Shown piece by piece: positions 1 to 64,000 of a stretch of DNA of 64,000 nucleotides; within the stretch, counting starts at the first letter, position 1, and every line of letters begins with the position of its first letter. The notes beneath the pieces are model-generated. The model did not search any database and was not told the DNA's origin. It saw nothing but the letters and a program-made list of their open reading frames with translations. Where the stretch lies: NCBI GenBank assembly GCA_024195265.1, contig JAJLRJ010000013.1, positions 17,802,021 through 17,866,020 of the forward strand. Reading direction: 5' to 3'. This stretch comes from Dendrophyllia cribrosa (lineage: Eukaryota; Cnidaria; Anthozoa; Scleractinia; Dendrophylliidae). Both the position numbers and the translations under genes were made by a program.

Positions 1-415
1 ATTACATAGATTGAAAAGCGATTTTATGGAAACAGAACAAGACTTAGACTTCACTCGCGTCGCCTTATGTAAATATTTTTGTGTATTTTTGCAATTTTGA
101 TTTCCAAATCAGTTTCTTGAGCAATTTTTGGCAAAGAACAACTGTATTTTATTCGGAAAGTAGTCGTACTAGTTATTCTAGACAGAGAAAAGTTGTTTTT
201 GTGAACTTTTGTACGGTCTAAATGTACTGTGCAGACTGTCGGGTAATAAGCCTTAAGCTTACTGTTTTTGAGAATTGCTAAAACTGAAAAATAGCCCGGT
301 CGTCAATTTTAATTATTGTGCTTCCGACCTTTCACCTTAGTTAAGTTTCACCTTAGTTAAGCTTGTTCAAAGTGCTACGCTGTTAGGCTCAGCTTATCTA
401 TATATATTATGGGGT
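1..415. repeat. dispersed repeat, inverted partner at 31330-31720
   Basis: This stretch recurs in reverse complement at about 31330-31720 with many substitutions. Shared blocks include the segment around the AGCCCGGTCGTC motif and the duplicated CACCTTAGTTAAG word. No coding frame is seen. It is probably an old interspersed repeat whose left end lies outside the window. Confidence 0.75.
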
Positions 416-630
416 AAATTATCTTCGAATTTGAGCTTAAAATTAGGAAAGATATTTAGGGAGGAAGAAACATTACGCAACAGTTACCTCGACGTTCAAA
501 TTACAACGTGTAAACATCACTTAAAGCGTGGGGTGGCTGTGGTATAATGCGAAATCTCGACTTACATTTCTCATATATAAGCTACATAGGTAACTGGCGC
601 TGTGGGGCTCTAAGGGTATAAAGCAGTTAA

Positions 631-794
631 AGGCCCATGTTCACCCAATCTGCTTTGCGCGCCCGGGCTGATTTTCGCACTGACGGAAAATCGAAAAATC
701 AACGTGCCAGCCAATCATAACACTACATTGAACAATTGAACCGTTTCAAAACAAAAACACAAGTGCGCAAAGCAGATTGGGTGAACATGGGCCT
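631..794. mobile_element. 164-bp MITE with 32-bp TIRs and TTAA target duplication
   Basis: The ends are perfect inverted repeats of about 32 bp starting AGGCCCATGTTCACCCAATC. TTAA lies directly outside both ends (627-630 and 795-798). The interior has no coding capacity. TTAA duplication is known for piggyBac and Kolobok transposons, so this is a non-autonomous derivative of one of these; the superfamily is inferred. Confidence 0.85.
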
Positions 795-828
795 TTAAGT
801 CTGATAATTTCTTTGCCAATTCTCTACA

Positions 829-1160
829 GTGAGTCTTTTAAGAAATGAAACATAAACGAAATATCATCTTAACTCAGAAAAAATTCCGAGTTCCAGATGA
901 GATTCGAACCCACGACCCTCCGTGATCTAGTCGGATGCGCTACCACTGCGCTACTAGAACTCTGTGGCGAGCAAGGGTAAAATGTGGGCTTTGACTGGAA
1001 CCGCATCACGCGGTCACACAGCCAAATAACTTAACAACATATGACTCATAACTGCATCGCGCAGTCACATTAAGGCATAACGAGGATGCAACCAACCAAC
1101 CTCCTAAGTGAGTCTTTTAAGAAATGAAACATAAACGAAATATCATCTTAACCCAGAAAA
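829..1160. repeat. 53-bp direct repeats flanking the tRNA-like unit
   Basis: A 53-bp sequence starting GTGAGTCTTTTAAG occurs at 829-881 and again at 1108-1160 with about one difference. The intervening 226 bp hold the minus-strand tRNA-like sequence and its upstream region. This looks like either a long target-site duplication around an inserted unit or a local tandem duplication. Confidence 0.8.
890..960 (-). tRNA. tRNA gene or tRNA-derived copy, predicted anticodon AGA (uncertain)
   Basis: Read on the minus strand from 960, a full cloverleaf can be drawn. The acceptor stem GTTCTAG/CTGGAAC has one G-U pair. The D arm is GCGC-AGTGGTA-GCGC. The anticodon stem TCCGA/ACGGA has one mismatch and the loop is CTAGATC. 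The T arm contains the canonical TTCGAAT loop. A run of six T (883-878, minus strand) follows at once, as expected for RNA polymerase III termination. The loop would give anticodon AGA (Ser), but a serine tRNA should have a long variable arm, which is absent, and position 37 is a pyrimidine. It may therefore be a degenerate tRNA or the head of a SINE rather than a working gene. Confidence 0.55.
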
Positions 1161-1483
1161 CTCTTCACTCTTAACTCAGATTGTGAAAAAAAAATGAACA
1201 AAAAATCACTGCAGGAAGTTTATTTATTTATTGTTTTCATTTTTCTACCTGCATGACATCGTATCCTGCCAACTTGCGGATGTCAGAGTTTGCAAATACT
1301 GTCGTTTAAAGATTTCCTTTAAGGGACGTCACCAGTTGAATTAATTTGCTTAACAGACCTATTCGCATAAAATTAGGGAAAGAAAGTTGCATTTTAGAGA
1401 TTTATTTGCAATATTTTTAGACTAACAGACATTGGGGTCATCCTGTAAGGAAGACTAATTTTTCAAAATAGGGTCACCCTTAA
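1161..1483. other. no gene recognised
   Basis: AT-rich sequence without a convincing open frame or repeat structure, between the tRNA-like unit and the next MITE. Confidence 0.5.
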
Positions 1484-1927
1484 GCCCGGCATAGTAAATC
1501 GAACGCAATCGAACTGAATTTCAATCGAACTTAATCGAACTCAATACGTGGATTGAGTACGATTGAGTATAGTTCGGCAATCGAACGAAATCGAACTCAC
1601 ACAAAAAAAAATGTACAGTCGAACTCAATCGAACATTCGATTTTCGAACTGTTGATTTTTGTAAAACTGGTTTTGAAAATCAATAACAAGATCTTTGAAG
1701 CTCGAGTTACTTCAGTATACCAGGAGTGTAGCACGTGTTTTTCGTAAACGAAGAAATTCCGGAGAAATGGCTTCAATCCTATTGGATTGTGTTATATTGA
1801 GTTCTGTTGCTGAACTCAATCGAACACAATCTAATGGATTGAGCTCGATTGGGTTCGATTTCTTCGATTGTGTTCGATTTCGTTCGATTCAGTTCGATTT
1901 CCGAATGTTCGATTAACTTTGCCGGGC
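1484..1927. mobile_element. 444-bp MITE built of AATCGAAC octamers, TTAA target duplication
   Basis: The ends are inverted repeats starting GCCCGGCA (left) and, in reverse complement, GCCCGGCA (right). TTAA sits on each side (1480-1483 and 1928-1931). Both subterminal zones are packed with the octamer AATCGAAC or its complement in opposite orientation on the two sides. Short open frames inside are by-products of these repeats. Confidence 0.85.
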
Positions 1928-2068
1928 TTAAGGGATCTTATCTCGGAAACGAAATCAGTGAATGATCTTCTATGATACGAGTAACTCATATAAACAGGCC
2001 CCTAGCTGTAGCAATTTTTTTTATAAAAAAATCAATGTTAAAAGTTTTCGCGCGAACGTCCCTAACAG

Positions 2069-2158
2069 ATACATACATACATACTGATACATACATACAT
2101 ACATACATACATACATACATACATACAAACATACATACATACATACATACATACATAC
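2069..2158. repeat. (ACAT)n microsatellite
   Basis: About 90 bp of tandem ACAT with two interruptions, ending just before the left end of the 2.4-kb TIR element. Confidence 0.95.
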
Positions 2159-3316
2159 TATATTGAGGGCCCGATTATATGAGCCGGGCTGGCCCGGTTT
2201 GCTGAGCTGGCCCGGTTTGCCGAGATCTCGGCACGCCTGTTAAACGCAACAAAAATCAACTTTGCGATCATATGACAACCGGGCCAGCCCGGTTAGCCGG
2301 GATCCCGTTATCGCGATGCCGGGATCTCGGCTAACCGGGCTGAAAATTTTCCATGTAATCGCGTTTACCGGGCCAGCCCGCCTAACCGGGACAGCACAAA
2401 AATTTGCCTCTGAGCAAACCTTCTCGCCTGAAAATGGCCCTTTTTCTCTTTAAATGATAAAGAAGTACACAAGAGTGCGTAAGCACGAAGTAAATTGAGC
2501 TAAAATGCAGAAAAAAATCCTTAACCCTATCCAGACCGGGCTTAGGGATGGTTTATGTCTATCCTCACTTTCTTTATCGCGACAACGACATGATATTTCA
2601 AATTCTTTGCCTATTACTCATGGTCACGCGCCGCTGTGACGTGGGTCAATTGGCAAACATTTGGATTCGAGCTCTCTTTGTTGCCATCACCACGCGCGAT
2701 TTGGTAGAGAATTGGCGTTCACGCTAGTTTTCTATCTTTTTGCTGCTACACCGTGCTGACGAGACCCAACCAGGTCGAAACAGCTGTCCACGGTTGCATT
2801 TTGGTTTTCAGTTTGAGCTCTATCATGTCGTTGTCGCGTTAATTGTTCTACGTAGTATCAGCTTTGCTCACTACATTCAAGTTTGTATTACTATTTTTGG
2901 CTGATCAGATCTTCTATAGATTCTACGTATTCCAGCAGCATTTTCGTTCGCGGTCCTTTGCTCCTTGTTCTTCTTTTTTTTGACCGTCTGGGACCAGGGT
3001 GGGACTCCCCCCCCCTATGTAACTTTGAAACCGCTTATGCTATGGCCACCACATTTACACAAAATAATGTTGTCATGAATTCTAGTAAGTACAGATACTT
3101 TGGTGTCATTATGACGTCATATAGTCGATTTTATTGGCTAAAACAGTCTTTCATCAATATTTTCTCAATTTTGAACATATAACAACAAGAATTTAACAGG
3201 TACCTAGTTAATAAAAGTCTTATGTTTACTAACACTATTGGTGTTGTTAACAATAACAGTGACGTCATTATGACATCATATACATTGAAATAACCAACTG
3301 AAACGTTCTATAAGGC

Positions 3317-3486
3317 ATATACCTAATTCAATAAAGGTTGCTTTGGCAATTGGTCATTGGTAGTTGCGCATTGGCATTTGGGCATACGGAACACAATGCG
3401 ATGCTTTGCTTGAGTGACTGCCAAACAATAGCTTTCCAATCCCCAATTACCAGTGACCAAAGCAACCTTTATTGAATTACGTATAT
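3317..3486. mobile_element. 170-bp hairpin MITE, copy 1
   Basis: The termini are about 30-bp inverted repeats containing AATTCAATAAAGGTTGC. The whole element folds on itself, with internal imperfect repeats of the CATTGG/CCAATG type. A second copy of identical length lies at 62421-62590. This copy is nested inside the 2.4-kb element. Confidence 0.85.
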
Positions 3487-4329
3487 CTCTGAAACAAACG
3501 ATAGTGTCCATACCAAACTTTCACATATTGATGCAGGAGTAAAGGTTAATGAATTCGTACACTTTGTTGCTATGGTAACAGCATGTGACATCATAGAAGT
3601 GATGTGTACATTTTCTTAAAAACTGGAACAGTTAACTTTGCAAATTATGGCTTTTCATGTACGTAATGAATTTAGAAAAGCTTTCTTAAGTGAAAAGGAC
3701 ATTTTCATGATATTTTGACAATAAAAGTTTAGAGATAATGGAATTACACAGACACGTAATATACTAGAAATAAATTTCCCATTTTATCGTCCGCCATCTT
3801 GGATCCGCCATCTTGAATTAGTCCAAACGTGTTTATTTCGGTAAAAAAAACACCGAAAAATAAAGCAAATGGACTGCTAAATCTTAGTTTATTGTGGGAA
3901 AATGTTATACAATCCAAAATATGAACCAATAATAATATTATAGAGAAAAACGACCTTTAGTAAAACTACGATCCGCCATCCTGGATTTTGACATTTCATA
4001 TTCCACGTTTTCCTAAAATTACCGTTAATTAACTTTAATTAATGAACAAATATACATAATTTGATCAATTATCGCTAAATTAAGTGGAAAATATTAATTC
4101 AATAAGAAAACTTTAAAAAAAAAAAATCTTGAGTAAAGCGAAAAAATGCTAATTTTGTAAAACATAGGTGTTAAAAAGCGGTGCTATAGAAACGTCAATG
4201 TCGTTGGACAAAGGACGCTAACGTGAAAATGTTTCCAGATAAATTTTAGGAAAAGTCACCAAATTTGGTGGTCATTGCATCAACCGTTTTAAAACGACAC
4301 AACTTCAAAGTTCGAGCGGGCTCCAAAAG

Positions 4330-4389
<60 letters not shown>
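4330..4389. repeat. 60-bp poly-C run
   Basis: An uninterrupted C homopolymer inside the 2.4-kb element. The exact length may be an assembly estimate. Several further G or C runs occur in the window, mostly at ends of repeats. Confidence 0.9.
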
Positions 4390-4392
<3 letters not shown>

Positions 4393-4577
4393 TTTCCGGT
4401 CTGAATAGGGTTAATTGAAACATTCTACGCTTTGCGCCATTTTCAAAGCAACAGCTTTCAGCCAAAACCGTTGATGCTAAATTTAGTTGTCGCCCGGGCT
4501 GGCTCGCTTCATGTAATACCGGGCTGAAAGTCATCTCGGCTAACCGGGCCAGCCCGGCTCATATAATCGGGCCCTGA

Positions 4578-5548
4578 GACTCCCTTCAGCAGGACTTTTC
4601 GGTCACAATGTTAACTATTGCATAATACTGGTAATTAAGAAAACTTATTTACAGTAATTTATGTATAGTTTAAAAAACGAGCAGTAGTGTATTATCAGGT
4701 TTAAAAACTCGAGGCGAAGCCGAGAGTTTTTACACCTGATAATACACGTACTGCGAGTTTTTTGAACGGCTTCAAAAACATTCTTTCAAAAGCGTGTCCC
4801 TTCGGAATTATTAAAAACAATTGCGCTTTTGTGCAAAGAGAAAATTAGCATACAAGAAAAACAAGTAGACTGATTAGCATACAACACATGTGCCACGTCT
4901 TCGACGAAGTGACCATCGCTTCCCGGCTCCTGTCGAAAGTTTTGGGATTTTAAAGGTCTGAGGGAAAACATATACTGAAAAATGCTATACCAAAGTTGTC
5001 AGGTACGGTAGATAAAACGGCATTTTTTTTCAGTGGTTAAGAGAACGAGTAGAAAAAAGCAGCTTACATCTGCGAACCAGTCGCTTACCTGGCAATTTAC
5101 ACGAGGGCGCTGGTGTCATTCAAATAACGGCTCACTTGTTAAACTGTTGGTTGTTTATTTTGTTGAGAAGATTCCAAATAGAATGACGAAAGACCAGATT
5201 TCGTAAAACAGTACTGCATAAAAATATTAAAGTCACCATTTGTTGCACTAAGAATCCTAAACAATTACTACCCATATTAGTAATCTTTATATAAAGATTA
5301 CGTGTGATCTTTATATAAATATCACGGTGGACATTTTAAAATCACTCATTCAAAATTCAGCGATAATTGCATTGTTTGCCCATTCAGCCCCGCACTCCCC
5401 TGTGACTGAAATCAAAGCCGCCACCAGGCTTTTCATAATGACCGTAGATTACCAGGTATAAAGGCTCATACACGTGATCGATTTGCGTCGTGTGATTGGC
5501 TTATATGCTCATGAATTATTAATGAGTTTTTGAATTAAATTAAAAATA
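4578..5548. other. no gene recognised
   Basis: AT-rich sequence without a supported gene. A short inverted repeat surrounds 4685-4750 (TATTATCAGGT and ACCTGATAATA), suggesting a small foldback. Confidence 0.5.
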
Positions 5549-6429
5549 CAGTCGAACCTCCGGTCGGACCACCTTTCGTAAGCGACCACCTCTCCTCAGC
5601 GACCAGTTTTCCAAAATACCAAAAGTTTCCAAGTCAGATCACTATATTTGGAACCTCTTGTAAGCGACCACCTCTCGCGACCACTCTTAGAGCTAAAAGT
5701 TTGAAATTTTCATTTGTTTTTAACCTCCCGTAAGCGACCACTTGAAGCTACTTGACAGATAATATAGCGGAAATTTTATAATGAGGTGTTGTAACATTAT
5801 CGCATTCTTTAGGACAAGTCCTGTTTTCCTCGTTTAAAACCTATACCGAACTCAAATTCTTAAATTCTTCTACAGATGGTAGGAGGGTTTAGTTTCCGAG
5901 CTGTAAACGATGTTTTTGACTGTTCGGCCTCAATTTGGTTAGATAATGGCCATAAAATGGCATTTGTAGCCTAAAAAAGGGTCTTTTTGGTGGAAATTCG
6001 GGTATTAAAGGGTTAATGTACCGTTTTTTTACGCGTGTTAACATGTAAGTCACCAGTAATATAAAAGGGCTGTCAAATTTAAAGCTAGCAATCCAATCCT
6101 TATTAGTTCATGTTCAGTTCCCCTTAACGTTTAGACAACATTAAAGATTCAATTTGTAACTATCGCGAGACTTGTTCCATTCGCCTTATTAGGTAAATTA
6201 ACAGAAGCGAACCATGAAACTCTGAATAAATATTTTGGAAAGCTTAAATACTTTTGTGAAAGTTATTACATGGGTTTAGATGGGCATTGGCACATGGGAT
6301 AAGTCTCTGCATATGCCAATAAGGCAAAATTTTTACCCAATATGGTCTGAACTCTCGTAAGCGACCACCTCCAGTTAGCGACCACCTAGGCTTGACATTT
6401 TGGGTGGTCGCTTACGGGAGGTTCGACTG
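5549..6429. mobile_element. pogo/Tigger-type non-autonomous element, TA target duplication
   Basis: The element starts CAGTCGAACCTCC and ends with its reverse complement, and TA flanks both sides (5547-5548, 6430-6431). Both subterminal zones repeat GTAAGCGACCACCTC several times. The CAGT...ACTG ends plus a TA duplication are typical of pogo-like Tc1/mariner elements. The middle is AT-rich and shows no transposase. Confidence 0.85.
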
Positions 6430-6460
6430 TATATTCAAAATTATTCACGCATATTTAAAA

Positions 6461-6622
6461 TTATTTTATATGAAACATATTATTAAAAAGTGTCCGCTTA
6501 AAACTATCAATTTCTTTAGTGTTCTTAATATTATCGGCTAGCCTATTCCATTCCCTTGGACCCCGAAAGTAAAATGCCCTTTGTCCCGTTGACAAACTAC
6601 ATCGGGGGACCACAAAATTGTT
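6461..6622 (-). pseudogene. LINE reverse transcriptase C-terminal fragment
   Basis: On the minus strand an open stretch of about 54 codons ends at a TAA (6463-6461). It carries the C-terminal signature of many animal LINE proteins: a Ser-Thr-Gly-Gln-Arg-Ala-Phe-Tyr-Phe-Arg-Gly-Pro segment, then Trp-Asn-Arg-Leu, then SFKRTLFNN. Only the tail of the protein is present and the reading frame is lost upstream. It abuts the right end of the pogo-type element by 30 bp. Confidence 0.75.
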
Positions 6623-7205
6623 ACATCCCCTTGTGTTCTACGACATAACACTCACTCGAAGACTCGCTCGTTCGTTTGTGATTCTTCACAACTCGTGAAT
6701 AAATTTCAACCGTGAAGTGATTTTTTTATTTATTTTATAAGTACTAAGATTTCTTTCAAACAGTAATAACAACGGCGAGTAGACGATGAAGGAGGTTTAT
6801 ACACTCAAAAGCTTAAAAGAGTCGACATTTTCTTTTCAAAATTTCAACAAAACGAAAAAATGGAAATAATAAGTTATATTTACTTTGAATTATTCAAAGC
6901 AATGTTATTTAAAGTCAATCTTACCCACCATCACTGTAGCCCAAAGGTCTCGGTCTCTTCTATGGTGGCAACGCTTCAACTTTGCATCATCCCACTTTCC
7001 AGTTTTTGCGCCAATGATGACGTAATTTACGATCATGCACTTTTCAGTTTTCACTAGTGTAAAAACACCGTTCGTCCAATCAGACGCCGCAAACGATGTT
7101 TTTCACTGTGAAATGTCATCGTTCGCGTCGCTGATTGGCTGTAACCTAAAACTCAGTCATAATAAAAAAATCTTACACCGCCAAATTATCTAGGACTAAA
7201 GGCTA
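6623..7205. other. no gene recognised
   Basis: AT-rich sequence. Short open frames are not supported by any recognisable motif. Confidence 0.4.
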
Positions 7206-7220
7206 TTAGTATCACCCAAC

Positions 7221-7258
<38 letters not shown>

Positions 7259-7406
7259 GCTACTAGGGGTCTAATAGTAATAGTCATCGAGTAGCGAAAT
7301 TCGCCGGTTTTATTTTTCGTTTTATTCCCAAATAAATATTTCTTCAACTTGCAATTGCTTTTTTTTATTATTGCCTTTTTCTGTCCGACTAGTTGGGTGA
7401 TACTAA
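7206..7406. mobile_element. 201-bp inverted-repeat element (probable MITE)
   Basis: The ends are a 19-bp inverted repeat, TTAGTATCACCCAACTAGT. A further inverted pair flanks it less perfectly (GGTCTAAT near 7267 and ATTAGACC near 7410, 7440). No target duplication could be assigned with certainty. Confidence 0.65.
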
Positions 7407-8948
7407 AACAATTAGACCCTTCGCCCTCAAGGGCTACGGGTCTAATTGTTAAATAGTTCTGGCAGAGCCGTAGCAAGGGGAGGGACCGTCGGGGGGGGGG
7501 GGGGGGGGGGGGGGGGGAGGGGGGGAGTTGGGCGTGCCATGCAGAAGTTTACCTTACATTTTTCACTATTCATTTGTTTCCTGAGACAGTGTAGAAAGTA
7601 ATAATTGAATTGACTCTGTTCAACTGTTTTGCTTCCCTTGACCAAGACACTCAATGTTTTTGTTTTAAACTACCATTAGAATTTTATTGGGAATACAAGG
7701 AAAATCTATGGAAATAGATATTGATGTTTGTGTGATCATGTGTAATTACTTTACTAAGTCTTTTGGATTGAAATGTGCTGTGCTTTGTATAAATAAGTGG
7801 AGCAAAAATCTCACAGGACTAAGCGGCGAACACAATATCAAAAAGTCGTATCCATCCATGAACGCCTTGCATTGTCTTGAAAACGTGCAATTGTACTCTG
7901 TAGTTCTTTATTTTGCTTCTCAAGTCAACACATGGAGAGATTTTGCGGTATGTATTTCAAGGCTGAAAGCCATATAGTCGTCGACATAAACTAAATTATA
8001 ATTCAACACATTGATACACTGCCCAAATATGGTCAAAAAGTTATCGATATACGTTATGTCTACATGACGTATAACCAGCGATGGCGGTAAATTTCGCATT
8101 TTGAAGGAAAGTGAAAATGACTGCTGCCTGCAATTTCGTGTTTTTGGGCGAAAAAGTGCGTGAACTATTAGTTAAAAAAGGGACAAGAAAGAAAAAAGAG
8201 AAGAAAAGAAAAGAGAAAAAATATTATTCACATGATTGGACAAAAAAAGCGCGAAATTTTCGCGTTGTCGCGGTCGCAGTGTTGGCGTAGCCGTGAATGA
8301 AAACTGGTTCAAAGATTAACCGCTCGACAAGGAGTGAATGAAGGAGCACAATTTTCGTAAAATTCCTTTAGTAATCACCTCTGGAATATGATATAGACTT
8401 GATGCTTCCTCGGAAAAGTTTCTGATCTCGTCATTACGGCTGTAGGAGCTAAAAAACGAGCAAGTTTGTAAACAACATTGATCGACTCAGCTAGTACTTC
8501 GATGTTTGAAAATTTGGTGCTGATGGAAGGGACTAAAAAGCCAAATCAACTACAGGTACGATGTTTTAACCGTTTCTTGTATCCTTTAGCTGTGAATTTT
8601 TGTAAGACATACTGTCCACGCTGCAGTTCTTTTCGACTTTTCGCCGCTATGTTTAGGTACTTAGCCGTGTGTTTGTTCAATTTGTTTTGATTCTGAATTG
8701 AACCTTTTAAGATACGAAACACTCGTAACTAAGACATTCTATGCCATTAATTCGTGTAGTCCGGCACTACTCTGTCCCGTTCTTTGAGTAGACGAAAGCT
8801 CTTCGTAGAAACTCTCAACTGATTGTGTACGCTAAACTGTGCTTTGTTATTAATGTGTTGAATTATAAAACTATTATAGCGCTCAAGCTTGCGTGATATA
8901 TCGCCTAATTTTAGCCGACTCGGCCTACGGCCTCGTCGGCTAAGTACA
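7407..8948. other. unassigned stretch with a G run at about 7491-7527
   Basis: No convincing gene. The longest open frame is 96 codons (7687-7977, plus strand) and matches no family I know. Purine-rich tracts occur at 8180-8225. Confidence 0.4.
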
Positions 8949-9120
8949 CAGGGGCGGATCCAGGGCGGGTGAAATGGGTGAATTTTCACCCCCCCCCTTT
9001 TCTGAGACCCTTTCTTTCTTTTTTCTAAAGTATTTCTCAAATAAGTAATATTTTATTTCTCTGATATCTTTTTTTGAGGTGAATTTAACCCCCCATTTCA
9101 AAATCCTGGATCCGCCCTTG
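8949..9120. mobile_element. 172-bp MITE with GGGCGGATCCAGG termini
   Basis: The left end CAGGGGCGGATCCAGG is inverted at the right end (CCTGGATCCGCCCTTG). The interior is T-rich and flanked by C runs. The pentamer GTACA occurs directly outside both ends (8944-8948, 9121-9125) and is a likely target duplication. This type of terminus is common in animal repeats; superfamily is not assigned. Confidence 0.75.
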
Positions 9121-9355
9121 GTACAATGTATTAGGTGATATCACGCGCGCTTTCGCGCTATAATTCCTCGCGAAGCGAGGGCCGAAGGCCCGAGCGCAGC
9201 GAGGTTTATAAATGTGTCGGCCCTCGGGAGCTGAGCCGCGCGAATTCGAGCGAAAAATATATTTATATGTATGTATATATATATATAAAACTAGTTAAAA
9301 AGACCGAAAATGGACAACTTTTGGTATAAAAAAATGTAAAAATTTAGTTAAAAAA

Positions 9356-9381
9356 CGTTTCGGTCTCTCGACCTTCATCAG
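9356..9381 (-). ncRNA. hammerhead-ribozyme-like core, copy 1
   Basis: On the minus strand: CTGATGA, then a stem GGTC-GAGA-GACC, then GAAAC. This is the conserved hammerhead core layout with one extra A before stem II. Hammerhead motifs in terminal repeats of Penelope-like elements are established in the literature. I could not define stems I and III or the cleavage site confidently. Confidence 0.5.
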
Positions 9382-9892
9382 TTGTACAGCCGGACAGTTA
9401 CACATGAGACTTAAATACGGTTACAACAATGACTTAACATTAAACTACTGATAAATTACGTAACAAAAATAATAAAAGCAAAAATACAACAGTAATACAA
9501 TAATAGAAGTGATAACGAAACTAGACTAAAGGAAAACCACAAATATACTGATGAGCTACGGTAACATAACAATAGAAGGTATAATTACTAAGAAAGACAA
9601 TCAAAAATAGATGTAAAAAGTTATGCAATTGCCCTAACGTAATACGTTCCCATTCAGGGCTTTGAATAATCATACCAGCCAAGGTCACAACAAAATCCCT
9701 GAGCAGGGTCCTTAAACAGAGTAATAAATTCCGCACTCAGAGCCTTTGAGTGACGAGGCCAGCACAAAAATAACATTCCCCGAACGAGGCCCTTAAACGC
9801 TAAGACAATTACAAAAGGCGATAAAAATATAAAAATTAATGCTAAAAGTCAACTATAAGAAAATCGCAACCTAGTGATAAAAACCCCTGAAT

Positions 9893-10862
9893 TTAATTGT
9901 AATGAATACGATTTTTTGAATGAAATTCCTGTCTTTTATTTAGCCCAAAGGGCGAAAGGGAAAATAGCTGCGCACTCCAGTACGCTTCTTTAGTGACAAG
10001 TAATTTTTCTGTGTCTTGATTTGTGTTTGTATAAATTTGGTCTATGCATTGAAAAGTGAAATCTGATAGAATGTGTGGCGTTCTGTTGAAGTGTATGGCG
10101 ACCTCGCAGGTTTTCTTGTTTGTTTTCATAGTAGATTTGTGGTTCCTAAATCTAACTTTAAATTCAGTAGTGGTAGATCCAACATATTGGAGATTGCATT
10201 TCTTGCAATGAACCAAATAAATTACATTATTGGAGTTGCACGAAAGTCTTTGTCGAACACTATATGTTTTGCCAGTTTGGACGCTGAAAAAAGTTTTAGA
10301 ACTGACAAGGAAATTCTCGCAAAGGTCACATCTGGTCTTATCGCATTTGTAACAGCCGGGTGCTTGTGCATCCGTTGTCGTCCGCGGGCTGTTTCTGCAC
10401 TTTGAAGGTGCTAAAATTTCTTTTAGGTTCTTAGGTCTGCGATAAGATGATATAATAGAACTAGGTGGAAAAAGCTCTTTAAGTTTGGGGGATGACTCCA
10501 AGAGATGGAAATGTTTTCTAATCACTGAACCCATTTATGAATGGTAAATTCGGATTATATGTAAGAACAAAAGGAAAAATTTTTTTGGAATCCCTAACTT
10601 TAGGTTTAAGCAAGTCACTTCTAGGAATTTCTGTCGCTCTGGAAAATTGCCGGGAAACAGATTCTAATGGATATCCCTGGTCAACCAGGTAGCCCCTGTA
10701 CTCCTCCAATCTTTTGGTAAGAAAATCGTCCTCTGAACAATTTCTGCGCAGTCTCAAGGCAACCCCAAAAGGGATTGCCTCGAAAACATGTTTAGGATGG
10801 GCACTGGATGGAGAAAGATACAAATGGCTATCAGTAGGTTTGGAATAAACATCAGTCTGCGA
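9893..10862 (-). pseudogene. Penelope-like RT (C-term) plus GIY-YIG endonuclease, frameshifted
   Basis: Two overlapping minus-strand frames cover one ancestral protein. The upstream one (from about 10862 to 10518) holds the RT thumb-side region with the typical SSAHPKHVFEAIPFGVALR and RLEEYRGYL segments. The downstream one (10534-9893) has a cysteine cluster CYKCDKTRCDLC followed by a GIY-YIG-type core with VIYLVHC and QYVGSTT, and an R-x-R-x-x-x-H segment. This order (RT, Cys cluster, GIY-YIG) is specific to Penelope-like elements. One frameshift separates the two parts at about 10520-10535. The catalytic palm of the RT is missing, so the copy cannot be active. Confidence 0.85.
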
Positions 10863-11436
10863 TTTTCTTATAGTTGACTTTTAGCATTAATTTTTATATT
10901 TTTATCGCCTTTTGTAATTGTCTTAGCGTTTAAGGGCCTCGTTCGGGGAATGTTATTTTTGTGCTGGCCTCGTCACTCAAAGGCTCTGAGTGCGGAATTT
11001 ATTACTCTGTTTAAGGACCCTGCTCAGGGATTTTGTTGTGACCTTGGCTGGTATGATTATTCAAAGCCCTGAATGGGAACGTATTACGTTAGGGCAATTG
11101 CATAACTTTTTACATCTATTTTTGATTGTCTTTCTTAGTAATTATACCTTCTATTGTTATGTTACCGTAGCTCATCAGTATATTTGTGGTTTTCCTTTAG
11201 TCTAGTTTCGTTATCACTTCTATTATTGTATTACTGTTGTATTTTTGCTTTTATTATTTTTGTTACGTAATTTATCAGTAGTTTAATGTTAAGTCATTGT
11301 TGTAACCGTATTTAAGTCTCATGTGTAACTGTCCGGCTGTACAACTGATGAAGGTCGAGAGACCGAAACGTTTTTTAACTAAATTTTTACATTTTTTATA
11401 CCAAAAGTTGTCCATTTTCGGTCTTTTTAACTAGTT
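10862..11436 (+). repeat. inverted Penelope terminal region (pLTR-like)
   Basis: Plus-strand copy of the non-coding 3' region, nearly identical to the reverse complement of 9290-9866. It contains a short open frame of 71 codons (10990-11205) that recurs unchanged in the other two copies but resembles no protein. Together with copy A it forms a 2.1-kb head-to-head palindrome-like structure. Confidence 0.85.
11345..11370 (+). ncRNA. hammerhead-ribozyme-like core, copy 2
   Basis: Same core as at 9356-9381 on the plus strand, within the inverted Penelope terminal region. It has CTGATGA, a four-pair stem II with a GAGA loop, and GAAAC. Confidence 0.5.
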
Positions 11437-11530
11437 TTTTATTATATCCACCGAATCCGGACTGTGAATCCATTATTGTGATCCTTTTGGTATGACATCT
11501 TTTGTTGGCTCAGGCAGCACCTTCAAAACC

Positions 11531-11577
<47 letters not shown>

Positions 11578-11970
11578 CTTGATGGTGTCCGGCAGTTGCC
11601 TGGCAACAAAAATCGCGACCCGCTGACAACGGCCGCTTTCATGTTTATTCATGGCGGCCGGGCTGACAAGTTTATCCTTACTCATCGTCGGTGAAACACG
11701 ACCAATTTCTGATGCAAATGAGAAACAACAACAACACTGGCTTCAAAAAGTGGCTGGAAATCCTTGCCCGAGACAATTAACCACCGAAACTCCGCTGGAG
11801 CGAGAACGGCGACTTGAAATTCACCGCGATCGAGCAACGAAGAAACAACGTGAGCATCGTTTACAAAGACTTCGAACAGCCTAGGCACACCGTTTGAGTA
11901 GGTTCAAACGCCTTGAACGCCTTCTGAACGAAACCGATCAGAAGAGGCGACACCGACTGAAAGTGTTGAA
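11437..11970 (+). repeat. direct duplication, left copy (partner 13076-13600)
   Basis: This 530-bp segment, with a (TA)n tract at 11534-11571, recurs after Penelope copy B at 13076-13600. The two are nearly identical apart from TA-repeat length. The two copies bracket a truncated Penelope insertion. Confidence 0.85.
11651..11884 (+). CDS. hypothetical basic repeat-rich fragment, copy 1
   Basis: A 77-codon open frame starting at an ATG. The C-terminal half is strongly basic and charged, with ETPLERERRLEIHRDRATKK followed by QREHRLQRLRTA. Arg/Glu-rich repeats of this kind are common near the N terminus of helicase-encoding transposon proteins (Helitron-like) in invertebrates. That link is inference only. 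The frame ends at a stop, but similar basic repeats continue in other frames downstream (LNETDQKRRHRLKVL), so it is probably a decayed piece of a longer protein. An identical copy lies at 13284-13517. Confidence 0.4.
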   Translation: MAAGLTSLSLLIVGETRPISDANEKQQQHWLQKVAGNPCPRQLTTETPLERERRLEIHRDRATKKQREHRLQRLRTA

Positions 11971-12470
11971 ACAGCCCGCGGACGACAACGGATGCACAAG
12001 CACCCGGCTGTTACAAATGCGATAAGACCAGATGTGACCTTTGCGAGAATTTCCTTGTCAGTTCTAAAACTTTTTTCAGCGTCCAAACTGGCAAAACATA
12101 TAGTGTTCGACAAAGACTTTCGTGCAACTCCAATAATGTAATTTATTTGGTTCATTGCAAGAAATGCAATCTCCAATATGTTGGATCTACCACTACTGAA
12201 TTTAAAGTTAGATTTAGGAACCACAAATCTACTATGAAAACAAACAAGAAAACCTGCGAGGTCGCCATACACTTCAACAGAACGCCACACATTCTATCAG
12301 ATTTCACTTTTCAATGCATAGACCAAATTTATACAAACACAAATCAAGACACAGAAAAATTACTTGTCACTAAAGAAGCGTACTGGAGTGCGCAGCTATT
12401 TTCCCTTTCGCCCTTTGGGCTAAATAAAAGACAGGAATTTCATTCAAAAAATCGTATTCATTACAATTAA
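11971..12470 (+). pseudogene. GIY-YIG endonuclease fragment of Penelope copy B
   Basis: Open in one frame from the truncation point to the stop. It carries the CYKC/CDLC cysteine cluster, then VIYLVHC, QYVGSTT and the NHKSTMKTNKK segment. There is no start codon of its own and the whole RT is missing, so it is a dead 5'-truncated copy. The sequence itself is not frameshifted, in contrast to copy A. Confidence 0.8.
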
Positions 12471-12981
12471 ATTCAGGGGTTTTTATCACTAGGTTGCGAT
12501 TTTCTTATAGTTGACTTTTAGCATTAATTTTTATATTTTTATCGCCTTTTGTAATTGTCTTAGCGTTTAAGGGCCTCGTTCGGGGAATGTTATTTTTGTG
12601 CTGGCCTCGTCACTCAAAGGCTCTGAGTGCGGAATTTATTACTCTGTTTAAGGACCCTGCTCAGGGATTTTGTTGTGACCTTGGCTGGTATGATTATTCA
12701 AAGCCCTGAATGGGAACGTATTACGTTAGGGCAATTGCATAACTTTTTACATCTATTTTTGATTGTCTTTCTTAGTAATTATACCTTCTATTGTTATGTT
12801 ACCGTAGCTCATCAGTATATTTGTGGTTTTCCTTTAGTCTAGTTTCGTTATCACTTCTATTATTGTATTACTGTTGTATTTTTGCTTTTATTATTTTTGT
12901 TACGTAATTTATCAGTAGTTTAATGTTAAGTCATTGTTGTAACCGTATTTAAGTCTCATGTGTAACTGTCCGGCTGTACAA

Positions 12982-13007
12982 CTGATGAAGGTCGAGAGAC
13001 CGAAACG
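12982..13007 (+). ncRNA. hammerhead-ribozyme-like core, copy 3
   Basis: Third occurrence of the CTGATGA / GGTC-GAGA-GACC / GAAAC core, in the 3' region of Penelope copy B, unchanged relative to the other two. Confidence 0.5.
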
Positions 13008-13075
13008 TTTTTTAACTAAATTTTTACATTTTTTATACCAAAAGTTGTCCATTTTCGGTCTTTTTAACTAGTTTT

Positions 13076-13167
13076 TTATTATATCCACCGAATCCGGACT
13101 GTGAATCCATTATTGTGATCCTTTTGGTATGACATCTTTTGTTGGCTCAGGCAGCACCTTCAAAACC

Positions 13168-13210
<43 letters not shown>

Positions 13211-13600
13211 CTTGATGGTGTCCGGCAGTTGCCTGGCAACAAAAATCGCGACCCGCTGACAACGGCCGCTTTCATGTTTATTCATGGCGGCCGGGCTGAC
13301 AAGTTTATCCTTACTCATCGTCGGTGAAACACGACCAATTTCTGATGCAAATGAGAAACAACAACAACACTGGCTTCAAAAAGTGGCTGGAAATCCTTGC
13401 CCGAGACAATTAACCACCGAAACTCCGCTGGAGCGAGAACGGCGACTTGAAATTCACCGCGATCGAGCAACGAAGAAACAACGTGAGCATCGTTTACAAA
13501 GACTTCGAACAGCCTAGGCACACCGTTTGAGTAGGTTCAAACGCCTTGAACGCCTTCTGAACGAAACCGATCAGAAGAGGCGACACCGACTGAAAGTGTT
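13076..13600 (+). repeat. direct duplication, right copy (partner 11437-11970)
   Basis: Nearly identical to the left copy, with a shorter (TA)n tract at about 13171-13202. After 13600 the host sequence continues with more Arg/Gln-rich coding-like sequence, which in the left copy is replaced by the Penelope insertion. Confidence 0.85.
13284..13517 (+). CDS. hypothetical basic repeat-rich fragment, copy 2
   Basis: Same 77-codon frame as at 11651-11884. Here the natural downstream sequence is kept. Charged, basic stretches continue in shifted frames to about 13760 (for example NTRDEYLSYGREKQTQITRK), consistent with one longer, frameshifted ancestral protein. No catalytic motif is seen. Confidence 0.4.
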   Translation: MAAGLTSLSLLIVGETRPISDANEKQQQHWLQKVAGNPCPRQLTTETPLERERRLEIHRDRATKKQREHRLQRLRTA

Positions 13601-13887
13601 GGACAAAATGATTTTGTTTATAGACGCAACGAGAGGCGGCAAGAATTGCACGATCAACTAAATACTCGTGACGAATATCTTTCATACGGTAGGGAAAAGC
13701 AAACACAGATTACAAGAAAGGCTCAGAGAAGAAGAACGATTAAGAAATCTAGCTCAAATCACCACACTTTAGTGATTCGCTCTCCAATGCTCTTCAATTC
13801 AAACAACCTACATTTACAGGCAAGTAAGCCTTTTAAGCTTATATACGTACAACCCTCTATAAATTAAGCTTATTCTTTAATTTAACT

Positions 13888-14010
13888 TTAGATAGATAGA
13901 TAGAAACTTTATTTAAGTGTCAAAAGACCTTATAGCCTGGGTAAACCCATACTAATTTGGGGACACATAAAAAAGTATAAAATATCTAATATTAATCTAA
14001 AACCTAAAAT
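13888..14010 (-). repeat. LINE 3'-end remnant with (TATC)n tail
   Basis: A GATA tetramer run followed by AAACTTTATTTAAGTG reads on the minus strand as an AATAAAG-containing 3' end followed by (TATC)n. This is the same arrangement as the LINE tail at 34410-34489 on the plus strand. Confidence 0.6.
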
Positions 14011-14511
14011 ATATTTAATATTTAAAATTTATATAAAGCTAACAATTTATTAAATGATAATAAAAGCTAAAATTTAAAAAAAGAAAATGATAAAATTGTA
14101 TTGTTAAAAACAAGATTTAAAGTACCTAAAAATTGACAGGTAGATGATAAGAGGACCTGTTTTTCAATATAATATATTAGTACTCAAACACTGGAAACTA
14201 TTCTCTAAGTTCATACTGTAAATTGATGTTTATTGAAATTCTCACTAAGAAACTTGATATAAGCTTAAATTACATAACATTGTATGCATATGACAATGCT
14301 ACTTTTATTACTATTATCTATGCTCATCTATGGTATGTTAGGAGGTTTTACTATTCTATGTTACTGTAGTCTCATTGCTCTTTTTGAGTAAGATTAAATT
14401 ATTATTTTTACTACAACTGCCGGTACCACCATTGAGTTGTTATTTTTTTGTGCAACATCACTCTTCAGCAACAGTAAACTCCTGCGATCTCAACCATTCA
14501 AGCGAATAGTG
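14011..14511. other. no gene recognised
   Basis: Very AT-rich, no supported frame. Confidence 0.4.
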
Positions 14512-14710
14512 AATAGGCCATTTCCGAGTTGCCTTTAGCCTCTCTCTCAAAACAAGGCTAGTTGCGTAACCTTTCATATAAAAATGAGTTTTCATTCACA
14601 TGGAAATAAGTTTTATTTGCATGTAAAAGAAAACTCATTTTCATATGAAAGGTTTCGCACCTAGCCTCGCTGTGATAGAGAGGCTAAAGGCAACTCGGAA
14701 ATGGCCTATT
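14512..14710. mobile_element. 199-bp hairpin MITE
   Basis: The ends are inverted repeats of about 35 bp starting AATAGGCCATTTCCGAGTTG, and the arms continue to pair imperfectly through the centre (ATGAGTTTTCAT region). No coding capacity. No clear target duplication was identified. Confidence 0.8.
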
Positions 14711-15875
14711 GGGTTAGCAATTATTTGATACCCAGTATATAGAACAAAAACATCAGCAGTATCTAAAGGGAACAGGTTAATTTGGGAGATAGCACTCACA
14801 AGCTTCAAAAATGGAATTTAATCGAGACAGCAGGAGTTAGCTGTATTCCTGATAAACAAACTCTCACACAATCAAAATAAACAGAACACATGCACTGCAT
14901 ATTGTCCTCGACCCATGTCCACAACCCATGTCAACAACAGTACTATAAATCCACCTTCAGACCAATTTTCCTTCTGACAAAAATTAATGGAGATAGGTTT
15001 GGGGGGGGGGGGGGGGGGGGGAGGGAGAGAAGGGCCTGAGGATCTTTTGATACCCAGTCCCATAGCAGTTACAGCGACCCACAGCTCAAAACCTGACCAG
15101 TACCAGCTCCTATTTATTTTATTTTAGGAAGACAGGGTACTAAGTACAAGTTAAATGGAAGCGACTAGGAACGAATATGTCTCAAGTTTAAATTTCGGGC
15201 CATTGCCGGCATGCAACTCAACCTCTCCAGTCAAATCAGAAATTCCATCTCCCTCCCACATTGCTGTAATTTTGCAATGCATCCTCCCCCGAGCTTCGCG
15301 AGGTTCTGCGAGACACGTATTTCTAGTATTTAAATATACGTGCGTGCATGTATGTATGTATGTATGTGCATAAATTTGCATGCGCTAATGTGACACGAGA
15401 GAAAAAAGAACAGTCACAGCCGGATTTACAAGTTGGAAGGACAAGTTGCTGAAACATGACACCGCTTATCTATTTACTTAGAAGTGCTGTTTTCACATTT
15501 ATTCTAAACACGCATGCATAATTTTTTAAACAGGTCTATTTAGATTCTGCGTACGGCTTACGCGTTTCAAAGGCTTTTTTTTCCGTTTGAAGAGAACGAT
15601 CACCAAACTGCTGTTACAAAGGTAAGTAATGCATAGTAAATGAAACAAATACGACGATAATGACCAAGTTATCATCTTTTTTGTTATAATTTAGTTTGAA
15701 CTTAATCAAGAAAAGTGTTCTTAAAGCAAAATGATTCTAAAACAGGACGTTTTCGGTATTTGTTGTCAAATTCGCACTTTGGAAATAAAGGTATTTCTAA
15801 CACAGGCTTGCAGTCAAGTCTCTAAAAGTTTGTGTATACATTGGCAAGATCAGAGTCGCTTGGTTTTCAAAGATA
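14711..15875. other. unassigned stretch, G run at 15000-15020
   Basis: No gene seen. The segment 15520-15620 is related to the flank at 25229-25280 and to 30720-30780, so it belongs to a dispersed repeat family. It also supplies an empty-site reference for the MITE at 24305-25228. Confidence 0.5.
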
Positions 15876-16121
15876 CAGTAGAACCCCGCTAACTCAAACT
15901 CGGATAACTCGAACTCCCCGCTTACTCAAACTAAGTTTGATTTCCTTTGGATTTGGCCCTATTTTTTTAGTAATGTAAAATGTTAATGTTGTTTATAGTG
16001 GACGAGCACTTAGCTTATAGCTAATTCACAGGCACGCCACTCAAATAGTGAAACAAATATTGTAAATTGAACGTCACATGTTAAAAATCCCAACTGACAG
16101 GAGACAGACCAGTCGGCTATT

Positions 16122-16260
16122 TTACAAGCGTGGCCGAGGAGTTGAACTCGGGTCTACCGTGAAACAACTCCATCCAGCTAGTGGTCAGAACGTACTTGAA
16201 CTCGGTACCTCCGGATTTCAAGTCCAGCGCCCTAACCCCTCGACCACGCTGCCTCCCTTC
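16122..16260 (-). repeat. tRNA-Ser-like SINE remnant
   Basis: The minus strand carries GCGTGGTCGAGGGGTTAG, then TGGACTTGAAATCC, then GTTCAAGT, which resembles the A box, TGA anticodon arm and B box of tRNA-Ser. The acceptor stem does not close. The opposite strand at 16127-16150 carries a related GTGGCCGAGGAGTTGAACTC word. Most likely a tRNA-derived SINE fragment nested in the pogo-type element. Confidence 0.55.
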
Positions 16261-16523
16261 ATTTTTACTCGGATAACTCGAACTCAGATAACTCGAATTC
16301 CCGGCTAACTCGAACTATTTTCCGTTTCCCTTGGCACAAATTTGCCTCGATAACTGGAACTCTGTTGTTAGGACTTCTCAAAATACAGTATTAAGGAAAT
16401 AGGTTGCTTGTTATCTGATTGTAACTTCGGACTGATCACGTATTTAACATTCATTTCACGATCTTGTCAGTTACCACCGGATGTCGTGACTTTTGCCTCG
16501 GCAATGAATATAGAAAAACGGAC

Positions 16524-16659
16524 ATGTTTATTTCTTTAATGTTGTTTTGTATTTAGTTGGACTGTAGTAATACACTACAAACTTCGTTTATATGTTTATT
16601 TCTTTAATGTTGTTTTGTATTTAGTTGGACTGTAGTAATACACTACAAACTTCGTTTAT
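16524..16659. repeat. 68-bp perfect tandem duplication
   Basis: Two adjacent 68-bp copies starting ATGTTTATTTCTTTAATG, with no differences seen, so the duplication is recent. Confidence 0.9.
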
Positions 16660-16922
16660 ATTGCAAAGACATGGACCCAAATGTTAATGTTACACTTAGC
16701 GCGAAGTCATAATCTTTGGAATTTCTTGTTACCATACGCAAATTGAGCGATGTTTATCACAGAAGTAGATAATTAAAACTATGTTCACGCTATATATCGT
16801 CACTATTATTAATAGTTAACAAAATAAGGACATTTTTAACCGACCCCGATTACTCTAACCCCCGCTAACTCGAATCGATTTTCGTTTCTCTTCAGAGTTC
16901 GAGTTAGCGGGGTTCTACTGTA

Positions 16923-18828
16923 TTTAAAAAAAATTCCTTAAATGTATCGTTCTGTCAGAAATAAATTATGTTTTTGTTAAGAAACCAGCAATTAGCAAAA
17001 TGATTACCACCGATTGTTATCTTCGGGACCGTGGAATTTTTTTTTCAGCTGGCAAAATGTCATCAAAAATGTTACTCTTAAAAGAAAAATGAAAATTTTC
17101 TTAACATTTTACTGCCCGAAGAAAAGCATCGCGGAAATTTCCACACACGTTTTGCTTCTGTCAGTCTTGTGAATTAAATGTCGGCGCGAATTAATTTCCT
17201 CCGACATTTGCTGTTTTTTCTGGCAACAGGAAAATTAGAAAAAGCTTATCATAACAGTGGCTTATTACTAAAAAAAATGTTCATTTTTGAGAATACGTAA
17301 AATACAAGGTGATTAAAAGCTGTTTATCCTTTTCGTAAAAATGGCTTACAGTCTTCGGGCCGACGGACTCCTCTGACTTTGTCTGACAGTTTCTATTGAC
17401 GAGAAAAAAAAGATCGCTCTTACGGCTTAGTCTTTTGATTTTAGTTACACGTGAGAATTCTTCCAGAGCTGTGTAAGTTTTATTTATAAACCAACACGCA
17501 AATATCTCCCCATGCAACAACGCAGTTTTAGCAAAGCTGCCGGTGGATTATCAATCCTGAAAGATAAACTGATAGGGATCGTAGTCTTTAGTCATTGTCG
17601 TTTTCATCATTATTTTTGGCGGTTAAACAAGCAAGCTTAGGCTCTCTATGTTGAGGTAAAACTTCAAAACAGGGTACATTTATTCTTCTATTTTATAGGA
17701 TATAATTATTCCGTTATGAATTTTTCAGCTAATTTTGGTGCAGCGATATTCAAGCATGGCCACGCTACATTCATTCATAGTCATGCAGTAGATCAAAGCG
17801 TCCCAAAACATTAGACACACCCAACACTACGCAATATTCATAAATACTCGCAACTTAGTTACAGAAACCACCAAAATTTCTGGGTTATACAAATTTGTGT
17901 GTAATTAATAGAAACCCAATTTTCGATTTTCTGTTATTACTCATGCGCGAAGCGGCATGAGGTTAAAAAATGGGCTCCGTTTTTCTTGTTATTTTTATTA
18001 TTTTTTGTGTCACGATTTTGCATGCAAATTTATGCACGCATATTTTAGTGTACACGAACTCGCCCCTGCCAGTCCTAGAAAGTTATTTTTGTCGCCTATT
18101 GTTATAAAAGGCTTCAGGAAGGTTAAACCAATCAGAATCCGTCTACTGAGCACATGTCTGGGTTTTAGAGGGGACTAGAGAGAATCGCTTTGTCATTCGG
18201 AGAAGACTATCAGATTTCAAACAAATGTGGCTTCTTCTGTACTCTACACTTCAATTTTTCAGACGTTAGTTTTCCATTACCAAAATGTAAACACGCCTTT
18301 TAGGACTTCGAAATGGAAAGAAAAAGTCCTTAAGACGACTTGTATGCCTTTGAAGAGGCGGTTGGAGAGCTGAAAGCAATGGAATCTTCCTGTGAGGATC
18401 AGCATCCATTTATCACAAAGCGGGACATGTCTTCTTTCAGAATTCATACTCGAAGCGGCAGACTTTACTAAGAATTTTCAAGCATTCCTGGAAAACTACG
18501 GTAAAGAAAGTAACATTTTTGAATGTCCATTTACTTTGTAAGAAACATTTCATAGACTGTTTCTTTGTGGAGAAATATTTATAAAACTCGGCCACACGAG
18601 AAATTCTTGGTAAATTCTTCGACATGTGCTGAACAAATTTGTTTGATGCGATAATTTAATGCGTTTTGCTCTTGAGACTAAACTAATAGATATTTCAATA
18701 AAACTTTCAACTGAGAGAAATTCGTTGTCCTTTTTCCTGTGTAAAGGCAAATTGAGATTAAACTTGTTCGAATGTTTTCTTCGTAAAGCCAATAATCACG
18801 GTAAAGGCATGCTAGTAAATATAATTAA
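16923..18828. other. no gene recognised
   Basis: AT-rich. A possible decayed coding scrap lies near 18310-18440 (charged residues in two frames), but no family is recognisable. Confidence 0.4.
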
Positions 18829-19265
18829 AGTGCCCATAACGATTTTTTTTTATTTTCTTATCTAAATCGACACGTCACGTTATGAGCGTCTGCGAAAACA
18901 TTTCGCGCTTTGCACAAAATGAGAATTTTTTTTATGAATATTTCAAATCTTCAAAATCCTATTTTTTTTGCAGTATACCCGTCCCGCTGTTAAGAAGGCC
19001 AACGGGCTCACATGTTCCTTAATCTACGTCACAGTTCCTTTGTTTGAAGTCACGTGTTCCTTAATCTACGTCACGGATCCTTTGTTAACCGAGCGAGGCC
19101 GAGAGGGACTAATGCGTCTGTGGACCAAAATGGCGGCCAATTTCGAAGACTTTAAAAAAATGATAAAAAATTCACGTTTTGCTGAAATCAAAAAAATTTT
19201 TCGCAGACGTTCATAACGTGACGTGTAGATTTAGATAAGAAAATAAAAAAATCGTTATGGGCACT
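18829..19265. mobile_element. 437-bp MITE with about 70-bp TIRs and TTAA target duplication
   Basis: The ends start AGTGCCCATAACGATTTTTT and pair over about 70 bp with the right end. TTAA lies at 18825-18828 and 19266-19269. The interior has a short direct duplication of TTCCTTAATCTACGTCAC. Confidence 0.85.
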
Positions 19266-19834
19266 TTAAGTTAAATAACGCTTTCTGAAATAAAGTTTGC
19301 TTTCAAGTTTTTGATTCGCAAAAATATTATGCGAATTATCTTTACGGATAAGAATGGCATTCTGTACACAGGAAGGGTCAGAAATTTTAGAAAACACTAG
19401 ATATAAAAAGGCAGGTTGCTGAATTTAAATATTATTTTGCAATGTTAATAATATAATTCGCAGAACCAAGCGCTCCGCGCTGCAATATAGGATAAATAAA
19501 TCGCCAAGCCTTTCGGAAGCAGAAAATCACTGAATTCTGATAAGCGTTTTGACTCTTTTATTCAAGGGAAAGACATTTTCATTCAAGGAAATATGAGTTC
19601 CACTGAAAAAGTTTTGACCCTAAGAACAAATATTTTGGATTCATGATCTGAAAAAACAGCGCGCGATCGAATTACATTTCACACGAAAATTGCATGAAAC
19701 GAATTGTATTTGCGACAACACTTTGAAGAAACTGTGAAGCTGGAAAAACTAATACATTGCAAAATCAAAGCAGTTATTGAAGGAAATAGCTTTATAGAAG
19801 GAGAAGGGAGGGGTGTTCATGATGCGTCGTGCAA

Positions 19835-20125
19835 TATTTGTTTTTATTAAAATGTTTCACCAATTTATAGCACTCATCACCACGGTTTTACATGTATTTT
19901 TTTTCCATTTCCTGTAAATTAAGGGCTAAAGCATTAGACTAGTGTGGGTTTGATCGGGAATCAATAAATTAAATATTCAAAGCTAGTACACAAAAGTGAT
20001 GGTGCAATGTGTGTCGCGCAAAATTCGCCGTTGACGGGGAAGGGATGCGTGACCCGTTTATAATAAACCATAAAACTTTCTTACGCAAGCGCATGAGTAT
20101 TGGCTCCAGGTAGCCTCTTGTCTCT
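19835..20125. repeat. dispersed repeat, partner at 45935-46470
   Basis: Shares long blocks with 45935-46470 (for example TTAGACTAGTGTGGGTTTGA and CTTACGCAAGCGCATGAGTA). The second copy has a G-run-bearing insertion. No coding capacity. Confidence 0.75.
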
Positions 20126-20633
20126 ATTCATAACGACAGGACTCAATGTCCAAACGTCAAACGGAAAGTCGTTTTGACTACAGATGTTCCTGTTTTTGTT
20201 CAAAGCTACGCTGTTAAAAAAATAATCGCCCAACAGGCGCATGCTAAGATGTATAAGGTGAATGAATTGTCCTGTAAATGCGGTTCTGTGGCTAAGAATC
20301 GAAGCAATTGTTTAAAATAATGATGAATCATGGTGATTAACCTCAAGATTTAAGTCAGTTTTCCTCATTTGAGGCTTTTATGTAAAAACCGTCCTAAAAG
20401 CTGAAAATACTCAGGCTCAAGCAACCTTTCATCTGAGTGGTTAGAAATAAAATATGAAAGCTGTGAGAAGTAAATGCTGTAAAATTATCAGGGCTAGAGA
20501 AAATTATTTCCGATTTTAAAATTGCAAACAAGAACTCTGCGAGTACTATGATTGGGCTGTTAAGGATATATTCACTTCTTTTACTTCAAACTCTTCGACC
20601 TCTTCAAGAGAACTAACGTCCCACATGGATCAT
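20126..20633. other. no gene; short repeat shared with 23975-24065
   Basis: About 100 bp near 20395-20495 (CAACCTTTCATCTGA, AATATGAAAGC) recurs at 23975-24065. Nothing else recognised. Confidence 0.45.
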
Positions 20634-21160
20634 TCATTCATGCTGATCTCTACTATGTAAATCAAACACTTTAAATACACCATCCCTTGTCTCAAAAATA
20701 GCGACTGTATAAATTATTATTGTCAAAATAAATGACTTATAATTATCACGTAATAACGATTCAAAAGCATCAAACAAAGGTAAACAACTCCCTTCTATTA
20801 CACTGTCAATTAAATAATGTACATTTCCATAATAACTTTCACTATACTCTAATAAATTGAAAGTTAACTCTCCCAGTACAAACAACATCAGGAACTTCAG
20901 TTAACATAAGGCATTCTTTTTGTGTTAAATTAGAAAGATAAGTATGCAACTCATTACCAAAATTCGAAATTTCAACAAGATCTGACGCACATGTTATCAT
21001 GCGACTAAAATTATACAATATAGCTGTTAAACTCATCGCTACACACTGACTACCCGCATTAGAACCAAAAAACACTATTTCCTTGGCTATAAGGAGCACA
21101 AATAGTTTTAGACGAATCTACACGAAATGGACCAGGATTGTTTTGTTTTGTTTTGTTTTG
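20634..21160 (-). pseudogene. cysteine-protease-like (OTU / Herpes_teg_N-type) fragment, two frameshifts
   Basis: Three minus-strand frames line up as one ancestral domain. The first, near 21150-21080, ends CAPYSQGN. The second, 21099-20842, holds GSNAGSQCVAMSLTAILYNF. The third, 20888-20634, ends VFKVFDLHSRDQHE before a stop. A Gln-Cys-x-x-x-Ser-Leu-x-Ala segment and a later Phe-Asp-x-His-Ser-Arg-Asp segment are the Cys and His ends of a papain-like deubiquitinase fold. I know this layout from proteins of large invertebrate helicase-bearing transposons, which carry a domain resembling the protease at the N terminus of herpesvirus large tegument proteins. Family assignment is inference. The two frameshifts make it a relic. 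Confidence 0.5.
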
Positions 21161-21913
21161 TTTGGGACAAATGCATTGATATAAGACTCCAAGTCATACC
21201 AAGGGTAAGACACACAAAACCCCTTCCCCCCTTCCTCGCACGCCCTTCGCTTTCTCGCGCGCCTCAATTCTCCCCCTTCCCCTTCGAACGCTTGCCACGC
21301 AGGCTACTGAGCCGTTAGAAACGAAGCATATAGAACCAAGCGGTAAAGTGGTCCATGGCCAAAAAAGGCAGGTTTCAATGATGGTGAAAAGAAATGATAA
21401 TCTGTCCATTGCGGCTCTACTGAAAGGATGCGTTTATTAATGCTTTTTATGCGGCCGCAGGTAGTAATAGAAAAGTTTATACCCGTTGGACGAATACTCG
21501 AAAGTAAGCAGCTCTCTAATTTATCCAATTGCAGCCTATATACTCTCCAAACTTTACAATATATAATCAGTATCCCTCAGAATATACTCGGACTCAAAGA
21601 CAGGATTTTTACTCAAAAAGAAATACGCGTTGTCATCTTCAGGACCTTTTGTTCTGCTTTGCTTGTATGAACGGGTGTCGATAAACGGTACAGTAACAGT
21701 TTATTCTCATAATAATAAATGTATACAGGTACATTTTTAATAATTAAATGAAAATTGGGAGGAAGACTAAAGAAACCCTTGCGGGCTTTTACAAAGTAGT
21801 CTCCCTTTAAGTTTAAGATTTATCTAAAAAATATTCATCCGGTATCAGATGTTGGCGTTTGCTTATATAATTGTAATTAATTGTTAGGTAATATAAATAC
21901 GGTTGTTTAGCCT
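21161..21913. other. no gene recognised
   Basis: A TTTTG pentamer run lies at 21139-21161. Open frames of 60-80 codons match nothing known. Confidence 0.4.
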
Positions 21914-22344
21914 GGGGGGAGGGGGATACTTCGCAATGTTTTAGGTGAGGGTGTTTCGCTGGGTTCTAAGAACCTCTACCCCATCTCAGACCTAAAATTT
22001 CTATTTTCGCTACCCCATCTCAAACCAAACAGTTAAATTTGGTAAAAGGCTCTTTATACAAAAAAGGGGATTGTTTACACAAATTGACAGAATTAGGCGT
22101 CAAACCCATACACGCTCATTGAATCGAGTGAAACTTCCACAGGCACGGTTCCAGATGAAAAATGTACCGGAAAAAAATTACAAAACACTTAATTCAAAAA
22201 TTGAACGGAAAAAGTATACCCCATCTCAGACTTAGTGGGCAAAACTATGACCCCATCTCAGACCTAGAAGGTCAAAAACCCGACCCCATCCAGCGGCACA
22301 TACCCGTATAGTTTATATATGAGAGAGCCCCCCCCCCCCCCCCC
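21914..22344. mobile_element. G-run-ended element, copy 1
   Basis: Left end is G-rich (21914-21925) and right end is a run of about 17 C (22328-22344). The right part reads CCAGCGGCACATACCCGTAT before the run. The interior repeats TACCCCATCTCAGACCTA several times. Length and layout match 22771-23184 and 34641-35090, so this is a MITE-like family with imperfect terminal inverted repeats and homopolymer ends. Confidence 0.6.
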
Positions 22345-22770
22345 GGTTTTTTTTAGCTACTGCTAATTAGTATAAAGTTAAAATTAGGGTACACGGCAGT
22401 TAATTTGGGATAATACAGATCATTTGGAACCTATTTACGCATCTCTTTTCAAGCTAGCGATGCAAACATCTTAGTCATATAAGAAGAATACAAAAAAAAA
22501 AACTTTTCTCTTTGCCTCTGGGCACAAGTCATGAAATGTTTTCTTATCGCTTGAGGGCTATTAGATTAGAAGACCGATGATCGGATTTCACCGTGCAGCC
22601 TCGTCATATAATTTGTTGAATTTTAAGTCAGAATTTACATTTCTTGAATCAGTTTTTCACTCCATAATGTAACATTGCCTTGTATTTATTGTATTTAAAG
22701 CCCGCAAAACGTTGAAATTATGTTTAAAGCTGATTTCACCGATTTCTCATAGCCAAAATACATCACGCTC

Positions 22771-23184
22771 CGGGGGAGGGGGGGGGGGGGGGGTGGGTAC
22801 TTGACCAATATTTGGGTATAGGGGTGCCGCTGAGGGTCTGAGACCCTGACCCTGTTTAGGACAAAAAAGAAACGAAAATACCTACCCTGTGTAGAACAAC
22901 ACCCTCTATTTTAGGACCCTGTCTAGGACACGACTCGTGCGTGGTTATTAATCTGAGCTTTAAAAAAATAGTAGACGGATCTGAAACGAAAACGACTTCA
23001 ACTTCGCATGAATATGCTAATCACGACAAGGGAAGTCACCACAAGCGCTACGTTAACTGGAACCATACCCTGTTTAGGAGAGACTCGCGTTAAATTATAT
23101 ACCCTGTTCGGGACAAAAATGCCAAAAACCATACCCTGTCCAGCGGCACGTCCCCGTATAGGTCATATAAGGGATTACCCCCCT
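22771..23184. mobile_element. G-run-ended element, copy 2
   Basis: Left end has a G run, then GGTACTTGACCAATATTTGG and GGGTGCCGCTG. The right end has CCAGCGGCACGTCCCCGTAT, then GGTCATATAAGGGATTACCC. The two ends are imperfect inverted repeats. The interior repeats ACCCTGTTTAGGACA. The plus-strand open frame across it (23008-23424) is a repeat by-product. Confidence 0.65.
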
Positions 23185-24304
23185 AGAAATAGATCAGTGT
23201 CTTTTAAAACCTCTTTAAACGCTCACAAGACAATTCACCCTTCACGCTTTCCTCCCACTATAAACGAATACCCTTTACACAAACAACCTTTTAATCAATT
23301 TATTAGCCTACGCACATCCCCATTTACTTCTCCTACACCACATATTAACTTATCTACTCTCAAATCTCCAAAATCCGGGGAGGGGGGAGACTTCCACATA
23401 AAATTTACAATTAGTAGCTCTTAACGATAAAACTTCTTTTCAACCATGCCCATCTAACGAAATTCTAAAAGGACACCCAGTCATTTTCATATGGCGGACC
23501 CCCAGGCGTGTCAATAAGTGACTACGAAACAGCGTCCATTTTATATATTGGGCAGGCTTGGCAACAAGCCAGCCCAATCAATTAAGGCAATCTTGAGAGA
23601 ACAGAAACTAAAACTAGACTGGTCTTGACTGTGAACGGACATCATATAAATGCCACAAAGCAATAATTTTAAATAACTAAAAAGCGATGAAAATTTGTGC
23701 TTGAAGGGAGGATTTTCCTTATCTGTTTATACGAAAGCGACGAAGGAAATTTATCATGCGAAGCTTCAAGGCATCACGTTTCATTTAGCATAAACAAAGA
23801 AGTCAAAGAGGTCACGCACACGTTTTTCCCAAAAGAAAGTATTCTTTCTTGTTCAAGAGTTTGAATGATTTTGACTGAAACTGATTTCATTTCTATATTT
23901 AAGCTTACAAATTCAAAATAAGTTAAGTTAAAAAGGAGCTAGGAACACCATAGAAATTCGCCCTGAAAGCGGGTTGAAAGCTGAAAAATACTCACGCAAC
24001 CTTTCATCTGATCTGTTAGAAACAAAATATGAAAGCCTGGAGAAGTAAATGTTGTAAAATCTAAAAAGAAACTCATCTCAAATGCCAAAGATACGCGGCA
24101 TGAAGATAAGTGTACTGAGATCGGAGAAAACATCGGACCACGAGGCAGCCAAGGTTTTCGTTTGTCATCGGGAACTATCGGCAAATCACCGTTGATGCGA
24201 TGTGTTCGCGAAGGCACTCTGTGTGTGCTTATTGGCTCCGAAGTATATGATTGTTACTTACATTCGGAAAACCAACACGATAGCAACTGTAACTTTTTAA
24301 ACAG
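23185..24304. other. no gene recognised
   Basis: AT-rich. Contains the second copy (23975-24065) of the short repeat at 20395-20495. Confidence 0.4.
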
Positions 24305-25228
24305 GGGCCGTATTCACGAAAGCATCCTAAGTCCAAAGAGCCTCCTAAGATATAACTTAGGAGATAACTGGTATTCACGAAGACCTCCTATTTTAAGACA
24401 TGTTTTATTTTTTTTCTTCTAAACTTAGGACCTCCAAAATTTTTAAGACATGTCTTAACTGGTATTCACGAAGACCTCCTAACTTAAGATATGTCTTAAT
24501 TTTTCTCCTAAACTTAGGAGGTCACAATTGACCTCCTAACTTATTAAAACATGTCTTGACAGGGCTAAATTCGATTGTTGACGAGTTTTACGTCGATTTT
24601 CAGCGTGATTATTGTGTATCACAAAAGTTACCGATTAGATAAACATTTTAAAGCATTATATTGCTAAGAAAAATTAAATATTTTCTAGTGATGTCAAACA
24701 ACACGGTTAGTTTTATATAGGCCTTCGTGTCATTAACGGGTTCCACATTTCTTTCTCTTTGCAGAGTTATATTTCCGTTTTTCGTGAAAATAAGCCCTTG
24801 TACAAGAAATATCGAAGTAGACCCTGTTAAAATGATGATGGATTTGTTTGTTGCTTTCGCTACTGACCATGAACGAAGATATTATCACGGTTTTGCTATC
24901 TTAAATTCGAGATGAAATAAAGATTATTGTATCGTCATTGTGATTACAACAACAATTTACACAATACAAGATATTCATTCATGTAATTTTCATAACTTAT
25001 TATTCATAAGATCGCGCCATATAAACTGTCTCTGATTGGTTTACTTTTACTAATCGATAACTGCCCGCGACCATTAAACTTAGGAGACTGCTAAGTTACG
25101 CTTACCTTAGGATGGTCATAAGATATCGTTCGTGAATAGCACTTAGGACATATCTTAGGAAGCTCCTAAATTTTCTCTTAAGTTATATCTTAAGATATAT
25201 CTTAGGTAGGATTTCGAGAATACGGCCC
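24305..25228. mobile_element. 924-bp TIR element with CAG target duplication
   Basis: The ends are inverted repeats starting GGGCCGTATTC(A/T)CGAAA, and CAG flanks both (24302-24304, 25229-25231). Subterminal zones repeat the words GTATTCACGAAGACCTCCTA and CTTAAGACATGTC in both orientations. A related uninterrupted locus at about 15526-15546 reads TTTTTAAACAGGTCTATTTA with a single CAG, which supports the boundaries. No transposase frame is seen. Confidence 0.8.
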
Positions 25229-27553
25229 CAGGTCTATTTAGAGTGTACATCGTGCATACGGCTTTTAAGAGTGATTCTCTGTAAAATTCGAACTTTGGCC
25301 GGCCACCGTACCTCACCGATTTGGCTGAAATTCAGCATGTAGACTTGGTTTAGGGTCCAGAATACGGAATGGATAGTTAAGGTTTCAATTCCTTTTACTT
25401 TGGAAAATATTAACAAGGCCGTTTTGGGGTGGCCTCGGCGGGCCGCCATATTGGTAGATCGAAGGTGTTCTTGAGACTTCGACTCTTAGCCTGTTAGCGA
25501 ATTAAATTGATCACTGCTGATACTGATGCAAAGAACTATCCTTCCATGCTGCATTTGTTTATATTAATCCGAAAAGGGCAAAGTCTGAGCCACGAACGAC
25601 TAAAAGGTCTGAAGGTATACTTTCCGCATTTTGAATGTTCCTAAAATTACCAGAAATTCACCAGCCGATATCGCTCCTTGCCATTTCGATTTAGAACTAG
25701 CCCTTTTGCCTTAACGTATATTGTTTATATATAAATTGATTTCATAAATAAAAAAGTGGGGCAAATGTAACAGAGCAAGGAAAAGTTTGATAGATCGTGG
25801 TGCGGTATAGCCATTTTTGGTATCAGAATTTAGACAAACACCGGCTCAATGTTGCTCGAAAATTATCAATTAATGAATTGATATCCCCTGATATCGAGTG
25901 AACGTTATACGAAATGGCATCTGCAATGGCAATAATGGTCTGTTATGACAAAGAATTGCGATAAATGTGCGATTGAATAAAAAAAATCGTTACCAACGGT
26001 CGTTTTGTTATTCATATAGCGGCGTATAAATATAAACATCGAATGCGAAATATCAGATATTTTGCTCTCAGTTCCCTTATCTAAATCACATCATTAAGAA
26101 ATGAACTCGGAAACAAAAACTAAAATTCATTATCACATTTGTTAACAAAATGTACCATTTTACATCTTCAGTGAAAGTGTGAAATAATTTTCTTCTGCCT
26201 TTCTCGGTACGTAGTCACGTTCATGCATGGCGTTATATGCAAATTGTTTCGTGTTTTCGAGGAGATATTAAAAGCGATTGCTTAACCGCCAGGCACGCAA
26301 TATTCGACACTCACTCGCTCACTCGGTATATCATAAACATATAAAATAAAACTACTAACCTTGTAGTTCGAAAACGAATGAGTGTTCCGTTTACTGAATC
26401 ATCCGCAGCGCTTGAAAAGGAACTTTGCGTATAAAAAGAGACAGAGAACTGCATGCTGGATCGCAGGTCTGAAATAAACATCCCCATTTCCTGTTTGCAT
26501 AACTTCCGCAAAAATCGTCCGTCAAAAAGTGGCACTGATATGAAAAAGCTGCCGATCTCTTTGTAATTTAAAAATCGATGCCACCGGAAAAATCAAGAAA
26601 AGCTAAAAAAAATCATATTACATGTAATTCAAGCTGGATGTGGGGGTGGGTGCCGGAAGAGCGGTTATTTGAGATGGATACCCATCTTCGAAAACATGGT
26701 TGAGATTCCGTACATTCGGCACGGGTGTGGGGGTGGGGGTTGGGGGTGTTGGTGAGCTTAACCTGGATATAAAACCGTGGGTGGGAGGCATCTTCAGCGG
26801 GGTGAAGGATCGAGCGTGGAAGGGAGCAAGCAGGGAGGTGTTGCGGTGGGTTATGCCATTCGGGCTTATATTTGAAGGCCAGCAAGGGTTTTCAACCTCT
26901 CTAGTCTTAACCCTATCACTGCAAATTATTATTTCGATTAATATTTCTACACTGTCCAGTACAACATTTTCGTTATACTTAGCAGGTTACCAAGGCACCG
27001 TTCCTTTTTTCAGTGGTTGGGGGCTTTGGTTGGTTGTTCTTGTGAAATAGAATGACCTCCCCCTATTTTTTTCTTCACACGTGCACCCCTCCCACCCTAC
27101 ACAGTTAATACTTATGCTGTGTAAAATCTGGTGTTTGTGTTTAAAGAAAACTTTATATTCCTTTGACTAGTACTTCATCAAGATAGTACAAGACATAACA
27201 TGTTGCAGCAATATTTCGCCATTCAGTTATGATACGAAAGCAATGTATTTCTCTTGGCGGGAGTTTTCCCGCTAAATGTTGAGCTTTGCACACCACATGA
27301 AATGCTATTTCTGACACTTTGGCAAAATTAAAATAAGATTGGATTTCCTTCTGCATGATTTTTTTTTGGGTTCCTCTTTGCAGTAATGTTTTCACGTGTT
27401 TTCCCTTTTATTAATTAAATTGTTTTCCCCCACACCCCACCATTACTTTTCTGGAGTGTTCTAATGGTCCGTCCCTAACATAGGCAGGGAAATAGTTAAT
27501 CTGCTGTAATTTACGTTAGAAGACACACGCACACACGCTGCGCTTTTTCCAAG

Positions 27554-28024
27554 TTGCCACAAGCTTCACATGATGATTACTATCTGCATCTTTGCCTTGT
27601 TAGTCAAGACATACAGCCTGGACAATGTGATGTAAGCTTGTTATTGTCCTGTTACGCTAGCGCTTCTCGGCTGCCGCTACAGATTTTCACCCAGATTGTG
27701 TCTATCGAACATAAGCGGATGCCTGGGATGTACTTGAAACAGTTCCAGTACCTCATTCGCAAGACTGCAGCCTCCACCTCAGCAGTTTTTTATCATCTGG
27801 GTATTTGTCTAAAAAGTCGCTCTTCCATAAAAAACATGTATCTGCGTCGCAGAAAATACTCCTTTAGAAGAACAAAAGAGTCTCAGATCACCATTAGCAT
27901 CTCTGTGAGTAGTTTTCATTTGACTTGCAATTTTCGTCTTTTAGTTTCCCCAACCATCAACGTTTTCCAAAACCTCTTCTTTTTTTCACTAAATGTTTTA
28001 TTTATTTACTTCTGCGTAGACTGA
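27554..28024 (+). CDS. unrecognised open frame in the centre of the inverted element
   Basis: A 156-codon open frame starting at an ATG, the longest in the centre of the 5.5-kb element. The N-terminal part is mixed and the C-terminal part is hydrophobic (NVFQNLFFFSLNVLFIYFCV). I do not recognise the family. The frame contains a GTGAG|TAG...TTTTAG pattern near 27905-27940 that could be a short intron. It could equally be chance. Confidence 0.2.
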   Translation: MPQASHDDYYLHLCLVSQDIQPGQCDVSLLLSCYASASRLPLQIFTQIVSIEHKRMPGMYLKQFQYLIRKTAASTSAVFYHLGICLKSRSSIKNMYLRRRKYSFRRTKESQITISISVSSFHLTCNFRLLVSPTINVFQNLFFFSLNVLFIYFCVD

Positions 28025-28124
28025 AAAATATTCGCTTTTCTCTCCAATGTTCGAACGGGAAGTGCGAAGGCGCTGATGCACACAAGCAGAGGCGTGTAGC
28101 GCCGATCCTCGCGCACAAGCTTAA

Positions 28125-28532
28125 GGCGGGACTTAACCTAAACGCCATGTCCCGCCACTTGACATGGCTTTAATGGAAATATCTCGTTCACTTTCAAGCA
28201 ATCCAAAACCTCTATGCTCATCCCATGAATCTATGTTTTGGGGTGTTTTGTAAATTTTTGGGTGATTTTTGGGTATGTTTGCGAGGAAATAGTTTTTTTC
28301 TCAAAGGATTTGTAAAATTAAGAGAAATAAGAAATATTGAAGATTTAGTGAAGTTTTAAAATTAGAATTTGTAGTTAATAATTAATAGACGGACACCAAG
28401 TTAGTCCACTAGCAACCTGGGATGCTCTTGTGTGGGTATCAACTGTCTGTTAGTGTTTCAAAAATCATTTTCTTTCTTCTATCCCTTCTTTAACCTCTTA
28501 GAATTTCATTCAAATTTAGGTTGAGTCCCGCC
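28125..28532. mobile_element. 408-bp MITE with TTAA target duplication
   Basis: The ends are inverted repeats GGCGGGACTTAACCTAAA and, inverted on the right, GGCGGGACTCAACCTAAA. TTAA lies at 28121-28124 and 28533-28536. It is nested in the centre of the 5.5-kb element. Confidence 0.85.
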
Positions 28533-30737
28533 TTAAGCCTTGCGCCCGTTGGGGTCTCTCCGTATTCATAACCGCAGCAGATCTTCTCGACTGTCTTAGC
28601 TTCCGCCGCTTACTTTCAGTGCACTTGCGTACAAAATGAACCGTTTTGCAGCCTTATTTTAGCGCCCAACCCTCATGTTCTATCAGTTGTAACTAAGCCA
28701 GGTGATGTTGCAACGAGCGTCATCACTTTTTCTCATTGAAAGACTGAACTCATCAGCTTACAACTTCTTACTGTAAGACAACCTTAATTTGTAGTTTTCA
28801 TAAGAGATTATTCTTCTTTCGAAACGCATTTTCCATAAGTGGCATGAGGGAAGTCTCCATCAGAAAACTTCAAGAATATAACTATCTTTTTCAAAAAATG
28901 AAATTTGCTTACTGAATGAACATTTGAATTGTCACTCAGATGTTTTAATTAAACCCTCCCTTTTTTAATATATCCTAGGATTATTATTGTACGCTTCCAC
29001 TAAAATAGTGTTTTTGTGTCCGCTCAGATTGAAAAACAGACTTGTTATTTAAAATCTACGACAATCCTACATATAAAATTCACATGTCGAGGGCTTACCC
29101 CCTAAATATACGGTCAAGCGGCACTCATAGCGAAAACTGCCACGCCCCCTCACAAACGGGCACAGCCGACCCCGCCGTCCTTACCAATTTTCTATTCAAA
29201 TTTAGCTCCTTTTCGTGGCCAATTTACGGATTAATTCCTTTTCTTATCTTAAAGGCTACTCGGCCTTGTTTATGAAAATGGGTAATCACCTCAAATAACC
29301 GCTCTTCCGGCTCTCTCCCACTCCCCACCCCCACACACGCCCCAGTTTATATAATCCGCTACTTTCTTGATTTTTCCGGTAAAATGGATTTTTCAATTAC
29401 AAAGTAATATTGTGTTGAGGTGTTTGCTAACTTAAATCGAGATCGACAGCTTTTTTCATACCAGTACCACTTTTTGACGAACGATTTTTGCGGAAGTTAT
29501 GCAAACAGGAAATGGGGATGTTTATTTCAGACCTTCGATCCAGCATGCAGTTCTCTGTCTCTTTACGCAACGTTCCTTTTCAAGCGCTGCGGATGATACA
29601 CGGAGCAGTCATTCCTTTTTCGAACTACAAGGTTAGTAGTTTTATTTTATATGTTTATGATGTACCGAGTGAGTGAGTAAGTGAGTGTCGAATATTGCGT
29701 GCCTGGCCGTTAAGCAATCGCTTTATCTCATCGAAAACGCGAAACAATTTGCATATAACGCCATGCATGAACGTGACTACCGAGAAAGGCAGAAGAAAAT
29801 TATTTCACACTTTCACTGAAGATGTAAAATGGTACATTTATGAACAAATGTGATAATGAACTTTAGTTTTTGTTTCCGAGTTTATTTCTTAATGATGCGA
29901 TTTAGATAAGGGAATTGAGAGCAAAATATCTGATATTTCGCATTCGATGTTTATATTTACCCGCCGAAATATGAATAACAAAACGACCGTTGGTAACGAT
30001 TTTTTTATTCAATCGCACATTTATCGCAATTCTTTGTCATAACAGACCATTATTTCCAATAAAGATACCATTTCGTATAACGTTCACTCGGTATCAGGGG
30101 ATATCAATTCATTAATTGATAATTTTCGAGCAACATTGAGCCGGTGTTTGTCTAAATTCTGATACCAAAAATGGCTATACCGCACTACGATCTATCAAAC
30201 TTTTCCCTGCTCTGTTACATTTGCCCCATATTTTTATTTATGAAATCAATTTATATATAAACAATCTACGTTTAGGCGAAAGGGCTAGTTCTAAATCGAG
30301 ATGGCAAGGAACGATATCGGCTGGTGAATTTCTGGTAATTTTAGGAACATTCAAAATGCGGAAAGTATACCTTCGGACTTTTTAGTCGTTCGTGGCTCAA
30401 ACTGTGCCCTTTTCGGATTAATTTAAATAAATGCAACAAGGAAGGATAGTTCTTTGCATCAGTATCAGCAGTGATCAATTTAATTCGCTAACAGGCTAAG
30501 AGTCGAAGTCTCAAGAACACCTTCGATCTACCAATATGGCGGCCCGCCGAGGCCACCCCAAAACGGCCTTGTTAATATTTTCCAAAATAAAAAGAATTGA
30601 AACCTTAAACTATCCATTCCGTATTCAGGACCCTAAACCAAGTCTACATGGTGAATTTCAGCCAAATCGGTGATGTACCGTGGCCGCGACTTTTCAAAAA
30701 AGTTCGAATTTTACAGAGTATTGCTCTTAAAAGTCTT

Positions 30738-31329
30738 TTTTGTTTCGTTTGAAGGAAACGATCGCCAAACTGCTATTACTACACACCAACAACATTAAAA
30801 ATGTAAAATTACACTTGTTCATAGTGTAAACCATTACACTAAAATTGTGATGTAGTATTACACATGATATTAGATACTTTTACACTATGTTAAAGTGTAA
30901 AACTGTAGGCAGTTTTTATGGAGATAATATTACACAGTAGAAAGTCTATTTTTTACATTTTTTTATTGTAATATAATAGGCAAATTCTTGTGTACTTTTA
31001 CACCATTAACAGGATTAATATAAACCACTGTAAGGGTAGTTTTACACTTGCAAAGTTACGCACATTCTAGCGTAAGTATGGTCAAACAACAAAGTATTAT
31101 AACACAACTGTAACAATGTTTTGCTGCGTAAGTCTGGTGTAAGCAAAGAGAAGAGAATCGCACATTAAAAATCTGAAAAAATATTTTGTTACAAAACCTA
31201 GCCAGATGACAAAAAGAGTACAGCTGGGAGTATGCTTACTACTTTAAACTACAGGCTGAACTTGCTGTCAAAGGCAATTTATAGCCGTTGATATAAGTCA
31301 TATCAGTAAGATCTATTTAAAATAATATA
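30738..31329. other. repeat-like stretch rich in TGTAAAA/TTTTACA
   Basis: Multiple inverted TTTACAC and GTGTAAA words between 30795 and 31060 suggest a degenerate foldback. No gene. Confidence 0.45.
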
Positions 31330-31720
31330 TATAGTTAGGCCTAGCCTAACAGCGTCGCCGTCTGAAGACCCTCTGAACAAGCTTAACTAAGATAAAACTT
31401 AACTTAGGTGAAAGGTCGGAAGTACAAGAATTAAGATTGACGACCGGGCTATTTTTCAATTTTAGCAGTTCTCAAAAACAGTATTACCCGACCGTCTCCA
31501 CAGTACATTTAGACCGTACAAAAGTTCACGAAAACAACTTTTTCTCCGTCTAGAATAACTATTATGACTATTTTCCGAGTAAAATACAGTTGTTGCTCGT
31601 CAAAAAATGCCCGAGAAACTGATTTGGAAATCAAAATTGCAAAAATACACAAACATATTTGCATAAGGCGACGCGAGTATAAAATCTAAGTCTTGTTTTG
31701 TTTACATAAAATCGTTTTTA
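31330..31720. repeat. dispersed repeat, inverted partner at 1-415
   Basis: Reverse complement of the first 415 bp of the window, diverged. Here the outer boundary near 31720 is visible. Confidence 0.75.
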
Positions 31721-32679
31721 TCTCGTTAATGCGCATGCGCATAAACGAGATTTAGGAGTGAATACAAAAAGGACAAAAGTTGTTAACAAAAGGCTATTGT
31801 TAACTTTTGTCCTGGGGGGTTACTTCTTTCTTCTTTATAGAAGCTATTAGGGTATTGAGGATATGGTTGGTTAAACCGGTTAGGATTTCAAGAAGGGCGT
31901 CACATACCGCCACTTAAATTTTTGAGGAGCACCCCCGGACCTATTGTTAATTTCCCTAGGGTATTGGGATGTCAGAACTAGTCATTAACTTGTCATATCT
32001 CACATTACGTCACCGCAAAGGTATTAAAGTTCTTATTAAGTTTCGATACCTCACGTTACCTATCGAGAAATATCAATGTTTCAAATTTTCAATCATTTGT
32101 CGTAAAGCCATTAAAGCTGCTTTAGAAGGGTAAAAATAGGTCAAATGCGTTTCCTTGGGAAACGCAGTTTGAGAATTTCACGGTGTATTTTTACGAATGG
32201 AGACGTTTTAAGGAAGTTAAAAGTTTGTGTTTTACTGATGAGCGATATGGCAGAGCAAAATAGCATGATCTTTGGGTTTGTTCTATTTTGGAATACTGAA
32301 TCATTGCTATTACGGTTTGATTATGCAATACTATGGGAAAGACGTCATAGTTTTGGTGATTTAGCTACCGTGCACGAGCAAATTTTTGCGGAAGGAAAAT
32401 TCTGCGGATTGCCCGACTGAATTTGTTTTGCGGGAGGAAATTTTTGCGGGTCGAGACAGCTAAAATTTTTGCTTGGAGGAAATGTTTGCGGATTTCTGGT
32501 CAAGTATAAATGAAATCCAAGGCATCGGTATTAAACTGCAATTTTACTTCCTGACCGGAGGTTTCTATAGGTTCACTGTTAAAAAGTTCCTGTTAAGCCG
32601 ATATGCATCATTAAAACAAGTAATTTTTTTCTGCGGAAGTATATTTCTGCGGTGGAAAATTTAATACAAAATAAAATAA
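31721..32679. other. no gene; small palindrome at 31780-31812
   Basis: GGACAAAAGTTGTTAACA is followed by TGTTAACTTTTGTCC, forming a hairpin. The 91-codon frame at 32145-32420 resembles nothing known. Confidence 0.4.
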
Positions 32680-33560
32680 TACTGAATAATAATGCAACAA
32701 CGGACAACCTTGTCGAACTCCCCGTTCGAGCGAAAAGGCCGACGAGAGCCATCCATTGTTTATAACGTGTAAACAATGTTTACCCAGCGCTGAAAATTTT
32801 GGCCGAAATTAAAGCGCTCTAAAACGGATTGCAAAAAGCCGTGAATAACCCGGTCGAAAGCCTTTTCCTGATCCAGGCTAATAACAGCGGCCGAAAGCTG
32901 TTTATGGTTTACATAGTCGATTGTATCCCAGATCTGAAAAAGGTTTTCAAAAATACTGCGGTCAGGAATTCCGCATGTTTGATCTTCGCTTAAATAAGCG
33001 GTATAACCTTACGTAGTCGGTTGGCTAGTACTTTAGTACAAATTTTATAATCTGTGTTTAACAGAGAAATTGGTTGCCAGTTTTTCGAGTCTAACTTGTC
33101 GTCCTTCTTGTAAAGCAGGCGGATAATTCCTTGACGTGTGTCAGAGAGTGATCCGTGTTAAAGAGTAATTTAGCATGTCTGATCTACTCCAGAAGCGACG
33201 ATGAAATTCAACCGGAAATCCAGCGATTTGCCTGATTGCATTTGTGAAAGGGCCTCTTGACACTCGAAGAGTGTGAGGTCACCTTCGCATTTCTCGTGGT
33301 CTTCGGATGCCAGAGTTTTATCCAGTTGGACTAAAACCCAGTCTTGGCTAGATAAATAAACTTGTTCAGCCGAATAGAGGTTACGATAAAAATCGCGACA
33401 TTCGCGAAGAATATTTTTATTGGAAGTCACGGTTGAATTGTTGGCACGTAACTCTGTAATTGAGTCGCGTGTCTGTCGCTGATTTTCAAGCTGGTGGAAA
33501 TACTTGGTCTGTTTTTCCCCCAGCTCTATCCACTGTTCTTTACTGCGAATGATGGCTCCT
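32680..33560 (-). pseudogene. L1/Tx1-type LINE reverse transcriptase relic
   Basis: Read on the minus strand in several frames, an ordered set of RT segments can be followed. EQWIELGEKQTKYFHQLENQ at about 33540 and ILRECRDFYRNLYSAEQ at about 33400 precede LTLFECQEALSQMQSGKS at about 33240. The block RLLYKKDDKLDSKNWQPISL comes at about 33100 and LLNTDYKICTKVLANRLRK at about 33040. The first segments precede RT motif 0/1 in L1-like elements and the last two are the RT1-RT2 region. At least two frameshifts and stops interrupt it, and the catalytic part near 32700-32750 is badly decayed. Confidence 0.75.
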
Positions 33561-33764
33561 TGGATTACAAAATTTAAATAAGAAAGGAAAAACTAAATGA
33601 ATTATGGTAGTTGTAGTCAAATGACGCCATCGTGCAAATGGCCTATTTTGGTTACAGGGGGGGCGGGGGGATGTCGTTGCTGGTTGCGGTAGTGGGGGCC
33701 GCGGGGGCCTCTGGTGTTCCCACGCGCGCTGGAGCCTCGTGGTTTGCCTCTGGTATTGTTCTGG

Positions 33765-34422
33765 TTTGCTTCTGGTATTGGGGCCATGAAACGAATTAGG
33801 CACCTCGTTCCTCAAGCGACCTTATACTTAATTTATCAAGCATTGATACAGCCACACTTCGACTACTGCAACATTGTTTGGGGAAACTGTGGGATAACTC
33901 TGCAGAATAAACTACAAAAGCTAGAAAACAGAGCAGCCCGTGTTTTGACCTATTCAGACTATGACGTAGATGCTGGTAATCTATTAGAACTCCTAGGATG
34001 GAAAAATCTTGCTTGCCAGCAACAAATTCAAAGAGCTACGATGGTTTATAGGTCTCTACACGGGTTGGCTCCAAACTATCTAAGTTCTAAATTTGAGAAG
34101 CGAGAAATTAGTTACAACCTAAGGGACTCTGAGGATAAACTTAATGTTCCATTGCCGCGCACAAACTATTATAAAAATAGTTTCAGTTATAGTGGCGCCA
34201 TGCTCTGGAACAGCCTTTCTCATAATGTAAGGAAAGCTGAGTCCCTTGGGCAATTTAAACGACTTCTCAAAGAGGAACTATAAGGCACGGCATTCGTGGA
34301 AAGCAGCTTTTTATTATTTATTAAATTCTTCATATATAGATATTTTTTAATATTAGTTTATTGCTTTGTGTTAGTATTATAATGATTTTTAGCTGACGAA
34401 TTTTTACCGTGTTTAAATAAAG

Positions 34423-34424
<2 letters not shown>
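33765..34424 (+). pseudogene. LINE reverse transcriptase C-terminal fragment with intact 3' end
   Basis: The open frame to 34283 carries the C-terminal region shared by many CR1/L2-like LINEs. From N to C these are IYQALIQPHFDYCNIVWGNC, then KLQKLENRAARVLTYSDYD, then MVYRSLHGLAPNYL, then LWNSLSHNVRKAESLGQFK. The catalytic RT core is missing, so the copy is 5'-truncated. Similarity starts at about codon 20 of the open frame, so the upstream ATG at 33714 is fortuitous. The 3' region contains AATAAAG (about 34417) followed at once by a (TATC)n tail. Confidence 0.85.

Positions 34425-34489
<65 letters not shown>
34425..34489. repeat. (TATC)n microsatellite forming the LINE tail
   Basis: About 16 tetramers directly after the LINE end. 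A matching structure on the other strand is at 13888-13906, indicating that the tetramer tail belongs to this LINE family. Confidence 0.9.
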
Positions 34490-34640
34490 CACGGCGTTCG
34501 CTTTCGGGCAGTCTCAGAGACTCTGGGGCAGTCTTTAACCAACGTGCTCGGAAGACAGGCACCGGTGGCATAGTATTGGCTGGCCCGTGTACTTAAAAAA
34601 AAAACTCGAGCCCTTGAGTGACTAAGTTGCGTGCCTTTTG

Positions 34641-34648
34641 CCCGGGAG

Positions 34649-34683
<35 letters not shown>

Positions 34684-35090
34684 ACTCAACAAAGCTTTGT
34701 ACGGGGATGCTCCGCCCCGAGGTCCAAACCCTTTCATATACCGTTTTTGACAGAAAAGGTACCCCTTTCATATACCTTTCATTGAAAATGGTACCCCTTT
34801 CATATACCTTTCGTTGAAAATGGTACCCCTTTCATATAGCCTTTGCGTGCGTCTGTTTGATATATTTTGAAAGACCCTATTTATATTACTTAAATTGCAG
34901 TTTTCCCTACTTTTTTTATGCTTCAACTCGTGTTTTCGCTACCATTTCCTATTCTTCGTGAAATCCCTATCCTTTCACATACTTCAACTCGTGAAATCCC
35001 GACCCTTTCATATACCTCCAGCATCAAAAAGGTACCCCTTTCGGGCGGAGCATCCCGTATAGCTCATTATAGGGAGTACCCGCCCGGGGC
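34641..35090. mobile_element. G-run-ended element, copy 3
   Basis: Left: CCCGGGAGCG, a run of about 31 G, GTACTC, then ACGGGGATGCTCCGCCCCGA. Right, inverted: GCCCCGGGCGGGTACTCC, then ACGGGATGCTCCGCCCGAAA. The interior repeats GGTACCCCTTTCATATACC. The imperfect TIRs are clearest in this copy. Confidence 0.75.
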
Positions 35091-35103
35091 CTTTTTTAAA
35101 CGT

Positions 35104-35520
35104 GTGAATTCTACGACACGGATACCGTTCTTGATGTGCTCGTAGCACGGGGGTTTGAAGCAAAGCCGGCGGACTGCTCGCGCTTTGAGGTCGCCGTATT
35201 GTTCCAGGAGTTGTAGCAGGTTTTCATCGGGGAATTCAACGTTGACACGTGTAGTCGTGTAGTGCTTTTTGCCTTAAAGGCGTGAAGGGATAACGCGGCT
35301 TTCGTAGTCAAAGCCCGATGCCGCCAACCGCGTGGCCGATTCTGTAGATCGGGTCGAGGGTGATGTCGAAGCACTTTCCTCCGTAGAGGGGTACAACCCC
35401 AACGATTTCTTCCTTAAAGTCCGGTAACGACTGCGCTATACTGAGCGAATCAAGAGCCAGGTTTTCCTGCGCTATCAAGCGGACAGTTCTAGTGTGGGCG
35501 AACGGCTGGTGCGCGGGACG
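35104..35520 (-). pseudogene. retrotransposon ORF1/gag-like fragment, frameshift plus stop
   Basis: The minus strand reads RTVRLIAQENLALDSLSIAQ, then FKEEIVGVVPLYGGKCFDIT, in one frame (from 35520). After a shift near 35350 it continues ESATRLAASGFDYESRVIPS, reaches an in-frame TAA (about 35275), and then reads KKHYTTTRVNVEFPDENLLQ and CYEHIKNGIRVVEFTRL to about 35104. This resembles the N-terminal RNA-binding region of ORF1 proteins in LINE or DIRS-like elements of cnidarians and fish; the zinc knuckles that should follow are absent. Non-functional. Confidence 0.6.
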
Positions 35521-35540
35521 CGCGGCCATCTTCACGTAAC

Positions 35541-37110
35541 GCTAGGGCGAGAAAACTCGCGAGACCAAAACCAAAACCACAAAATTGAAAAGCACGCACT
35601 GACCAAAGCGAAGACAGATGGTTACCACACGCTTTCTTGCTTGTGGTGAAAAAACAGCACCAAATCTTGTGAAAAAAAGCTCTCCTTAGTCGTCGAAGTT
35701 GAGGATTATTCTGGCTTTTGGCCTTGAAAAAGTGGAGCACTGATAAGAAAAGATCCCCTAATGCTGTACAGGAAAGTTGTTAGCAGAGGGGCACGGGTTC
35801 CCCTCCTTTTGCAAAAAAAAAAAAAAAATTATAAGGCCCAGCCTATAACATTTTCTAAACACGATACGTCTATTGTATAACCAAATTATAGACCCCATTT
35901 TAGTCACTAGCGTGAAAATGTAAACTTTGTAATCGAAAATTAGTGATTTCCTGTTTTTAATACCCCAAATGGCTACTAAAATAAAACTACGTCCATTTCG
36001 CGAACATAAATCTCTATTGGCTGATTTGCATCATGTGATGCTTTCATGTACGTATTTTGAGTAGACTTATCGTAAAGGTGCGCTACAACGGCATCTTTAT
36101 AATATTCACTATCAATTCTTCTATTTTTTTTTTATTAACCTCACGTTCTAACGCATTAACGAGATGGCTTTAAGAGCCCTTTGATTAAATATATGTAATG
36201 AATGAACAAAAGGCGGTATGGCGGGGGTCAGTAAAAATGCCGTGCTGCCCACCGTACCGATTTTTAAATGCCATTTGCCAGTAAACCTCGTCTAGATTAA
36301 ATTCTTCACGCAACTGATCAGTTTCGCGGAAAATTATACCCTTTTCTAGACCAAAATTTTCTGATTACTATACCCTATCCCAGACTAAACTGGACCGGAT
36401 GAGTGTCTGAATAACAGCCAAATAAAAGAAGATCATTATGAGAAGCGCTATTTTTTGTAATGTGGTGACGCTTGTTATCCTTTCACACTGCAGTACAAGA
36501 CCTGCTGATCAGTTTGTGTCCTTGGGCAAGTCTGCTTTTTCTTCTTGCATTATGGAAGTAAATTTTTTTCCGGTTTCAGGAAGTCCCGTTTAATTTGAAA
36601 ACCTTGCATGTCTAGGTGTAAACCATGCATATGCATATATTTCGCTAGTGTGGTTTATTGCTGTGGCAATGGATGAGAAATAACTCCTGCGTTCCGCTTC
36701 ATACGAAAATTTCCGCGTAAGTAATATTTTTGAGAAAACCTTAATGATCAATCATTAGAAAACCAAACAACGCAAAAAAAAAAAAATTGGCCTGGTGTGA
36801 TCGCACTCTCATTCAGGGTTATTTTGGTCCCATATGTATGCCCCTTGGCATACATGAAAATTTGGCAAAAAAAAATGTCAATTCGTTGTAAAATCTCCCA
36901 TGAAAGCTTCTAAATCGTCGACGTATCGGCTAAAAGAGCTTCCAATCATGACAGGGCGCTTCATCATCTCCGTTATTCCCGATACCTAACCATTTTCTAC
37001 AGTATTTTCTCCCATCTCAACGCGAGCACTTATTTATATTATATGTTTATTATTTTTATTTAGATTTTTAATATATTGTAAGATATTTCATTTTTTTTTC
37101 AATTTATTTA
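35541..37110. other. no gene recognised
   Basis: AT-rich. The part around 36320-36400 (CTATACCCTATCCCAGACTA) looks like a relic of the G-run-ended element family interior. Confidence 0.4.
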
Positions 37111-37119
37111 TTTATTTAT

Positions 37120-37500
37120 TTATATTTATAGTCCCGTCTTTTAGGATCTGGGGCGATTTTCCGCCATTCCTCCTTTTAGGATTTGGGGCGATTTCCCGCT
37201 ATTCCTCCTTTTAGCCTGATTTGGGGTGATTTTCCGCTATAGGACGTTTTCACCTGACGTCACGCTGTTGTACGAAACAAAAGATTTATCATTAGCTTCT
37301 CATACTTTCTTTTGTTCCGTCCACCAGCATGGCCGCTGCGCTTTTGTCTTTTAAATCCTCAGGGAAATGGTTGCAAACCATCTATTCCGTCTTTTAGGAT
37401 TTGGGGTGATTTTCCGCCATTCCGTCGTTTCGCCATTCCGCCATTCCGTCATTCCGCCGTTCCGCCATTCCTGATTTTAGGGTCGCCCCTCTTTCGGATC
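37120..37500. repeat. degenerate minisatellite, TTTTAGGATTTGGGGCGATT units
   Basis: Units of about 36-38 bp with TTTTAGGATTTGGGGCGATT and TTCCGCCATTCC recur at 37138-37240 and 37390-37480. A decamer array TTCCGCCATT follows in the second block. Confidence 0.75.
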
Positions 37501-38487
37501 TCACATTCGGACCGTGTTTAATCTGTGTAAGTTAAAGCGAATTTACATAAACTTGAAATAAAAAGTCCATTTGAGGTAAACGCAGAACACTTTACGTGCA
37601 CTGTTTTCTGAACAGGACAAAAGCAGTGTCTAATGCGGTTTCCGCGGGGGAGATCAGAGGAAGCTAAACTGACATTGCGAGAATTTTTCTCCAATCATGA
37701 TAAAGAAACTTGATAACTTTGTTAATGCTTCAGCAGCATGCCTCTTTCTGTTCCGACAGTCATCGAAGAAGGTTATAACGTAAAAGCTCCGTGACTTTTT
37801 TTATATTTTGAGAAGATAAAAAAATTCAATTCAACAACTCGCGATCAGATGCAAACAGTGTAGCATAATGGACAGTAGATCAGGCTGTAAGCGAATGGCT
37901 TACCAGTTTGGGTGAACAGTGAACCGTACAACGAATATCAGTGGAATATGTCAAGGCTTTTCTGAGTGAGTATAATTCTAAGTTGTGTTGCTTTTGTGTT
38001 CCAAATGGTGGTCACTGTGCTTAAAAAAAATGCAACAAAAAAACGGGTTTTACCTCTGCAGTGGGCTTGAGTTTCCCTCTTGAATTTGAATTGCCTTCAG
38101 CTGAAGCAGGCAGTTTTTCTACCTGAAAAATGTTGAGGGGAAACTTTGAATCCATGGATATGGAGTTTGACTCTGCTTTTTAACACTGGACTTGACTGTG
38201 TAGGACAATTAAGCCAGAGGGGACAAGCATAGGAGAACTAGCGAAATATACTTAACGTATTATGTATATGTTTCACTTGGAGGAGCGCTATTTTGCGGCG
38301 CGTGTCCGCAGGCTGCTCTATATAACAAAAGAATACCGACTACCGTTTTTATAAAAGCAAAAGAACAAACCGTAATGGCAATGATTCAGTATTCGAAAAT
38401 AGAACAAAAGTCAAAATTCATGGTATCTTGCTGTTCCTACTCTTGCATAATGAAACGGAAATATTTGTAGATATTTACTATTCAATA

Positions 38488-38519
<32 letters not shown>

Positions 38520-39241
38520 CACTGATTGCAGTCTTTAAAGATGCTAAAACAACCGTCTCAGGAAAATGGGGGCGGTCCTTTTTGTCAACAGGGAAATTAT
38601 CAGGGGTAATTATACTAAACGTGCTAAAAATATTGCAGCCTGCCCAATATTAAAAATATTGCAGTGTGCACCCCTGCAATATTAAAAACCAGTCTGAGAT
38701 TATCGAGGACACCAAACAGCAATTAGCCTGCGAGCAAGCTCTCGGGCTCGGGGTTTCGGGTTTGGGGGAGTGGAGAGCGAGAGCTTGCAACGATGTCTCA
38801 GAAATTTGAATACCGCCCCAGATGAATACTTTTCGTGGTTCCCCATTGTCCGAGCTGTCAGAATTTGGCCAATCAGCGCAAACCGGAACCGAGCGTTAAT
38901 GTAAACAGACATGAAAATAAAAATAGTGTTGGTAACGCAACATACTTTACGACAGCCAGACCGTTTGCTTCTCTGTTTTCTTTGTAGTGTATCGCGGGAA
39001 AAAATTAAGATAAGTTTTTCCAAACTCTCTGCTTCACCAGTCTGAAGGTGTTTCTCTTTTGAATGCGTGTTTATAATTCTGTGAATAGCGAGATGTTTAT
39101 ATTGAAAAGGTTTCAAATTACTTTCGGACTTATGCAAATTGCATGGTGAGCGAATGAAAGCAAAACTAAATCACCGGCCAAAACACTAGAGCTCTTTCGA
39201 TAGCCGTTCAAATGGCTAAAAATATTTTACCTGAACGGTCT
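37501..39241. other. no gene identified; 145-codon minus frame at 38700-39137
   Basis: The minus frame lies downstream of the RecQ-like fragment and has no recognisable domain. I regard it as untranslated or repeat flank. Confidence 0.35.
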
Positions 39242-39689
39242 CTAAGGGAAAGACTCGAACGGAAAGCCCTTAGTATCGTTTTCGCGTTGGAGGTCACAAA
39301 TGCTGGTCGATAATTTTCTCTTCGCCGATCTTAATTCTTCATCGGCAACAAGAGCCGCAGACATTCCAATACTTATGGCTTCTGCTACCTGGTCGTCGAT
39401 CGTCGATCGTCGATCAGATGCTTTGTAACGGACAGACAACCGACACTGTTTGATGATGCCTCCTTTTAATATTTGCAGCCGCGGCAGCAAATAGTTGAAA
39501 TATAAAGCTTTTGCCATAGCCCGTCGGCAAAACAGCGAGGACATCGCTACCTTTAAGTAGTGCTTCAACTGCTTGACATTGTTCGGGTTTCAATTCCACA
39601 GGAAACTTCAGATATTTAGAAAAATTCTCGCACGCTTTATGAATGCAATCTCCTCTGCTCTCCGTTTGTTTGTCTTGATCACGACGCAC
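39242..39689 (-). pseudogene. RecQ-like DNA helicase fragment, frameshifted
   Basis: The minus-strand frame 39689-39414 encodes an N-terminal RecQ-type helicase start. LKPEQCQAVEALLKGSDVLA (motif 0 region) is followed by LPTGYGKSFIFQLF, a Walker A motif with GYGKS, and then SVVCPLQSI (motif Ia) and a stop. The continuation IDDQVAEAISIGMSAALVAD lies in another frame (39568-39242). The switch coincides with a tandem GATCGAC repeat at about 39395-39416 that adds bases between the two halves. Motifs II-VI (including DEXH) are absent, so only the first quarter of a RecQ core is left. Multi-copy RecQ-like fragments are typical repeat-borne sequences; a processed gene relic is also possible. Confidence 0.75.
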
Positions 39690-40089
39690 GAAGAATGCGT
39701 TTTAATACATCACCAGGGAATAACATTAAAATGAAATTCATCTTCCTAACTGTTTCTTTTTTTAACTTATAGATGATAGCAATTTGGCTGCTATTTCTTG
39801 TAAGGATATGTTACAACTGTCAAGGTAAAGGGATTCTGCATTAAAACGCTTTTGTTCTATTTTTTATGGGCTTTTGATAACAAAGCGTCCTTATTCAAAC
39901 TAAACCATTGCATTTAACCGTGGGGCTCAAATTCCTGAGCGCTCCCAGTCAAAACAAATCAACATTGTGTTTGGCGAGGTGAAGGGCAGATTACGACAAA
40001 GATGAATTGCCGAGTGTAAAGGTAAAGCGTCCTAGCATTTTTGGCCAGGATTCTAGTTATTTTCTATTGCGAAGATGAGGTCATGTTCA

Positions 40090-40178
40090 AACGCAGACTG
40101 CAGACTGCAGACCGTGCAGACCGTGCAGACCATGCAGACCATGCAGACTGTGCAGACCATGCAGACTGTGCAGACTGA
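40090..40178. repeat. 9-bp minisatellite (GCAGACCNT)
   Basis: About nine copies of the 9-mer GCAGAC(C/T)(A/G)T. The minus frame across it gives a Leu-His-Gly/Ser repeat that has no independent support as protein. Confidence 0.9.
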
Positions 40179-40210
40179 GTATTTTTTTTATCCTGATTAT
40201 TTTGTTACTT

Positions 40211-40372
40211 TTCCAAAAACCGTGAACACTTTGATTTAATTTTGACATTTCCCATTGTGCAGCAACCAATGAGAAGCGACTCGAAAACGCAAGAAACCCA
40301 AACAAATGGTTTGTAGTCACGAAACCACGCTTCTCTGTTTCCTTGCAAAAGAAGCGTCGCCGCCTCGCTGTA
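40211..40372. repeat. direct repeat, partner at 41705-41857
   Basis: Shares CCAAAAACCGTGAACACTTT, CATTTCCCATTGTGCAGCAA and GTCACGAAACCACGCTT with 41705-41857 in the same orientation. Confidence 0.8.
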
Positions 40373-40522
40373 GTTTTTTTATTGCTAGTTTACCTTTCGT
40401 CTTTCTTTGTAAATGAAGTAGAAATCTGAGCGATTTTACTGTAACGGCTAAAAACCAGACAGACGTTTAGCTATACGTTTGCCTCATGCTCAGTTGTCGC
40501 GTTCATCGGTTTGCCAGCGTTG

Positions 40523-40637
40523 TACACAACACTTGTCTGTCGCGGCAGTATCGCAAAAACATTTAGCGAAAAAGCCGGACAATAACACATGACAGTTCCT
40601 GAGGATTAGTTTCCCTGGAAAAAGTGAATTTTCGAAA
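40523..40637. repeat. inverted repeat, partner at 43576-43690
   Basis: About 115 bp reverse-complementary to 43576-43690 with few differences (TGTTATTGTCCGGCTTTTTC in the right copy). The pair brackets 3 kb just upstream of the first Ig exon. Confidence 0.85.
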
Positions 40638-40639
40638 AA

Positions 40640-41439
40640 AATTGGAGTTTTCTGTTATTAAAGTTTTTCGAAGTTTTCTTTTCCTTTTCTAAACGTCGGT
40701 TAAAAGATAATTTGTTTTCTATCGTACACTTTATGCACGTTGTAAACAGTGACTCAAACCGACCTTTAAGCAATTAACTCAACTCATCATGGAAGCAATA
40801 GCGTACGTCACTTACCTGTACTAAAATTCAAAGTGTGATCGTTTATGGCTCCAAATTCTCAAATAAATCATTTTTAGCACTATTTGAGTTTTGCATCATG
40901 TTCTTTGACATAAGTGCCTTGTGTATAAGAAGGTTTTTGGCCCGGTTACAGGTTTATAAACATTGTTATAAATTCATGGTTGTCCTGTGGCAACATACAG
41001 CTAGGCTATAAATTACCCAAAATAGAGAAGATTGACTACTCTTTTATTGCACGACAAGTAGTTATAGACAACATTTATTTAATATTCTTAGAGAACAACA
41101 ATTCTGCTTTTCAGTGCTACTACCGCCATCGTCTAATTTCATCTGCCAGCTGATAAAATTGGTTTGCAAAATGACAACTTTTTTGGTTGCGACGCTCAGA
41201 TGCTCAAAAGGGGATACATTGCGTTATAGTACAAAGACAATTTAGTTTCAAATTTTTTCAAACTTGTACAACACACAATATAGTAGAATATCTAGATTGC
41301 TATGTAAAATTTTTAGCAATAAGTACCTTCTTTGCCGTGTGTCATTGGCTCAAAAATTACTAAAAGTCGTATCAAATTTCAGTCATTTGTGACTGATCAT
41401 TGGGAGAATTTATGTTTTGACCTGACAGAAACAAATAAA
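40640..41439. other. no gene recognised
   Basis: AT-rich, no supported coding frame. Confidence 0.4.
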
Positions 41440-41705
41440 AAGAAAGATGAAGGGAAAGGGAAATTTTTTTCGTAAGCTTGAGAGTATCGCTGAAGGAATT
41501 TACTATAACAGATTTTAGGATCATTATACCCGTTTAAGTTCGACCACGAGTCAATACAATCTAACTCCTCTAAGAAGTTGGAGATATTTTGCTCGCTTTT
41601 GTCACGAACAAATAAACTTTCTTGGCGTTGGTGGGTACGCATATGATCAAGGGAAATGGAAAATATTGGCAGATGGTCCGAAATTTCAGTTATTACTGTG
41701 CGAAT
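41440..41705 (-). pseudogene. LINE endonuclease-domain end fragment
   Basis: The minus strand encodes TVITEISDHLPIFSISLD, the Ser-Asp-His-x-Pro-Ile motif that closes APE-type endonuclease domains of LINEs. A linker rich in charged residues and aromatic KFLQRYSQAYEKNFPF follows. The upstream frame (towards 41762) belongs to the adjacent direct repeat, so the LINE sequence begins at about 41705. Only a small piece remains. Confidence 0.6.
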
Positions 41706-41857
41706 CCAAAAACCGTGAACACTTTGATTTGATTTTGACATTTCCCATTGTGCAGCAACCAATCAGAAGCGACTCGAAACCGCAAGAAACCCAAACAAAC
41801 GGTTAGTCACGAAACCACGCTTTTCGGTTTCCTTGCAAAAGAATGGCCGCCTCTGCC
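41705..41857. repeat. direct repeat, partner at 40211-40372
   Basis: Second copy of the 155-bp repeat. It is fused to the LINE fragment on its left side. Confidence 0.8.
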
Positions 41858-42442
41858 TCTTAGTTAATCCAGCGTTGTACAAGTCCAATACGTTTTCTCT
41901 AATAACTCGAGGACACGATTTTCCATCGTCGAAAACGTTAACTTGACCGTGCTGATTATGTCTTACGTGCACTGCACCTACGAATTTGACTTGATCGATC
42001 GCTCCACAAAGCTCAGAGTAAAAGTAATGCTCATTTATGTTTTGTACTGAACCAAACAAACTGTAATCAGTACTCACTTTTGAGCATAGTAGCTGATAGA
42101 TCGTCTCAATATTTAAAGCAGCAAACTACTGTTCTCTTTTGCAGTTATACCGTTGTAAAATTTAAGATTTTTTTTTTCTGCTTTCGCGGTTGACTGGTTT
42201 GCGCGTGATTTTATGCTCAACGGTCATGTCACGCTGTTCAAAGCTTTCCCCCGTGACATTTCGTTGAGAAAAAAATCGCCCAAACGGAGGTTCGATTCGG
42301 ACGTTAAGAAATTTAAAGCCTATAGAAGCAAAAGAAAAAACAGCGGGTCAGATTTTCAAACTTTATTAAGATTATTGCAGGTGGCGATTATTTTTCGATC
42401 CACAGAAACCCTCATCTGGTGACCTGTGATTATCAGATATTT

Positions 42443-42831
42443 AACAGTTATTCATCGAGGACGAACCGAATATGAGCTGATATACAGCTGTTTCGAGAAA
42501 GGTTGTCGGAAAAAAACGTAAAAGTGCACGCGACAATCCGGAAAGGTATTGTGGGTAGTCATCCACGCTATATCCTAAAAACTCATTTATCCCGATGGCC
42601 TGCCATCTAAGATCATCCCTGTACGGACGAAGCATCGTGGGTTTCATGTATTTATTTGACTTATTAAAATTAATTGATCGTATCCCATATTATTTTTCGG
42701 GATTGTCGCGTGCACTTCTGCGCTTTTTTCCGACAACCTTTCTCGAAACAGCTGTATATAACCAACGAGGCGCCGCGCCGAGTTGGTTATATATCAGCTC
42801 ATATTCGGCGAGGCCGAGATGAATAACTGTT
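42443..42831. mobile_element. 390-bp foldback element
   Basis: The ends AACAGTTATTC and GAATAACTGTT are inverted. The arms share GAATATGAGCTGATATA and CAGCTGTTTCGAGAAAGGTT. The right arm has an additional small hairpin around GGCGCCGCGCC. No coding capacity. Confidence 0.75.
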
Positions 42832-43575
42832 TTAGTAAATTTTCAAACACTCAAATAACCCGAAATTGGAAAAAAATATATATTTCCGCTCCAAAAAAAT
42901 ACATGACTGTCACGTCAGTGAACAAGTGTCACATGACCACTTCACAAATCGAAAGCGAGTAAATGCTATAAACAGGCGGCGAGATCGAGAATAATGTTTC
43001 TTTCAAAAGTAGTTTCCTTCAAAATAAGATGGAGAAGAATGTCAAAGTTTCCTTCAAAAATAAGTCTTAATCGGACTGGCAGAAATGGTTATGGATTCGA
43101 ACATAACAATTGTAGAAATTATACTGCGGACGAGGAAAGATTTGCTCGCCACGTGCACGGCCAATGCACGTGCCACGTGCACGTGCCATTTTTTTCCGCG
43201 ACGAGGAAAACAATTTCGTCATCATTTTTCCATATTTGGGCAAATTAACCAATAACGACTCAGATCGGTAGCGGTGAGACCAATCAGAAATCTATAAAAT
43301 CATTATCGAGAGGTAAAAATTTACTAACATCGGATATTCTCGCCTTCAAATTTTGCAAGGCGGTATTGCAATTTTAATATAGACACACACGGCAAAGTAG
43401 CTAGCTGCTGATCAGCGAGAGATCAAAGCAAAAGAAACGTTGTGTAGCCGCTGTGCTGGGAATAAAAGTTGACAAGTTTACGGCAAGTTAGCGGTACTGT
43501 AGTTACATATTTGCATGCCTTAAGTTAACACTTTCATTCGCCGGAACGGCCGATTTTGTCCTCACTCAGTAGCTT
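42832..43575. other. no gene recognised
   Basis: No signal-peptide exon or other exon of the Ig gene could be found here. It contains the palindromic word GCACGTGCCACGTGCACGTG near 43165-43186. Confidence 0.4.
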
Positions 43576-43690
43576 TTTCGAAAATTCACTTTTTCCAGGG
43601 AAAGTAATCCTCAGGAACTGTCATGTGTTATTGTCCGGCTTTTTCGCTGAATGTTTTTGCGATACTGTCGCGACGGACAAGTGTTGTGTA
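43576..43690. repeat. inverted repeat, partner at 40523-40637
   Basis: Right partner of the inverted pair, ending about 115 bp before the acceptor of the first Ig exon. Confidence 0.85.
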
Positions 43691-43806
43691 GAGAACGTAT
43701 ATAGAGCTAGAACGTATATTGTCTAATTTTAATGCGTATCTACATGAGTAATTAGTGTTAACGTTCTGTGATGTTTCATATACTTTCAAACTTTATTTTA
43801 TTGTAG

Positions 43807-44076
43807 GTGCACCTGAAATAACCACTCATCCACAAAGTGGCACGAAAACAGAAGGAGAAAACGTGACTTTATTTTGTAACGTCAGTGGGAATCCACTACT
43901 GAATTTGTCATGGACCTTAGATGGATGTCCTGTAAATGCGATCGCCAATCCTAGAATAAGTTTATCATCAGATAAAAAAGAGTTGAATATAACGAATGTA
44001 AGCAGAGTGGACAGTGGAGAATACCGATGTGTTGCGAACAACATCGTCTCCAATGCTGCTATACTGGATGTGCAAT
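43807..44076 (+). CDS. Ig exon 1 (divergent founder-type I-set Ig domain)
   Basis: Extracellular Ig-fold exon of 270 bp (90 residues), phase 1 at both ends. The acceptor is a T-rich tract ending TTGTAG (43801-43806) and the donor is GTAAGT from 44077. It starts APEITTHPQSGTKTEGENVT. The fold residues are visible: B-strand Cys in LFCNVSGNP, Trp in LSWTLDG, and the DSGEYRCVANN F-strand motif with the second Cys. N-glycosylation sequons occur at NVT, NVS, NLS, NIT and a second NVS. It is clearly related to the 17-exon array downstream, which shares the HPQ/QPQ, SGNP, RISLSSD and DSG-Y-C words, but is distinct in sequence and intron. Joining to an array exon gives a Tyr codon at the junction and keeps the frame. 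An upstream exon must exist but was not found. Confidence 0.88.
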
Positions 44077-44805
44077 GTAAGTTCACAGTCCATGTAAGTA
44101 GTATACGGAATAAGGGTTTTGCGTCGGGCGGATCATGCGGATCATGCGGATCTGCATAATAAGAGATGTAATATGTAAATAGTGACATCATCGCGGTAGA
44201 CAATAGGGATATAGGGCCTGTTCAAGCTTGTCCGAGTCAGTAAAGTATGAAGTAGGAGTTAAAAATACGACATACGATAAATTTGGACTGTTTTAGCTGT
44301 CTTGACTGTTTTTTTTTTCCTGCTGTTTTCTACTGTCAATAAAATAATTGTATTGTAGAATTATATTGTATTGCAGAGTTGGGTAGATATATGCTCTCGT
44401 CTTCATAGTGTTCGCTGTCTATTCTTTGTAAAACTTAATCTTAATAAAACATTGTTTCTCTCTCTCTAGGAGACGATTGGTTAAAAGCGGTTTTCGCACC
44501 ATTCAATTCTATGAATTGGTAGTTTTATGAAGGCCATTCGATCCACAAATTGTGGTGTATTTTAATCGATAATTTCAGTAGGTTAAGTCTACTCTTTATT
44601 TATCACTTTGACTTTCCAGTAGCTTCAAAGTTCAAACTTTTAATTATGCGAACACTGAACTATAAATTTGCATGAAAAATTAGCACCTCGGAAAATTAAC
44701 AAAGCAACCAATTTCATGCGCACGCTAAAACAATAAAACCACACCTTGTTAAGTTTAAACTATATTTATTGATAACAAACAAGTACATAATTATACAGGC
44801 AATTA
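44077..44805. other. presumed intron after Ig exon 1
   Basis: Starts with the strong donor GTAAGT. A GGATCATGC repeat lies at 44131-44155. No further exon recognised. Confidence 0.5.
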
Positions 44806-45782
44806 AAAAGCTTAGTTGGAAAGGAACAGACAGAGTTGGCCAGCAAGAGAAACCACGCCAACATTTCCCAATCGCAAAAATTAGTTACGGCAAAACACAA
44901 AAAATCACCATCCGAAACCGGACTTAATCTCCCACAAAATGAATATGGTTAACATCGTTTTTCATTGATGATTTTATAGGAGTGCACCCAAAAGAAAAAC
45001 CCACCGTAATTATGTTTTACAGAGAGAGTCTCATTTACTTAGCGACTGAATGGACTACGCGAAAAACTCCATTTGTTTTCACAGAGCAACTCCGAGCAAC
45101 TCAGAGCATCTCAGAGCAACTCAGAGTAACACAGATCGACAAGGAGCATCTGTTATCGACCCTATAACATGATCAACTCAGAGCAACTCAGAGTAACACA
45201 GATCGACAAGGAGCATCTGTTCTCGACTCTATAACATGATCAACTCAGAGCAACTCAGAGCAACTCAGAGCAACTCAGAGTAACTCAGAGCAACTCAAGG
45301 GTGTAAGCCAATGAGGAGTAACTTTCAAACCAGTTCAGATATATAGGTGATCAACCTGATTTAAACTGGTTTGACAGTGACTCCTCATTGGTTTACACCT
45401 TTGAGTTACTCTAAGTTGCTGTGAGTTGATCATGTTATAGAGTCGATAACAGATGCTCCTTGTCAATCTGTGTTACTCTGAGTTGCTCTGAGATGCTCTG
45501 AGTTGCTCTGTGAAAACAAATGGAGTTTTTCGTGTAGTCCATTCAGTCGCTAAGTAAATGAGACTCTCTCTGTAAAACATAATTACGGTGGGTTTTTCTT
45601 TGAGGTGCACTCCTCCTATAAAATCATCAATGAATAACGATGTAAACCATATTTTGTGGGAGATTAAGTCCGGTTTCGGATGGGTGATTTTTTGTGTTTT
45701 TTGCGATTGGGAAATACTGGCGTGGTTTCTCTTACTGGCCAATTCTGTCTGTTCCTTTCCAACTAAGCTTTTACAACAGAGG
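44806..45782. mobile_element. 977-bp near-perfect palindrome with GAGCAACTCA arrays
   Basis: Arms of about 0.5 kb, 44806-45338 and 45363-45782, are reverse complements from the outer AAAAGCTTAGTTGGA to the inner AAACCAGTT around a short spacer. Both arms carry tandem decamers GAGCAACTCA (or complement), which are more numerous in the left arm (45080-45295). Transcribed, it would form a long double-stranded hairpin. It lies in the interval between Ig exon 1 and the array. Probably a foldback element. Confidence 0.85.
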
Positions 45783-45934
45783 TCAAAAACTATAATACTT
45801 AATATTTTAAGAATGACATTTATTATTGACAATTGCAAAATAATACATTACAGAAAATCTACTCGCATTTTAATTCATTTTCCAAGGAATTGATCACGTT
45901 GTATTAAAACTATCGTGATATTTTCTCTTTCTTG

Positions 45935-46470
45935 CTGTTTCACCAATTTATTGCACTCATCACCACAGTTTTGACATTATAAAGGCAGAATCTCCTGAAT
46001 GCGATTACATGTATTTTTTTTTTCATTACCTGTATATTTTGGGCTTCCAAAAATTAATTGAAAATCTGGGCAGTAGGAGGGGTCTCTAGGCTTGGAAATC
46101 CAGGCCCGGGGGGGGGGGGGGGGGGGGTAGTCTAGCGGGTCAGGAAATCCGGGCTGAGGAGGAGGGGTCAAAAAATCTTGCCATCCGTCTGTGGGGGGGG
46201 GGGGGGGGGGGGGGGGGGTGGGTGGGTGGGGGGGGTGGGTGGGTGGGTGGGTGTGGATTCTTTCTGGAATAACCCAATGTAATACAAATAATTCACGGTT
46301 TGGGAAGTATTAGACTAGTGTGGGTTTGATCAGGAATCAATGGGTGATGGTGCAATGTGTGTCACGCAAAATTCGTTGAGGAGGGAGGGGGGAGGGGGGA
46401 GGGGTGCGTGACCCGTTTAAAACTTTCTTACGCAAGCGCATGAGTATAGGCTACTGGTAGCCTCTTGTTA
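45935..46470. repeat. dispersed repeat copy with G-run insertion, partner at 19835-20125
   Basis: The outer parts match 19835-20125. The middle (about 45990-46290) is extra and holds G runs at 46109-46127 and 46195-46255, the latter with several TGGG units. Confidence 0.7.
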
Positions 46471-46639
46471 CAACATTGCTTCTCGTGCCTATCTCTGTTG
46501 TATTTTCGGCTAAATACTCTTTCACAGAATTGACAAGAATGCATATTGATCCACGATGGTTACTCGTGCAAACACATCGCCTTGCTTATTTATATAGCTG
46601 ATTCACTCAAAAGGGTTTTGTTAATTGAGTATGTCTTTT

Positions 46640-46935
46640 TGTTACAATGTGCATCATCTCCATCATTACCAAGTAAGGTGATACAAGTGTGCATCATTAC
46701 CAAATAAGGTGATACAAGTGTACATCATCTCCATCACCTCCACATAAGGCGTTGATGAGATTCCACTTCACGTTAATTTAACAAGTGTGCATCATCTCCA
46801 TCATTGCCAAATAAGGTGATACAAGTGTACATCATTACCAAATAAGATGATACAAATGTACATCATCTCCATCACCTCAACATAAGGCATTAATGAGATT
46901 CTACCTCACGTTAATTTATTCCACTTCACATTAAT
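46640..46935. repeat. degenerate tandem repeat (CATCATCTCCATCA units)
   Basis: The words GTGCATCATCTCCATCA, ACCAAATAAGGTGATACAAG and CATAAGGC(G/A)TT recur three to four times in changing order. No coding frame. Confidence 0.75.
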
Positions 46936-48513
46936 GAGATTGCTCCGCAAATTAATGAGCTTGCTCAGCAAAAAAGAAGTTAATTTGGTCCCTCCTATAC
47001 TACTCATGTATGATTCTTAAAGTTCTTATGAAGCGAAATGTAATTACTTTGTTTTTCTGCAGTTATTAATCTGCTCAAAGATGCGACACTTCGCTGAAAA
47101 AAAAAATTGGATACACTCTGACGAATGAAAGCTCCCGTTTTTAACTCGCAAATACGTGAGGCCGTGAGGCGTTGAACGGGTTGTAGCGTCCGCGTCAAAA
47201 TTTCACACGACCGCTATCTCGCTCGATTGGCTGTAAAAATGTCGAAGTAATTCTGCCAACCTTTGCATAAGGCTTCGAGCTCTGAAGGACTTCAAATAGA
47301 TTTTTCTAGACTAAGAAAAACGCTACAGAATGGCAAATATTGTTTTTAGATGTGTGAATTTTCGCTGTCCTTTGTAATGGTTCAAATGAACTAAATTCTG
47401 TTTCGATGAATTAAAAAAAACATGTCTTAGCGTGACAGAAATGCGCACTGTCTAAAATAAGACAGAAAACTTGAGTGCACCGTTCCGGTATACATGTATA
47501 GGTATTACGATTTTAGCGATAATAGATAACATCTCATTTATAAACAGGTAAACTTTCAATGTGTATAAAGATGCCATTTTTCATAAACGATAATTTGCAT
47601 ACCTGTATATGTCTTTCACCCTCTCAACCCAATCCGTTTCATTATACTGTCCGCATATTTACATCACCATACAACACACGTTAAAACTCACAACCAAATT
47701 ATCACAGTTTGTCACCTCTTCAAAAGTCTTATATTTTAGCATCGAATTAAACAAATTGTTGGTTTGAGCCGGGATGGCACAGTGATGAAAGTACTCCCCT
47801 TGAATCCTCAAAAACCAACGTTTATAATCTTTAATTTGATCTGGAATCTGGGGCCACAGGTTTGTCAGGCGCACGGCTGTTAAGTGTCACTCTAGTTAAA
47901 CAAATGTGATCGATTGTTGAATAACCTGCATAACAGACGTAATTTTCTTGTGTTTTAATGCGAGCGCGAACAGAGCGTAAGGCGAGCGCGAAACGTGAGT
48001 CGTGCGACAAGAGAGAGAAACGCTTGGTAGACGTTTTTCCGTCTGCAGGATTCCTGTGGATTGTGTCGAATTTGTTAGCTTGAGATGACGAATAACCTTG
48101 AAGCTAATATTGAAAATTTTGCGCATGGTTTAAGGTTATTTGTTACTCCACTGACAATACCTCACATTTTCTACCATATAAAAAAGACCACTTTCATGAA
48201 AAGAGGAAATGAACGTATCATCAAGTACGGGGTTGCTCGTCGGAAAATTTCGAAAAACACCCTAAAAGGTACCAGAATCTTGTTTGATAGGCGCGGCTCA
48301 AACATATTTTTACACCTAAGAGGTACCAATTTTATACAACACAAGACATAGTCTGTCATATTTTTTAGCTCAATACCCTAAAGGGTATCGCGATAATTCT
48401 AACCATGGTCATTTTAGATTTTAGCACCCTGAGCGATAACAATCTACATATTTTGACCCCTAAAAGTTACGACGAGCACCCCCGTAATTTTCATATCATA
48501 TCATATATTCATA
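46936..48513. other. no exon recognised
   Basis: Sequence upstream of the decayed Ig exon. No Ig, FN3, signal-peptide or membrane exon could be identified. Confidence 0.4.
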
Positions 48514-48675
48514 CTGAATTTGTCATGGACCATAGATCGATCTCATGTAAATACGACCGCCAATCCCAGAATCAGTATATCATCAGTATATCTTCATCAC
48601 TTTAACGAATGTAAGTAGAGTGGACAGTGGAGAATATCGATGTGTGGTGAACAACATCAAAGCTGGATGTGCAAT
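48514..48675 (+). pseudogene. decayed Ig exon, related to Ig exon 1
   Basis: 162 bp align with the 3' part of Ig exon 1, beginning CTGAATTTGTCATGGACC and ending GTGGACAGTGGAGAATA...CTGGATGTGCAAT followed by an intact-looking donor GTAAGA. The 5' part with the acceptor and first Cys is missing, an in-frame stop and indels occur around 48600, and about 15 bp are deleted before the end. The sequence after the donor is of the array-intron type, so this is the decayed first unit of the array and links exon 1 to the array. Confidence 0.85.
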
Positions 48676-48710
48676 GTAAGAATACATATTATCAGCTATA
48701 GTGATCGTTA

Positions 48711-49085
48711 AGCCCCTTTCCCACATACACGAATTTTCGTACGGTTGATCACGATTTTTGAATTTTTAACAATCGCGGTCTACCGTGGCAATTTGCGCGC
48801 GAATCACCAACATGCTGTTGCGGTTGACCACGGCAACGCTACGGTGGTACTACGAAGCTACAACGAAGGTTTTACGTTTGTCTAAAAATTTGTTTGTGCT
48901 ACGATACACGATGTTTTGACATGTCAAAAAAAATCGTGATCTTTTCCGGTGTCGTCACGGTCCATTAAGGCGCACCACGAATTGCTACGGTCGACCACGA
49001 ATTTCCTCCCGACGCCACTGCGATTTTTAAAAATTAAAAAATCGTGATCGACTGTACGAAAATTCGTGTATGTGGGAAAGTGGCT
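48711..49085. mobile_element. 375-bp MITE inserted in the array intron, TTA target duplication
   Basis: The ends are inverted repeats containing CCACATACACGAATTTTCGT. TTA flanks both sides (48708-48710, 49086-49088). The flanks join to GTGATCGTTAGCGAACGTG, which exists uninterrupted in the paralogous introns (for example near 50542-50560), so the insertion point is directly visible. A TTA duplication is typical of PIF/Harbinger elements. Confidence 0.9.
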
Positions 49086-49334
49086 TTAGCGAACGTGGAG
49101 ATTATTGGTGATCTTTTCCAAGGATTATAACGAATTGGTTTTTAATGATTTGCTCGCATTTGATCGGCTACCAAACGGCTACCAAAATACGTAAGATTTT
49201 AGCCCTAAAGATTGGCAATTTGGCGATTGTCTTCGGTCATTTGGAATCCTGCCGATGATGCTGCACCACAGTTCCAATTTCTGTATAGAATATTGAATAA
49301 CTTGACAATAGATTATGCTGTTTACTCTTATTAG

Positions 49335-49613
49335 ATAAGCCCGAGTTCACCTCACAACCGCAGAATGAGACTAAAGAAGAAGGAGAAACCGTGACTTTCT
49401 CTTGCAATGCAAGTGGCAATCCTGCACTAACGACATTTTTATGGACCGTAAATGAATCTGCTGTAATTGTGGCCGGTAGAATCAGTTTATCAGCAGATCA
49501 GACGCAGTTGACAATAACCAATCTGAACAGACTGGACAGCGCACAATACAGATGTGTGGCTAAAAACACCGTTGGCAATCTTACTTCCAGTGCTGCCACG
49601 CTAGATGTCATAT
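49335..49613 (+). CDS. Ig array exon A1
   Basis: First complete array exon: 279 bp, 93 residues, phase 1-1, acceptor CTTATTAG (ends 49334), donor GTAAGA. Residue numbering used for the array: split Tyr 1, Cys24 (B strand), Trp37 (C strand), Asp68-x-Gly70-x-Tyr72-x-Cys74 (F strand), which is a standard I-set Ig domain without its own extra domains. This copy reads GETVTFSCNASGNPALTTFL and VNESAVIVAGRISLSADQTQ. It is the only one with Ala instead of Gly70 (DSAQYRC), and it has Lys77. Sequons NET, NAS, NES and NLT suggest heavy glycosylation. It is followed by a 453-bp intron. Confidence 0.92.
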
Positions 49614-50066
49614 GTAAGAATACTATTACCTTGTGTTTATGTTTAGGTCGAACCAAGGACGGGATAGTTTGTTCAGCAGTCTGGTAACAGACACATAAAA
49701 AGGAATAAAATTTGTACTGTTAGGAAAAGTGCCAAAACCGTATACGGTCCTCAAAGCAAGCATAAGCACTCCAAAAGTGAGCCAGCATATCCGCAGTCTT
49801 ATTAGCTATAGTGATCGTTAGCGAATGTGTGACTAACATTATTGGTGATGCATTCCAAGCAATATAACGAATTCGTTTGTAAAGAATTGCTCGCAATTGA
49901 TCACAAGCGACTACCAAAAAAACGAAGATGTTTGCCCTAAAGGTTGGCTATTTGGCGATTGTCTTCCGTCAAATGGAATCTCGCCAACGATGATTCACCA
50001 CAGATCCATTTTCTGTATAGAATATTGAATAACTTGACAATAGACTGTGCTGTTTTCTCTTATTAG

Positions 50067-50345
50067 ATAAGCCCGAGTTCACCACACAACCGCAGAATGA
50101 GACTAAAGAAGAAGGAGACATGGTGACTTTCTGTTGCAATGCAAGTGGTAATCCTATACAAACAACATTTTCATGGATCGTGAATGGATCTGACGTAATT
50201 GTGGCCGGTAGAATCAGTTTATCAGCAGATCAAAAGCAGTTGACAATAACCAATCTCAACAGACTGGACAGGGGACAATACAGTTGTGTGGCTACCAACA
50301 CCGTTGGGAATCTTACTTCCAGTGCTGCCACGCTAGATGTCCAAT
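50067..50345 (+). CDS. Ig array exon A2
   Basis: Variant with GDMVTFCCNASGNPIQTTFS, WIVNGSDV and DRGQYSCVA. It carries an extra Cys23 next to the conserved Cys24 and Arg instead of Ser69, so its disulfide chemistry could differ. A 449-bp intron follows. The translation appears identical to exon A10 (55909-56187). Confidence 0.92.
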
Positions 50346-50794
50346 GTAAGAATACTTTTACCTTGTGTTTGTGTTTATGTCGAACCAAGGACCGGATAGT
50401 TTGTTAAGCAGCATGGTAACAGATACAAAAAAGAAGACGACATTTGCACTGTTAAGAATAGTGCAAAAACCATATACGGTCCTCAAAGCAAGGATAAGCA
50501 TTCCAAAACTCAACCAGCATCTCCAAAGTCTTATTAGCTATAGTGATCGTTAGCGAACGTGCGAGATTATTAGTGATCTTTCCCAAGGATTATAACGAAT
50601 TGGTTTTTAGTGATTTGCTCGCATTTGATCACAAACGGCTACCAAAATACGGAAGATTTTAGCCCTAAAGGTTTGCAATTTGGCGATTGTCTTCGGTCAT
50701 TTGGAATCCTGCCGATGATGTTGCACCACAGTTCCAGTTTCTGTATATAATATTGAATAACTTGGCAATAGACTCCGCTGTTTTCTCTTATTAG

Positions 50795-51073
50795 ATAAGC
50801 CCGAGTTCACCACACAACCGCAGAATGAGACTAAAGAAAAAGGAGAAAACGCGACTCTCTCTTGCGATGCAAGTGGTAACCCTGTACGAACGACATTTTC
50901 ATGGACAGTAAATGAAACTGCTGTAATTGTGGCCGGTAGAATCAGTTTATCGGCAGATCAGAAGCAGTTGACTATCACCAATCTGAACAGACTGGACAGC
51001 GGACAATACAGATGTGTGGCTACCAACACCGTTGGGAATCTAACTTCCAGTGCTGCCACGCTAGATGTCCAAT
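50795..51073 (+). CDS. Ig array exon A3
   Basis: Variant with KEKGENATLSCDASGNPVRT and TVNETAVIVAG. The sequon NAT directly precedes Cys24 and NET replaces NGS at residues 40-42. Donor GTAAGA at 51074; 452-bp intron of the type with the ACCGAGGACGGGATAGTTGG word. Partner in the second block: 56637-56915. Confidence 0.92.
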
Positions 51074-51525
51074 GTAAGAATACTTCTACCTTGTATTTAT
51101 TTTTATGTAAAACCGAGGACGGGATAGTTGGATTAAAAGTCTGGTACCAGACACAGAAAGGAAGAAATTTGCACGTTAGGAAAAGTGCAAACCATTTAGG
51201 CTCCTCAATGCAAGGATATGCACTCTAAAACTCAGCCAGCATATACATAGCCTTATTAGCTAATATATATAGTGAGCGAAACAAACGTCCGAGATTATTA
51301 GTGATCTATCGTCACAAGGAATATAACAAATTGTTTTTTAAAGACTTGCTCGCATTTGATCACAAACGACTACCAAAAAAGACAAGATTTAAGCTCTAAA
51401 GATTGGCAATTTGGAGATTTTCTTCAATTCGGTCAAACGATGCCAACGGTGTTTCACCACAGATCCAGTTTCCGTATAGAATATTGAATAACTTGGCAAT
51501 ATACTGTGCTGTTTTCTCGTATTAG

Positions 51526-51804
51526 ATAAGCCCGAGTTCACCACACAACCGCAGAATGAGAATAAAAAAGAGGGAGAAATGGTGACTTTCTCTTGCGATG
51601 CAAGTGGTAACCCTGTACCAACGACATTTTCATGGACGGTAAATGGATCTGCTATAATTGTGGCCGGTAGAATCAGTTTATCAGCAGATCAAAAGCAGTT
51701 GACAATAACCAATCTGAACAGACTGGACAGCGGACAATACAGATGTGTGGCTACCAACACCGTTGGGAATCTTTCTTCCAGTGCTGCCACGTTAGATGTC
51801 CAAT
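51526..51804 (+). CDS. Ig array exon A4
   Basis: Variant with QNENKKEGEMVTFSCDASGN, PVPTTFSWTVNGSAIIV and NLSSSAAT. The first sequon is lost (NEN). The acceptor tract is CTCGTATTAG. It appears identical to exon A12 (57368-57646), including adjacent intron bases. Confidence 0.92.
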
Positions 51805-52256
51805 GTAAGAATACTTTTACCTTGTGTTTATGTTTATGTCGAACCAAGGACGGGATAGTTTGTTCAGCAGCCTGGTAACAGACACATAAAAAAGATGAAA
51901 TATGTACTGTTAGGAAAGGTGCAAAACCATATACGGTCCTCAAAGCAAGCATAAGCACTACAAAAGTGAGCCAGCATAGCCGCATTCTTATTAGCTATAG
52001 TGATCGTTAGACGAATGTGTGACTAAGATTATTGGTGATGTATCCCAAGGAATTTAACGAATTGGTTTGTAAAGAATTGCTCGCAATTGATCACAAGCGA
52101 CTACCAAAAAAACGAAGGTTTCTGCCCTAAAGGTTGACAATTTGGCGATTGTCTTCCGTCAAATGAAATCTCGCCAACGATGATTCACCACAGATCCATT
52201 TTCTGTATAGAATATTGAATAACTTGACAATAGACTGTGCTGTTTTCTCTTATTAG

Positions 52257-52535
52257 ATAAGCCCGAGTTCACCACAAAACCGGAAAATGAGACTAAAGAA
52301 GAAGGAGACATGGTGACTTTCTCTTGCGATGCAAGTGGTAATCCTATACCAACGACATTTTCATGGACCGTGAATGGATCTGACGTAATTGTAGCCGGTA
52401 GAATCAGTTTATCAGCAGATCAAAAGCAGTTGACTGTAACCAATCTCAACAGACTGGACAGCGGACAATACAGTTGTGTGGCTACCAACACCGTTGGGAA
52501 TCTTACTTCCAGTGCTGCCACGCTAGATGTCCAAT
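52257..52535 (+). CDS. Ig array exon A5
   Basis: Variant with TKPENETKEEGDMVTFSC, GNPIPTTFSWTVNGSDV, LTVTNLN and QYSCVA. Thr-Lys-Pro-Glu replaces the usual Thr-Gln-Pro-Gln. Trimer partner of A2 but with a single Cys at position 24. A 449-bp intron follows. Confidence 0.92.
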
Positions 52536-52984
52536 GTAAGAATACTTTTACCTTGTGTTTGTGTTTATGTCGAACCAAAAACCGGATAGTTTGTTAAGCA
52601 GCATGGTAACAGATACAAAAAAGAAGACGACATTTGCACTGTTAGGAATAGTGCAAAACCCATATACGGTCCTCAAAGCAAGGATAAGCATTCCAAAACT
52701 CAATCAGCATCTCCAAAGTCTTATTAGCTATAGTGATCGTTAGCGAACGTGCGAGATTATTGGTGATCTTTCCCAAGGATTATAACGAATTGGTTTTTAG
52801 TGATTTGCTCGCATTTGATCACAAACGGCTACCAAAATACGGAAGATTTTAGCCCTAAAGGTTGACAATTTGGCGATTGTCTTCGGTCATTTGGAATCCT
52901 GCCGATGATGTTGCACCACTCTTCCAGTTTCTGTACATAATATTGAATAACTTGGCAATAGACTCTGCTGTTTTCTCTTATTAG

Positions 52985-53263
52985 ATAAGCCCGAGTTCAC
53001 CACACAACCGCAGAATGAGACTAAAGAAGAAGGAGAAAACGCGACTCTCTCTTGCGATGCAAGTGGTAACCCTGTACGAACGACATTTTCATGGACCGTA
53101 AAGGAATCTGCTGTAATTGTGGCCGGTAGAATCAGTTTATCGGCAGATCAGAAGCAGTTGACTATAACCAATCTGAACAGACTGGACAGCGGACAATACA
53201 GATGTGTGGCTACCAACACCGTTGGCAATCTAACTTCCAGTGCTGCCACGCTAGATGTCAAAT
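52985..53263 (+). CDS. Ig array exon A6
   Basis: ENATLSC type with TVKESAVIV, so the sequon at residue 40 is lost by Asn to Lys, and it ends LDVK. A 453-bp intron follows. Partner in the second block: 58828-59106. Confidence 0.92.
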
Positions 53264-53716
53264 GTAAGAATACTTCTACCTTGTATTTATTTTTATCTAA
53301 AACCGAGGACGGGATAGTTGGATTAAAAGTCTGGTACCAGACACAGAAAGGAAGAAATTTGCACGTTATGAAAACTGCAAAACATTTAGTCTCCTCAATG
53401 CAAGGATATGCACCCTAAAACTCAGCCAGCATATACAGAGCCTTATTAGCTAATATATATAGTGAGCGAAAACCAACGTCCGAGATTATTAGTGATCTAT
53501 TGTCACAAGGAATATAACAAATTGTTTTTCAAAGACTTGTTCGCATTTGATCACAAACGACTACCAAAAAAAAAAAGTTTTAAGCTCTAAAGGTTGCCAA
53601 TTTGGAGATTTTCTTCAATTCGGTCAAACGATGCCAACGGTGTTTCACCACAGATCCAGTTTCCGTATAGAATATTGAATAACTTGTCAATATACTGTGC
53701 TGTTTTCTCGTATTAG

Positions 53717-53995
53717 ATAAGCCCGAGTTCACCACACAACCGCAGAATGAGAATAAAAAAGAGGGAGAAATGGTGACTTTCTCTTGCGATGCAAGTGGTA
53801 ATCCTGTACCAACGACATTTTCATGGACGGTAAATGGATCTGCTATAATTGTGGCCGGTAGGATCAGTTTATCGGCAGATCAGAAGCAGTTGACTATAAC
53901 CAATCTGAACAGACTGGACAGCGGACAATACAGATGTGTGGCTACCAACACCGTTGGGAATCTAACTTCCAGTGCTGCCACGCTAGATGTCCCAT
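53717..53995 (+). CDS. Ig array exon A7
   Basis: NENKKEGEMVTFSC type with NPVPTTFSW and a unique last residue Pro (LDVP). The reading frame stays open through the donor for another 109 codons into the intron, to a stop at 54321. Intron retention would therefore give a defined alternative tail. The same holds for partner A15. Confidence 0.92.
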
Positions 53996-54447
53996 GTAAG
54001 AATACTTCTACCTTGTATTTATTTTTATATAAAACCGAGGACGGGATAGTTGGATTAAAAGTCTGGTACCAGACACAGAAAGGAAGAAATTTGCACGTTA
54101 GGAAAAGTGCAAAAATATTAGGGTCCTCAATGAAAGGATATGCACTCTTTAACTCAGTCAGCATATACAGAGCCTTATTAGCTAATATATATATAGTGAG
54201 CGAAAGCAAACGTCCGAGATTATTAGTGATCTATCACAAGGAATATAACGAATTGTTTTTTAAAGACTTGCTCGCGTTTGATCACAAACGACTACCAAAA
54301 AAGACAAGATTTAAGCTCTAAACGTTGGCAATTTGGAGATTTTCTTCAATTCGGTCAAACGATGCCAACGGTGTTTCGCCACAGATCCAGTTTCCGTATA
54401 GAATATTGAATAACTTGGCAATAGACTGTGCTGTTTTCTCTCATTAG

Positions 54448-54726
54448 ATAAGCCCGAGTTCACCACACAACCGCAGAATGAGAATAAAAAAGAGGGAGAA
54501 ATGGTGACTTTCTCTTGCAATGCAAGTGGTAATCCTGTACGAACGACATTTTCATGGACGGTAAATGGATCTGCTATAATTGTGGCCGGTAGAATCAGTT
54601 TATCAGCAGATCATAAGCAGTTGACAATAACCAATCTGAACAGACTGGACAGCGGACAATACAGATGTGTGGCTACCAACACCGTTGGGAGTCTTTCTTC
54701 CAGTGCTGCCACGTTAGATGTCCAAT
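54448..54726 (+). CDS. Ig array exon A8
   Basis: EMVTFSCNASGNPVRT type with SADHKQL (His instead of Gln56-Lys pair start) and VGSLSSSAAT, which removes the NLT sequon. The acceptor is CTCATTAG, slightly different from the other copies. Last unit of the first eight-exon block. Confidence 0.92.
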
Positions 54727-55175
54727 GTAAGAATACTTTTACCTTGTGTTTATGTTTATGTCGAACCAAAGACGGGATACTTTGTTAAGCAGCATGGTAA
54801 CAGACATAAAAAAGAAGACGACATTTTCACTGCTAGGAAAAGTGCAAAAACCATATACGGTCCTCAAAACAAGGATAAGCACTCCAAAACTCAACCAGCA
54901 TCTCCATAGTCTTATTAGCTATAGCGATCGTTAGCGAACGTGCGAGATTATTGGTGATCTTTCCCAAGGATTGTAACGAATTGGTTTTTAATGATTTGCT
55001 CGCATTTGATCACAAACGTCTACCAAAATACTTAAGATTTTAGCCTTAAATGTTGCCAATTTGGCGATTGTCTTCGGTCATATGGAATCCTGCCGATGAT
55101 GTTGCACCACAGTTCCAGTTTCTGTATATAATATTGAATAACTTGGCAATAGACTCCGCTGTTTTCTCTTATTAG

Positions 55176-55454
55176 ATAAGCCCGAGTTCACCACACAACC
55201 GCAGAATGAGACTAAAGAAGAAGGAGAAACCGTGACTTTCTCTTGCAATGCAAGTGGCAATCCTGCACTAACGACATTTTTATGGACCGTAAATGAATCT
55301 GCTGTAATTGTGGCCGGTAGAATCAGTTTATCAGCAGATCAGACGCAGTTGACAATAACCAATCTGAACAGACTGGACAGCGGACAATACAGATGTGTGG
55401 CTAAAAACACCGTTGGCAATCTTACTTCCAGTGCTGCCACGCTAGATGTCATAT
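55176..55454 (+). CDS. Ig array exon A9
   Basis: First unit of the second eight-exon block, 5841 bp after A1. Same variant residues as A1 (PALTTFLW, SADQTQL, Lys77, ends LDVI), but with the normal Gly70 and Thr at residue 6, so A1 is the altered copy. A 454-bp intron follows. Confidence 0.92.
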
Positions 55455-55908
55455 GTAAGAATACTATTACCTTGTGCTTATGTTTATGTCGAACCAAGGA
55501 CGGGATAGTTTATTCAGCAGTCTGGTAACAGACACATAAAAACGAATTAAATTTGTACTGTTAGGAAAAGTGCCAAAACCATATACGGTCCTCAAAGCAA
55601 GCATAAGCGCTCCAAAAGTGAGCCAGCATATCCGCAGTCTTATTAGCTATAGTGATCGTTAGCGAATGTGTGACTAACATTATTGGTGATGCATTCCAAG
55701 CAATATAACGAATTCGTTTGTAAAGAATTGCTCGCAATTGATCACAAGCGACTACCAAAAAAAACGAAGATTTTTGCCCTAAAGGTTGGCAATTTGGCGA
55801 TTGTCTTCCGTCAAATGGAATCTCGCCAACGATGATTCACCACAGATCCATTTTCTGTATAGAATATTGAATAACTTGACAATAGACTGTGCTGTTTTCT
55901 CTTATTAG

Positions 55909-56187
55909 ATAAGCCCGAGTTCACCACACAACCGCAGAATGAGACTAAAGAAGAAGGAGACATGGTGACTTTCTGTTGCAATGCAAGTGGTAATCCTATA
56001 CAAACAACATTTTCATGGATCGTGAATGGATCTGACGTAATTGTGGCCGGTAGAATCAGTTTATCAGCAGATCAAAAGCAGTTGACAATAACCAATCTCA
56101 ACAGACTGGACAGGGGACAATACAGTTGTGTGGCTACCAACACCGTTGGGAATCTTACTTCCAGTGCTGCCACGCTAGATGTCCAAT
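55909..56187 (+). CDS. Ig array exon A10
   Basis: Second-block copy of A2, 5842 bp downstream, again with the double Cys (TFCCNASG) and DRGQYSC. Conservation of both odd features shows they predate the block duplication. Confidence 0.92.
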
Positions 56188-56636
56188 GTAAGAATACTTT
56201 TACCTTGTGTTTGTGTTTATGTCGAACCAAGGACCGGATAGTTTGTTAAGCAGCATGGTAACAGATACAAAAAAGAAGACGACATTTGCACTGTTAGGAA
56301 TAGTGCAAAAACCATATACGGTCCTCAAAGCAAGAATAAGCATTCCAAAACTCAACCAGCATCTCCAAAGTCTTATTAGCTATAGTGATCGTTAGCGAAC
56401 GTGCGAGATTATTAGTGATCTTTCCCAAGGATTATAACGAATTGGTTTTTAGTGATTTGCTCGCATTTGATCACAAACGGCTACCAAAATACGGAAGATT
56501 TTAGCCCTAAAGGTTTGCAATTTGGCGATTGTCTTCGGTCATTTGGAATCCTGCCGATGATGTTGCACCACAGTTCCAGTTTCTGTATATAATATTGAAT
56601 AACTTGGCAATAGACTCCGCTGTTTTCTCTTATTAG

Positions 56637-56915
56637 ATAAGCCCGAGTTCACCACACAACCGCAGAATGAGACTAAAGAAGAAGGAGAAAACGCGACTCT
56701 CTCCTGCGATGCAAGTGGTAACCCTGCACGAACGACATTTTCATGGACAGTAAATGAAACTGCTGTAATTGTGGCCGGTAGAATCAGTTTATCGGCAGAT
56801 CAGAAGCAGTTGACTATAACCAATCTGAACAGACTGGACAGCGGACAATACAGATGTGTGGCTACCAATACCGTTGGGAATCTAACTTCCAGTGCTGCCA
56901 CGCAAGATGTCCAAT
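56637..56915 (+). CDS. Ig array exon A11
   Basis: Copy of A3 with KEEGENATLSC, GNPARTTFSW and TVNETAV. The C-terminal strand reads AATQDVQ with Gln in place of the conserved Leu90, a non-conservative change in the G strand. Confidence 0.92.
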
Positions 56916-57367
56916 GTAAGAATACTTCTACCTTGTATTTATTTTTATGTAAAACCGAGGACGGGATAGTTGGATTAAAAGTCTGGTACCAGACACAGAA
57001 AGGAAGAAATTTGCACGTTAGGAAAAGTGCAAAACATTTAGGCTCCTCAATGCAAGGATATGCACTCTAAAACTCAGCCAGCATATACATAGCCTTATTA
57101 GCTAATATATATAGTGAGCGAAACAAACGTCCGAGATTATTAGTGATCTATCGTCACAAGGAATATAACAAATTGTTTTTTAAAGACTTGTTCGCATTTG
57201 ATCACAAACGACTACCAAAAAAGACAAGATTTAAGCTCTAAAGATTGGCAATTTGGAGATTTTCTTCAATTCGGTCAAACGATGCCAACGGTGTTTCACC
57301 ACAGATCCAGTTTCCGTATAGAATATTGAATAACTTGGCAATATACTGTGCTATTTTCTCGTATTAG

Positions 57368-57646
57368 ATAAGCCCGAGTTCACCACACAACCGCAGAATG
57401 AGAATAAAAAAGAGGGAGAAATGGTGACTTTCTCTTGCGATGCAAGTGGTAACCCTGTACCAACGACATTTTCATGGACGGTAAATGGATCTGCTATAAT
57501 TGTGGCCGGTAGAATCAGTTTATCAGCAGATCAAAAGCAGTTGACAATAACCAATCTGAACAGACTGGACAGCGGACAATACAGATGTGTGGCTACCAAC
57601 ACCGTTGGGAATCTTTCTTCCAGTGCTGCCACGTTAGATGTCCAAT
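57368..57646 (+). CDS. Ig array exon A12
   Basis: Copy of A4, 5842 bp downstream. No difference seen over the exon. The acceptor region differs by one base in the tract (GCTATTTTCTCG instead of GCTGTTTTCTCG). Confidence 0.92.
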
Positions 57647-58098
57647 GTAAGAATACTTTTACCTTGTGTTTATGTTTATGTCGAACCAAGGACGGGATAG
57701 TTTGTTCAGCAGCCTGGTAACAGACACATAAAAAAGAAGAAATATGTACTGTTAGGAAAGGTGCAAAACCATATACGGTCCTCAAAGCAAGCATAAGCTC
57801 TCCAAAAGTGAGCCAGTATAGCCGCATTCTTATTAGCTATAGTGATCGTTAGACGAATGTGTGACTAAGATTATTGGTGATGTATCCCAAGGAATTTAAC
57901 GAATTGGTTTGTAAAGAATTGCTCGCAATTGATCACAAGCGACTACCAAAAAAACGAATATTTTTGCCCTAAAGGTTGACAATTTGGCGATTGTCTTCCG
58001 TCAAATGAAATCTCGCCAACGATGATTCACCACAGATCCATTTTCTGTATAGAATATTGAATAACTTGACAATAGACTGTGCTGTTTTCTCTTATTAG

Positions 58099-58377
58099 AT
58101 AAGCCCGAGTTCACCACAAAACCGGAAAATGAGACTAAAGAAGAAGGAGACATGGTGACTTTCTCTTGCGATGCAAGTGGTAATCCTATACCAACGACAT
58201 TTTCATGGACCGTGAATGGATATGACGTAATTGTGGCCGGTAGAATCAGTTTATCAGCAGATCATAAGCAGTTGACTGTAACCAATCTCAACAGACTGGA
58301 CAGCGGACAATACAGTTGTGTGGCTACCAACACCGTTGGGAATCTTACTTCCAGTGCTGCCACGCTAGATGTCCAAT
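58099..58377 (+). CDS. Ig array exon A13, altered donor site
   Basis: Copy of A5 with WTVNGYDV (sequon lost, Ser to Tyr) and SADHKQL. The 5' splice site is GTTAGA instead of GTAAGA, a change at the +3 base that also creates an in-frame TAG if the intron is read through. It may splice less efficiently than all other array exons. Confidence 0.9.
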
Positions 58378-58827
58378 GTTAGAATACTTTTACCTTGTGT
58401 TTGTGTTTATGTCGAACCAAGGACCGGATAGTTTGTTAAGCAGCATGGTAACAGATACAAAAAAGAAGACGACATTTGCACTGTTAGGAATAGTGCAAAA
58501 ACCATATACGGTCCTCAAAGCAAGGATAAGCATTCCAAAACTCAATCAGCATCTCCAAAGTCTTATTAGCTATAGTGATCGTTAGCGAACGTGCGAGATT
58601 ATCAATGATCTTTCCCAAGGATTATAACGAATTGGTTTTTAGTGATTTGCTCGCATTTGATCACAAACGGCTACCAAAATACGGAAGATTTTAGCCCTAA
58701 AGGTTGGCAATTTGGCGATTGTCTTCGGTCATTTGGAATCCTGCCGATGATGTTGCACCACAGTTCCAGTTTCTGTATATAATATTGAATAACTTGGCAA
58801 TAGGACTGTGCTGTTTTCTCTTATTAG

Positions 58828-59106
58828 ATAAGCCCGAGTTCACCACACAACCGCAGAATGAGACTAAAGAAGAAGGAGAAAACGCGACTCTCTCTTGCGA
58901 TGCAAGTGGTAACCCTGTACGAACGACATTTTCATGGACCGTAAATGAATCTGCTGTAATTGTGGCCGGTAGAATCAGTTTATCAGCAGATCAGAAGCAG
59001 TTGACTATAACCAATCTGAACAGACTGGACAGCGGACAATACAGATGTGTGGCTACCAACACCGTTGGGAATCTAACTTCCAGTGCTGCCACGCTAGATG
59101 TCCAAT
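58828..59106 (+). CDS. Ig array exon A14
   Basis: Copy of A6, but with the regular TVNESAV and LDVQ, so A6 carries the changes. The frame is open upstream through the intron end as far as an ATG at 58704, which is coincidental read-through of the intron. Confidence 0.92.
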
Positions 59107-59559
59107 GTAAGAATACTTCTACCTTGTATTTATTTTTATGTAAAACCGAGGACGGGATAGTTGAATTAAAAGTCTGGTACCAGACACAGAAAGGAAGAAA
59201 TTTGCACGTTAGGAAAATTGCAAAACATTTAGGCTCCTCAATGCAAGGATATGCACTCTAAAACTCAGCCAGCATATACAGAGCCTTATTAGCTAATATA
59301 TATAGTGAGCGAAAACCAACGTCCGAGATTATTAGTGATCTATCGTCACAAGGAATATAACAAATTGTTTTTTAAAGACTTGTTCGCATTTGATCACAAA
59401 CGACTACCAAAAAAGACAAGATTTAAGCTCTAAAGGTTGCCAATTTGGAGATTTTCTTCAATTCGGTCAAACGATGCCAACGGTGTTTCACCACAGATCC
59501 AGTTTCCGTATAGAATATTGAATAACTTGGCAATATACTGTGCTGTTTTCTCGTATTAG

Positions 59560-59838
59560 ATAAGCCCGAGTTCACCACACAACCGCAGAATGAGAATAAA
59601 AAAGAGGGCGAAATGGTGACTTTCTCTTGCGATGCAAGTGGTAACCCTGTACCAACGACATTTTCATGGACGGTAAATGGATCTGCTATAATTGTGGCCG
59701 GTAGGATCAGTTTATCGGCAGATCAGAAGCAGTTGACTATAACCAATCTGAACAGACTGGACAGCGGACAATACAGATGTGTGGCTACCAACACCGTTGG
59801 GAATCTAACTTCCAGTGCTGCCACGCTAGATGTCCAAT
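59560..59838 (+). CDS. Ig array exon A15
   Basis: Copy of A7 with LDVQ at the end and Gly-Glu (GAGGGCGAAATG) unchanged in protein. Like A7 it reads open past the donor to 60164, giving the same potential intron-retention tail with few differences. Confidence 0.92.
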
Positions 59839-60290
59839 GTAAGAATACTTCTACGTTGTATTTATTTTTATATAAAACCGAGGACGGGATAGTTGGATTA
59901 AAAGTCTGGTACCAGACACATAAAGGAAGAAATTTGCACGTTAGGAAAAGTGCAAAAATATTAGGGTCCTCAATGCAAGGATATGCACTCTTTAACTCAG
60001 TCAGCATATACAGAGCCTTATTAGCTAATATATATATAGTGAGCGAAAGCAAACGTCCGAGATTATTAGTGATCTATCACAAGGAATATAACGAATTGTT
60101 TTTTAAAGACTTGCTCGCATTTGATCACAAACGACTACCAAAAAAGACAAGATTTAAGCTCTAAACGTTGGCAATTTGGAGATTTTCTTCAATTCGGTCA
60201 AACGATGCCAACGGTGTTTCGCCACAGATCCAGTTTCCGTATAGAATATTGAATAACTTGGCAATAGACTGTGCTGTTTTCTCTTATTAG

Positions 60291-60569
60291 ATAAGCCCGA
60301 GTTCACCACACAACCGCAGAATGAGAATAAAAAAGAGGGAGAAATGGTGACTTTCTCTTGCGATGCAAGTGGTAATCCTGTACGAACGACATTTTCATGG
60401 ACGGTAAATGGATCTGCTATAATTGTGGCCGGTAGAATCAGTTTATCAGCAGATCATAAGCAGTTGACAATAACCAATCTGAACAGACTGGACAGCGGAC
60501 AATACAGATGTGTGGCTACCAACACCGTTGGGAGTCTTTCTTCCAGTGCTGCCACGCTAGATGTCCAAT
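60291..60569 (+). CDS. Ig array exon A16
   Basis: Copy of A8 with CDASGNPVRT instead of CNAS, SADHKQL and VGSLSSSAAT. A 449-bp intron follows. Last unit of the second eight-exon block. Confidence 0.92.
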
Positions 60570-61018
60570 GTAAGAATACTTTTACCTTGTGTTTATGTTT
60601 ATGTCGAACCAAAGACGGGATACTTTGTTAAGCAGCATGGTAACAGACATAAAAAAGAAGACGACATTTTCACTGTTAGGAAAAGTGCAAAAACCATATA
60701 CGGTCCTCAAAGCAAGGATAAGCACTCCAAAACTCAACCAGCATCTCCAAAGTCTTATTAGCTATAGCGATCGTTAGCGAACGTGCGAGATTATTGGTGA
60801 TCTTTCCCAAGGATTGTAACGAATTGGTTTTTAATGATTTGCTCGCATTTGATCACAAACTTCTACCAAAATACTTGAGATTTTAGCCTTAAAGGTTGCC
60901 AATTTGGCGATTGTCTTCGGTCATTTGGAATCCTGCCGATGATGTTACACCACAGTTCCAGTTTCTGTATATAATATTGAATAACTTGGCAATAGACTGT
61001 GCTGTTTTCTCTTATTAG

Positions 61019-61297
61019 ATAAGCCCGAGTTCACAACACAACCGCAGAATGAGACTAAAGAAGAAGGAGAAAACGCGACTCTCTCTTGCGATGCAAGTGG
61101 TAACCCTGTACGAACGACATTTTCATGGACCGTAAATGAATCTGCTGTAATTGTGGCCGGTAGAATCAGTTTATCGGCAGATCAGAAGCAGTTGACTATA
61201 ACCAATCTGAACAGACTGGACAGCGGACAATACAGATGTGTGGCTACCAACACCGTTGGGAATCTATCTTCCAGTGCTGCCACGCTAGATGTCCAAT
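61019..61297 (+). CDS. Ig array exon A17 (last in window)
   Basis: ENATLSCDASGNPVRT type with TVNESAV and NLSSSAAT, resembling A6/A14 rather than A9 of the expected register, so the third block does not simply continue. A normal donor (GTAAGA) is present. The downstream intron sequence lasts until about 61615, where an unrelated repeat begins, so any next exon lies beyond this repeat or is lost. Confidence 0.92.
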
Positions 61298-61617
61298 GTA
61301 AGAATGCTTCTACCTTGTATTTATTTTTATGTAAAACCGAGGACGGGAAAGTTGGATTAAAAGTCTGGTACCAGACACAGAAAAGAAGAAATTTGCACGT
61401 TAGGAAAAGTGCAAAAAAATTAGGGTCCTCAATGCAAGGATATGCAATCTAAAACTCAGCCAGCATATACAGAGCCTTATTAGCTAATATATATAGTGAG
61501 CAAAAGCAAATGTCCGAGATTATTTGTGATCTATCATAAGGAATATAATGAATTGGTTTTTAAAGAATTGCTCGCATTTGATTAGAAACGAGCATCAAAA
61601 AAGACAAGATATAATAG

Positions 61618-62233
61618 CAGTACTCTGTAAAATTCGAACTTTCTTGAAAAGTCGCGGCTACGGTACATCACGACCGATTTGCTGAAAATCACCATGTAGA
61701 TTTGGTTTAGGGTCCAGTATACGGAATGGGTATTTTAAGGTGTCAATTCTTTTTTCTCTGGAAAATATTAACAAGGTCGTTTTGTTTTTTGTTTTGGGTG
61801 GGGAGGGAGGGGGGGGGGTGGTGGGGGGGGGGGGGGGGGGGGGGGGGGGCTTGGCGGGCCGCCATTTTGGTAGATCGAAGGTGTTCTTTAGACTTCGACT
61901 CTTAGCCTGTTAGCGAATTAAATTGATTATTGCTGATACCGATGCAAATAACTATCCTTCCTTGTTGCATTTATTTAAGTTAATCCGAAAAGTGCAAAGT
62001 TTGAGGCACTAACGACTAAAAAGTCCGAAGGTATACTTTCCGCATTTTGAATGTTCGTAAAATTACCAGAAATTCACCAGCCGTTATAGTTCCTTGCCAT
62101 TTCGATTTAGAACAAGCCCTTTTGACTTAACGTAGATTGTTTATATATAAATTGATTTCATAAATAAAAAATGGAGCAAATGGTACAGAGCAGGGAAAAG
62201 TTTGATAGATCATGGTGCGGTATAGCCATTTTT
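61618..62233. repeat. partial third copy of the 25-30 kb inverted arm
   Basis: Matches the outer part of the arms at 25261-25830 and 30160-30737, starting at CTCTGTAAAATTCGAACTTT and ending abruptly after GGTATAGCCATTTTT. It includes a long G run at 61824-61849. It interrupts the Ig array intron sequence after exon A17. Confidence 0.85.
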
Positions 62234-62420
62234 AACCCGTGAATACGCGCATGCGTAATGAACGGGTTATCGGTAACGGAGATAGTTATGTAAATGAGCA
62301 GTCGCTCGCTCCTTCGATCAGCCGGTAAACTTTGTGACGTAATGCTTTGTTACGAATGCGTTTTGTAACAAGAATAACGTGAATCCAGCAATAATAATAA
62401 CTAAAAGTGTTGTAAACGAA

Positions 62421-62590
62421 TATACACCTAATTCAATAAAGGTTGCATTGGTCATTGGTAATTGGGCATTGGGAAGCTATTGTTTGGCGGTCACTCAAGC
62501 AAAGCATTACATTGTGTTACGTATACCCAAATGCCAATGCCCAATTACCAATGACCAATTGCCAAAGCAACCTTTATTGATTTAGGTATA
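62421..62590. mobile_element. 170-bp hairpin MITE, copy 2
   Basis: Same family as 3317-3486, with TIRs TATAC(A)CCTAATTCAATAAA and the same internal CATTGG/CCAATG hairpin. The arms of this copy are closer to perfect. Confidence 0.85.
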
Positions 62591-62596
62591 AACAAC

Positions 62597-63055
62597 TACC
62601 GTTGAGGGTAGCCCTGGGCCAGTTGAGTGGTTCTCAGAGGGAGTCAAATCTACCGATGAGGGTAGCCCTGGGCCAGTTGAGTGGTTCTCGGGGGGGTCAA
62701 ATCTACCGTTGAGGGTAGTCCTGGGCTAGTTGAGTGGTTCTCAGGGGGGTCAAATCTACCGATGAGAGTAGCCCTGAGCCAGTTGAGTGGCTTTTCAGGG
62801 GGTCAAATCTACCGTTGAGGGTAGCCCGGAGCTAGTTGAGTGGTTTTCAGGGGAGTCAAATCTACCGATGAGTGTAGCCCTGGGCCAGTTGAGTGGTTTT
62901 CAGGGGGGGCTCACATCTACCGATGTGGGTAGCCCGGGGCCAGTTGAGTGGTTTTCAGGGGGGTCAATTCTATCGATGAAGGTAGCCCTGAGCCAGTTGA
63001 GTGGTTTTCAGGGGGGGGGACAGATCTACCGATGAGGGTAGCCTTGGGCCAGACA
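62597..63055. repeat. 53-55 bp minisatellite, about 8 units
   Basis: Units contain TCTACCGATGAGGGTAGCCC, GGGCCAGTTGAGTGGTT and a G run followed by TCAAA. They are read in one frame by 62787-63035 as repeated LSGFQGG/VEWFSG peptides, but indels between units break the frame. Confidence 0.9.
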
Positions 63056-63162
63056 AAAATGGCAGAAAAAAGAAAAAAAATTGAGATCCCAAAAGTTCAG
63101 CATCGTGTTTAGTCAGTGTCGTTCTTTGGTAGGGAGACCAGAATTGCAAGAGAAACTCGTAA

Positions 63163-63417
63163 ATGTTGGTGGCGAAAAAAGAGGAGGCCGACGTAGCCAA
63201 AGTGATCACCAAGGCCCTCAGGAAAGGGACGAAGCTCCCGAAAGGCCCAAGGGGTTTCCAGTCCCCGCAGCCTTGGCAGAGCGGTAGGGCGCGTCCGTCG
63301 CCTTACACTCCACCTCCACGGGGTCATCGAAATGTCAGTAATATGGGGCAAGGAAATTGCTTTACATGTGGCCGCCCCGGGCATTTCTCACGAAACTGCC
63401 CGAATCGTAAAACGTGA
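63163..63417 (+). pseudogene. gag-like CCHC zinc-knuckle fragment of a retroelement
   Basis: An 84-codon frame. The middle is basic and Pro-rich (KGPRGFQSP, YTPPPRGHRN). Near the C terminus is CFTCGRPGHFSRNC, a perfect CX2CX4HX4C zinc knuckle, followed by PNRKT and a stop. This is the nucleocapsid-type RNA-binding motif of LTR, DIRS or LINE gag/ORF1 proteins. Upstream similarity to a coding sequence is lost at the minisatellite, so the gag is truncated. No protease or RT was recognised downstream in the window. Confidence 0.65.
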
Positions 63418-63550
63418 CGTTTTCTCTGTGCGTATTCACGGAATGGAATTGGAATTGAAATCTCGGACTTGGACTGGCACTCGGATTTGGACTATGTAGG
63501 CGGAGTCGCCTTTATTTGTTGGATATGTAATGTTGTCAAGTAAAGTATAG

Positions 63551-64000
63551 CAATTTATCTTCCTGTCTCGCTCTTTGGGTGAGGAGAAGGTGACTCCGCA
63601 AGCGATTTGCTCTCTGGGCATTCCCTTGTTGCCCCCTATGGGGCTCCTGGTAGTCACTTTCTCTGAGCTCGATATAGCCTTTTCTATCTGGGCTGATGGG
63701 TCTTCCCTTGGTCTCTTTCTTTCTCAGCCCAAGGTGAATCGTATGAAGACCCTTTCGTATATCACTAACAGTTTTGCACAAACCTGTGTGCTTCAAGGGA
63801 GTCGATCTAGGGAAATAAAAGGGATGACGAGGGATGAAACTTCGAGTTCAGAGAAAGTGTACTCCGCCAGTGATGTATTAGCGGAAGTAAACAAGATTTG
63901 CTCCGGTATGCGGGGCTCGCCGGCAAATATTGCGATCAGGGATCCAGAGACTTTCAAGCTGGGCGAATTTTTCACGAATAGGCACCCTACCTTACACGGT
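63551..64000 (+). CDS. open frame running off the right edge, family unknown
   Basis: After a TAG at 63548 the frame stays open for 150 codons to the window end. The first ATG is at about 63639. The protein contains FSELDIAFSIWADGS, KTLSYITNSFAQTCVLQG and a more hydrophilic part ending FKLGEFFTNRHPTLHG. I do not recognise the family. Its position after the gag-like knuckle suggests a part of the same retroelement. The competing minus-strand frames look less protein-like. Confidence 0.35.

Follow-up and report, generated by a model that had tools for sequence, protein, structure and literature searches.

The 17 Ig exons that stand in tandem in the window (the whole 64,000-nucleotide stretch of Dendrophyllia cribrosa DNA analysed here; Table 1) are intact and, with a probability of roughly 0.68, are spliced one after another to encode the outer arm of a receptor of the polycystin-1-like (REJ/PKD1) kind, the REJ, PLAT, and polycystin-channel exons of which follow on the same strand at a distance of 20 to 90 kb. 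On this best reading of the sequence, the array would constitute the ectodomain of a polycystin-1/REJ-type receptor, with I-set Ig domains taking the place of the PKD repeats of human PKD1, and a puzzling Ig array becomes a testable gene model. The polycystin-1-like family has been associated with touch sensing and with the recognition of eggs, and the arms of polycystin-1 receptors are thought to sense force or bind neighbours via a string of Ig-fold PKD repeats.

Table 1. Ig exons of the window (positions counted from its first nucleotide).
Feature	Positions	Strand	Remarks
Solo Ig exon 5' of array	43807..44076	+	270 bp, phase 1-1, intact; AG before, GTAAGTTC after
Ig exon relic	48512..48680	+	5'-truncated, degenerate
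Array Ig exon 1	49335..49613	+	
Array Ig exon 2	50067..50345	+	
Array Ig exon 3	50795..51073	+	
Array Ig exon 4	51526..51804	+	
Array Ig exon 5	52257..52535	+	
Array Ig exon 6	52985..53263	+	
Array Ig exon 7	53717..53995	+	mosaic: first third close to exons 4/8, last third to exon 3
Array Ig exon 8	54448..54726	+	
Array Ig exon 9	55176..55454	+	copy of exon 1 (exon tree)
Array Ig exon 10	55909..56187	+	identical to exon 2
Array Ig exon 11	56637..56915	+	copy of exon 3
Array Ig exon 12	57368..57646	+	identical to exon 4
Array Ig exon 13	58099..58377	+	copy of exon 5; donor GTTAGAAT
Array Ig exon 14	58828..59106	+	copy of exon 6
Array Ig exon 15	59560..59838	+	copy of exon 7
Array Ig exon 16	60291..60569	+	copy of exon 8
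Array Ig exon 17	61019..61297	+	closest to exon 14

The initial annotation described the array as near-identical, frame-symmetric I-set exons, and in this it was accurate. All 17 exons (49335–61297, plus strand) are 279 bp long, stop-free, and of phase 1-1, each preceded by TTAG and succeeded by GT; Cys24, Trp37, and Cys74 hold, provided that residue numbering begins at the junction codon; and the three of the 17 exons that were scanned match I-set in Pfam (E-values 1.4e-17 to 6.8e-19). Pairwise identity among the exons is 89–100%, with 15 of the 17 sequences distinct (exons 2 and 10 are identical, as are exons 4 and 12), and the 16 introns, as given by exon spacing, measure 449–454 bp. The regularity of the array is not a product of chance, being far beyond it. 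The Ig domain is modelled at a pLDDT of 92. Each exon carries one to four N-glycosylation motifs (at least three in 10 of the 17), which suggests that the array is likely extracellular.

Skipping or duplicating any array exon would cause no frameshift, as the initial annotation recognized, and exons of this kind (each a multiple of three in length, phase 1-1) would permit all of them to be usable and skipping to yield arms of varying length, as in the elastic region of titin. This is a possible, if unlikely, alternative to ordered inclusion of the whole array: the deviant donor of exon 13 (GTTAGAAT) is in its favour, but the other 16 exons share a single donor, GTAAGAAT.

Downstream of the array, on the plus strand of the same genome and in coordinates that run on beyond the window, exons for REJ (81.6–87.5 kb) precede a region resembling GAIN/GPS, after which come those for PLAT (145.2 kb) and a polycystin channel (149.8–151.7 kb). 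Pfam recognizes the REJ module at 4.8e-22 (profile positions 81–206) and 1.4e-37 (208–413), REJ model positions 1–80 having no match in the downstream exons, together with PLAT (4.5e-14), PKD_channel (2.2e-34), and Polycystin_dom (5e-27). The best solved relative of the PLAT exon is Polycystin-1 (2.6e-43); among solved structures, the channel exon comes closest to PKD2L1 and PKD2 and further matches PKD1L3 and Polycystin-1. The GPS scores 20.7 bits, under the Pfam cut-off of 22.5, and the tripeptide HLT occurs in the next stretch. The PLAT domain is placed after the first transmembrane segment, as in the Polycystin-1 / REJ (PKD1) family, and a polycystin/TOP domain and a channel-like C-terminus are present. 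Of the companions that the initial annotation had suggested looking for on the adjacent plus strand—signal-peptide, FN3, and transmembrane exons—the last are found here, simple hydropathy giving 1 + 5 + 5–6 (i.e. approximately 11) segments; no FN3 domain was detected by Pfam at 24–44 and 61.3–80.8 kb, and a crude filter returned no signal-peptide exon in the 78 kb that precede the solo exon. No PKD repeat was detected by plus-strand Pfam in the same two stretches or at −100 to −80 and −77.8 to −67.8 kb in a paralogue, and no further Ig exon occurs within 100 kb downstream of the array.

This paralogue lies in tandem, its Ig exons ~122 kb 5' of the solo exon, and consists of two intact Ig exons followed by REJ and the remaining exons as far as the channel. 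It supports a link between the array and the polycystin exons by repeating the Ig-then-REJ order on the plus strand; a reading of the array as an orphan, with only a zinc knuckle near its 3' side, was dropped once the paralogue's REJ exon had pointed to the exons at 81.6–151.7 kb. In both copies, the REJ exon (409 bp, starting at 81613 in the array gene) has a phase-1 acceptor, the phase that the Ig donors require. Order, strand, and splice phase agree with the predicted joining of array and REJ in one transcript. The two copies share a colinear alignment chain of 22.15 kb; six stretches are 91–97% identical and open in both, with a dN/dS that is only moderate (0.47). Seven further paralogue stretches are 65–86% identical to copies here and may partly be intron or repeat. 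The paralogue also has two candidate signal-peptide exons. Two other shared blocks (5582–6432 and 31714–32064) were set aside as likely repeats, having no conserved reading frame, and the segment at 47141–48222, common to the paralogue, contains no convincing exon.

Should the Ig array instead be a separate gene, the REJ-to-channel gene downstream would have its own start. The 20.3-kb gap between array and REJ, which holds a retroelement-type zinc knuckle, fits such an arrangement, as do the lack of a known start exon and a second locus with an Ig array, at a distance of 11 Mb, that carries three tail-type Ig exons and has no Pfam domain in the 10 kb beyond the last of them. However, Ig is followed by REJ also in the paralogue, at a distance of 7.4 kb, the splice phase fits, the plus strand of 61.3–80.8 kb contains no Pfam domain other than the zinc knuckle, and a crude filter found no start-exon candidate at 64–81 kb; we consider two separate genes unlikely. 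At the second locus, only two of the paralogue's 13 stretches were matched, on the opposite strand and with matches also elsewhere in the window. Segments 3' of both arrays (28690.5–28691.0 kb and 67.9–68.4 kb) were rejected as a common exon and assigned to a repeat, as they align in both orientations.

Exons 9–16 are a duplicate of exons 1–8, from which they differ at 20 of 2232 exon sites and 60 of 3609 intron sites (0.90% versus 1.66%; p 0.015), with nonsynonymous changes at 11/1693.5 and synonymous changes at 9/514.5 (p 0.031). Compared with the second array locus, exons have diverged by 9.6% and introns by 19.0%, with a dN/dS of 0.28. The array has therefore been under constraint, its exons changing more slowly than its introns. 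That this is so even since the block doubling, that all 17 exons are open and have splice sites, and that the six compared downstream stretches are open argue against the array being a remnant that has fallen silent, or a duplicate truncated at its 5' end, from which protein is no longer made. This explanation, which would accommodate the decayed exon at 48512, the repeats on both sides, the failure of the crude filter to find a signal-peptide exon, and the reciprocal truncation of Ig exons between the two copies, is very doubtful. The relic at 48512 is in itself an instance of decay beside the array.

The parallel with Dscam and with Hydractinia Alr drawn by the initial annotation is not borne out, given that REJ, PLAT, and polycystin-channel exons lie downstream and that the array exons are too alike to form a menu for choice. 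Picking of one or a few Ig exons per transcript, as in Dscam clusters, is highly improbable: the tandem arrangement of frame-symmetric cassettes, their good splice sites, a pN/pS of 1.28 over codons 1–23 of exons 1–8, and one 20-bp intron window with exon-like conservation (0.92, the top of an intron range of 0.70–0.92 beside 0.83–0.96 for exons) would agree with it, but the exons are nearly or, in two pairs, fully identical, their splice sites are almost uniform, every length is a multiple of three such that single choice is not enforced, and the best duplex between leading intron and array intron did not exceed shuffles (three of 16 introns; 12, 6, and 1 shuffles).

Ig-domain proteins of the Hydractinia Alr type have been discussed for cnidarians; they are not known to have a polycystin part. 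Titin contains alike domains that were multiplied in multi-domain blocks. The array shares this mode with titin and with nebulin, the domains of which were multiplied mainly seven at a time (PMC1553488), but differs from both in being likely extracellular and linked to a receptor. Dscam-hv (PMC3364881) and sDscam (PMC5775551) likewise have tandem Ig-coding exon arrays; the mutually exclusive exons of Dscam-hv each code for half of Ig2, half of Ig3, or the whole of Ig7, and sDscam cassettes have alternative promoters, whereas the likely gene body here is that of a polycystin. Human PKD1 has 16 PKD repeats (PMC1934368), which occur in only some members of the Polycystin-1 / REJ (PKD1) family and do not define it. 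As in human PKD1 and the REJ proteins of sea urchins, the predicted receptor combines REJ, a GPS-like region, PLAT, approximately 11 transmembrane segments with a polycystin channel end, and a string of Ig folds in the ectodomain; unlike in those proteins, its units are I-set Ig domains, encoded one per exon, recently multiplied, and close to identical, with no PKD repeat in the scanned stretches. Among cnidarians, Nematostella polycystin 1, of mechanosensory hair cells (PMC8846589), and an Acropora REJ protein that is part of the skeletal matrix (PMC4890752) similarly have REJ, PLAT, and a multi-pass membrane part, but the available sections of these reports give them PKD and WSC domains and mention no Ig array.

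If all array exons are included, the 93-residue units may pile up, joined by very short linkers, to form a long rod, which could serve the receptor's GPS/channel part as a tether, adhesive or force-bearing. Unequal exchange between near-identical repeats would alter the number of Ig units; its putative signs are the recent doubling of the eight-exon block and the mosaic exon 7, the paralogue keeping two intact Ig exons. We suggest, as a distinctly speculative extension, that in some polycystin-1 receptors a fast-evolving I-set Ig array of variable copy number has replaced the PKD repeats and sets arm length and self-binding, unequal exchange thereby tuning a touch or self/non-self receptor within and between individuals. 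Two intact Ig units in one gene copy versus eighteen in its neighbour would amount to a natural experiment on arm function, if the arm was rebuilt from a different Ig domain.

A homology search returned 11 matches, the best having 81% identity across 79% of the query. Separately, a scan of viral contigs yielded four distant Ig matches (30–37% identity).

All seventeen tandem 279 bp exons recognized by the initial annotation lie at the positions it gave and proved open (17/17), phase 1-1 and bounded by AG on the 5' and GT on the 3' side; 15 of the 17 sequences are distinct. Pfam assigned all four exons scanned, the solo exon preceding the array and three of the 17, to the I-set family. The nearest solved structures to an AlphaFold model of the Ig domain (pLDDT 92; input, a 22-sequence alignment) are Ig domains of LAR-type phosphatases, MuSK, LRIG1, Robo and titin, and the best PDB matches by sequence are Robo2, CEA and contactins. 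Given these Pfam, structural and sequence matches, the array unit is a conventional I-set Ig domain of adhesion type.

A six-frame Ig search of 264 kb (the window plus 100 kb on each side) gave 22 matches, all on the plus strand: the 17 array exons, the solo exon, a truncated relic at 48.6 kb and three further upstream, ~88 and 78 kb outside the window. Open frames and tblastn of 13 stretches against the whole region delineated one gene body in two copies. Among seven stretches downstream of the array, Pfam identified REJ (twice), PLAT and Polycystin_dom with PKD_channel, a GPS match fell below the Pfam cut-off, and two stretches had no Pfam match; REJ (6.6e-17) also occurs past the upstream Ig exons. 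REJ model positions 1-80 are unmatched in this copy. Both copies share the order and strand of Ig followed by REJ; plus-strand Pfam between array and REJ in this copy (61.3-80.8 kb) found no domain except a zinc knuckle, and Pfam before REJ in the upstream copy found no intervening domain. The REJ exon begins with AT, as do array exons, and its phase-1 acceptor is compatible with the phase-1 donor that closes the array. Because strand and order are shared, the Pfam scans between Ig and REJ gave no domain but the zinc knuckle and the phases match, there is a strong case for a single predicted gene model joining the Ig array to REJ.

Features in and around the window (window coordinates unless marked C5; negative values are upstream)
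Feature	Coordinates	Strand
Candidate signal-peptide exons, upstream copy	-97007 to -96950; -93381 to -93309	
Gene body, upstream copy	-70.4 to -35.3 kb	+
Repeated reading frame	9893-10534; 11970-12470	opposite
Solo Ig exon	43807-44076	+
Two inverted arms	44806-45772	
Relic Ig exon (5'-truncated, degenerate)	48512-48680	+
Insertion, array left edge	48710-49086	
Array, 17 Ig exons	49335-61297	+
Minisatellite	62596-63052	
CCHC zinc knuckle	63355-63405	+
Gene body, this copy (downstream of array)	81.6 to 151.7 kb	+
Reciprocally decayed Ig exons	C5:17713683-17724249; 43736-48680	+
PLAT region, both copies	C5:17759456-17764217; 142786-147549	
Divergent Ig-array genes, second locus	C5:28695007-28754135	both

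An adjacent signal-peptide exon, which the initial annotation suggested seeking, was not found for this copy in the 78 kb upstream using a crude filter. Two candidates with hydrophobic starts and phase-1 donors precede the Ig exons of the upstream copy by 15-18 kb; the more distal has no clear counterpart before this copy. The zinc knuckle, in a frame just past the array, is retroelement gag-like, and the minisatellite comprises 8.5 copies of a 53 bp unit.

By analogy, we infer each functional step of a tether/channel arrangement, in which the Ig array (1581 residues from 17 x 93, with the solo domain in addition) would serve as a tether or self-binding rod that would pass contact or force to the GPS/channel part. 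The polycystin-1 ectodomain is cleaved at the GPS and remains bound to the membrane part (PMC9672506); the 16 PKD repeats of human PKD1 have an Ig-like fold (PMC1934368) and are reported to self-associate strongly (work cited in PMC9672506). In Nematostella, mechanosensory hair cells express polycystin 1, whose role in them is untested (PMC8846589), and the Acropora skeletal proteome includes a REJ protein (PMC4890752). Searches of the open-licence literature showed no Ig array in a polycystin among the matches listed, which does not prove absence.

A colinear alignment of the receptor copies spans 22.15 kb. The rate test used six stretches, which are free of stops and 91-97% identical (dN 0.0245, dS 0.0526); the other seven of 13 (65-86% identical) were excluded because their exon bounds were unclear. 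At the DNA level the copies are 97% identical around PLAT and 82-90% around the Ig exons, and gene conversion of the membrane part may underlie the higher value. The upstream copy has two intact Ig exons and one truncated, and this copy has the solo exon and one truncated before the array; the exon truncated in one is intact in the other. Since the Ig exons retained differ, so does predicted arm length between these tandem neighbours (two versus eighteen Ig domains). Many tandemly duplicated genes are known in corals (PMC10236652).

In a genome search the window mapped to C5:17802021-17866020, and matching exons were found at one further locus at least (C5:28.70-28.75 Mb), a lower bound as 40 of 50 candidates were scored. 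This second locus holds 35 Ig exons in 60 kb, all (35/35) open and phase 1-1 with AG and GT. The minus strand carries two leading exons, 24 of array type and three of tail type; six further exons lie on the plus strand within the stretch examined. Its two genes are divergently oriented, and the minus-strand array alternates two exon classes. Gene-strand Pfam found no match in the 10 kb past the tail-type exons, nor did Pfam on the strands scanned in the interval separating the first Ig exons of the two genes. Two of the 13 receptor-gene stretches matched past the tail exons; these are likely repeats, as they lie on the opposite strand there and also match at 8 kb in the window.

Dscam-like exon choice, to which the array had been likened, is unsupported and appears unlikely: the exons are nearly alike and the splice sites uniform. 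Intron windows between loci are 0.70-0.92 identical (one 20-bp window at 0.92), and duplex energy between the leading intron and array introns lies within shuffles (three of 16 introns; 12, 6 and 1 shuffles). In Dscam-hv, mutually exclusive exons encode half-domains of Ig2 and Ig3 and the whole of Ig7 (PMC3364881); in sDscam a promoter precedes each cassette (PMC5775551). Dscam was reported as undetected in two cnidarian genomes (PMC3364881), though a tree in PMC5775551 is rooted on a Nematostella sequence named Dscam there. The suggestion of frame-neutral skipping holds: omission of a single exon is possible with the frame kept.

Exons 1-8 are repeated in order as exons 9-16 (block, 5841 bp). 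The blocks differ at 20/2232 exon versus 60/3609 intron sites (Fisher p 0.015), with 11 nonsynonymous changes in 1693.5 sites versus 9 synonymous in 514.5 (p 0.031). Between window and second-locus arrays, exons differ by 9.6% and introns by 19.0% (exons 1-8 versus 23 exons and 22 introns), with dN/dS 0.28. In simulations without constraint, 17 clean exons would be unsurprising since the last doubling alone (P 0.27) but surprising at second-locus divergence (P < 0.001). A tree built from 55 Ig exons groups the 17 array exons in a single clade (support 91) in which i pairs with i+8; second-locus array exons split into two alternating classes, not one clade. The first third of exon 7 is similar to exons 4 and 8 and its last third to exon 3, a sign of exchange within an exon.

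The ~377 bp insertion at the array's left edge has 70-bp inverted ends (91% alike) and an apparent TTA target duplication, and resembles a MITE. Between solo exon and array, two inverted arms of ~370-395 bp (88% alike) flank short tandem repeats. Elsewhere in the window, one reading frame occurs twice on opposite strands, ~1.4 kb apart; its product resembles a GIY-YIG-type retroelement protein.
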